40,250 nucleotides of DNA from Planctomycetota bacterium (GTDB lineage: Bacteria > Planctomycetota > UBA1135 > GCA-002686595), in assembly GCA_004357655.1 (NCBI GenBank), contig SMVQ01000133.1, positions 1-40,250 of the forward strand, given 5' to 3'. Positions 1-40,250 of this stretch are shown piece after piece (within the stretch, counting starts at the first letter, position 1; every line of letters begins with the position of its first letter). Position numbers and translations under genes: made by a program. Below the pieces are notes generated by a model. That model saw nothing but the letters and a program-made list of their open reading frames with translations, ran no database searches and had not been told where the DNA came from.

Positions 1-273
1 CGCGACGCCCTCCGGGACCAGGGGGCCGCCCTCCGCGATCCCGCGACGGTTCGGGCGGGAAAGTGGCGCGAAGTGCGCTTCACGTACACGAGCGTGCGCC
101 TGCGCAAGCGGCCCCTCGCCCGCCTCAACGGGATGCTGGAGGAGCTGGCCGAGTTCCTGAGGTCCGAGCACGAGCGCGGCGAGGGGCGTTTCTACTCCGT
201 GACGACCCTGGTGGCGCCCAAGCGGGCCGCGCTGGAAGAAGGAGAACGGATCCTCGAGTCGCGCCGGCCGTGA
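1..273 (+). CDS. C-terminal fragment of an unknown protein (5' end outside window)
   Basis: A reading frame is open from the first base and ends in TGA just before position 274, giving about 90 residues without the native start. The visible part is rich in Arg, Leu and Glu and ends in a charged helix-like stretch (EEGERILESRRP). There is no signal peptide, membrane segment or motif that I recognise, so no function is given. The GTG at 73 could be taken as a start, but the same frame runs upstream to the window edge, so a truncated gene is more likely. It lies about 60 nt upstream of the pseudopilin gene on the same strand and may share a transcript with it. Confidence 0.5.
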   Translation, partial: RDALRDQGAALRDPATVRAGKWREVRFTYTSVRLRKRPLARLNGMLEELAEFLRSEHERGEGRFYSVTTLVAPKRAALEEGERILESRRP

Positions 274-332
274 GGTCGACAGGTAGGGCGCCGCTTCGAC
301 ATGGGGGCGCCAGCAGGGTAGATATAGGGGGA

Positions 333-854
333 ATGCCGAGACGATTCCGTACTGCGAGCGGCCGGGGGTTCACGATCCTCGAGTTGCTCATCGTGATGCT
401 CGGGATCGCGATCGTCGCGAGCCTCGCGATCCCCGCCTGGTTCAACCGGAGCGACGTGACGCTCGACAATGCGGCGAAGTTGCTCGCCCGGGATCTGCGC
501 GACGCCCAGAACCGGGCCTCCGTCCTCGATGAGGATCTGTGGTTCGTCTTCCGGGAGGATGGGGACGGGTACGCCGTCGTCGACGCGGATGGGGAACGGG
601 TGGAAGATCCGGTCGGGAACGGCCCGTTCGAGCGCATCTACTCCGCCAACGCGATCTTCGAGGGCGTGGAGATCCCGCGCGTCGAGCTCGGCGGGGGCCG
701 TGCGATCCGGTTCGACGCCGAGGGGCGCGCCCATGGGACGGGCGCGGTGTACCTGCGGTTCAACGACGATTCGCGCGTCTTGACCGTCTCGCCCGAGACC
801 GGCCACATCGAGATCAATGGGCTGGCCGACATCTGGTTCGACTCGGACCGGTAG
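333..854 (+). CDS. Type II/IV pseudopilin (GspH/FimT-like prepilin)
   Basis: The 173-residue protein begins with a short basic leader followed by the class III prepilin signal SGRG|FTILELLIVM. Cleavage and N-methylation would fall after Gly12, leaving Phe13 as the first mature residue and Glu17 as the conserved +5 glutamate. A single hydrophobic helix (about 13-35) follows, then a soluble domain with the DNAAKLLARDLRDAQNRA helix typical of GspH/FimT minor pseudopilins, and a beta-rich C-terminus. Such proteins are inner-membrane precursors processed by a prepilin peptidase and placed at the tip of type II secretion pseudopili or type IV pili. No other secretion or pilus gene is visible, so the system cannot be named. 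The ATG is chosen because it directly precedes the leader and follows a purine-rich AGGGGG; the open frame extends upstream but without a plausible leader. Confidence 0.82.
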   Translation: MPRRFRTASGRGFTILELLIVMLGIAIVASLAIPAWFNRSDVTLDNAAKLLARDLRDAQNRASVLDEDLWFVFREDGDGYAVVDADGERVEDPVGNGPFERIYSANAIFEGVEIPRVELGGGRAIRFDAEGRAHGTGAVYLRFNDDSRVLTVSPETGHIEINGLADIWFDSDR

Positions 855-969
855 GCGCGCGGCCCCGGAGCATCGCCCTCGTCCAGCCGGCCCTCGACCG
901 CCCCCGGGTGCGGCGGGAATCGGGGGCGAAGTACGGAACCTGCGCGGTGTCCGGCGCGTTAAACGAACG

Positions 970-1137
970 GGAGTCGTCTCCGAGATGGAGACGACTCCGC
1001 GCGGTCGCACTGATGTCAGACATCAGCGAGGCTAGAGCAGGTGGCAGATTCCTCCTCTAGCGGTCGTGAAGAGGGGCAGGCCTCTTGCACGACGCCCCGA
1101 TGGGGATCGGGGCGGCCGGGTATTGGGGTTCACCCGG
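970..1137. repeat. Array of six consecutive stem-loops in a convergent intergenic gap
   Basis: The 350-bp gap between the pseudopilin stop (+) and the rhodanese stop (-) holds no convincing ORF but six inverted repeats in a row. They are 970-981/987-998 (12 bp perfect, 5-nt loop), 1010-1017/1019-1026 (8 bp, 1-nt centre), 1031-1037/1055-1061 (7 bp), 1063-1074/1081-1093 (two 6-bp helices with one bulged base), 1094-1101/1106-1113 (8 bp, GGGG loop) and 1116-1121/1132-1137 (6 bp). None is followed by a T-run, so classic intrinsic termination is not shown. The 12-bp stem has the same length and shares the GTCGTCTC/GAGACGAC octamer with the central stem of the element at 15203. The array may be a relative of that family, a structured RNA or a bidirectional transcript end. 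Confidence 0.65.
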
Positions 1138-1204
1138 GCACCGGACGAGGTGGCAGGACCCCGTCCGTTGCGCGTCGTATGGTCCAGGCGTTCCAGAAGT
1201 GCGT

Positions 1205-1741
1205 TCACGAGTACGTCGGGACCGAGGGATCGATCTCTGCGCTCCACGCGGCGATGCCGCCGCGCATGGAAAAGACCTGGCTGAATCCGTGTCCGATGAA
1301 GTAGCTGGCCACGTCCAGGCTGCGGACACCGGTGTGGCAGGAGAAGACGATCTTCCGATCCTTGGGAAGACTCATGTACTTGTCCGAGGCCTCGTAGTCG
1401 AGCGCCTCCGCCGCGTCGATCCTGGCCTTCGCCAGCTCATCGGGCTGGCGCACATCGATGAACGAGAAGTCCTCGCCGGCGTCCAGCCACGCCTTGACGG
1501 TCGTCGGCTCGACCTCGACCCGTGAGTCGAGCTCCTGGGCGCGAGTGATCGTCTGGATCATCTCCTTCACGTCGAGGATGTTGTGGTCCTTCGCGACCTG
1601 CTTCAACGTGTCGCTGGGCTGGAAGCCGCAGGAGGAGCAGCCGCCGACGTGATAGCGCTGGAAGAGGGCGCGCTGAGCCGCGGGCGCGGCGCGCATGACC
1701 TCTTCCATGGTCATCTCCGGGGTGATCTCGGTGGTCGTCAC
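1205..1741 (-). CDS. DUF1858-rhodanese fusion protein (sulfurtransferase)
   Basis: The protein has 178 residues. Residues 1-60 form a small helical DUF1858-like domain with a CSSCGF cysteine pair (Cys35, Cys38), as found next to hybrid-cluster and iron-sulfur repair proteins. Residues 75-175 are a rhodanese domain with FIDVRQPDE and the catalytic loop CHTGVR, Cys135 being the persulfide-forming nucleophile. Single-domain rhodaneses move sulfane sulfur to small thiols or protein acceptors in the cytoplasm. No signal peptide is present. The frame starts at GTG directly before the conserved TTTEITPEMT segment; an ATG nine codons downstream is possible but would cut into the domain. It is transcribed divergently from proS. 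A sulfur role could link it loosely to the sulfite/polysulfide-like molybdoenzyme further along, but they share no operon. Confidence 0.92.
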   Translation of the reverse strand: MTTTEITPEMTMEEVMRAAPAAQRALFQRYHVGGCSSCGFQPSDTLKQVAKDHNILDVKEMIQTITRAQELDSRVEVEPTTVKAWLDAGEDFSFIDVRQPDELAKARIDAAEALDYEASDKYMSLPKDRKIVFSCHTGVRSLDVASYFIGHGFSQVFSMRGGIAAWSAEIDPSVPTYS

Positions 1742-2101
1742 GACAAGGGCTCTGGAGTGGCGCTGGCGCGGTGCGGGCTCCCTAAAGAACCCGCGGATTC
1801 GAACCGGCCTTCAGTCTACTGTTCCCGCGCCTGCCGGCTGCCCCTTTCTCGGCCGTACCCCAAAATCCCTTGAGGGGCCTCTTCCGGTTCGATCTCGATG
1901 CGCCGCCAGCGGTCGGGCGACGCGGCCGGATTCTCGCGTGGGGACGCCCGTTCCGACCGCCGGGCCTGCGGACCGGTCTTGGGACGGAGTAGCCTACCGC
2001 GCTCCCCTCCCCTACGCTCTCGCCCCGGTCGACGCCCCGCACCGCACCGCGGCGGGTTCGCGCGGACGGCCACGCCCCGCAATCGACTCCGAGAGGAAGC
2101 C
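1742..2101. other. Divergent intergenic region between the rhodanese gene and proS
   Basis: This 360-bp stretch must carry the promoters of two divergent genes, but I cannot point to a convincing -35/-10 pair. A purine-rich GAGAGGAAG lies just before the proS ATG and is a good ribosome binding site. The minus strand of 1795-1805 reads GGTTCGAATCC, which looks like a tRNA T-loop, but no cloverleaf can be built around it. The open frames crossing the region look like non-coding GC-rich shadow. Confidence 0.5.
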
Positions 2102-3571
2102 ATGTCATCGCGCATCACGCCGCGCTCCAAGGACTACGCCCAGTGGTACCAGGACGTCATCGCCGAGGCCGAGCTCGCCGAGGTGGCCGGCGTCGTCAAG
2201 GGTTGCATGGTCATCCGGCCGCACGGCTTCGCGATATGGGAGGCCATCCAGCAGGACCTCGACCGGCGCTTCAAGGCGACGGGCCACCAAAATGCGTACT
2301 TCCCGCTCCTCATCCCGATGAGCTTCATCGAGAAGGAGGCGGAACACGTGGAAGGCTTCGCGCCCGAGCTCGCCGTCGTGACGCACGCCGGAGGCAAGGA
2401 GCTGGAGGAGTCGTACGTGATCCGCCCGACGTCGGAGACGATCATCGGGCACTTCTTCGCGAAGTGGATCGACTCGTGGCGCGACCTGCCGCTGCTCATC
2501 AATCAATGGTGCAACGTGGTGCGCTGGGAGCTGCGCACGCGCCTCTTCCTGCGCACGTCGGAGTTCCTGTGGCAAGAAGGCCACACGGCGCACGCGACGC
2601 ACGCGGAGGCGCTCGAGGAGCAACGCCGCATGCTCGACATCTATCGCGACTCCTGCCACGAGCTCATGGCGATGCCCGTGATCCGCGGCACGAAGTCCGC
2701 GAACGAGCGCTTCGCCGGGGCGGTCGACACGCAGACGATCGAGGCGATGATGCAGGACGGCAAGGCGCTGCAGTCCGGCACGAGCCACGACCTGGGCCAG
2801 AACTTCGGCAAGGCGTTCAACGTCATGTTCCAGAACAAGGACGGCGAGCGCGAGTACGTGTGGCAGACCTCGTGGGGCGCGTCGACGCGCCTCGTGGGCG
2901 CCGTCATCATGTCGCACTCCGACGACGACGGTCTCGTGTTGCCGCCGCGGCTCGCGCCGATCCACGTGGCGATCGTGCCCATCTACAGGAAGGACGACGA
3001 GCGCAGCGCTGTGCTCGAAGCGGCCGGCAAGGTCGCGGAGGAGCTGCGTGCGGACGGGCTCAGCGTGCGCGTCGACGATCGCGAGGGCATGAATCCGGGC
3101 GCGAAGTACTACGACTGGGAGCGCAAGGGCGTGCCGCTCCGGCTCGAGCTCGGTCCGCGCGACCTCGAGTCGCAGTCGGTCATGTCGAAGCTGCGCATCG
3201 CCGAAGTGAACGAGAAGGGCCGGCCCGTCAAGGAGGCACTCCCGCTCGAGGGCATCGGGGCGCGCGTCGGCCAGATCCTCGACGGCTTCCAGCAGTTCCT
3301 GTTCGATCGCGCCCTCGCGCGACAGGTCGAGAACACGCGCACCCTCGACACCTGGGACGACTTCACGGCCTGCTTCGAGGACGGCGACTCAGGCTTCGTG
3401 TGGGCCCATTGGGACGGCACGACGGAGACCGAGCTCGCGATCAAGGAGGCGACGAAGGCGACGCTGCGGTGCGTCGCCCTGCCCGGCGATGGGCCGGACC
3501 CCGAGCCCGGCGCGTGCATCAAGACCGGCAAGCCGAGCGCGCAGCGCGTGCTGTTCGCTAAGGCCTACTGA
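2102..3571 (+). CDS. proS: Proline--tRNA ligase, eukaryote/archaeon-like type
   Basis: The 489-residue class II aminoacyl-tRNA synthetase attaches proline to tRNA-Pro in the cytoplasm. Motif 1 lies near 62-72 (NAYFPLLIP), the proline-site RPTSE at about 108-112, motif 2 at about 140-160 ([20 protein letters not shown]) and motif 3 around 259-283 ([17 protein letters not shown]...LPPRLAP). A HisRS-like anticodon-binding domain follows from about 287. The C-terminal domain ends in [18 protein letters not shown], with the terminal tyrosine typical of this type. The long editing insertion of the E. coli-type enzyme is absent, as expected for the ProS form shared with archaea, eukaryotes and a subset of bacteria. 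The start follows a GAGAGGAAG ribosome binding site; the longer upstream frame lacks one. The stop codon abuts the perfect palindrome that separates it from the convergent molybdoenzyme gene. Confidence 0.97.
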
Positions 3572-3674
3572 TACGGAGCCAGAGCAAATTCCGCCGGCTA
3601 TTCCGACGGATGGTCCGGTGCAATGCACCGGACCATCCGTCGGAATAGCCGGCGGAATTTGCTCTGGCTCCGTA
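3572..3674. repeat. Perfect 51-bp palindrome (1-nt centre) between two convergent stop codons
   Basis: Bases 3572-3622 are the exact reverse complement of 3624-3674, with only A3623 unpaired. The structure starts one base after the proS TGA and ends one base before the TAG of the minus-strand molybdoenzyme gene, so it fills the whole intergenic space. As RNA it would form a very long perfect hairpin on both transcripts. There is no T-tract. The placement suggests a shared bidirectional transcript end or mRNA 3' stabiliser. A perfect palindrome this long is normally unstable in DNA, so an assembly fold-back artefact is a minor alternative, weakened by the two different intact genes on either side. 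Confidence 0.9.
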
Positions 3675-6410
3675 CTACATCCGGTAGGCCTCCGGCACTG
3701 GATGCATCGGGCGCCCGAGCCACAGGGGGCGGCGGAGACCGCCGGGGCCCGGCGCCGGTCTCGTCAGGGCGCGCCATTCCTCGTAGACCTCGACCGATTT
3801 CTTCGTGTCGACGAAGACGTCGCCGTAGCGGTCGCCGTCGTGCGCGCGCTCGACGCGCACCTTCTGGTGCCAGCAGTGCATGCCGCTCGCGGGATCGGGT
3901 TGGACGGGGAAGGTCAGGTTCTGGTTGACGCCCGTCTCCTTCCACCACACGTGTTTCGAGTCCGGGTCGTCGCTGTCGAAGGCGTGCACGGTCTCTTTGT
4001 TGCGGAAGAAGAACGTCCCATCCTTGCGCGTGATGTCGATGAGCGACGAAGCCGCCTTCTGCCCGCCGATCTCGCGGAACATGCGCCATCGCCCGACGTG
4101 GTGCGAGCACGCGACGACGCCCGGGTGGATGCCCTCCGTCACCCAGACGCGAACGACGAAATAGCCGATGCGCGTGCTCACCCGCGCGAGGTCGCCCGTC
4201 GCGAGCCCGAGCGCTTCGCCGTCCGGCGGGCTGACCCACAACGGGTTCGTGTGCGAGATCTCCTGCAGCCACTTCGCGTTCGCCGAGCGCGTGTGAATGA
4301 GCGTCGGGAGCCGGAACGTCGGCAGGAGCGCGCGCTCGCCGGCCTCCATGTCGAGCTCGCTCCAGTGGACCTGTGACCGGATGTAACCCGGGATCGCGCC
4401 GTCGTCGAAACCCCACTCGGTCATCGTCGGCGAGTAGAACTCGAGCTTGCCGCTGGGCGTCGGAAAGCCCGCCTTGCGCTCGCCATCGACGTCGAGGCCC
4501 TTCTCATCCGGTCCGCGGTCCTGCTCGTAGCGCCGCTGGCCCCCGTATGGCACGTCGAACGCCCCGAAGCGGCGCATGAACTCGAGCGGGGTGAGGCCCT
4601 TCGCGGCGGCGGCCTCGGGCAGGCCCGGGACGCTGTTGTCGAAGATGTCCCCGAAGTACTCGTCCATCGTCATCGGCTCGCCCGGGCGCGTCTTGGACTC
4701 GTAGTACTTCCGGATGCCGAGCGAGCCGTCCGGGTCGATCGCGAACGTGAGCGCGATCCAGAACTCGGCTTCCTCCCACACCTCGCCGGGGTTCGTGCCC
4801 AGGGTCGAGCCGGCCTCACCCGTCTCGAGGCGCTTGAACTCGCGCATCACCGGCTGGCGGAAACCGATCCACGTGCCGGCGTGCGTCTCCTGGCTCATGA
4901 TGTCGTGCCGCTCGGGGCCGAGCCCCATCGGCAGGACGTAGTCCGCCCACTGCGTCGTCTCGCTCCATATTGGAGAGAGCGCGACGTGGCAGCCGATCTT
5001 GTCCTCGTCCTCGAGCATCTCGATCCAGGAGCAACCGTCCGGATTCGTCCACACGGGGTTGTAGACGCGCGTGAAGTACACGTCGATACGGTTGCCCTGG
5101 TCGCGCAGGAGGTGCGGCAGGAGGAAGCTCATCTCGTAGTGCGCGAGCGGGTACTCCTTCGGCCAGATGCGCTCGTTCCAGCGCCGGATCGGCGGCGGAT
5201 TCAGGCTGGGCTTCGGCGTGAACTTGTCCCACGAGTTGGGGTTCACGCCGCCCTTCGTGCCGATGCTGCCGGTGAGCGTGTGCAGGAGCAAGAGCGAGCG
5301 CGCGACCTGCCAACCGCCCAGGTTGCCCGCCGCGGTGTTGCGCCAGAGGTGGCTCGAGAACTGGCTGCCCGCCGCCGCGATCTCGTCCGCGAGCCACGCG
5401 ACGGTGTTCGCGGGGATCTTGCACTCCTGCGCCACGAACTCGGGCGTGAACTCGGCGTAGATTTCGATGAGCTGCTCGAGGAAGCGCTCGAACGTCCCCG
5501 GGCCGTCCGCATCGCGCGCCGCCAGGTACTCGCGCCAGTTCGTCCAGCGCTCGACGAACGCGCGGTCGATCCGGTCCGAGCGGAGCAGCTCGAGCGCGAC
5601 ACCGAGCAGCATCGCCGACTCGGTGCCAGGCCATGGCGAGATCCACAGGTCCGCGTGCGTCGCCGTGTTCGAGAGCCGCGTGTCGACGACGGCGATGTGC
5701 GCACCGCCGCTCTTGGCCTCCATGATGCGCTGGGCGTGTGGGTTGAAGTAGTGCCCGGTCTCGAGGTGCGCCGAGAGGAGGAGGATGAACTTCGTGTCCG
5801 AGTAGTCGGGCGAGGGCCGGTCCGAGCCGAGGGTCAGGGCGAATCCGAGGCGCGCCGACGCGCTGCACACGTTCGTGTGGCTGTTGAAGCCGTCGATGCC
5901 CCAGGCCGAGAGCATGCGCGGCACGAAGTGGTCCTCGCCCGGCCGGCCGACGTGGTAGATGACCTCGTCGTGGCGGTCCTCATCGAAGGCCTTGCGGATG
6001 CGGCCGCCGATGTCGGCGATCACCTCCTCCCAGGTGACCTCGACGAACCGACCCGACCCGCGCGGGCCCGAGCGCTTCAGCGGCTTCAGGATCCGCTCCG
6101 TATCGCGCACCTGGTTGATCGTGGCCGGACCCTTGGCGCAGGTGCGTCCGCGGCTGCCGGGGTGCACGGGGTTGCCCTCGAACTTGCGGATCTCGCCCGT
6201 CTCTTTGTCGACGAAGGCGAGCAGGCCGCAGGCCGACTCGCAGTTGAAGCAGATCGTCGGGATGCAGCGGTAGTGGCGCTCGATCCGTTCCGGCCAGGCG
6301 CCCGCGTCGAGCTCGACCCAGTCGTCCCATCGATCTGCCGGGGGGCCGACGGCGAGCTCCCAGGGCGACGTGCGCTCGTGGAGTCCGGTCGGGGGCGTGG
6401 TGTCGGTCAT
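3675..6410 (-). CDS. Molybdopterin-dependent oxidoreductase catalytic subunit (complex iron-sulfur molybdoenzyme, SoeA/PsrA-like)
   Basis: The 911-residue protein belongs to the DMSO-reductase/nitrate-reductase superfamily with a bis-molybdopterin guanine dinucleotide cofactor. An N-terminal [4Fe-4S] site is formed by Cys54, Cys57, Cys61 and Cys91 (ICFNCESACG...TCAKG). Cys182 in HTNVCSASARLGF is the likely molybdenum ligand, as in polysulfide, thiosulfate, sulfite and periplasmic nitrate enzymes, rather than Ser or Asp. The C-terminal molydop-binding domain includes SANAKWLQEISHTNPLWVSP. No twin-arginine signal is visible, so the subunit probably stays in the cytoplasm, as described for SoeABC-type sulfite dehydrogenase. 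The next gene upstream encodes its electron-transfer and membrane partner, with an 8-nt gap. The substrate cannot be read from sequence; sulfite oxidation is only a guess based on topology. Confidence 0.93.
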   Translation of the reverse strand: MTDTTPPTGLHERTSPWELAVGPPADRWDDWVELDAGAWPERIERHYRCIPTICFNCESACGLLAFVDKETGEIRKFEGNPVHPGSRGRTCAKGPATINQVRDTERILKPLKRSGPRGSGRFVEVTWEEVIADIGGRIRKAFDEDRHDEVIYHVGRPGEDHFVPRMLSAWGIDGFNSHTNVCSASARLGFALTLGSDRPSPDYSDTKFILLLSAHLETGHYFNPHAQRIMEAKSGGAHIAVVDTRLSNTATHADLWISPWPGTESAMLLGVALELLRSDRIDRAFVERWTNWREYLAARDADGPGTFERFLEQLIEIYAEFTPEFVAQECKIPANTVAWLADEIAAAGSQFSSHLWRNTAAGNLGGWQVARSLLLLHTLTGSIGTKGGVNPNSWDKFTPKPSLNPPPIRRWNERIWPKEYPLAHYEMSFLLPHLLRDQGNRIDVYFTRVYNPVWTNPDGCSWIEMLEDEDKIGCHVALSPIWSETTQWADYVLPMGLGPERHDIMSQETHAGTWIGFRQPVMREFKRLETGEAGSTLGTNPGEVWEEAEFWIALTFAIDPDGSLGIRKYYESKTRPGEPMTMDEYFGDIFDNSVPGLPEAAAAKGLTPLEFMRRFGAFDVPYGGQRRYEQDRGPDEKGLDVDGERKAGFPTPSGKLEFYSPTMTEWGFDDGAIPGYIRSQVHWSELDMEAGERALLPTFRLPTLIHTRSANAKWLQEISHTNPLWVSPPDGEALGLATGDLARVSTRIGYFVVRVWVTEGIHPGVVACSHHVGRWRMFREIGGQKAASSLIDITRKDGTFFFRNKETVHAFDSDDPDSKHVWWKETGVNQNLTFPVQPDPASGMHCWHQKVRVERAHDGDRYGDVFVDTKKSVEVYEEWRALTRPAPGPGGLRRPLWLGRPMHPVPEAYRM

Positions 6411-6418
6411 GGTGGAAC

Positions 6419-7948
6419 TCAGGAGATCGGCAGGGTCTGACCGGCGCGGACGAACACGTCCTCCTCGACCCAGAGCCCGACGAGGGCCAGGACGCCGGCG
6501 ACGGCCGCGAGGGCGACGCCCGCCTGCAGTGCGAGCAAGGCGATCGGCGCTGTGCAACCCACGATGAAGCCGAGGATCCAGTGGCGCGTCGCGAAGGGCC
6601 CGTGCGTGACGAGGTGCACGGTGCGTGCGTACTCCTTCTCGCGCCCCTTCGGTGCCATCCGATGCTCGGCGAGCATGAAGAGGATCTGGCTGACGAGGGC
6701 GAACAGCAGCACGTCCCGCAGGCGATGGAACGCGGGATCGCTCCACTCGAGGAGGGGTTGGAGCGCGAGCAGCACGGCGCTGCCGGCGAGCGCCGCCTGC
6801 ACGATGAGGTGCAGCCAGTAGCCGCGCTTCATCCAGAGGACGCGGCCCTTCGCCTGCGCGAAGAGCCAACCCGTGTACGCCGCCGTGAGCGCCCCCAGCG
6901 CGATCGTGACCACTCCGAGAGCCGTCCCGGCGGCGCCCGTCGCCTCGTAGCCCAGCAGGCCGAGCGCGAGCCACACGGTGAGCAGGAGACTGTAGGCGGC
7001 GATCGCGAACGTGCCGCGCGCGAGCCACGAGTCCCAATTCGGACGGAGGAGGATCTTGAGGAAGCGGTCGGGGCGCTTGAGGTCGGCGACGAGCAGCCCA
7101 CCCGTGAGCGCGAGGAAGAACAGGCTGAGGAGCGGGGCGATGAGGCCGGGACGCACGGCCCCGGCCACGCCAGTGCCGAGCGCCAGCCACGCGGCGGGGA
7201 AGAGCCCCGCGGCGATCGACTTCGTGAACAGGTAACCCGTGATCTTGCCGCCCCACAACATCTTGCGGGGCACGTCGTACACGGTGCGGGCATCCGCCTT
7301 CTCCTCGAGCGCCGCCCAGGTGGCGGCGTCGACGCCGCCGTTCTCGACGCGATTCGACCAGATGTAGCCGCTCGTGGGATCGGGGATCGTCGGATCGATA
7401 CCGGCCTCGGCGACCTCGCGGTAGAAGACGTTGGGGCCCGTACCGGCCTCGGTCTTGCGCGCGGTGAGGTCGTAGTCCCGGACCAGCCGCGAGACCAGGC
7501 TCCCCTCGTCCTCGAAATCGCCGGGAATGATCGCTTCGGTGGGACAGACGACGGCGCACGCGGGCGCGAGGCCCAGCTCCGTGCGGTGCGCGCAGAAGTG
7601 GCACTTCTCCGCCGTGCCCGTGTCGGGGTTGATGTAGATCGCGTCGTAGGGACAGCCGTGCATGCAGGCCTTGCAGCCGATGCACGCCTCCGGGTCGATG
7701 TCGACGATCCCGTCGGCGCGCTTGTGGATCGCCGTCACTGGACAGATCGACACGCAGGGCGCATCCGTGCACTGGTTGCAGCGCAGGACCGCGAACGAGC
7801 GCTTCACCTCGGGAAACGTGCCCTCCTCCGTGTACTTGACCCACGTGCGGAAGGAACCGACGGGGACCTCGTTCTCGGACTTGCAGGCGACCGTGCAGGC
7901 GTGGCAGCCGATGCACCGCGAGTGGTCGATGACGAAGCCGAGCTGCAC
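6419..7948 (-). CDS. Fused four-cluster ferredoxin subunit and NrfD/DmsC-like membrane anchor
   Basis: The N-terminal half (about 1-200) is a DmsB/NrfC-type electron-transfer subunit with sixteen cysteines in four groups: 12/15/18/22, 57/60/65/69, 89/92/95/99 and 116/119/131/135, enough for four [4Fe-4S] clusters. The C-terminal half (from about 240) is hydrophobic with eight or more predicted helices and resembles NrfD/DmsC/PsrC quinone-interacting anchors. Usually these are two separate subunits; here they are one 509-residue chain. It should pass electrons between the molybdoenzyme encoded just downstream and the quinone pool. I chose the GTG before QLGFVIDHSRCIGC because this is where ferredoxin subunits normally begin and an AGAGGA lies upstream; an ATG 25 codons earlier (8023) adds only a low-complexity basic extension. 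Lack of a signal before the ferredoxin part agrees with a cytoplasmic-facing complex. Confidence 0.92.
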   Translation of the reverse strand: MQLGFVIDHSRCIGCHACTVACKSENEVPVGSFRTWVKYTEEGTFPEVKRSFAVLRCNQCTDAPCVSICPVTAIHKRADGIVDIDPEACIGCKACMHGCPYDAIYINPDTGTAEKCHFCAHRTELGLAPACAVVCPTEAIIPGDFEDEGSLVSRLVRDYDLTARKTEAGTGPNVFYREVAEAGIDPTIPDPTSGYIWSNRVENGGVDAATWAALEEKADARTVYDVPRKMLWGGKITGYLFTKSIAAGLFPAAWLALGTGVAGAVRPGLIAPLLSLFFLALTGGLLVADLKRPDRFLKILLRPNWDSWLARGTFAIAAYSLLLTVWLALGLLGYEATGAAGTALGVVTIALGALTAAYTGWLFAQAKGRVLWMKRGYWLHLIVQAALAGSAVLLALQPLLEWSDPAFHRLRDVLLFALVSQILFMLAEHRMAPKGREKEYARTVHLVTHGPFATRHWILGFIVGCTAPIALLALQAGVALAAVAGVLALVGLWVEEDVFVRAGQTLPIS

Positions 7949-8094
7949 TGGGGGGGGGTCCTCTGGGGCGGCGCGGAGGCGGGATTGGGTCGGGGCGATG
8001 CGCGCGGCGCGAAGGCGGCGCATGATACGGGATGGCGGCGCCGGCCGTCCGCGCCTGACACCTGATTCCGGCCGCCCGAGGCCCGAGGCCACCG

Positions 8095-8667
8095 ATGCTC
8101 CACTACGCTCGCCCGCTACTCCTCGCTCTCCCCCTCGCTCTCCCCCTCGCTCTCGCGCTCGCGTCCGTCCCACGCGCCGCGTATTCCCTTCAGGAGCCTG
8201 TGGATCCGCCGCCCGTCTCGGTATTCGCCGAGCTCGAAGGGACCTGGTCGGGCATCTTCGTCGGGTACGACGCGAAGGGGGTGGAGCTCTACCGGATCCA
8301 GGTCCGCCAGACGTACACGACGATCGACGGAACGCGGCAGAAGGTCACCGTCGAGGACGTCATGCCCGATGGCGAGCGCATCACGGGCGAAGGCTGGAAT
8401 ACGTGCGAACTCGGCGCGGAGGGTGCCCTCGTCCTGCGCTGTGTCGTCGAGAAATCGAACGGGGATCGTGTGGAGCACACCGGGCGGGTCGTCCGCGGAC
8501 CGTCCGGCGCGCAGGAGCTCATCTGGCACACGGACGAGCCGGAGCGCGTCGAGACCTTTCGGGAGCGAGTGCGCCGCGAGGGGGACGAGGTCGTGTACTC
8601 GATCGACGGGATGGGACGCTACGGGGATCAGACGGTGCTGATGGCGGGGCGGTACGTGCGGGAGTAG
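8095..8667 (+). CDS. Secreted beta-rich protein of unknown function
   Basis: The 190-residue product starts with a clear signal peptide: a basic start, then a long Leu/Ala/Pro core (LLLALPLALPLALALA) and a small-residue region ending near SVPRAA. The mature part begins around VFAELEGTWSGIFVGYDAKG and alternates hydrophobic and polar residues in a way typical of a small beta-barrel or lipocalin-like fold. I recognise no catalytic motif. The signal-peptide core is encoded by a 12-bp unit (ctcgctctcccc) repeated two to three times, so its length may vary between strains. It is divergent from the molybdoenzyme operon and convergent with the Hsp20 genes. The first ATG follows GAGGCCACCG. The function is unknown. 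Confidence 0.8.
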   Translation: MLHYARPLLLALPLALPLALALASVPRAAYSLQEPVDPPPVSVFAELEGTWSGIFVGYDAKGVELYRIQVRQTYTTIDGTRQKVTVEDVMPDGERITGEGWNTCELGAEGALVLRCVVEKSNGDRVEHTGRVVRGPSGAQELIWHTDEPERVETFRERVRREGDEVVYSIDGMGRYGDQTVLMAGRYVRE

Positions 8668-8741
8668 CGGGGAAGATCCACGTCCGTTCCCCAGGTCCTA
8701 CCCCCCCACGGATGCCGCCCCGCGGTCCATGCGACGGCCGC

Positions 8742-9116
8742 TCACTCCGGTGACACGGTGATCGTCCGCTGCGTCGGCTTGACCTTGGGCAGCCTGAGGC
8801 GCAGGACGCCGTGCTTGACGGACGCCTCGATGGCCTCGCGATCGATCCGGTCGCTCAGGTGATAAGAGCTCTCCCAGTCGCAGAACTCGAGCTCGGAGTG
8901 CGCGCGCTCGAAGCCCTCGGGGATCGGCTCGACGAGCGACCTGGCGTGGAACGTCAGGACATCGCCCTCGATCTTCACCTCGGTCGAGCTCTCGTCCGCA
9001 CCGGGGATCTCGGCGAGAATCGTGTAGGCGTCCTCGTCGACGGTGAGGCGGGCGTACGGCTTTGCGACACGGCGCTCGCGGGTCTCGATGACGCGGTCTT
9101 CCGTTTTCGTAGTCAT
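8742..9116 (-). CDS. Small heat-shock protein Hsp20 (second gene of pair)
   Basis: The 124-residue protein consists of a short N-terminal arm and an alpha-crystallin domain (about 20-115). Recognisable elements are YTILAEIPGADESSTEVKIEGDVLTFHAR (strands beta2-beta5) and the A-x-x-x-x-G-V-L signature in ASVKHGVLRLRLPK near the end. Such proteins hold unfolding proteins in a refoldable state without ATP. The family's C-terminal I-x-I/V anchoring tripeptide is represented only loosely by ITV in RTITVSPE. The start has a strong AAGGAGA ribosome binding site. The upstream Hsp20 gene ends 16 nt before this start, so the two form an operon and probably make mixed oligomers. Confidence 0.93.
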   Translation of the reverse strand: MTTKTEDRVIETRERRVAKPYARLTVDEDAYTILAEIPGADESSTEVKIEGDVLTFHARSLVEPIPEGFERAHSELEFCDWESSYHLSDRIDREAIEASVKHGVLRLRLPKVKPTQRTITVSPE

Positions 9117-9132
9117 ATCTGGCTCTCCTTGA

Positions 9133-9537
9133 TCAGTCGGTGGTGACGGTGATTTGCAGGGGCTTGTCCGATTGCAGCCGTTCGAGCCGAAGCTCGAAGA
9201 CGCCCCGGCGCAAGCTCGCCTCCGCCCGCTCCGGATCCGCCCGGAACGGCAGGCGCAGCTTGCGCGTGTCGCGCGTGCGCTCATCGCCCGCGCCACCTTC
9301 GGCGGCTCGGGCGCAGGTCAGCGTGACGAGGTTGCCCGCGACCTCGACCGAGACGTCCTCGGACGACAAGCCGGGAACCGTCGCTCGCACGACGGCACGA
9401 TCGTCCTTGACGAACAGGTCGACGCGCGGCCAGGCGCGGTTCTGCGTCGGGTGCAGCAGGTCGATCCGTCTCCCCCCACCGGAGAGGTTGTCGAGCGCCC
9501 GCCAGAAGTTCTCGAAGTCGTGATGGAACCAGTACAT
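9133..9537 (-). CDS. Small heat-shock protein Hsp20 (first gene of pair)
   Basis: The 134-residue protein begins MYWFHHDFENFWRALDNL, an aromatic amphipathic N-terminal arm as used by small heat-shock proteins for substrate capture and oligomerisation. The alpha-crystallin domain follows (PRVDLFVKDDRAVVRATVPGLSSEDVSVEV) and ends with ASLRRGVFELRLER and an ITVTTD tail. It differs clearly from its downstream neighbour and is not a recent duplicate. The ATG has an AAGGAGACC ribosome binding site. The upstream 240 bp contain two similar 11-bp palindromic motifs two helical turns apart, a possible operator, but no CIRCE element or clear sigma-32 promoter that I can see. Confidence 0.93.
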   Translation of the reverse strand: MYWFHHDFENFWRALDNLSGGGRRIDLLHPTQNRAWPRVDLFVKDDRAVVRATVPGLSSEDVSVEVAGNLVTLTCARAAEGGAGDERTRDTRKLRLPFRADPERAEASLRRGVFELRLERLQSDKPLQITVTTD

Positions 9538-9672
9538 GTCGGTCTCCTTGTGGCCTTGGTCCGTCGTCTGCCGGTGACTCCGGCGCTATCCAGGCATGGA
9601 CAGAGCAAAGCCGGTGCCACCCGGAAAAGGCCGTTCTCGGCACCGTCAGAGGCTACCACCCCCCATTCGACT

Positions 9673-9704
9673 GCCGTTTTGGCTGCCATGAGTGCCAATT
9701 TGGC
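9673..9704. promoter_or_regulatory. Candidate paired operator upstream of the hsp20 operon
   Basis: Two near-palindromic 11-mers, GCCGTTTTGGC at 9673 and GCCAATTTGGC at 9694, lie 21 bp apart centre to centre, which puts them on the same face of the helix. They are 136-167 nt upstream of the first hsp20 ATG. The regulator is unknown and the sites could be chance. Confidence 0.25.
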
Positions 9705-9778
9705 GCGTTCCACGCCCTGCCACCACCGCCCCCACCCGCCCTGGGACTTACCCGCGAGGGTGACGGTTGCGGGCGCGC

Positions 9779-11482
9779 TCAGGGCTCGTCGTCGCCCTCG
9801 AGGAAGTAGTTGAAGTCCTCCGACTCCTCAGCGTGGAGGATCTCGTAGGCGTGCGCCGGGGTCTTGGCCGTGAAGAGCTGGCGCTGGACGTTGGGGTCCG
9901 TGCCGATCGCCCGAGCCAGAGCGGCCAGGACCTCCAGGTGACGGTCGCGCTGGGTCGGGGGCGTCGCGAGCACGACCATGCAGTGGATCGGCATCCCATC
10001 GGGCGACTCGAAGTGGAGGCCCTCGCGGCTGATCCCCATCGCGCCGACGATTCCATCGCCCTCCTCCAGCACGCCGTGGGGCACGGCCAGCCCACCGCCC
10101 ACGCAGGTCGAGACCTCCTTCTCACGGGCAAGGATCGACTCCAGGAGGCGGTCGCGATCCGCCGTGAGGTGGTTGGATCGAATGAGCACCTCGGCCAGTT
10201 GCTGGATGGCCTCTTCCTTCGTGTCGGCGCGGAGGTCGACGACGATGTTCTCCTCGTGCAGGAAGTCGATCAGGCGCGCGCGGTCCTGGCCCAGGTCGCC
10301 CGACCGGGAGAGGCCGAAGCGAACGAGGACCGGACCGACGATCTCATTGAGGAGCACCACCGTGAGGCCCACCGCGAGAATGAGTTGCCGGAACTCGTCG
10401 CTGAAAGTGTGATCCTCCTGGATCACGAGAATCAGGCCCACGGCCACGCCCGCTTGGGGAATGAGGCCGTAGCCCAGGTTGCGCTTGACGCGCTCCGTGG
10501 CGCCCGCGAGCGACATGGCGATGCGCGCCGAACCGATCTTGCCCACGAACCGCGCGACGACGATGAGGATCGCGACGAGCCCTCCGGGCAGGGCGTATTC
10601 GAAGTCGAGCTCCATGCCCGCGAGCGTGAAGAAGATCGCGAAGATCGCGCCCTGGAAGTCGGCGAAGACCGCGTGCCCCGTCTCGTCCTTGTTCGGCGTG
10701 ATGTTCGCGAGGCCCATGCCGAGGAACATGCACGAGAGGAGCGAGGAGACGCCGATGTAGTCAGCGAGTCCGGACGCGAGGAGGATCGCGATGATGGACG
10801 CCGTCGCTAGACGCTCGCGGCTGAGCACACGCTTCGTGGCGATGACGAGCAGGATCGCCACGCCGACTCCCAGCACGGCGGAGGAGAGCAACTGGGTGAA
10901 CGGGGCGACCAGGACTTCGAACAGGCCCTGATCCCCTGACGCTCCCTGAGCAGCCCGCGCCGCGGTGTGGGCGATCTCGAAGAGGCAGATGCAGGCCATG
11001 TTGTTCAGGGCGACCGCGGCGATGAGCGTCTTCACGTACACGCCCTTCGACCGGGTCTCCTTGACGACCGCGAGGATCGTGGCGGGGGCCGTCGACACGG
11101 CCATCGCCGCGAGCAGGATCGACATCTCCCAGGTACCGCCCGAGGCCGACCGCGCGGCGACGAACACGAGGGCGGGAGTCAGCGTCGCCTCCAGGAGGAG
11201 GAGGAGCGCGAGCCGCTTCCTCGCATTCCGGAGCCGGTGGAAGTTGAGGTGGCTGCCCACCATCACTGCGATCAGGCCCAGCGCGAAGTGGGTGACGGGG
11301 TGCAGACCCTCGAGGGTCCCGCGGTCGAAGACCTCGAGCACCGAGGGCCCCATCACGATGCCGGCGAGGATCTGGCCCGTCACCGAAGGGAAGTGGATCC
11401 GCCTGGCCAGGCCACCGAAGGCCGCGCCAGCGACCAGCACCACCGCGAGCGTCAGGAGGGGGTTCGCCTCGGTCAACGTCAT
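9779..11482 (-). CDS. Monovalent cation:proton antiporter fused to a PTS EIIA-like domain
   Basis: Residues 1-390 form a CPA-type Na+/H+ (or K+/H+) exchanger with about twelve membrane helices, including the FPSVTGQILAGIVMGPSVL opening typical of the KefB/NhaP-like group. Residues 400-560 are a PTS EIIA type 2 (mannitol/fructose/nitrogen) domain: EEAIQQLAEVLIRSNHLT, then GGGLAVPHG with His469 at the phosphorylation position, and a second conserved histidine in RHLEVLAALAR (His515). Both histidines needed for phosphotransfer are kept, so the exchanger could be controlled by a PTS phosphorelay or sense phosphorylation. No EI or HPr gene is in the window. The ATG is preceded by a GGGTGAGGGCGG-like stretch of moderate quality when read beyond the gene. 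It stands alone between the Hsp20 pair and a divergent unknown gene. Confidence 0.94.
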   Translation of the reverse strand: MTLTEANPLLTLAVVLVAGAAFGGLARRIHFPSVTGQILAGIVMGPSVLEVFDRGTLEGLHPVTHFALGLIAVMVGSHLNFHRLRNARKRLALLLLLEATLTPALVFVAARSASGGTWEMSILLAAMAVSTAPATILAVVKETRSKGVYVKTLIAAVALNNMACICLFEIAHTAARAAQGASGDQGLFEVLVAPFTQLLSSAVLGVGVAILLVIATKRVLSRERLATASIIAILLASGLADYIGVSSLLSCMFLGMGLANITPNKDETGHAVFADFQGAIFAIFFTLAGMELDFEYALPGGLVAILIVVARFVGKIGSARIAMSLAGATERVKRNLGYGLIPQAGVAVGLILVIQEDHTFSDEFRQLILAVGLTVVLLNEIVGPVLVRFGLSRSGDLGQDRARLIDFLHEENIVVDLRADTKEEAIQQLAEVLIRSNHLTADRDRLLESILAREKEVSTCVGGGLAVPHGVLEEGDGIVGAMGISREGLHFESPDGMPIHCMVVLATPPTQRDRHLEVLAALARAIGTDPNVQRQLFTAKTPAHAYEILHAEESEDFNYFLEGDDEP

Positions 11483-11667
11483 GACGGCGGGTGAGGGCGG
11501 AGCGGGCGAACCGGAGGGGGTCCCCCCGAATCTGCCCGGGCGAGGAGTCTATCAGCACCGCGACCGCAACCGAGGCGGTGCGCGGCCGGTCATCCCCGGG
11601 TGGGTGGGGGCGGCGGTGGATAGGCGCGGGACTCGACACCCGCCCGACCAGCCGCGACCATGCCCCG

Positions 11668-12420
11668 ATGCCCGACCCGTGCCCCGACACCCAGGCACAG
11701 CGCTTCGCAGCCGCGCTGCTCGAGGTGGAAGCCGCCCTCGACTGGCCCGCGCTCGGTCGCCTCTACTGCCACGCGGGCGGGGCCGACTTCTTCGATGGCG
11801 AAGCCCGCGAGGCGCTCCGGGACACCGGGCTGCTGTTCGCCTCGGACATCGCACGCGAGCTCGAACGACTTCCAGCCGGCGGCCCCGGGCGCAGTCTGTA
11901 CGTGGGGGCCGCCCTGGCCGAGCTCGCGCCGATCCTCTGCGAGACCCTCGTCCTCGGCCGCGAGGTCGTGGCCCTCGCCCTGCCCGGGCCCGAGACCGAG
12001 GGCCTCAACGGGGCGCTCGAGCAGGCCCTCGGGCGGCTCGGGCTGCCGACGATCCGGATCCTCCCGCCCGGCGCGCCGCAAGCGCGCGGGATGTTCGATC
12101 ACGTCTGGCTCGTCAGCGTACTCACCGATCCGGACGCCTTCCCCGCGCTCCACGACGACCTGTACGAGCGCCAGGGCACGGACCTCGCCACGAACCGCGG
12201 CGATCTCGCAGCCGACCGCGAGCGCGCCAACGCCCTCGTCTCCGGGCTCCTCGAGCACCTGCGCCCGCCGTGCCTCCTCACGACGACCGACGAGGAGCTC
12301 GCGCTGGTCCGGCCGCTCTGCGTGCAGCGCGGCCTGCCCCTGGAGGTGTCGGGGACCGCCCGCCTCTCGGGCATCGTCGGCGACCCGGTCCGCCTCTGCA
12401 GGATCCCCTCAATAGGTTGA
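11668..12420 (+). CDS. Conserved-looking protein of unknown function, possible Rossmann-type fold
   Basis: The frame encodes about 250 residues with the strongly biased codon use of neighbouring genes. An internal stretch, GRSLYVGAALAELAPILCETLVLGREVVALALPGPETEGLNGAL, looks like a strand-loop-helix with an alternating glycine pattern as in SAM- or nucleotide-binding folds, but no diagnostic motif is present. There is no signal peptide or membrane segment. The final residues (GDPVRLCRIPSIG) break off where the sequence changes from coding-like to highly structured non-coding DNA, so the original 3' end may have been replaced by an insertion. The start is uncertain: this ATG has a weak ribosome binding site and the frame is open further upstream. 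Confidence 0.72.
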   Translation: MPDPCPDTQAQRFAAALLEVEAALDWPALGRLYCHAGGADFFDGEAREALRDTGLLFASDIARELERLPAGGPGRSLYVGAALAELAPILCETLVLGREVVALALPGPETEGLNGALEQALGRLGLPTIRILPPGAPQARGMFDHVWLVSVLTDPDAFPALHDDLYERQGTDLATNRGDLAADRERANALVSGLLEHLRPPCLLTTTDEELALVRPLCVQRGLPLEVSGTARLSGIVGDPVRLCRIPSIG

Positions 12421-12638
12421 AGCGGCACTACCATGGGCAGTACCGCTTCGGCGGGTCGATCCCGGGGAGGAGGACGGGATCATTGACCCGCGGCGTCCTT
12501 GCCACATGTGACGACCCCGAAGGGGCGCCCATGGACTAATGCAGGGAACGAGTACTGTTGTAAGGGCAAGCACCCGCGGTGGGAAGCCCGGACGGCATTA
12601 AGTTCCGTTCAGATTGGCCCTGTGCTCCCATGGAGCAC
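12420..12638. other. Structured non-coding stretch, possible mobile-element remnant or RNA
   Basis: Between two convergent genes lies about 220 bp unlike coding DNA and full of inverted repeats. Examples are AAGCGG 12420-12425 with CCGCTT 12443-12448 around a CCATGG centre (a 29-bp near-palindrome), GCGGGTC/GATCCCG at 12451-12464 with CGGGATC/GACCCGC at 12475-12491 (14 paired bases with a 3-nt bulge), CCCC-GAA-GGGG near 12515-12525, and GTGCTCC 12622-12628 with GGAGCAC 12632-12638. The last could end the minus-strand methyltransferase transcript. The CGAAGGGGCGCCC segment resembles one side of the core in the 15203 and 32825 elements, but I cannot align the rest. No ORF of substance is present. 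Confidence 0.5.
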
Positions 12639-12647
12639 CCCGCCGGC

Positions 12648-13406
12648 TCACTCAGCGGCGGGCCGCCAGGCGAGGGCGAGCACACGGTACTCCAGCCGCA
12701 CCCGACCGCTCTGCGCGTGCTGTTCGAACAGCTCGCCCAGCTCGCGCTCCAGCGCAGGCAGGTCGGCGACCCCGTGCGCCACGTAGGACGAAGAGCGCGC
12801 GCGGCCGAGGAAGGCCTCACGGCCGAGGACCTGCCTGTTGTTGAACTCGGCCTCGTGGCGCTCCGGCCCCATCGCGCGCCGGTAGTCGTCGAGCTTCGGT
12901 GCGGTCCGGAGCAGTGCCTCGTACTCGCTGCTGTGGCGGCCGATCACCTCGTCGTAGGCCGCGCCCAGCCCCTCGGGCCGCCGCTCGTTCCAGAAGGCGA
13001 CGCCGGACCCGCCGGGGCTCAGCACCCGCGCCAGCTCGCGGCACGCGCGAACCGGATCGAACCAGTGGAACGCCTGGCCCGCGACGGCGAGAGCGACTGA
13101 GCTCCGCGCGAGCCCGGTGCGCTCGGCCCGTGCACGCACGAAGCGCGCGCTCCCGACCCCGGCCTTCGCCGCGCTCAGCATGTCCGGATTCGGGTCGACC
13201 CCGACGACGCGGTACCCGCGCTCAGCGAGCTGCCGCGCGACGATTCCCGTGCCGCACCCGATGTCCAGAACGCGCGCGGGAGGCGCGACGCCCGTCGTCT
13301 CCGCGATCCAATCGAACAGCGCGGCCGGATACTCCGGACGGAACCGGCGGTAGTCCTCGACCGTCGCGCTGAAACGCGTGAGTGGGTTGCGTCCGCGCGC
13401 ACTCAT
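12648..13406 (-). CDS. Class I SAM-dependent methyltransferase
   Basis: The 252-residue protein has the class I Rossmann fold: motif I VLDIGCGTGIVA (47-57), the acidic ribose-binding residue in RVVGVDPNPDML (Asp71), and the post-motif segment GQAFHWFDPVRACRELARVLSPGG. The AxGQAFHWF signature is typical of the UbiE/COQ5-like and Methyltransf_11 small-molecule group, often annotated as trans-aconitate- or YcgJ-like. Substrate cannot be predicted. Its ATG overlaps the TGA of the MOSC-like gene by 4 nt (ATGA), so the two are translated together from one mRNA. The hairpin at 12622-12638 lies 10 nt after the stop and may end transcription. Confidence 0.92.
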   Translation of the reverse strand: MSARGRNPLTRFSATVEDYRRFRPEYPAALFDWIAETTGVAPPARVLDIGCGTGIVARQLAERGYRVVGVDPNPDMLSAAKAGVGSARFVRARAERTGLARSSVALAVAGQAFHWFDPVRACRELARVLSPGGSGVAFWNERRPEGLGAAYDEVIGRHSSEYEALLRTAPKLDDYRRAMGPERHEAEFNNRQVLGREAFLGRARSSSYVAHGVADLPALERELGELFEQHAQSGRVRLEYRVLALAWRPAAE

Positions 13407-13924
13407 GGTTGGAACCGGACGCCCACGCTCTTGGGGAACACCTTGTCGCCGAGCCGGAGGGTACCGGCGGCGAGCACGCGACACCGCAAGCGCCGCCCCC
13501 CCGCGCCTTTGCGGTTGTGGCGGCGCACGCGGCGCGCGGCCCGTCGGCCGAGGGCACGCTCGAACGCCTCGTCCGGCGCCTCGGTGTCCGGCGTCGGCGC
13601 CAGGATCACGCTCCCGATCGTCAGGAGCGCCCCGGGCGGAAGCGTGCGCTCGTCGAGCGCGAAGTGGAGGTGGACCTGATCGCCCGAGCGCCCCGCCGCG
13701 ACACGATCACCGCCGGCGAGCGCGAGGATCGAAGCGTCGTTGACGACGTAGACGAACGGCGCGCGCGCGTCCCCTTCGACTCCGCCCTCGACGGTCACCC
13801 GAATCTCCTCCCTGTCCTCGCAATGGCCGTCGGGCACTCGGACGACGAGTCGCGCGATCGAACCGACGGCCCCCGGACTCTCCGGTAGCCCCGTGAACCA
13901 CCCGTCGAGGAGCCGACCGAGCAC
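13403..13924 (-). CDS. MOSC-domain-like protein lacking the conserved cysteine
   Basis: The 173-residue protein resembles stand-alone MOSC (Moco sulfurase C-terminal) domains: VNDASILALAGGD, then GDQVHLHFALDERTLPPGALLTIGSVILAPTP, then a basic segment and GTLRLGDKVF at the end. MOSC proteins bind or carry sulfur for molybdenum and related cofactors. The family cysteine normally found after the GSVILxxTP strand is missing; the corresponding place reads DTEAPDE, and the only nearby cysteine is Cys148 in LRCRV. It may therefore be non-canonical in chemistry, or a relative with another ligand. It starts at GTG without a clear ribosome binding site and overlaps the methyltransferase start by 4 nt. 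Confidence 0.78.
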   Translation of the reverse strand: MLGRLLDGWFTGLPESPGAVGSIARLVVRVPDGHCEDREEIRVTVEGGVEGDARAPFVYVVNDASILALAGGDRVAAGRSGDQVHLHFALDERTLPPGALLTIGSVILAPTPDTEAPDEAFERALGRRAARRVRRHNRKGAGGRRLRCRVLAAGTLRLGDKVFPKSVGVRFQP

Positions 13925-13966
13925 GCTAGAGGGGTGAAGCGATGATTCGCATCATGTGGTGTGCGG

Positions 13967-14048
13967 CATTGCGTTCGTGGCAAGGCGCGCCGACGACGCG
14001 CACTCGTGGATACTCGTAGAGGTGAGCCCCGGTCTGCCACGGGCGGAA
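13967..14048 (+). repeat. Degenerate copy (B) of the foldback element family
   Basis: This partial copy joins features of two others. Positions 13971-13995 are identical over 25 nt to 31630-31654 in element C. Positions 14008-14038 match 15283-15312 of element A (GGATACTCG, then GTGAGCCCCGGTCTGCC). The small stem TCTGCC 14033-14038 with GGCGGA 14042-14047 is kept, with a different loop (ACG instead of GAA). The outer arms and the 3' half are not recognisable. It lies about 40 nt past the stop of the TrpD2-like gene. Confidence 0.7.
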
Positions 14049-14086
14049 GGGCGCCGAACACAGGCTGCGCAGCATGGGTTCCCCCA

Positions 14087-15154
14087 CTAGGGGAGCAGAC
14101 TGCGCAACTTCTCGAGCGTGTCGCGCGCGGCTCCGCTATCCAACGACTCTATCGCCGCGTCCACTCCCTCGGCGAGGGTCAAGCAGCGACCGGATACCTT
14201 GAGGATCAGGGCTGCGCCGAGGAGAGCGGCATTCCGCGCCGGGCCGGATTCCCCCGCGAGCACCGCCCGCGTCATGTCCCCCGAGGCCTGCACGAGAGCG
14301 GGGTTGTCCGCGGTTCCATAGCCGTCTTCGGGCGGACCGAAGAGCGGCAGCTCGGGCTCCTCGTGGCAATTGAGTCCGAAGTCCTCGGGCTCGACCGTCA
14401 AGGGCACCAGGTGCCGATCGGCAATCTCGATGCCCCGCGTCCGTTTGCGAAGGGAGGGGATGACGCCGCCGTCGAGGCCCTGGATCGCGATTCCGGTGGG
14501 ATGTCCGAGGCCCTGGATGACCTCGACCGCGGTCCCGAGCACCGGGCCCGCCTGTGCGCCCATCACGACGGACGCACTCGAAGGCGCGAGCAGCTTCTCG
14601 ACCGTGGACAGGGGCGTTCGGACCACGATGTCACCCCTCACGCGCCGGAGAGCGATGATCGCAGGCAGCATCCCGGAGATCGAGATGGCGGCGAAGCGCC
14701 CGCGCGCTACCCAATCCTCCGCCTCCGTGGGGTCCCACGTCATGGAGAGCCCGAGCGACTCGAGCACACTGGCCGACGTGAGCCCGCGTCGCGGCGGAAC
14801 GCAACGGTCCGAGATGATGAGAACGCGCGTACCCGCGCCCGCCGCGATCAGACCGGCGGCGACCTCGAGCGGCGGATAGCGGTCGTGGCCGTCGTGCGGG
14901 GGACAGACACAGACGAGGCCGGACATGCCCTGGCAGGGTATCCGCGCCTGGGCGCGGACCGCCTGGGCGAAACCCATGAGCTCCTCGACGGTCACGCCCT
15001 TCCACCGGAGGGTGACGAGGAAAGCGCCGACGAGCACATCGCTCTCGTCTCCAGAGATCACCGCGGTGAAAGCCTGGAACGCTTCTTCGCGCGTGAGGCT
15101 TCGCATCTCCCTGGGATCCGAACCCATAACGCGCATCAGACTTCGGAGTTCCAT
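14087..15154 (-). CDS. TrpD2/YbiB-like protein of the anthranilate phosphoribosyltransferase fold
   Basis: The 355-residue protein has the glycosyltransferase family 3 architecture: an N-terminal helical domain (SLTREEAFQAFTAVISGDESDVLVGAFLVTLRWKGVTVEELMGFAQAVRAQA) and a C-terminal alpha/beta domain. The PRPP-binding GTGGDG motif of true anthranilate phosphoribosyltransferases is absent; in its place stands CPPHDGHDRYPPLEVAAGLIAAG, close to the pattern of the TrpD2 (YbiB) group, which in E. coli binds nucleic acid and has no TrpD activity. RGLTSASVLESLGL also fits that group. A tryptophan-biosynthetic role is unlikely, and no other trp gene is nearby. The ATG before ELRSLMRVMG is chosen; the frame extends upstream into the 15203 element, where translation would start inside its inverted repeat, which I consider spurious. 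Confidence 0.86.
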   Translation of the reverse strand: MELRSLMRVMGSDPREMRSLTREEAFQAFTAVISGDESDVLVGAFLVTLRWKGVTVEELMGFAQAVRAQARIPCQGMSGLVCVCPPHDGHDRYPPLEVAAGLIAAGAGTRVLIISDRCVPPRRGLTSASVLESLGLSMTWDPTEAEDWVARGRFAAISISGMLPAIIALRRVRGDIVVRTPLSTVEKLLAPSSASVVMGAQAGPVLGTAVEVIQGLGHPTGIAIQGLDGGVIPSLRKRTRGIEIADRHLVPLTVEPEDFGLNCHEEPELPLFGPPEDGYGTADNPALVQASGDMTRAVLAGESGPARNAALLGAALILKVSGRCLTLAEGVDAAIESLDSGAARDTLEKLRSLLP

Positions 15155-15202
15155 GAATCGCGCGCCTCGGCCTCGAGACCTCCTCTGGCGCTCGCCAGAG
15201 TC

Positions 15203-15422
15203 TAAGGGCCCGTCCGAGAACAAGTGTCACGTTTCGGCGAGCCCTCGTCGTTCCTGGCAAGACGCTTTGTTTCGTATGCGCTGGATACTCGGAGGGTAAG
15301 CCCCGGTCTGCCGAAGGCGGATCGAGACGACCCCTTTGGGTCGTCTCGAAGGGGACCCCGCAACGCAGCCAGGGGCGACGAGGGCCGGCGAAACGTGACA
15401 CTTGTTCTCGGACGGGCCCTTA
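15203..15422 (+). mobile_element. Complete foldback element A (MITE-like, 220 bp, TA-flanked)
   Basis: The outer 34 bp, beginning TAAGGGCCCGTCCG, are perfectly inverted at the other end; including a few mismatches, the arms pair over about 56 bp. Both ends carry TA, as expected for TA target duplications of Tc1/mariner-IS630-type elements. The centre holds a three-stem core (see 15294-15358). There is no ORF able to encode a transposase, so it would need one in trans. It lies 65 nt past the stop of the ten-gene amidohydrolase operon and upstream of the TrpD2-like gene. A separate 8-bp hairpin (15183-15190/15193-15200) sits beside its left end. Confidence 0.78.
15294..15358 (+). other. Three-way-junction-like core of element A
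   Basis: On the + strand, P1 pairs GGGT 15294-15297 with ACCC 15355-15358 and CCCC 15301-15304 with GGGG 15351-15354. P2 pairs TCTGCC 15307-15312 with GGCGGA 15316-15321. P3 is a perfect 12-bp stem, 15322-15333 with 15338-15349. The element at 32825 can form the same arrangement with different paired bases in P2 and P3. This could be an RNA structure or a cruciform; no transcript is known. Confidence 0.4.
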
Positions 15423-15487
15423 GCCAGCGGGGAGGTGTGGGTCATCCGAACGGTACTATCGCGGAGGCACGTCGCCAGATCCGGCTC

Positions 15488-16843
15488 TCAATCCTCGGAA
15501 TCGTCGGGATCACCCGCGGCCTCCGCGGGCTCCTCGACCGCCGTCTCCCCCGCGTCGACCTTGGTCTCCGGTGCGAGCGCGCTCTCGGGCCGCGGTCGGA
15601 TGTGCGCGAAGAACAGCTCGTCAGCCTTGTCGTAGACGATCTTTCCGTCCACCACGGCCCACTGTACGAACGTCTGATAATGGAGGACGTCGCCGTCCGC
15701 GACGATCAGATCGCAGTCCTTACCGACCTCGAGCGTCCCGATGCGGTGGGACAGCCCCATCATCCGCGCCGGGACGATCGTGATGGCCGCGAACGCCGCG
15801 GACTCCGGCAGTCCGCCGCGCACGGCGAACCCCGCCTCGATCGGCAGGTGGATGATGTCGCGACCCACGATGCCGCCGAGGTCGATGCGCGTGGTCCCGG
15901 GCACGATCGCCACCTGGACGCCCGCCCGATGGAGGATCGCGGCGTTCTCGATGCTCGAGCCCGCATCGTGCGTCAGCTTCTCGTCCTTCGTCCGGCGGCT
16001 GCGCGGCGTCACGATCGCGTAGGCCCCGGCGCGGCCAAGCTCGTCGGCCACGGTCCAGCCCTCCGCGCAGCCCTCGATGACGGGCCGGAAACCGTAGCGC
16101 GTGGCGAGCCTCGCGATCTCGAGCAGATCCGTGCGCTCGTTCGCCCGGAACTTCGCCCTGACTTCGCCCCGCAGGACCTTCAGGGTCGCGGAGTCCGACG
16201 GCTTCTTGGGTGCCTTCAGCTCCTTGTCCTTCTTGACGTCCTTCTCCCACTGCCGGTAGGCCCGGATGTACTCCGCCGCCGCGTCGAACTTCTCCCGCAG
16301 CGTGCGCTTGCCGCGCGGGTCGCCCTTCGAGTACGTCAAGGACACGAAGACCTCGGAGCTCGCGACGACGTCCGTGACCTCGCCGCGCTTGAGCTTGCCG
16401 GCCTGGTTGCCTTGGACAGCCGTGGTGATGCCGCTCGCGAGCGCGAGCACCATCGATCGCCCGTAGGGGTCGACGGTGTTCTCCAGGTCGGACGTCCCTC
16501 CGAAGAGCCCGCTCGACGAGATGGCGACGAGGCCGGGGTACGCGCGCATCCCGCCGGCGTCGAGCACCTCCGCGTCGTCCGGCACGTGCAGGTCGTACCC
16601 GATCTCTTCGATGCGGCCGTTCTTGGCGAGGATGCTCGCCCCACGCAGGATCGACCCGGTCCCCGTGTGGACCTCGGCGTTGAGCAGAGCGAACCACTCG
16701 TCCGCGTCTTCGTCCTCCTCGCCTTCCTTGCCGCCCTCGGCCTGCTTGTCCTTGTCGTCTTCATCGTCCGCGAACCGGATGGCGCCGAAGCTCGGAGCCA
16801 TCACGAGCATGGCGAAGACCGCCGCAAGTCCCGTCTTGTTCAC
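15488..16843 (-). CDS. Secreted amidohydrolase-family protein without the HxH metal motif (10th and last gene of operon)
   Basis: The product of 451 residues has a signal peptide (GLAAVFAMLVMAPSFG), then an acidic low-complexity stretch (about 26-49) and an amidohydrolase-superfamily beta-sandwich/TIM-barrel body. Where family members have PG-[LIMF]-[IV]-D-x-HxH it reads PGLVAISSSG, so both first-strand metal histidines are serines (109, 111). The closing DRxGxLxxGKDxDL motif is kept as HRIGTLEVGKDCDLIVADG. It is probably a non-catalytic homologue or has changed chemistry. The GTG start is chosen for the signal peptide and its 11-nt spacing from the upstream stop. The C-terminus is Glu/Asp/Ala-rich. 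The element at 15203 follows the stop and may mark the operon end. Confidence 0.88.
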   Translation of the reverse strand: MNKTGLAAVFAMLVMAPSFGAIRFADDEDDKDKQAEGGKEGEEDEDADEWFALLNAEVHTGTGSILRGASILAKNGRIEEIGYDLHVPDDAEVLDAGGMRAYPGLVAISSSGLFGGTSDLENTVDPYGRSMVLALASGITTAVQGNQAGKLKRGEVTDVVASSEVFVSLTYSKGDPRGKRTLREKFDAAAEYIRAYRQWEKDVKKDKELKAPKKPSDSATLKVLRGEVRAKFRANERTDLLEIARLATRYGFRPVIEGCAEGWTVADELGRAGAYAIVTPRSRRTKDEKLTHDAGSSIENAAILHRAGVQVAIVPGTTRIDLGGIVGRDIIHLPIEAGFAVRGGLPESAAFAAITIVPARMMGLSHRIGTLEVGKDCDLIVADGDVLHYQTFVQWAVVDGKIVYDKADELFFAHIRPRPESALAPETKVDAGETAVEEPAEAAGDPDDSED

Positions 16844-16854
16844 TCGGAGATCTC

Positions 16855-18204
16855 TCACAGGTTCACCTCTCCATACTCGAACTTGCCGCCGATCATCACG
16901 GCCTCGACTTTCGTACCGGGCTCGAAAGGATCGCCGTTCAGGAAGATCAGGTTCGCGTCCTTGCCGGCCTCCAGGCTGCCGAACCGCTCGCCCAACCCGA
17001 GCAGGTCCGCGGGCTCCTGGGTCAGCGCACGCAGCGCGACGTCGCGATCCAGACCCGCCGCCACGATCTCCCCGACGTTGCGCAGCCACGACCCGTAGGC
17101 GGTCGAGGAGTCGGAGCGCGGGATGAGCACGATCTTGGCGCCGGCGCGGGCAAACTCGGCGGGCAGGTTGCGCTGCCGCATGGTGCCCGGGTGCAGGGTC
17201 AGCGTCGGTTCGACGACGACCCGTCGGCCGCTCGCCCCGATCTTGTCCTTCACGTGGAAGATGTCCGAGTTCCGGGTGAGACCGACCCGCAGGTCCCAAT
17301 CGAACTCCTCGTCACCGATCGCGTCCAGGAGGTGCTCGTATTGCGCCGCGCTCGAGATGCTGACGAGCGCGCGCAGCGTCTTGGCCCGGAGGTCGAGGAA
17401 GGCCTGCGCCTCCGCGTCGGGAACGAGGGGGACGTACTCGTCGTCGTCCTCGGCCTTTTTCTCGTCGTCGCCCTTCTTCTTCTCGTCGTCTTTCTTCTCG
17501 TCGTCGTCGCCCTTCTCCTCGTCGCCCTTCTCCTCGTCGTCCTTCTTCTCGTCGTCCTTGTCCTTGTCTTTCTTGGAGGAGCTCTTCTTTTTCTTCTTCT
17601 TCTTCTTCTCCTGCGCCTTCTCCCACTTCTCGCGGTTCTTCCGCTCCTTCTCGAGGAACTTGTCCGCCTCCTTGAAGCCGTCCTTGATCATCTTCTTGGA
17701 CGACCCGGTCGCGCGCAGGATGATCTTCAGATAGACATTGTCCGCGAGGGTCATCTCAGCCTTCGTCGCGCCGATCGGCTGCACGGCGACCGCCTGGCCG
17801 GGGATCCCGTTGCCGGCCGGATACTGGCCGAGCGTCGTGACGCCGTTCTCGAGCGCAGCCTCGTAAGACGTTCCGGGCCATAGCTCGGTCGACGCGAGGA
17901 CGCCCGGCTTGGAGTCGTTGTAGCCCTGGCTGGTCATCCCGAGCCGCGTGTACGCGTTCACGAGCCCGGGCATCACGACCCAGGTGTCCGGCAGGTCGAG
18001 GATCGGGATCCCGCGTTCGATTGGCAGATCTTCTCCAATCGTGACGATCTTGCCGTCTTCCACGAGGATGACGGCGTGCTCGTAGGTCCCGTTCGCGATC
18101 GTCTCCGCGCGCCGGACCCGGATGGCCAGGAGGTCGCCTTTCGGCGTCGGTACGGCCGTCGCCGCGGGTGCAGCCGCGGCCAGGATCAAGGTGGTCAGCA
18201 TCAT
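16855..18204 (-). CDS. Secreted amidohydrolase-family pseudoenzyme with a poly-Lys/Asp/Glu insert (9th gene of operon)
   Basis: The 449-residue protein opens with a signal peptide (MMLTTLILAAAAPAATA). The HxH site is PGLVNAYTRLG, giving Tyr85 and Arg87 in place of histidines, so a metal centre of the usual type is unlikely. Residues about 187-256 are an extreme charged insert: a run of seven or more lysines, then alternating KDD, EEK and GDDEKK units, encoded by GAA/AAG/GAC-type microsatellite DNA (about 17430-17640). The barrel resumes afterwards and ends with ERFGSLEAGKDANLIFLNGDPFEPG. The insert replaces an external loop of the barrel and would be highly exposed. ATG-ATG doublet; the first is chosen. 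The upstream gene ends 25 nt earlier. Confidence 0.88.
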   Translation of the reverse strand: MMLTTLILAAAAPAATAVPTPKGDLLAIRVRRAETIANGTYEHAVILVEDGKIVTIGEDLPIERGIPILDLPDTWVVMPGLVNAYTRLGMTSQGYNDSKPGVLASTELWPGTSYEAALENGVTTLGQYPAGNGIPGQAVAVQPIGATKAEMTLADNVYLKIILRATGSSKKMIKDGFKEADKFLEKERKNREKWEKAQEKKKKKKKKSSSKKDKDKDDEKKDDEEKGDEEKGDDDEKKDDEKKKGDDEKKAEDDDEYVPLVPDAEAQAFLDLRAKTLRALVSISSAAQYEHLLDAIGDEEFDWDLRVGLTRNSDIFHVKDKIGASGRRVVVEPTLTLHPGTMRQRNLPAEFARAGAKIVLIPRSDSSTAYGSWLRNVGEIVAAGLDRDVALRALTQEPADLLGLGERFGSLEAGKDANLIFLNGDPFEPGTKVEAVMIGGKFEYGEVNL

Positions 18205-18229
18205 GACTCTTCGCTCTCGCCCATCGCCT

Positions 18230-19459
18230 CTAGAACCATTGTCCGTCACGCCTGTCGTATTGGATCACGCCGTCGATCAGGACGAGCTCGACGGCACCTC
18301 GGGGGTCCATCGGGTCGCCCCTGCGGATGACGATGTCGGCGTCTTTTCCCGGCTCCAGGCTGCCGACGCGGTCGTCGATTCCGAACGTCTTCGCCGGGTT
18401 GATCGTGAGGGCGCGCAGCATCTCGTAGGGATCGCCACCGTAACGGGCGGCCATGGCGCCCTGCAGAAAGAACTGCTCCTCGGCCACGACGCCCGAGTCG
18501 GTGTTGAGCGAGAAGTCACGCCCGACGGCCTTCGCGTACTCGGCGGCGGAGCCGTTGATCCGGCCGTTGCGGCTCGAGAACCAGTCCATCGTGCGCGGAC
18601 CGTGGTTGACGGGGATCCCGTAGCGCGCGACCGCCTCGGCCACCTTCCAGCCGTCGAAGCTGCCGTGCGAGAGGACGCTCCGCGTGTCATAGGTCTCGCG
18701 CCACATGCGCGCCGTGTTGACGGCGCCGTCACTGCCCGCCGTGTGGATGAGGACGGGCAATTCCTTCGTGTGGACGCGCTTCAGGTCCTCGAGTGCGAGG
18801 TCGAATCGACCCTGCTCCAGGGCTGCCACGGCGCGGTCGTTCACGTCCGTGAGGTTCCACGCCTGTCCCGCGCGCGACACACCGAAATCGGTCGCGTTGC
18901 GTCGATGGGGGTTCGAGTCCTGGGCGACCTTGAGCCCGCCCGGATCGGCGATGACGACCCCGTCGTACGTGCTATCCGTCTTCGTCTTGTACAGGACGCC
19001 GAAGCCGCCCATGTTCGTTCCGCTCCCCGGGATACCGAAGAGCGTCGTGATCCCGCTCGCGCACGCGAGGTCGATCCGGGGATTGCCCGGCTGCAGGCAC
19101 GCGGACACACGGAGCTCGGGGTTGACGGCGCGCACCATGTCGTTGATGTCGCGCCCGCCGCCCATGATGTGCGTGTGCAGGTCGACCATGCCCGGTATCG
19201 CCCATGCGTCCGGGTACTCGAGCACGCGGTACCCGCGGGGAGCCCCCGCGGGCCCGCCGACGTACACGATCTTCCCGTCCTCGATGACGATCACGCCCGG
19301 CTGGTGGATGCTGTCCTCGTCGTCCATCGTGACGAGCTTGCCCACGTGGATCGCCAGACCCTCCGGTAGCATCGCATCGCGCGGCTCATCGTCCGCGAAA
19401 CCCCGGGCGGGGAGCGACGCGAGCAGCGCGGTGAGAACGAGCGGGCGGAGCGCGATCAC
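18230..19459 (-). CDS. Secreted metal-dependent amidohydrolase, motif intact (8th gene of operon)
   Basis: The 409-residue protein has a signal peptide (LRPLVLTALLASLPARGFA) and an intact imidazolonepropionase-like site: HTH (His95, His97) in PGMVDLHTHIMGGG, His239 in PVLIHTAGS, His265 in VLSHGSFDG, and Asp321 in SLNTDSG. This matches a metal-dependent hydrolase acting on cyclic or linear amide or C-N bonds; the substrate is unknown. The IPGSGTNMGG loop is shared with the next two genes of the operon, so these three form a subfamily. The GTG start overlaps the TGA of the upstream gene by 4 nt (GTGA), showing translational coupling. Confidence 0.9.
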   Translation of the reverse strand: MIALRPLVLTALLASLPARGFADDEPRDAMLPEGLAIHVGKLVTMDDEDSIHQPGVIVIEDGKIVYVGGPAGAPRGYRVLEYPDAWAIPGMVDLHTHIMGGGRDINDMVRAVNPELRVSACLQPGNPRIDLACASGITTLFGIPGSGTNMGGFGVLYKTKTDSTYDGVVIADPGGLKVAQDSNPHRRNATDFGVSRAGQAWNLTDVNDRAVAALEQGRFDLALEDLKRVHTKELPVLIHTAGSDGAVNTARMWRETYDTRSVLSHGSFDGWKVAEAVARYGIPVNHGPRTMDWFSSRNGRINGSAAEYAKAVGRDFSLNTDSGVVAEEQFFLQGAMAARYGGDPYEMLRALTINPAKTFGIDDRVGSLEPGKDADIVIRRGDPMDPRGAVELVLIDGVIQYDRRDGQWF

Positions 19460-20742
19460 CAGCGCCTCCTCTCCGAGCGCGTGTCGTACACCGAACGCCC
19501 GCCGATGTAGACGCGCTCCACGCGACTGCGGGGGTCGCACGGATCGCCCGTGATCACGACGATGTCCGCGTCCTTCCCCTGCTCGAGGCTGCCGACGCGG
19601 TCGGCGATTCCGGCCGTGACGGCGGGAATGATCGTCACGCCGCGCACGGCCGCCATGCTCGCGTTGTCCATGCCATAGCGCACACCCATCGCGGCCTGGA
19701 GCGGGAGCGCCTGCTGCAGCATGACAGGGGCGTCGGTGTTGAAGCCGATGCGCGAGTGCCCGCGCTGTTGGAAGCCCCACGCCGTCCCATGGACCTGGCC
19801 GTCGGTATCGAAGCGCGGCGGCCGCGGCCACATCACTGCGCGCGGTCCGAGGATCGCCGCGACGCCGACGTCCTCCGCGCGCTCCGCCGTCAGGTAGCTG
19901 TCGAACGACCCGTGATCGATGTACACGTCCAGCCCGAAGTCGATGCGCAGCATCTGGATGGTCATGTACACGAGCTGGTAGTACTGCGTGTGCGTGGAGA
20001 CCTGCGTCCGCTTCGCGTAGAGCTCGCGGAAGATGTCGAGCTGGATGTCACGCTCCGGCTGCGGTCCTTCGCCCTGCTCGAACGCCGCCCAGCGCGCGCC
20101 GTAGGTGAGCCCCCGGCGGAGGATGCTGCGCAACGTGTAGTTCATGAGCAGCCGGCCCATCCCGTACCCCCAGCGCGTGGGGTTGTCGCCCTGGGCGATC
20201 TTGAGCGATCCGGGATCGCGGACGAGCGCCTCCTCGAACGTGTCCACGCCCGTCTTCATGAGGATCCCCTGCCCGCCCATGTTCGTCCCCGAGCCGGGGA
20301 TGAAGAGGATCGTCGTCACGCCGGCCGCGACCGCGGTCTTCAGCAGGGAGTTGTGGGGCACCACCGCGGTCGAGACGCGCAGGCCCGGGTTGGCCTGGAA
20401 GACCATGTCGTTGATGTCGCCGCGCGTGCCGCCGACGTGGCTGTGCAGATCGATCAGCCCCGGCACGAGCCAGGCCTCTCCGACGTCCTCCACGGCGTAG
20501 CCCGGCGGGATCGCGAGCTCGCTCTCCGGCCCGATCCCCTCGATGAGGCCGTCGCGGATGAGCAGCACCGGATGATCGATGAACTGCCGCCCGTCGAGCT
20601 CGGCGGTGAGCGCCTTGCCAGCGATGAGCGCGAGCCCGGAGCCTCCGGGCGCGCCCGGCGCCTGCGCGCCGGCGGCCCCCGCAAGGGATGCCGCCGCGCC
20701 GATCGCGGCCGCGAGCCGGACGGTGTGGAGGAACCGGGTCAT
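19456..20742 (-). CDS. Secreted metal-dependent amidohydrolase, motif intact (7th gene of operon)
   Basis: The product has 428 residues with an Ala-rich signal peptide ending near AGAAGAQA. Metal and catalytic positions are kept: HSH (His100, His102) in PGLIDLHSHVGG, His251 in VSTHTQYYQ, His277 in YIDHGSFDSY and Asp337 in GFNTDAPV. IPGSGTNMGGQGILMKTG and ERDIQLDIFRELYAKRTQ are almost the same as in the upstream gene, so the two are tandem paralogues. A large helical insertion (about 170-250) precedes the VSTHTQ strand. The ATG lies 8 nt after the stop of the upstream gene, with no strong ribosome binding site, consistent with coupled translation. Confidence 0.9.
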   Translation of the reverse strand: MTRFLHTVRLAAAIGAAASLAGAAGAQAPGAPGGSGLALIAGKALTAELDGRQFIDHPVLLIRDGLIEGIGPESELAIPPGYAVEDVGEAWLVPGLIDLHSHVGGTRGDINDMVFQANPGLRVSTAVVPHNSLLKTAVAAGVTTILFIPGSGTNMGGQGILMKTGVDTFEEALVRDPGSLKIAQGDNPTRWGYGMGRLLMNYTLRSILRRGLTYGARWAAFEQGEGPQPERDIQLDIFRELYAKRTQVSTHTQYYQLVYMTIQMLRIDFGLDVYIDHGSFDSYLTAERAEDVGVAAILGPRAVMWPRPPRFDTDGQVHGTAWGFQQRGHSRIGFNTDAPVMLQQALPLQAAMGVRYGMDNASMAAVRGVTIIPAVTAGIADRVGSLEQGKDADIVVITGDPCDPRSRVERVYIGGRSVYDTRSERRRW

Positions 20743-20750
20743 GTCAGCGC

Positions 20751-22040
20751 TCAGAAGCGACGCGTGTCCTCGCTCGTGTCGTACACCTTCCGGCCTTTGA
20801 GGAAGACCAGCTCGACGGAGGTGCGCGGATCACAGGGATCGCCCGTGACCACGATGAGGTCGGCGTCCTTGCCGACCTCGATGCTGCCGAGCCGGTCGTC
20901 GAGCCCCGAGGCTTTCGCGGGCACGATCGTGATCCCACGCACGGCGTCCATCTCCGAATTGTCGAAGCCGTAGCGCACACCCATCGCGGACTGGAGCGAG
21001 AGCTCCTCCTGGCCGATGCCGCCGAAGCCGACACAGTCTGTGTTGAAGCCGACCATCGTGTGGCCGCCCTCCTGATACATCGCGGCCACGCCGTTGATGC
21101 GGCCGTCCGTGTCGATGAACGGCGGCCGGGGGGCCTGCATCTGGCGCGGACCGAGGATCGCCGGGACGCCGATGCGCTCCGCGTGGGCCGCGGCCCGATA
21201 GCCGTCGAACGTGCCGTGGTCGATGTAGACGTCGAGGCCGAACTCCTCGCGCACCATCGTGAGCGTCATGAGCACGACCTGATAGATCTGCGTGTGGGTC
21301 GAGACCTGTGTCTTCTTGGCCAGCAGATCGCGGAAGACGTCGAACTGGATGTCGCGCTCCGGCAGAGGTCCATCGCCGTCTTCGGCCGCCTTCATCCGCG
21401 CCGCGTACGTGAGCCCGCGCCGGAAGGTGTTGCGCGTGTTCCAGTTCATGAAGGAGCGCTGGGGCCGCATGACCCACCGCTCCGGGTTGCCCGCTTGGGC
21501 GAGCTTGAGCGAGCCCGGGTTGCGCAGGAGGTTCTCTTCGTACGTGTCGAAGCCCGTGCGCAGCAGGATCCCCTGGCCGCCCATGTTCGTACCCGAACCC
21601 GGGATCAGGAGCACGCTGGTCACGCCCCCCGCGATCCCGCGATCGAGGGCCCGGTTGCGCGGCGTAACCGTCGGCGACGCGCGCAGGCCCGGGTTCGTCA
21701 GGAAGACCATGTCGTTCAGGTCCCTGATCGAGCCCGCGACGTGGCAGTGCAGATCGATCATGCCCGGCATCAGCCACTGGCGGCCGAGGTCGAGCTCTTC
21801 GTAGCCCTCGGGCACGGTGATGTCCCGACGCGGACCCACGGCTTCGATCTTGCCGTCCTTGACGAGGACGACACCGGTGTCCACGACGGACTGCCCGCCG
21901 TACACCGCGGTCAGGATCTTGCTCGAGTAGATCGCGAGCCCCGGACCGCCTTCCTCCCCAGCGTCCGCGCCGTCGACGGCGGCGAGCGCGGGGCAGGTCC
22001 AGAGCCATGAGAACGCGATGGTTGCGAGTAGCGAACGCAC
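20751..22040 (-). CDS. Secreted metal-dependent amidohydrolase, motif intact (6th gene of operon)
   Basis: This tandem paralogue of the following gene keeps HCH (His98, His100) in PGMIDLHCHVAGS, His249 in VSTHTQIYQ, His275 in YIDHGTFDGY and Asp335 in GFNTDCVGFG. It therefore has the same predicted metal site and probably related substrates. I chose the GTG before RSLLATIAFSWLWTCPALA because this gives a clean 20-residue signal peptide and a length (429) equal to the sister protein. The ATG at 22118 gives a 455-residue form with an odd basic extension, but is closer to the upstream stop and has a GGAGG further upstream, so it remains possible. The gene ends 8 nt before the next start. Confidence 0.9.
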   Translation of the reverse strand: MRSLLATIAFSWLWTCPALAAVDGADAGEEGGPGLAIYSSKILTAVYGGQSVVDTGVVLVKDGKIEAVGPRRDITVPEGYEELDLGRQWLMPGMIDLHCHVAGSIRDLNDMVFLTNPGLRASPTVTPRNRALDRGIAGGVTSVLLIPGSGTNMGGQGILLRTGFDTYEENLLRNPGSLKLAQAGNPERWVMRPQRSFMNWNTRNTFRRGLTYAARMKAAEDGDGPLPERDIQFDVFRDLLAKKTQVSTHTQIYQVVLMTLTMVREEFGLDVYIDHGTFDGYRAAAHAERIGVPAILGPRQMQAPRPPFIDTDGRINGVAAMYQEGGHTMVGFNTDCVGFGGIGQEELSLQSAMGVRYGFDNSEMDAVRGITIVPAKASGLDDRLGSIEVGKDADLIVVTGDPCDPRTSVELVFLKGRKVYDTSEDTRRF

Positions 22041-22144
22041 CTCGAGCGGGGCCTGGCCGCCGCACTCGCCCGCGCGGCGCGCGCCAGGGACCGCGGGGGA
22101 GAAAACTTGACTCAGCATGACAGCGCCACGGGCCCTCCAGGCCG

Positions 22145-24972
22145 CTAGCGAATCTCCTTCCCATCGACCCACACGCGGAGAATGCTCGTCGCGGGATCGA
22201 GCGGGCTGCCGTCGAGCAGGAGCACGTCGGCGTCGAGGCCTCTCGCCAGCCGCCCGACGCGGTCGTCGATCGAGAGCATCCGCGCGGCGTCGGATGTGAG
22301 CGCGCGCAGGGCGTCGTCGGCGCCGAGACCGCGCGAGACCGCGTAGAGCGCCATGATCGGGATGTCCGCGGCGCCCTCCTCGGCGGCGCTGTGGAAGGCG
22401 ATCGGGATGCCGGCGTTCGCGATCTCGGCGTAACGGTTCCGGATCTGCGTGCCCGTGCGCGAGCTGGTCGTCACGACGTTGTGCGTCAGGATCACGCCCG
22501 CGATCCGGTCCCGGATCTGGTCCACGACCTTGTACGCCTCGGTCGCATTGAAGAGCACCGGCTCGATGCCGTACTTCGCGAACTCGTCGACGCACTCGAG
22601 GATCTCGTCCTGGCGTGTCACCGTGACGATCACGGAACCGTGGCCCAGCATCGCCTGGCGCCACGGTTCGAGCTCGGGATTGATGCCGGGGGACTTGGGC
22701 TTGCCTTTCGGTTCCGAGACGGTCTCGGGCTTGCGGCGCTCGGGACGCGCGGCGACCACGTATTCGGTGGAGGTCTGCGTGAGCTCGACGTCCGTCGCCT
22801 CGCCCCCAACCGTCACCTGCCCGGTGAGTTTGTCCTCCGACAATTCGAGCTCCGCGCTGACGACTCCGCGCGACCCAAGCCCTTCGACGCGGATCGTCTG
22901 CTCTTCACGCGTGCCCTCGAGCTCGACGAGATGCTCGGAGAATGCGGCGCAGCGCATGTTCCCCTCGATCGCCCCGTCCTGGTCGTTCAGGCGGAATCGC
23001 AACCGGGCGCCATCGACCTCGCCTTCCCATACGCCGGTGACGGGTCGTGCGGCCTCTTCCTCGCCCTTCTTCTTCTTCTTCTTTTTCTTCTTCTTGCCGT
23101 CGTCGTCCTCGTCGTCGCCCTCTTTTTCGTCGTCCTTCTCGTCCTCGTCCTCCTCCTCGTCTGCGTCCTCCTCGGGCGGAGGCGGCGTCCACGCGGCGAG
23201 CTTCTGCTCGTACTCCGCCCACTTGTCCTTGTACTTCGCAGCCTTCTCGAGCGCCTCGCGCACCTTCTCGCCCGAAGCGGTGCGGATCTTTTGGCTCCAC
23301 TCCACGCGCAGCGCACTCGGGTTCGCGACGATCATGCGTTCGTGGTCGCCCCCGGCGGGCTTGTACGCGATCGTGGGCGAGCCCTTGCCCGGAGAGGAAC
23401 GCGAGCTCAGGAGGACCGTCGTCACGCCGGCTCTCGCCACGCGGCGGTCGACGGCGTCCCCGGGCTCCAGGATGCGCGAGAGGTCGAAGCGCGCCGAGAA
23501 TTTCTTGCTCGAGCCCTCGAGGCCCAGGTGCCCGAGCGCGTCGATCATGCCGGGCATCGCCGCACGACCGCGTACGACCATCGCGCCGGCGGGTCGCGAG
23601 ACGAAACGCCCGACCTCGATGATCCGGCCGTCCTGCATGAGGAGCGCTCCGGGGGAGAGCACCTCGCCGTCGCCGACGTGGAGCTCCTCGACCTCGATCA
23701 CGACGGGAGGGGACGATGCGCCGGAAGCGCCGCCGGCGGACTCCGCATCGTGCGGACTCCATGCGAGCTCGCCATCGATCCACGTCGCGACCACGCTTGT
23801 CGCCCTACCGAGGGGGCCGCCGTTCAAAACGACAAGGTCCGCGTCCTTCCCGGCGGCGATGCTGCCGACACGGTCGGCGACGCCGAGAATGAGCGCCGGT
23901 TCCAGGGTGATCGCGCGGAGTGCGCGCGCCTCGCTGAGGCCGCCGCGCATGGAGATGGCCGCCGCGAACCGCAGGTCTCCGACCGAAGCTGTCGCGGGCG
24001 TCGTGATCGCGAACTCGACGCCCGCAGCGGCGAGCCGCGAGGCCGTGTCGTACTCGGGCCAGCGGTCGTCTTCGCCCTTGCCTGCGTTGCGCCCGGCGCG
24101 TCCGACACTGAGCGGCACGCTGAGAATCACCGGCACGCCGGCCTCCGCGATCGCGTCCGCCACTTCGCCCGCGCCCGCGGCGCCGTCGAGCACGAGGGGC
24201 AGACCCGCCCGTCCAAAGAACTCGAGCAGCGCCAGGATCTCGCTCGGTTCCACGGCGCCCATCCGCCAGCTCGCGCCGGCATCGATGAGCTCGGCGAGCA
24301 CCGGTCCCGCGTACGGCCCGTACTCCTCCTCACCCACTCCGCCGCGCGCGAGCACGAGCAGCTCGTCGAGCGCGACCAGTGCGCCCATCGTCGTGCGCGG
24401 GAGCTGAGGTTGAACGACCCCGAGGCCGACATCGACCGTCGCGGGGATGGGCGGCTCCCAGTACCCGGGCGTTCGCCGCGCCTCGTCGCTGATGCTGCCG
24501 TGCAGTCCGGTGCTCTGCGCCAGGACGCGGGAGCCCTCGCCACCCGTCTTCACGACGGCGCCCTGACCGGCGATCAGGCGCCCCCGCGCGGGCGCGATGT
24601 AGATCGACGTGATGCCGGTCGTGAGCGCGGGGTAGTAGCTCGAGTAGCCGTCGAATTGATCGATCGCCATGAGGCCCGGCTCGGCGGCGCGCTCCGCCGC
24701 GTATGGACTGAAGCCATACCGGCTGTCCGCCGCGACGAACCCGGGGACGATGACCGCACCCGGTCCGTAGTCGACGATGCGCGCGTCGCCGGGGATCGCG
24801 ACGTCCAGACCCACGGCGACCACCCGGCCGTCGCGGATGAGGATCGTCCCGCCCTCCAGCACCTCGTCACCGTCGACGAGGTGGATGGTGCCCGCCTTGA
24901 GCGCGACGGTGTCGGTCGCGAGGGCCGCGGGGGCCGCGAGGACCAAGGGCAGGCTGAAGAGGGCGGCGGAGA

Positions 24973-24976
<4 letters not shown>
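22145..24976 (-). CDS. Secreted tandem double amidohydrolase-domain protein with poly-Lys insert (5th gene of operon)
   Basis: The 943-residue protein contains two complete amidohydrolase-like units after a signal peptide (SAALFSLPLVLAAPAALA). Unit 1 (about 22-410) has PGFVAADSRYG instead of HxH, with both histidines lost. Unit 2 (about 423-943) has PGMIDALGHLG, keeping only His483. Unit 2 is interrupted at about 601-641 by an acidic run and ten lysines, then at about 645-740 by a beta-rich segment (GVWEGEVDGARLRFRLND...) resembling a small inserted barrel. Both units end in the DRVGxxAxGxDAD motif. It looks like a fusion of two neighbouring paralogues, with unit 1 a pseudoenzyme. The ATG overlaps the upstream TGA by 4 nt (ATGA). 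Confidence 0.9.
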
Positions 24977-26531
<1,555 letters not shown>

Positions 26532-26535
<4 letters not shown>

Positions 26536-27746
26536 TGGCGTGGATCGATCACGACGGCTCCGTCCAGGAGCACGCCCGTGATGCGCGACGTGATCTCGAA
26601 CGGCGTCCCGCTCCAGAGGACGAGGTCGGCGTCCTTGCCCACCTCGACGGTGCCCACGCGATCCTCGACCCCGAGCATCCGCGCGGGCTGAAGGGTCACC
26701 GCCGCGAGGGCTTCGTCGAACGTCAAGCCGCCGCGCATGGCGTAGCCGGCCTGGCGCGCGAGCCGTTGCGTGGGATCGGAGGCGCCGTGGCTCGAGAGGG
26801 CGATCGGGACCCCGAGGTCCTGGAGCATCTTGGCGACGTTCCAGGCGATGAACGCGCCGTCGGGTCCCGTGCGTCCATCGGCGTCGAACGGCGGCAGGAT
26901 GATCTTGACGCCCGAGCGCGTGAGCAGCTGCGGCTCCTTCCACGCCTCCGCCGCCGCATCGATGATGAGGTCGATCTCGCCCAGGCCCTCGCGCTGCATC
27001 TCCTCCTTCAAGAAGACGGCCGTGCGGATGTCCTGGGTCGTCCACGCCTGGATCGACAGGGGCACCCGACCGGCGAGCACGGCTTGCAGCACGTCGCTGC
27101 CCGGGAACGCCCGCTCGGGGATGCGCGCCGCGGCGGAGGCGTCGTAGAACGCCTTGCGCCACTCCCACTCGACGCCCATGCGCGTCGTGGGGCGGCGCGA
27201 GTAGAAGTCGCTGGGGCGGCCGCGCGCGGGGTGGTTGCCCCGGCTCGGCTCGCCGCCGATCGCGCCCCGCACGACCGCGTCCGCCTTCACGGTCCGCGCG
27301 GCGATCGAAGGCTCGCCGCCCATCTTCAGCACGACGCCGAAACCACCGATCACGTTGCGATCCTCGGGGCAGACCAGCCCCGTCGTGACGCCGCTCCTGA
27401 GCATCCGCTTCCAACGGTAGTCGAAGGGGTCGAGCGCTTCCGCGACGCGTCGGTGGGGCTGGATCTCGTGCGCATCCTCGACCGAGAAGTTGCCCGTGTG
27501 GATCCGGACGCTCGCGTCGATCATGCCCGCCGTCACCGCCACGGCGCGCAGGACGTCGTCGCCGTCCGGGGCCTCGGTGCCGCCCGTGATCGCGGCGATC
27601 TTGCCGTCCTCGACGCGGATGGCCGCGTTCTCGACGACCTCGCCCGTCGAGGTGTAGAGGCGCTCGGCGTAGACCGTGACGCCTTCGTGCACGGAGGGCG
27701 AGCCTGCGAGCGAGAGGAGCGGGCCCGCGAAAAGGAGCAGCATCAT
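26532..27746 (-). CDS. Secreted amidohydrolase-family pseudoenzyme (3rd gene of operon)
   Basis: The 404-residue protein begins with a short signal peptide (MMLLLFAGPLLSLAGS). The site normally holding HxH reads AGMIDASVRIHTG, with Ser79 and Arg81; a histidine lies two residues further on but out of register. GVTTGLVCPEDRNVIGGFGVVLKMGG corresponds to the SGVTTIxxxxG..GGxGxxxK region shared by the whole set, and DRVGTVEVGKDADLVLWSGTPFE ends the barrel. PFDADGRTGPDGAFIAWNVAKML resembles the FDPGDDSRGPKSAVQLAAAG region of the neighbouring gene. The ATG overlaps the upstream TGA by 4 nt. Confidence 0.88.
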
Positions 27747-28849
27747 TCGTCGCCTCCGAACACACGCTTGCCGTCGACGTAGACGGCGACCACGGAGCTG
27801 CCGAGGTCGAGCGGAGGGCCGCTCCACAGGACGAGATCGGCGTCCATCCCGGGCGCCAGACTGCCGATGTAGCCGTCGACGCCCGCGATCGCCGCGGCCC
27901 CGGAGGTCAGGGCGTCCCAGGCTGCGCTCGGCTCGAGCCCCGCGCGCATGCACGCCGCGGCGCCGAGCCGCAGACTGGCCGGGTGGCGCGCCGGCGCATC
28001 GAGGGCGAACCCGAACGGGACGCCCGCGGCAGCGAGCTGTACGGCCGACTTGGGTCCGCGGCTGTCGTCGCCGGGGTCGAACGGAGGCAGGATCACGGCG
28101 AGGTTCGCGGCCTTGATCGCATCCGCAAGCTCGCCCGCGCGCGGCGCGCCGTACAGCGCTCCCACGAGCTTCAGGCGCTTGGCGAACTCGACGGCGCGCT
28201 GGACCTCGTGCCGCGGTCCGACGCGCAGGAGGACGGGCAGCTTGCCCGCCGCGGCGTCGGCGAACGCGCCCTCGGCCTCCTCGAAGCGACGCGTCAGCTC
28301 GGCCACGGCGCCGGCGTAGCTCGTCGGGAACCGCGCTGCGCGCAGCGAGATGGACGATAGCGAAACGTCGAGCTGCGCGCGGCGCTTGACGGCGCGGCCC
28401 GTCGTCTTCACGACCGCCGTGATGCCGCCCACGAGGGCCTGGGGGCCGGGCGCGACGACGATCGAGGTCACGCCTTCACTCGCGAGCCGCGCGAGGTCGG
28501 AGTGCCCCACGTCGAGGGCGAAGACGAGCTGCGCCTCGGCGAGGATGGCGCGCGTGCTGTCGTAGTTCTCTCCGCGCGTGGCCGAGTGATCGTGCAAGGC
28601 GATCATGCCCGCGGAGAGGTCGCCCTCGTGCTCGATCACGGGCACGCCGTCCGGCACGGTCACGTTCGCGCCGGAGGCCGTGATGCGGCCGTCCTCCACG
28701 AGGACCATGCCGTTCTCGACGACCACGCCGCCGCCCAGGTGGACGCGCGCGGCGCGGATCGCGAACGAGTCCGGGGGCGTGACCGCGGCGAGATCGGGTA
28801 CACCGCCGGGCGCGAGGAGGGCCGAGAGGAAGAGTGCCCTTGTGAGCAT
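27743..28849 (-). CDS. Secreted amidohydrolase, HxH kept (2nd gene of operon)
   Basis: This is the shortest member (368 residues), with a signal peptide (LTRALFLSALLAPGGVPDLA). The first-strand motif is intact as HDH (His86, His88) in AGMIALHDHSATRG. Later ligand positions are less clear: the strand that carries His in the three motif-intact relatives reads PVLLRVGPRHEV, and an Asp is kept in FALDAPARHP. Activity is therefore uncertain even though HxH is present. GYIGSLAPGMDADLVLWSGPPLD closes the barrel. It starts 4 nt after the stop of the first operon gene. Confidence 0.87.
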   Translation of the reverse strand: MLTRALFLSALLAPGGVPDLAAVTPPDSFAIRAARVHLGGGVVVENGMVLVEDGRITASGANVTVPDGVPVIEHEGDLSAGMIALHDHSATRGENYDSTRAILAEAQLVFALDVGHSDLARLASEGVTSIVVAPGPQALVGGITAVVKTTGRAVKRRAQLDVSLSSISLRAARFPTSYAGAVAELTRRFEEAEGAFADAAAGKLPVLLRVGPRHEVQRAVEFAKRLKLVGALYGAPRAGELADAIKAANLAVILPPFDPGDDSRGPKSAVQLAAAGVPFGFALDAPARHPASLRLGAAACMRAGLEPSAAWDALTSGAAAIAGVDGYIGSLAPGMDADLVLWSGPPLDLGSSVVAVYVDGKRVFGGDE

Positions 28850-28853
28850 GCGA

Positions 28854-30236
28854 TCAATTCTCCGGAGTGAGAACGACCTCGCCGCCGACGATCACGTAGC
28901 GGACGCGGGAGGTCGAGACGAGGGGCGGGCCGTCGAGGCCGATGAGGTCGGCGAGCTTTCCGCGCTCCACCGATCCGATCCGATCGGCGACGTCGAACGT
29001 GCGCGCCGCGCCTAGCGTGAGCGCCTCGAACGCCGCGGCGCGATCGAGGCCGTGTCCGATCGCGACACCGGCGAGCAAGGGCAGGTCGCGCGACGCCGAG
29101 CTGCCGCCGCTGCCGATCAGGACGCGCACACCGGCGTCCGCGAGCCGTCCCGCGAGCCCGAGGTCGTGGCCCGACAGCTCGTCGGCCCGCGTCGTACCGA
29201 GCGGTGCGGGCCAGACGATGACTGGAATGCGGCGCTCGGCCAGCTCCTCCGCGAAGGCGACGGCTTCCGTCCCTCCCGTGATCACGAGTCGCAGGCGGTC
29301 GAACGGCTCGGTGAGGTCGAGGAGCTCGCGGATCTCGCCCGCGCGGTGGGCCTGCACGACGAGCGGCAACTCGCCGCGCGCGACGCGCGCCATGATCTCC
29401 TTGTCGAGGTCGAACTTGGGCGGCTTGGGCTTCTTGATGTCCTTGTACTTCTTTTCCTTGAACTCCTTGCCCTTCTCCTCGGCCTCCTCGACCTTCTTCG
29501 TGCGGCTCTTCTTGGCCTTCTTGAAGTCCTTCTCGAGCTTCGCCTCCTTCTCGGCGACCTCCACCTTCCATTCGGTGAGCTCGTGCTCGTACTCCGTCAG
29601 GTCTTCCTCGTACTTCCGCCCGGACTCGATCTCGCTGATGAGCTTGTCGATCTCGGAGACGCGGTCGAACACGTCCATCTTGCGGCCGCCGCGCGACAGC
29701 CCGACGGAGGCCGCAACGTTGGCGTCCGCGAGCACGACGACGGCCTCGCGCGAGGTACCCGGAGCGACGTGTACGATCGCGCCGATACCGCCGAACTTGC
29801 TCTTGTCGCCGGCCTGCGTGCGGACGCTCGTCACGCCCGAGCGCAGGGTCTCGAGCCGCAGTCGGTCGTTCGAGAAGACGTCGATCGCATCGACCGTGCG
29901 GGTCGCGATGCCGGTGCGGTCGTCACGGACGGAGGCCGCGTCCACACCCAGCGTCGACCAGGGATCGATGAAGCCGGCGCAGACGACGGCGGCCTCGATC
30001 TCGCGCGCGCCCTCGGGCTTGGCGAGCCCTGTGCCGACCTCGATGATGAGACCGCCCCGCACGATGACCTGCGCGTTGTCGAGGACCTCGCCGGGCTTCA
30101 CGATCAGGCGCCCCGCCTTGATGAAGAGCGTCTCGCCCTCCTGGGCCGTCCCGGGTCGGACGTCGGGCGCGAAAATCGGGCTCGCGGCGGCCCCGGCGGC
30201 GAGGGAGCAGGCCAACCAAGTCGCAAAGAGGCGCAT
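28854..30236 (-). CDS. Secreted amidohydrolase-family pseudoenzyme with a Lys/Glu helical insert (first gene of operon)
   Basis: The 460-residue protein has a signal peptide (MRLFATWLACSLAAGAAASP). Instead of HxH it has AGFIDPWSTLG (Trp93, Thr95), so the metal site is lost. Residues about 192-280 are a Lys/Glu-rich insert with heptad-like spacing (YEEDLTEYEHELTEWKVEVAEKEAKL is part of it), likely a long helix or coiled coil at the same barrel loop where another operon member carries its poly-Lys insert. DRIGSVERGKLADLIGLDGPP closes the barrel. A strong AAGGAGAGAG ribosome binding site precedes the ATG, fitting the first gene of the transcript; a TATGAT lies about 140 nt upstream. Confidence 0.88.
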   Translation of the reverse strand: MRLFATWLACSLAAGAAASPIFAPDVRPGTAQEGETLFIKAGRLIVKPGEVLDNAQVIVRGGLIIEVGTGLAKPEGAREIEAAVVCAGFIDPWSTLGVDAASVRDDRTGIATRTVDAIDVFSNDRLRLETLRSGVTSVRTQAGDKSKFGGIGAIVHVAPGTSREAVVVLADANVAASVGLSRGGRKMDVFDRVSEIDKLISEIESGRKYEEDLTEYEHELTEWKVEVAEKEAKLEKDFKKAKKSRTKKVEEAEEKGKEFKEKKYKDIKKPKPPKFDLDKEIMARVARGELPLVVQAHRAGEIRELLDLTEPFDRLRLVITGGTEAVAFAEELAERRIPVIVWPAPLGTTRADELSGHDLGLAGRLADAGVRVLIGSGGSSASRDLPLLAGVAIGHGLDRAAAFEALTLGAARTFDVADRIGSVERGKLADLIGLDGPPLVSTSRVRYVIVGGEVVLTPEN

Positions 30237-30614
30237 CGCCCTCTCTCCTTAACTTCTGGGCTAGGGGACTGCCTCTCCCGCGTCGGAAGCGGGGTGGACG
30301 GCAAGGGGGCTTGCCCGTGCTGGAGAGGCCTGGACCGACAGGTCCCCCGGAGCCGTGGGAGCCCCGAAGGTGGGGGCATCATAGGTGATTCGCGGTGCCC
30401 CAGAGAAGGATTGCTCGGGCCTTAGCCCTTGCTGCGCGCCTGATTACGGCTGCTTTACACCGGTGTGGCGCGGGCTCCGGCGGACACCGGCCGGCCCGGA
30501 CGAGAGCACCGTGCCGGCCCCGGTGCCCCCCCCCCGACGGTCGCGGAAAATCCCCCCTTTTCGCCGGAAAGAGCGTTCGGCCAGGTGCTCCCGTCGGGCT
30601 TGACTGTCGCAGAT
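30237..30614. other. Intergenic region upstream of the amidohydrolase operon
   Basis: This 378-bp gap carries the leader of the minus-strand operon and the upstream region of a divergent small gene. It contains several short hairpins, including GGCAAG 30300-30305 with CTTGCC 30310-30315 (GGGG loop) and GGACC-GACA-GGTCC near 30332-30346. A ten-base palindrome ACACCGGTGT lies near 30458. Frames crossing it look like shadow ORFs. Confidence 0.5.
30378..30383 (-). promoter_or_regulatory. Candidate -10 box (TATGAT) for the amidohydrolase operon
   Basis: The minus strand reads TATGAT about 140 nt before the first operon ATG, an unusually good -10 in very GC-rich DNA. The -35 side (TTCTCT/TCTCTG at 16-17 bp) is poor, so this is tentative. 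Confidence 0.3.
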
Positions 30615-31100
30615 ATGCAAGTGAAGAGGGCCGTGCATCCACTCCTACTCGAGCCCACATATTGGCGTAATCGACTGCAGGGCATGGGCTTAGTCCGTCA
30701 GTCGCTCCTGATCCTGCCGCGTCCGGACCTGTCCGGCAGAGGGCGGGACATCGTCGAATTCAGGCTGCGCGCGCACGACGGGGTCCGCCTCTGGGGCCTC
30801 CTCGCCCGCTCGGAGTGGCACGGGGGCGACCGGCCGGCCTTCATCCGCGTGGCGGGGCCGACGGAGCGCCCCGAGATCGACCCGGAGACGCTCCAGGAAG
30901 GGTCGGCCGACTTCGTCTTTCAATCACCCGCCGGCCGGCGCCTGGAGGACCGGGTGCTCGACGTCGTGCGGGTGCATCAAGTCGCCCTCGCCACCCAGGG
31001 TATCGACCCGGACCGGGTCACCTTCGCCGCCCCGCGCGGCGGCCGCGAGCCCGATGAGTTCATGATCGCCCGGCAGCTCATCGACGGGCAGTTCTGTTAG
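30615..31100 (+). CDS. Small protein of unknown function
   Basis: The product is 161 residues if translated from the ATG before QVKRAVHPLLLEPTYW; later starts are possible (30684). The segment DIVEFRLRAHDGVRLWGLLARSEW resembles the first strands of alpha/beta-hydrolase or esterase folds, where an AHDG turn leads into the core sheet, but no nucleophile elbow follows and the protein is too short for a full hydrolase. The rest is charged (RLEDRVLDVVRVHQVALATQGIDPDRVTF). There is no signal peptide or membrane helix. It lies 57 nt upstream of the YjbQ-family gene on the same strand. Confidence 0.6.
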   Translation: MQVKRAVHPLLLEPTYWRNRLQGMGLVRQSLLILPRPDLSGRGRDIVEFRLRAHDGVRLWGLLARSEWHGGDRPAFIRVAGPTERPEIDPETLQEGSADFVFQSPAGRRLEDRVLDVVRVHQVALATQGIDPDRVTFAAPRGGREPDEFMIARQLIDGQFC

Positions 31101-31157
31101 CGGCCCTGGCCCCTCGCGCACCGGCTCGCCTCAGCTCAGAATGCGCTACGGCGCGCG

Positions 31158-31577
31158 ATGCTGCATCACCAGGAAGAACTCACGATCGAGACCGAGGGCC
31201 GCGGTCTCTACGAGCTCACGCGGGAGGTCGAGCGCGCCGTCGCCGCCTCGGGCGTCACGACCGGACTCTGCGTCGTCTTCTGCCGCCACACGTCCGCGAG
31301 CCTCGTCATCCAGGAGAACGCCGACCCCAGCGCCTCGGCCGACCTCCTCGCGTGGCTCGAGCGCATCGCGCCCGATGGCGACGCCGCCTACACGCACACC
31401 GCCGAGGGTCCCGACGACATGCCTTCGCACCTGCGTTCGGCCGTGACGAAGACCTCGGAAACGATCCCGATCGCCGGCGGCGCGCTCGCGCTCGGCACGT
31501 GGCAGGGGCTGTTCTTGGTCGAGCACCGGCGCCGGGGACATACGCGCGGGGTCATCGTCCACGTCACTGGCGCGTAA
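31158..31577 (+). CDS. YjbQ family protein (UPF0047, secondary thiamine-phosphate synthase enzyme)
   Basis: The 139-residue protein matches the YjbQ/UPF0047 family along its full length. Signature segments are FCRHTSASLVIQENADP (His44), YTHTAEGPDDMPSHLRS (His80, His91) and GTWQGLFLVEHRRRGHTR (Trp115, Glu122), which line the conserved pocket of the trimeric beta-sandwich. Some members show weak thiamine-phosphate synthase activity, but the physiological role is not settled. Its TAA lies inside a 14-bp sequence repeated in inverted form at the stop of the convergent deoC gene (31917-31930), with two foldback elements between them. Confidence 0.95.
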   Translation: MLHHQEELTIETEGRGLYELTREVERAVAASGVTTGLCVVFCRHTSASLVIQENADPSASADLLAWLERIAPDGDAAYTHTAEGPDDMPSHLRSAVTKTSETIPIAGGALALGTWQGLFLVEHRRRGHTRGVIVHVTGA

Positions 31578-31584
31578 CCGACAG

Positions 31585-31745
31585 TAAGGGCCCGTCCGGG
31601 AATAAAGGTCACATTTTGGCGAGGCATCGGCGTTCGTGGCAAGGCGCGCCGACGCAGGCAACCTAGCTGGTTTCCGAGGAGGCGCAACGCAGCCACGGGC
31701 GCCGAGGGCCGGCGCAATGTGACCTTTGCTTCCGGACGGGCCCTA
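31585..31745 (+). mobile_element. Foldback element C (MITE-like, 161 bp)
   Basis: The left end TAAGGGCCCGTCCGG and the right end are inverted copies, as is the next run ..AAAGGTCACATT. The inner arm (GGCATCGGCGTTCGTGGCAAGG) corresponds to that of element A, and the right inner arm (CAACGCAGCCACGGGCG) to A's CAACGCAGCCAGGGGCG. The three-stem core of A is missing, so C is an internal-deletion form. It begins 8 nt after the YjbQ-family stop and has TA at both ends. No ORF. Confidence 0.78.
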
Positions 31746-31908
31746 TGGGCCCGCGCAACAATAACTCCCGATTCTGGACGGCCCTCGCCGCCCCCGGCTG
31801 CGTTGCTCCTTCTCGGCGTATCGCAGCGGATACGCGGTCGGCGTCGTGCCTTGCCGGGAACGACGAGTGCTCGCCCAGAATGGGGAGTTATTGTTGCGCG
31901 GACCCTAA
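31746..31908 (-). mobile_element. Foldback element D (inverted orientation, variant arms)
   Basis: D directly follows C and points the opposite way: GGCTGCGTTG lies on its left and the complement of CGTTCCCGGCAAGG on its right. Its outer arms (GGGCCCGCGCAACAATAACT at the left, complemented at the right) differ from those of A and C but match each other almost perfectly over about 45 bp. A perfect 7-bp stem (GCGTATC/GATACGC, 6-nt loop) is at the centre. It ends 17 nt from the deoC stop. Confidence 0.75.
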
Positions 31909-31924
31909 GGGGTCGCACTGTCGG

Positions 31925-32806
31925 TTACGCACCGACGATCGCGACGGACGCCGAAGCGCCGATACGCGTCGCGCCGGCGTCGATCATCGCTCTCGCGGTC
32001 TCGACGTCGCGCACGCCGCCCGAGGCCTTGACGCCCAGGCGGGGTCCGACGGTGCGGCGCATCAGGGCGACGTCCGCGATGGTCGCGCCGCCCTTCGAGA
32101 AGCCCGTCGACGTCTTCACGAAGTCCGCGCCGGCTGCTTTCGCGAGCTCGCACGCGCGCACTTTCTCGGCGTCGGTGAGCAGACAGGTCTCGAGGATCGT
32201 CTTGAGCTTCGCGCCGTGGCGGTGACAGACCTCGGCGACGCCGGCGATGTCGCGCTGGACGAAGGCGTCGTCACCCGACTTCAGGGCGCCGATGTGGATC
32301 ACCATGTCGATCTCGCACGCGCCGTCCTCGATCGCGCGGCGCGCTTCGTAGACCTTGACTTCCGACGCCATCGCGCCGAGCGGGAAGCCGATCACGCAGC
32401 ACACGAGCACGTCCGAGCCGTCGAGGATCTCGGCGCAGCGCCGGACCCACGCGCCATTGACGCAGACGGAGGCGAACCGGTGGCGCAACGCTTCGTCGCA
32501 GAGCTCGTCGATCTCCGTGACGGTCGCATCGGGCTTGAGGATCGTGTGGTCGAGGTACTTCGCGAGGCCGCCCAGGGTGCCGGTGTCGGGGTTGCACACA
32601 CCGAGGCGGCAGGCGCCGGCGCGCACCATCTCGTCGACCCGCTCGGGGCACAGTTCCACGGAGATCGAGGTGCAGCCCCATTGACCGAACGTCCCGACTG
32701 CGCCGAGGCCGTGGTCGAGGATCTGGCGCCCGATCTCGGCCAGGACCGCCTCGAGCGTCTCCGCGTCGAACGCGCCGTCATTCGTGTCTATCCGCATCGC
32801 CGGCAT
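31925..32806 (-). CDS. deoC: Deoxyribose-phosphate aldolase with N-terminal extension
   Basis: DeoC cleaves 2-deoxyribose-5-phosphate to glyceraldehyde-3-phosphate and acetaldehyde. The class I aldolase barrel spans about 81-290: [23 protein letters not shown], Asp167 in EIDMVIHIG, the Schiff-base Lys231 in [12 protein letters not shown] and the proton-relay Lys260 in [10 protein letters not shown]. Residues 1-80 precede the usual start of the family (about 220-260 residues) and contain a Cys/Gly-rich part ([23 protein letters not shown]...[15 protein letters not shown]). Similar extensions occur on microcompartment-associated DeoC enzymes, but no shell gene is in the window. The upstream gene (rpiB) is separated by element F, so these may be separate transcripts or one interrupted operon. 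Confidence 0.95.
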
Positions 32807-32824
32807 GGAGCGTGGAGCGCTAGC

Positions 32825-33050
32825 CCAGGTTATTCGTGAAGGAGTGCCCAGAGTGCTTCAACTCAGCTCCTGCCCATATTTTCCGCGTACCGGCCCCGCC
32901 GGCGACCGGTGCCGGTCGTCGAGGGGTGAGCCCCGGTCCCGCGCAGCGGGCTCGGATCGATCCAGTGGATCGATCCGAAGGGGCACCCGGTGCGTGAAGA
33001 GTGCCGGCAGGGGCCGAGTAGGAGCGCTCGGGGTGCTCATCCATGAATCA
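32825..33050 (+). mobile_element. Foldback element F with the same core but different arms
   Basis: The arms (from about 32825 and ending near 33050-33057) pair imperfectly over about 70 bp, for example ATTCGTGAAGGAGTGCCC with the complement of ATGAATCATCC...GGGTGCTC. Their sequence is unrelated to A, C and E, but the centre carries the same core: GGGTGAGCCCCGGTC, a small stem CCCGC-GCA-GCGGG, a perfect 12-bp stem (32952-32963/32967-32978) and CGAAGGGGCACCC. The right end overlaps the rpiB stop codon. Confidence 0.7.
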
Positions 33051-33866
33051 TCCCGGCTGGGCGCCCGCCGCTCCCACGTTCGTCGTCGAGGTCTCGATCG
33101 CGCGGATCTTGGCCACGCGCCGCGCGTGGCGCCCCCCGCCGGCCGCCGTCCCGAGAAACACGCGCAAGACGTCCTGCGCCGTTCCACGCGCGATCATCCC
33201 CGCGCCGAGCGTGAGGACGTTGGCGTGGTTGTGCTCGCGCGCGTTCGCGGCGGCCTGCGTACTCCAGCAGTTGGCGGCGAGGACCCCGGGCACCTTGTTC
33301 GCCGCCATCGCCGAGCCGATGCCAGCGCCGTCGATGCAGACCCCGAAGTCCGCCTGTCCGTTCGCGACTGCGAGCGCGACGGCGCGCGCAAAATCCGGAT
33401 AGTCGCAGGCGTTCGTGTCACGCGTCCCGAGATCGAGGGCGCGGTGCCCGAGCTCGCGCAACCAATCGAGCACTTCGCACTTGAGCGCGTACCCGCCGTG
33501 GTCGGACCCGACCGCGACGCGCAAGGACACGGTGCCGCCGACCGCGGTCCCGCTCTGGAATCGGATCCCCCGGCGCCACGCCTCCTCCTCCGCGAGCGGC
33601 GTCACGAGCGCGTCGCGCCCCACCCGGAACGTGCCGCCGTCGGGCACGTCCGCGAGGCAGTCCCCGGTCACGAGCCCGCGGCGTGCGCGGCTGTCAGGTG
33701 CCCGGGCGGCCGACCCCGGACGCGAGGGGTTGCCCGCGGGGTGCACCGACACCTGGACGCCGGCGGGCACGTCGCGCGCGATGGACGCCCCGTGTACGTG
33801 CCGGTCGCGACCCTGCTCCGCGAGGGCCCGGCCCGCCGCGCGCTTCGCGATCGCCCTGACGTCCAT
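33048..33866 (-). CDS. RpiB/LacAB-family sugar-phosphate isomerase with N-terminal extension
   Basis: Residues 114-260 are an RpiB/LacA/LacB domain (VAVGSDHGGYALKCEVLDWLRELGH, GIGSAMAANKVPGVLAA, REHNHANVLTLGAGMIA), expected to interconvert ribose-5-phosphate and ribulose-5-phosphate or a related pair. The usual catalytic cysteine directly before the G-x-G-I-G loop is an Asp here (VCIDGAGIG), with Cys177 two positions earlier, so the proton-transfer base may differ. The first 113 residues are extra and end in GRDALVTPLAEEEAWRRGI; a TPLA-x-x-x-A-x-x-x-G motif of this kind is found on microcompartment proteins. The start is set at the ATG with GAGGG upstream; one five codons earlier (33881) lacks such a site. 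Confidence 0.9.
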   Translation of the reverse strand: MDVRAIAKRAAGRALAEQGRDRHVHGASIARDVPAGVQVSVHPAGNPSRPGSAARAPDSRARRGLVTGDCLADVPDGGTFRVGRDALVTPLAEEEAWRRGIRFQSGTAVGGTVSLRVAVGSDHGGYALKCEVLDWLRELGHRALDLGTRDTNACDYPDFARAVALAVANGQADFGVCIDGAGIGSAMAANKVPGVLAANCWSTQAAANAREHNHANVLTLGAGMIARGTAQDVLRVFLGTAAGGGRHARRVAKIRAIETSTTNVGAAGAQPG

Positions 33867-33894
33867 TTGCCCTCGTCCCATGCGGGCGGAGAGT

Positions 33895-34710
33895 CTACCC
33901 GATCGCGGCGGTGAGCCTGGGGACGGCGCGCTCGAGCACTTCGCAGAAATCCGCGGCGATCACCGCCCCCGCGCGCACGACCTCGTCGTGGCAGAGCGGC
34001 GCCGCGGTGACCCCGGCGGCATGGTTCGAGATACAAGAGATCGCAGCGACTCGCATCCCGCTCGCCTGGCCAGCGAGCGCCTCCGCCACCGTGCTCATCC
34101 CGACCGCGTCCGCGCCGATCTTCGCGAGCAGACCGACCTCGGCCGGCGTCTCGTACGTCGGTCCCAAGAGGCCCGCGTACACGCCCTTGAAGAGGCGCAC
34201 GCCGGCTTCCTCCGCGGCACCCTCGAGCGCGGCGCCCAGCTCCCCGTCGTAGGGCGACCCGCGCCCGACCTCGGTCCGGAGCAGGGGCGTCCTGCCCTGC
34301 AGGTTCAAGTGGTCGACCACGCGCATCAGCGACGGCACCGGCCAATCGGGGACGAGCCCCCCCGCGGCGTTCGTCAGCACGAGCGCCCGGCAGCCGAGGC
34401 GCGCGAAGGCGCGCACCGAGCGCGTCACCTCGTGCGCGCTCCAACCCTCGTACAGGTGGACGCGACCCTCCTGCACGATCACCCGCGTGCCCGCAACCTC
34501 GCCCACGACGAATCTCCCCGCGTGACCGGGGACGCGGCTCACGGGCATGTCCGCGAGCTCCTCGAAGGACACTTCGTGCGCGTCGGCGACGCGCTCGGTG
34601 AACGCGCCGAGCCCCGAGCCGAGCACGAACGCGAGCTGGAAGTCCGCGAGCCCGTGCTCTTCCAGCTCGGCCGCGAGCCGCTCGACGGAAGAGAGCGTCG
34701 CCGGGATCAC
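33895..34710 (-). CDS. Purine nucleoside phosphorylase (trimeric PNP/MTAP family)
   Basis: The 271-residue enzyme splits purine (deoxy)nucleosides with phosphate to base and (deoxy)ribose-1-phosphate. Family signatures are VLGSGLG (phosphate site, about 29-35), VPGHAGRF, EGRVHLYEGW, LTNAAGGL, the GPTYETPAE loop, the ribose-contacting VGMSTVAEA and the base-site ISCISNHAAG. It is of the trimeric class rather than hexameric DeoD. The GTG at 34710 overlaps the transporter's TGA by 4 nt (GTGA) and fits operon style; the open frame 12 codons further upstream would overlap the transporter more. Confidence 0.94.
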   Translation of the reverse strand: MIPATLSSVERLAAELEEHGLADFQLAFVLGSGLGAFTERVADAHEVSFEELADMPVSRVPGHAGRFVVGEVAGTRVIVQEGRVHLYEGWSAHEVTRSVRAFARLGCRALVLTNAAGGLVPDWPVPSLMRVVDHLNLQGRTPLLRTEVGRGSPYDGELGAALEGAAEEAGVRLFKGVYAGLLGPTYETPAEVGLLAKIGADAVGMSTVAEALAGQASGMRVAAISCISNHAAGVTAAPLCHDEVVRAGAVIAADFCEVLERAVPRLTAAIG

Positions 34711-36029
34711 TCGAGGAACATCCCCGCGACCGTGGCCGTCATCCACGAGGCGAACGCCCCGCCGAGCATCGCGCGCAAGGCGAGGCGCGAGAGGTCCTGG
34801 CGCCGATTGGGAGCGAGGGGGCTGATGCCGCCGATCTGGATGCCGATCGAGCTGAAGTTGGCGAAGCCGCAGAGGGCGTAGGCGGCCATCTTGAGGCTGC
34901 GGTCGGACATCACCGGCGTGGTCTGCGAAGCGATCTGCGCCAGGTCCGTGAAGGCGACGAACTCGTTGACGGCGATCTTGGTCCCGAGCAAGCCCCCGAA
35001 CGTCTGGCAGTCCTCCCAGGCGACGCCCATCATCCAGGCCACGGGTGAGAACACCCAGCCGAAGATGCGCTGCAGCGTGAGGGGGTCATTGCCTTCGCCC
35101 ATCGGGATCGCGCCGAGGCCCCAGTTGACGAGCGCGACCAGGGCGACGAAGGCGATCAGCATCGCGACCACATTGAGGTAGAGCTTGAGGCCCGCCGAGG
35201 TCCCGTCCGCGGCCGCGTCGAGCACGTTGACCGAGGTGCGGTCGAGCTCGATCTTCACGCCACCAGCGGTGGCCGACACCTCCGTCTCCGGGACCATGAT
35301 CTTCGCGAGCACGAAGGCCGCGGGCGCCGACATGAAGCTCGCGGCGAGGAGGTGTCCCGCGTACTCCGCCCCGAGCACACCGATGTACACGGCGAGCACC
35401 GAGCCCGCGATCGTCGCGAAGCCGCCCGTCATGAGCGCCATCAGCTCCGACTTCGTCATCGTGGGGATGTAGGGCCGCACGACGAGCGGCGCCTCGGTCT
35501 GTCCCACGAACACGTTGGCGGCCATCGCCAGCGACTCGGCCCCCGAAACCTTCATCAAGAAGGACATGGCCTTGGCCAGGACCCAGATGACGCGCTGCAT
35601 GATCCCGAGGTAGTACAGGATCGCCATCACGCAGGAGAAGTAGATGATCGTCGGCAGCGCCTTGAACGCGAAGACGATCTGGACGCCTTTCTGCTGTTCG
35701 TCGGAGAGGTGGAACGGATAGCTCGAGAACCAGGTGAGCTCCGAAGGCGCCGCGCCCGGCACGGACTCGTCGACGTAGAAGCCGGCGAGCGCGCCGTAGA
35801 CCATCTTCGCGCCCTGTTCCCCGAAGGAGAGGAACGTCGTCACGAGCTCGGACAGCCCGTCCAGGGCGTTTCGACCGAGGTCCGTGCGCAGGATGATCAC
35901 CGCGAGGGCGATCTGCATCAGGATCCCGGCCACGACCAAGCGCAGGTCCACGCGTCGCTTGTGGCTCGACATCAGCCACGCGAGGGCGCAGAAGAAGAGG
36001 AGTCCGAGAAGGGCGCGCAGGATGGTCAC
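34707..36029 (-). CDS. Concentrative nucleoside transporter (CNT/NupC family)
   Basis: The 440-residue inner-membrane protein matches the CNT family, which brings in nucleosides with H+ or Na+. It has an N-terminal helix pair, a gate domain (YFSCVMAILYYLGIMQ, GAESLAMAANVFVGQTEAPLVVRPYI) and the C-terminal signatures NEFVAFTDLA and YALCGFANFSSIGIQIGG. The QTEAPL motif forms part of the nucleoside site. An insertion of about 40 polar residues (SVPGAAPSELTWFSSYPFHLSDEQQ) lies between the early helices, as in some CNT proteins. It starts at GTG, 18 nt after the deoA stop, and overlaps the PNP gene by 4 nt, supplying substrate to both phosphorylases. Confidence 0.95.
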   Translation of the reverse strand: MTILRALLGLLFFCALAWLMSSHKRRVDLRLVVAGILMQIALAVIILRTDLGRNALDGLSELVTTFLSFGEQGAKMVYGALAGFYVDESVPGAAPSELTWFSSYPFHLSDEQQKGVQIVFAFKALPTIIYFSCVMAILYYLGIMQRVIWVLAKAMSFLMKVSGAESLAMAANVFVGQTEAPLVVRPYIPTMTKSELMALMTGGFATIAGSVLAVYIGVLGAEYAGHLLAASFMSAPAAFVLAKIMVPETEVSATAGGVKIELDRTSVNVLDAAADGTSAGLKLYLNVVAMLIAFVALVALVNWGLGAIPMGEGNDPLTLQRIFGWVFSPVAWMMGVAWEDCQTFGGLLGTKIAVNEFVAFTDLAQIASQTTPVMSDRSLKMAAYALCGFANFSSIGIQIGGISPLAPNRRQDLSRLALRAMLGGAFASWMTATVAGMFLE

Positions 36030-36047
36030 GGCGGGTACGTTACCCGC

Positions 36048-37361
36048 TCACGCCGTGAGCCGCGAGAGAACGAGCGGCGGGCGCTCCCACGCTTCGCCGA
36101 TCTCGTCGATCCACAGGGCGCGCGCCAGGTGCCGCCGGCACTTCGGGAGCCCGGCGCCGTCGCGGTGGTGGATCTCGACGAGGGCGTCGCCCGCGCGGAC
36201 GCGCTCGCCGGCCCGCTTGTGGAACACGACGCCGACGACGGGATCGATCTCGTCCTCGAGCCGCTGGCGCCCGCCCCCGAGGACGGCGACGGCCTCCCCC
36301 ACGGCGCAGCAGTCGGCGAACAGGAGCACGCCCTCCTCCTCCGCCACGATCGTCTCCACATCGGGCGCGGACGGCAGCGCGCCCGGGTCCGCGATGCACG
36401 CCGTGTCTCCGCCCTGCTCGGCCACGACCCGCTCGAAGACGTCCATCGCGCGGCCGTCGTCGAGGCTCGCCGCGACGGCGCCTCGCCCTGCGTCGAGGTC
36501 TTCCGCCGCGCCGCAGGCGACGAGCAGCTCGCCGCCGAAGGTCGTGACGAGCTCGCGCAGGTCGGCCGGACCGTCGCCGGCGAGGCACGCGAGGCTCTCC
36601 GCGATCTCGAGCGTGTGGCCGACGGCGAGCCCGAGCGGCTGACCCATCGACGTCTGGAACACGGTCGCGGGCAACCCGAACCGTTCGGTGAGGCCGAGCA
36701 TCGTGCGCGCGAGCTCGGCGCCGCGTTCCGGGTCGGCCAGGAACGCGCCCGAGCCGAACTTCACGTCGAGCACGAGCGCGTCGAGGCCCTCGGCCAGCTT
36801 CTTCGAGAGAATCGAGCTCGCCATGAGTGGGATCGATGCGACGAGACCCGTGACGTCGCGCAGCGCGTAGAGCTTCTTGTCCGCGGGCACGAGGCGCTCC
36901 GTCTGCCCCCCGAACGCGACGCCCGTGCGCTCGAGAACGCGGCGGAAGGTGGCCGGATCGAGGGCGGTCCGGAACCCAGGGATCGACTCCAGCTTGTCGA
37001 GCGTGCCCCCCGTGTGTCCGAGCCCGCGCCCCGACACCATCGGCACGCGCACGCCGCACGCGGCGACGGCGGGCGCCAGCGGGATCGACACCTTGTCGCC
37101 CACGCCGCCCGTCGAGTGCTTGTCCGCTTTCTGACCCGCGATGCCCTCCAGGTCCATCACGTCACCCGAGCGCAGCATCGCACCCGTCCAATGGAAGAGC
37201 TCATCCTCCTCCATCCCGACCATGAAGATCGCCATGAGCAGCGCCGACGCCTCGTAGTCGCGGACGTCGCCCGCGACGTAGCCGGTGATGAACGCGTCGA
37301 TATCGGCCTTCGAGAGCGCCTGCCCGTCGCGCTTGGTCGCCAGAATGCGGCGGACGTCCAT
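36048..37361 (-). CDS. deoA: Thymidine/pyrimidine-nucleoside phosphorylase
   Basis: The 437-residue enzyme has the three domains of the NP-II family: an N-terminal helical domain (DIDAFITGYVAGDVRDYEASALLMAIFMVGM), the alpha/beta phosphate-binding core with KHSTGGVGDKVS and SGRGLGHTGGTLDKLES, and a C-terminal domain ending in a biotinyl-like fold (VGVVFHKRAGERVRAGDALVEIHHRDG). It splits pyrimidine nucleosides phosphorolytically to (deoxy)ribose-1-phosphate and the base. DeoA and Pdp forms cannot be told apart safely from this. Its ATG shares a base with the deoB stop (TGATG), showing tight coupling. Confidence 0.95.
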   Translation of the reverse strand: MDVRRILATKRDGQALSKADIDAFITGYVAGDVRDYEASALLMAIFMVGMEEDELFHWTGAMLRSGDVMDLEGIAGQKADKHSTGGVGDKVSIPLAPAVAACGVRVPMVSGRGLGHTGGTLDKLESIPGFRTALDPATFRRVLERTGVAFGGQTERLVPADKKLYALRDVTGLVASIPLMASSILSKKLAEGLDALVLDVKFGSGAFLADPERGAELARTMLGLTERFGLPATVFQTSMGQPLGLAVGHTLEIAESLACLAGDGPADLRELVTTFGGELLVACGAAEDLDAGRGAVAASLDDGRAMDVFERVVAEQGGDTACIADPGALPSAPDVETIVAEEEGVLLFADCCAVGEAVAVLGGGRQRLEDEIDPVVGVVFHKRAGERVRAGDALVEIHHRDGAGLPKCRRHLARALWIDEIGEAWERPPLVLSRLTA

Positions 37362-38533
37362 CAGGGGCGAATCTCTGCCAGGAATGACCGTCCGAATTCG
37401 CCCGGGACGAGTCCGAACGCCTCTTCCACCGTCGCCCCGACGTCGGCGAAGCTCGTGCGCGTACCGAGGTCGACGCCGCCCTTGACGCCCGGGCCCGCCG
37501 CCAGGATCGGCACGTACTCACGCGTGTGGTCCGTGCCCGCGGCGTGCGTGGGGTCGTTGCCGTGGTCCGCGGTGAGCAGAACGATGTCATCCGCGCGCAG
37601 CTCGGCCTCGAACGCGACGTAGTCCGCGTCGAACTCCTCGAGCGCGCGCCGGTAGCCCGGGGCGTCGCGGCGGTGGCCGTAGAGCATGTCGAAGTCGACG
37701 AGGTTCAGGAAGCAGAGCCCGCCCTCGAGCTCGCGCGCAATCCTGGTCGTCTTGCGCATGCCGTCGCGGTTGCCTTCGGTGTGGACCGAGCGCGTGACGC
37801 CGCGGCCGGCGAAGATGTCCTCGATCTTGCCCACGGCGACGACCGGCACGCCGCCGGCCTTCAGCCGATCGAGGGCCGTGTCATGCGGCGGCTCGAGTGA
37901 ATAGTCCTTGCGGTTGTACGTGCGTTCGAACGCGCCGGGAGCGCCGACGAACGGCCGCGCGATCACGCGCGCGACGCCATGCGGCGTGAGGATTTCCCGG
38001 GCGATCAGGCAGACCTCGTACAGGCGCTCCAGCCCGAAGTGCGCCTCGTGCGCGGCGACCTGGAAGACGCTGTCGGCGCTCGTGTACACGATCGGCTTGC
38101 CCGTCGCGATGTGCTCGACGCCGAGGCGTTCGATGACCTCGGTGCCGGAAGCGGCCGCGTTGCAGAGGATGCCCGGCACCCCGGAGCGCTCGACGAAGGC
38201 GTCGATGATCTCGTCCGGAAAGCCCTCGGGAAAGACCGGGAACGCGTGCTCGAGGGGGCAGCCCATCATCTCCCAGTGTCCCGTCGACGTGTCCTTGCCG
38301 ATGGAGCGCTCCGCCATGCGCCCGAACGCGCCCTCCGGACGGGCGACGCGCGGCACGCCGGTGACGCCGGGGACGTGACCCAGGCCGATCGCCGTGAGGC
38401 GCGGCACGTCGAGCCCACCCGCCGCCGACACGATGTGGTCGAGGGTGTGCGTGCCGGCGTCGCCGAACCGGTCCGCGTCCGGCAGCGCGCCGACGCCGAG
38501 CGAGTCCAGGACGAGGATGAAGACACGGCGCAT
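37361..38533 (-). CDS. deoB: Phosphopentomutase
   Basis: The 390-residue alkaline-phosphatase-superfamily enzyme converts (deoxy)ribose-1-phosphate to the 5-phosphate, linking the phosphorylases to DeoC and RpiB. Metal and catalytic segments are present: LDSLGVGALPDA at the N-terminus, KDTSTGHWEMMG with the phospho-accepting Thr, NLVDFDMLYGHRRD, LLTADHGNDPT and GTDHTREYVPIL. Two manganese ions are expected. It is the first clear pathway gene of the nucleoside operon, with a small acidic-protein gene 23 nt upstream. The ATG is the first in frame. Confidence 0.97.
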   Translation of the reverse strand: MRRVFILVLDSLGVGALPDADRFGDAGTHTLDHIVSAAGGLDVPRLTAIGLGHVPGVTGVPRVARPEGAFGRMAERSIGKDTSTGHWEMMGCPLEHAFPVFPEGFPDEIIDAFVERSGVPGILCNAAASGTEVIERLGVEHIATGKPIVYTSADSVFQVAAHEAHFGLERLYEVCLIAREILTPHGVARVIARPFVGAPGAFERTYNRKDYSLEPPHDTALDRLKAGGVPVVAVGKIEDIFAGRGVTRSVHTEGNRDGMRKTTRIARELEGGLCFLNLVDFDMLYGHRRDAPGYRRALEEFDADYVAFEAELRADDIVLLTADHGNDPTHAAGTDHTREYVPILAAGPGVKGGVDLGTRTSFADVGATVEEAFGLVPGEFGRSFLAEIRP

Positions 38534-38556
38534 GGGTGTGGCGCTTCGCGCCCCGG

Positions 38557-38784
38557 CTACTTCCGGCCGATGGCCTGCGCTATGAGGCCCTCGATCGCCT
38601 GCTCCATCTCATCGACCCACTCTTCGCCGAAGTCCCGCTCGAGGATGTCGCGTTCAGAGAACTCGTACCGCCCCGACCTGGAGTCGAAGTCGAACTGGTA
38701 GTCGTGCTCGCTGCCGTCGTCTTCGGTCACCATCACGAGGACGATGCTGCTGTCCTTGTCGAGCTCGGCGCGAAAGCTGGCCAT
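38557..38784 (-). CDS. Small acidic protein of unknown function
   Basis: A 75-residue product with a strongly acidic middle (VTEDDGSEHDYQFDFDSRSGRYEFSERDILERDFGEEW) and an amphipathic helix at the end (VDEMEQAIEGLIAQAIGRK). No known domain. The frame continues upstream, and an ATG at 38829 would add 15 residues (MVVPAPPRSSSTNES); neither start has a clear ribosome binding site. It lies directly upstream of deoB on the same strand and may be the first gene of that operon. Confidence 0.7.
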   Translation of the reverse strand: MASFRAELDKDSSIVLVMVTEDDGSEHDYQFDFDSRSGRYEFSERDILERDFGEEWVDEMEQAIEGLIAQAIGRK

Positions 38785-38870
38785 GGATTCGTTGGTAGAG
38801 GAGGATCGAGGTGGGGCTGGAACGACCATACGGGGCGGCCCGGCGGCACATGCTAGGATACTCACATTCC

Positions 38871-38926
38871 CGTGCCCGTCGCGCCCGCAATCCGGACGCG
38901 ACGCGCGCCGAAGCGGCACGGGCACG
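38871..38926. repeat. 9-bp inverted repeat in the leader of the lipoprotein gene
   Basis: CGTGCCCGT at 38871-38879 is exactly complementary to ACGGGCACG at 38918-38926. The second arm ends just before the ATG at 38929, so the hairpin could affect translation of the + strand gene. Confidence 0.5.
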
Positions 38927-38940
38927 AGATGTTCCCAACG

Positions 38941-40104
38941 ATGCGATCGCTCACTCTCCCCCTCCTCCTCCTCCTCGCCGGCTGTTCGAGCTGGGAGCCG
39001 GTGCGTCGCTACGATCGCTGGACGCTCTACGAAGAGCGGGCGAGCGAGGTGTCGCCGGAAGCCTTCGAGGCGGCGTTCAACCCCGCGTTCGAGGCCGTGG
39101 AGGCGGCTCTCGGCCCATTCGAGCGGCGCGTACACGTCCACGCCTGGAACGGCGCGGTCAGCCTGGACGGGGCGCAACGCGGGTCGATTCGCCGCGACAG
39201 GGAGGACGCGATCGAGGACATTCCCGGAATCGGGCCGGCGCTCATCCAGGCCTACCATTCGCGCGGCGGGTCGGGGCCGTTCGCGCCGACCGGCATCTTC
39301 ATCGGAACGGCGGACGCAGGGACGGCCGTGCACGAGCTCGTGCACGCGCGGATCGCTGAGTCGGGCCGCTCGCTCCCACTGTGGTTCGAGGAAGGCTACG
39401 CCTCGATCCTCGGCGACGGGCTGCTCGTCGGAGGTCGCTGGGTCGTCGACGGGCTCGCCTGCTGGCCCTGGCGCGAGCTCTCCGAGGAGCGATTCTCGGA
39501 CGCCGAGCTCACGCGGCTCCTGGAGCTCCGGGCTTCGGACGACGCCACGATCAAGGAGAACGTGCTCGTGCACTTCCTCGGCTGGGCGATCGCCTTCGAT
39601 CTCTACCGCGAGACGGGGACTCTCGATTGGGAGGTGTGGCTCGACCGGTTCGACGAGCGCGATACGCTCGCGGAGGCCCGACGCCGGCTCGCGCGCACCC
39701 TCGCGCCCGAGACCCCCATCGACTGGTGCGAGCGACTCGCGGATCCCGATCCGGGCGTGCGGCTCGCATGCGCGAAAGGCATGTGGAAGCTCCGCTCGGA
39801 GGCCGTGTTCCACCGGCTCATGGAGGCCCTCGAGGACGAGCGCAATCCCGAGGTCCGCGTGGGCCTGGCGATCAACGCGCTCGCCGCCGCCGGCGAGCTG
39901 CGGCTCCACTGGCGGACGTGGCGCAGCGCCGAACGCCGGATCCTGCGCGCCCTGCGCGACTCGGAGCTGCCCGATTCCGCGGAGCGCGCGGCCGCGCTCG
40001 AGCTCTACCACGCCTACCGGCCCGATCGCCGCGGCATCCACGGCACCCACGGCGACCAGGCGCAGGCCGCCCTCGCCCGGCTCGCGCGGTTCTGGGAAGA
40101 GTGA
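38941..40104 (+). CDS. Lipoprotein with HExxH metallopeptidase-like domain and HEAT-like C-terminus
   Basis: The 387-residue protein has a lipobox (LLLLLAGC, lipid Cys15) and should be anchored in a membrane facing outwards. HELVH at 131-135 followed by WFEEGYASILGDG (Glu150/151) gives the zinc site of gluzincin-type peptidases (peptidase MA-like group). The C-terminal third (about 270-385) is helical with HEAT-like repeats: DPDPGVRLACAKGMWKL and ERNPEVRVGLAINALAA. The substrate is unknown. The ATG before RSLTLPLLLLL is taken as the start; one four codons upstream (38929) is also possible. Confidence 0.88.
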   Translation: MRSLTLPLLLLLAGCSSWEPVRRYDRWTLYEERASEVSPEAFEAAFNPAFEAVEAALGPFERRVHVHAWNGAVSLDGAQRGSIRRDREDAIEDIPGIGPALIQAYHSRGGSGPFAPTGIFIGTADAGTAVHELVHARIAESGRSLPLWFEEGYASILGDGLLVGGRWVVDGLACWPWRELSEERFSDAELTRLLELRASDDATIKENVLVHFLGWAIAFDLYRETGTLDWEVWLDRFDERDTLAEARRRLARTLAPETPIDWCERLADPDPGVRLACAKGMWKLRSEAVFHRLMEALEDERNPEVRVGLAINALAAAGELRLHWRTWRSAERRILRALRDSELPDSAERAAALELYHAYRPDRRGIHGTHGDQAQAALARLARFWEE

Positions 40105-40109
40105 CGGTC

Positions 40110-40160
40110 AGGGCCCGTTCGAGAACAAGTGTCACGTTTCGGCGAGCCATCGTCGTTCCT
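40110..40160 (+). mobile_element. Left arm of foldback element E, interrupted
   Basis: About 50 bp match the left arm of element A (AGGGCCCG, GAACAAGTGTCACGTTTCGG, CGTCGTTCCT) with only two or three differences. The match stops at 40160, where an unrelated inverted repeat begins. The element starts 6 nt after the lipoprotein stop. The other arm is not present before the window ends. Confidence 0.75.
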
Positions 40161-40162
40161 CC

Positions 40163-40234
40163 TGAGGAACTTCCCGCCATGTTCACGCCAAGTGTCCGTC
40201 TGATGACGGCGCCCTGGCTCTGGGAAGTTCCTCA
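40163..40234. repeat. 13-bp perfect inverted repeat inside element E
   Basis: TGAGGAACTTCCC (40163-40175) and GGGAAGTTCCTCA (40222-40234) flank 46 bp. TCGTTC occurs just before and just after, which could be a target duplication of a small nested insertion. No ORF is present. Confidence 0.55.
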
Positions 40235-40250
40235 TCGTTCTCTCCCGCCG

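What the first reader, a model, noticed from the sequence alone, without database searches (positions are those of the whole stretch)
15488..30236. Ten-gene operon of secreted amidohydrolase paralogues
Ten consecutive minus-strand genes with gaps or overlaps mostly under 30 nt (three ATGA, one GTGA) encode eleven amidohydrolase-superfamily domains, nearly all with signal peptides and no other gene type between them. Pairs of such genes are known in several phyla, but an array of this size without transporters or regulators suggests a dedicated extracytoplasmic system, perhaps a multi-subunit assembly, of unknown substrate.
Basis: partly seen in the sequence, partly recalled or inferred. Interest (0 to 1): 0.85.

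Follow-up and report, generated by a model that had tools for sequence, protein, structure and literature searches.

The report
Conserved operon of mostly dead amidohydrolases
A secreted-protein operon found across Planctomycetota carries, always in the same gene order, one to five working amidohydrolase enzymes and eight related copies that have lost their metal-binding active site but are kept by selection, which points to an unstudied exported enzyme complex built from its own paralogues.

Summary
In detail: ten consecutive minus-strand genes (15488-30236) encode eleven amidohydrolase-superfamily domains with export-signal-like N-termini and near-zero spacing. The genome is a 4.45-Mb planctomycete MAG.

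Only three genes (F, G, H) keep the metal ligands (HxH, H, H, D). The other eight domains have lost them.

The same order, A-B-C-D-[E1-E2 fused]-F/G(n)-(H)-I-J, recurs in all 12 sampled genomes of the same family, most of the order and many other planctomycete families, including the complete genomes of strains Pla86 and Poly30. In 99 loci, 238 of 239 catalytic-slot domains keep all five ligands; 0 of 649 in the eight other slots do. Each slot is its own clade, and dN/dS is low for dead and live genes alike. Slots A, E2 and I carry conserved charged inserts.

Simpler catalytic-plus-dead pairs occur elsewhere in the phylum and in Alphaproteobacteria, one beside a peptide transporter.

Best explanation: an exported hetero-oligomeric peptidase or amidase with a few live and eight structural or substrate-handling subunits, expanded from such a pair. 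Assembly and substrate are inferred, not shown. I found no description of it in the open literature searched.

The parts
28854..30236 (-). A: non-catalytic amidohydrolase-fold subunit, first gene, with Lys/Glu-rich helical insert
   Evidence: Pfam PF01979; ligand positions W, T, Q, T, G instead of H, H, H, H, D; charged insert in 88% of A copies
27743..28849 (-). B: non-catalytic subunit, least degenerate (window copy keeps HxH and D, lacks both later His)
26532..27746 (-). C: non-catalytic subunit (S-x-R / Q / D / H at the ligand columns)
24973..26475 (-). D: non-catalytic subunit with acidic C-terminal tail in the window copy; as conserved as the catalytic genes (start may be 26535)
22145..24976 (-). 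E: fused pair of non-catalytic domains E1 and E2; E2 carries a charged linker and an inserted eight-strand beta domain
   Evidence: AlphaFold2 model pLDDT 87, pTM 0.66
20751..22040 (-). F: catalytic amidohydrolase, all five metal ligands (start may be 22118 or 22172)
19456..20742 (-). G: catalytic amidohydrolase, all five metal ligands; nearest structure 3ooq
18230..19459 (-). H: catalytic amidohydrolase, diverged F/G paralogue, all five ligands
16855..18204 (-). I: non-catalytic subunit (Y-x-R / S / T / R) with Lys- and Asp/Glu-rich insert (start may be 18249)
15488..16843 (-). J: non-catalytic subunit, last gene, acidic N-terminal stretch (start may be 16858)

Best explanation
The locus is one operon for an exported hetero-oligomer of amidohydrolase-superfamily (beta/alpha)8 barrels. 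F, G and H are the metal-dependent hydrolases. A, B, C, D, E1-E2, I and J are non-catalytic paralogues with fixed structural or substrate-handling roles, one per slot. The design grew from a two-gene unit of one catalytic and one dead paralogue that still exists in Planctomycetota and Alphaproteobacteria. Likely chemistry is hydrolysis of an amide or peptide-like bond outside the cytoplasm. Shown: the array, its fixed order, slot orthology, ligand loss, purifying selection and export-signal-like N-termini. Inferred: one transcript, physical assembly, substrate.
For: Same order in 87 of 99 loci over many families. Ligands complete in 238/239 catalytic-slot domains and 0/649 of the others. Every slot forms its own clade in the mixture-model tree. 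dN/dS in five of six close pairs is about 0.04-0.15 for dead and 0.02-0.10 for live genes; D and J are as conserved as F/G and H. Export-like N-termini in 95% of array genes against 28% at internal control positions. E1-E2 in one frame in over 90 loci. Median spacing 2 nt. Charged inserts confined mainly to slots A, E2, I. Catalytic/dead pairs outside the array in Planctomycetota and in two Alphaproteobacteria, one beside a peptide MFS transporter. PDB relatives are peptidase-like amidohydrolases.
Against: No direct evidence of a complex: no complex could be modelled or purified here. Gene order can persist from co-regulation alone. F/G copy number varies from 1 to 4, H is missing in some lineages, and stand-alone F/G genes occur, so stoichiometry is not fixed. 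The E model's pTM of 0.66 leaves the relative placement of E1 and E2 uncertain. The peptide hint rests on one pair locus.
Confidence: 0.5

Rival explanations
1. The dead paralogues are separate exported binding proteins: each captures a different ligand in its emptied barrel and hands it to F, G or H, or to uptake, without a stable complex.
For: Slot-specific residues replace the metal ligands and are conserved within some slots, such as Y-x-R, S, T, R in I; each slot is under purifying selection.
Against: Does not explain the strict gene order, the invariable E1-E2 fusion or the slot-specific charged inserts. No transporter gene lies inside the array.
Confidence: 0.25
2. The array is mainly a cell-surface or envelope scaffold: the barrels form a structural layer and the few catalytic copies are secondary.
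For: Non-catalytic domains outnumber catalytic ones; export-like N-termini; highly charged inserts.
Against: At least one slot keeps every metal ligand in essentially every locus, so catalysis is retained. No anchoring or repeat domain was found, and lipobox-like signals were rare except in H.
Confidence: 0.12
3. Independent paralogous enzymes with different mechanisms: the 'dead' copies catalyse other reactions without the canonical metal site.
For: Metal-independent or single-metal chemistry is known in the superfamily (general knowledge); conserved substitutions in slots C and I.
Against: Ligand columns in B, D, E1, E2 and J vary widely, which is unlike conserved new active sites.
Confidence: 0.09
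4. Simple recent tandem duplication with no joint function; order preserved by descent only.
For: All genes are paralogues and F/G copy number varies.
Against: Dead genes have intact frames and low dN/dS. D and J are as conserved as the live genes. Order persists between families while flanking genes change.
Confidence: 0.04

Closest known systems
Amidohydrolase superfamily, imidazolonepropionase/Xaa-Pro dipeptidase-like branch (PF01979; PDB 3ooq, 3mtw Cc2672, 2qs8, 3n2c)
   Same: Fold of all modelled domains; F, G and H keep the canonical metal ligands; closest solved structure is Thermotoga 3ooq
   Different: Known members are single-gene enzymes; here eight of eleven domains lack the metal site and all lie in one conserved operon
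Two-gene catalytic/dead amidohydrolase pairs (for example Qipengyuania citrea plasmid locus L162, annotated 'amidohydrolase' and 'amidohydrolase family protein')
   Same: Adjacent live and dead paralogues, near-zero spacing, export signals
   Different: Two genes only; array has eight dead slots and one to five live ones. I found no published description of the pairs as live/dead units
Structural pseudo-amidohydrolases: inactive dihydroorotase of the Pseudomonas aspartate transcarbamoylase complex, and CRMP/dihydropyrimidinase-related proteins (general knowledge)
   Same: Dead amidohydrolase folds used as assembly partners; CRMPs appear as remote sequence matches of the D profile
   Different: Cytoplasmic, single paralogues, not an ordered array
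Complexes of paralogous subunits with few active sites, such as the proteasome core and cyanobacterial ClpP/ClpR (general knowledge; analogy only)
   Same: Many inactive paralogues fixed in specific positions around few active ones
   Different: Unrelated fold, and assembly is not demonstrated here

Membership tests
Catalytic amidohydrolase superfamily enzyme | Metal ligands HxH, H, H, D in F, G, H | tested here: met
   238 of 239 catalytic-slot domains in array loci keep all five
Catalytic amidohydrolase superfamily enzyme | Metal ligands HxH, H, H, D in A, B, C, D, E1, E2, I, J | tested here: not met
   0 of 649 keep all five; these are superfamily folds but not members of the catalytic class
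Amidohydrolase superfamily fold | Amidohydrolase-type barrel and beta-sandwich fold | tested here: met
   All ten proteins pass PF01979; AlphaFold2 models of G and E match 3ooq. The other slots were not modelled
Xaa-Pro dipeptidase / imidazolonepropionase equivalogs (NCBIfam) | Score above the curated equivalog cut-off | tested here: not met
   NF051886 and hutI scores are far below cut-off for every protein
Exported protein | N-terminal signal peptide | tested here: inconclusive
   Hydrophobicity rule only: 95% against 28% at internal control positions; no trained predictor was available
Hetero-oligomeric complex of paralogues | Physical association of the different subunits | not testable with these tools
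   No multimer modelling or biochemistry; only indirect genomic evidence
Operon | One transcript | not testable with these tools
   Spacing median 2 nt, 97% of gaps at most 100 nt, but no RNA data

The most novel reading that the evidence does not exclude
A previously undescribed large exported machine of Planctomycetota: a heteromeric ring or chain of about nine to twelve different amidohydrolase barrels, with only one to five live active sites, conserved in a fixed genetic order across the phylum.
Probability: 0.4. Interest if true: 0.9.

Novelty: new variant of a known kind. Interest (0 to 1): 0.75.

Why it matters
Operons in which eight pseudoenzymes and a few live paralogues are held in fixed order across a bacterial phylum are very unusual; I know of no other case. 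It would give a bacterial test case for how duplicated enzymes become obligate structural subunits. It may also be a main exported hydrolase of uncultured Planctomycetota. Two strains with complete genomes, Pla86 and Poly30, carry it, so it can be tested.

Tried and rejected
Simple tandem duplication: rejected by slot orthology, fixed order and dN/dS. Decaying pseudogenes: rejected, frames intact and selection purifying. A functional link to the upstream nucleoside-catabolism genes (31925-38533): not supported, because of these only the DeoC gene is widely shared, in about 10 loci. A link to the downstream TrpD-like gene: conserved around the window's family but not seen in the distant families checked, so probably local synteny. 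Apparent order violations in 12 loci were mostly sister-slot HMM assignments. Three C-type sequences with all ligands proved to be non-array pair members. Text searches for a published description found none.

Full report
OBSERVATION. The window is contig C308 of a 4.45-Mb, 78%-complete MAG. Ten consecutive minus-strand ORFs lie at 15488-30236. Named in order of transcription they are A to J; E is a two-domain protein, giving eleven domains. All ten proteins pass Pfam's gathering score for PF01979. Junctions B/C, C/D and D/E can be read as ATGA and G/H as GTGA, and most of the others are within about 25 nt.

WHERE IT OCCURS. A homologue of gene G is found in all 12 other sampled genomes of the same family and in all 8 sampled from other families of the order, one of them only weakly. 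I fetched the arrays and labelled every domain with HMMs built per position. The order A-B-C-D-E1-E2-F/G(1-4)-(H)-I-J recurs across the family, the order and many other families of the phylum. The minimal form in distant families is A B C D E1 E2 F I J, with a single catalytic slot. A D-slot profile finds matches in 141 of 294 phylum genomes at E<=1e-15, of which roughly 53 are strong. Some of the weaker matches are paralogous pairs rather than arrays. Named records identify the phylum as Planctomycetota and include the complete genomes CP036296.1 (Pla86) and CP036434.1 (Poly30). Of 99 multi-domain loci, 87 are in strict order, and the other 12 mostly reflect an E2, A or B slot scored best by a sister HMM. 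One order member (G014) has only weak matches.

CATALYTIC STATE. In a joint alignment, the metal ligands HxH (strand 1), H (strand 5), H (strand 6) and D (strand 8) are complete in all F, G and H copies and lost in A, B, C, D, E1, E2, I and J. On the larger set the counts are 238 of 239 against 0 of 649. B is the least degenerate slot: eight copies, including the window's, keep three of the five. Some dead slots have their own conserved residues at these columns, such as Y-x-R / S / T / R in I and S-x-R / Q / D / H in C.

SELECTION AND ORTHOLOGY. Close relatives give dN/dS of about 0.04-0.15 for dead and about 0.02-0.10 for live genes in five pairs (one E value could not be computed). A sixth pair (L072/L069) shows higher values, 0.14-0.37, for all genes alike. 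Dead slots D and J are as conserved as the live slots within the family, with mean identities of 0.57 and 0.55 against 0.57 (F/G, best pairs) and 0.56 (H). In an IQ-TREE PMSF tree each array slot is one clade (support 91-100) and catalytic state needs a single change. In a FastTree of more genomes A, B and E2 are not cleanly resolved, and the deep branches between slots are weak in both trees. The single change should therefore be read with caution.

EXPORT AND ANATOMY. Under a simple hydrophobicity rule, 95% of array genes have a signal-peptide-like start, against 28% at internal control positions. Estimated gene spacing has a median of 2 nt, and 97% of gaps are 100 nt or less. E1 and E2 lie in one reading frame in more than 90 loci (some loci are the same contig fetched twice). 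AlphaFold2 models G at pLDDT 90 and E at pLDDT 87 with pTM 0.66. E2 contains a disordered charged linker followed by an inserted eight-strand beta domain. Both models match Thermotoga 3ooq best in the PDB. Highly charged 30-residue inserts occur in 88-91% of A, E2 and I copies, in 40% of J and 21% of D, and almost never in the other slots.

ORIGIN. Outside the array, Planctomycetota genomes carry adjacent pairs with one catalytic and one dead member. Two alphaproteobacterial pairs follow the same rule: Qipengyuania citrea, beside a peptide MFS transporter, and Novosphingobium pSA1. The parsimonious reading is that a catalytic/dead pair came first and that the array is its expansion. Only a handful of pairs were examined.

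MECHANISM. Fixed order, strict division into live and dead slots, an invariable fusion of two dead domains, slot-specific inserts and purifying selection on dead genes together favour a hetero-oligomer over independent enzymes. The chemistry is presumably amide or peptide hydrolysis, judged from PDB relatives (Xaa-Pro dipeptidase, Arg/Lys carboxypeptidase) and from the transporter next to one pair. The sequence does not specify the substrate. Flanking genes are not conserved beyond the window's wider group, so the array looks self-contained.

LIMITS. Complexes could not be modelled. Signal peptides were judged by a rule of thumb. Searches of full genomes were confined to this phylum, so the spread of the array beyond it is unknown. 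The literature searched was open PMC only. Start codons of D, F, I and J are uncertain.

Noticed in passing
window 15191-15434: MITE-like element of about 200 bp with 49-nt, 88% complementary terminal inverted repeats, directly 3' of gene J; 92 matches to it in the same genome, the best full-length copies 82-96% identical.
   Followed up: partly
L162:4785-7570: Qipengyuania citrea plasmid: a catalytic lipobox-bearing amidohydrolase and a dead paralogue overlap by ATGA, beside a peptide MFS transporter and an FKBP isomerase.
   Followed up: partly
window 14087-15223 (-): TrpD/YbiB-like phosphoribosyltransferase-fold gene downstream of the array, with similar genes at the same place in about 51 related loci; below the trpD cut-off.
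   Followed up: partly
window 30465-31100 (+): Divergent ORF upstream of gene A, similar ORFs in about 22-24 related loci on the same side and strand, no Pfam or NCBIfam match.
   Followed up: no
window 22148-23700 (-), E2 residues about 648-736 of E: An eight-strand beta domain is inserted in the E2 barrel after a Lys/Asp/Glu-rich linker; no Pfam family recognised.
   Followed up: no
L086: A contig titled Flavobacteriales MAG carries the 3' part of a planctomycete-type array (F, H, I, J); probably a binning or naming error, but transfer is not excluded.
   Followed up: no
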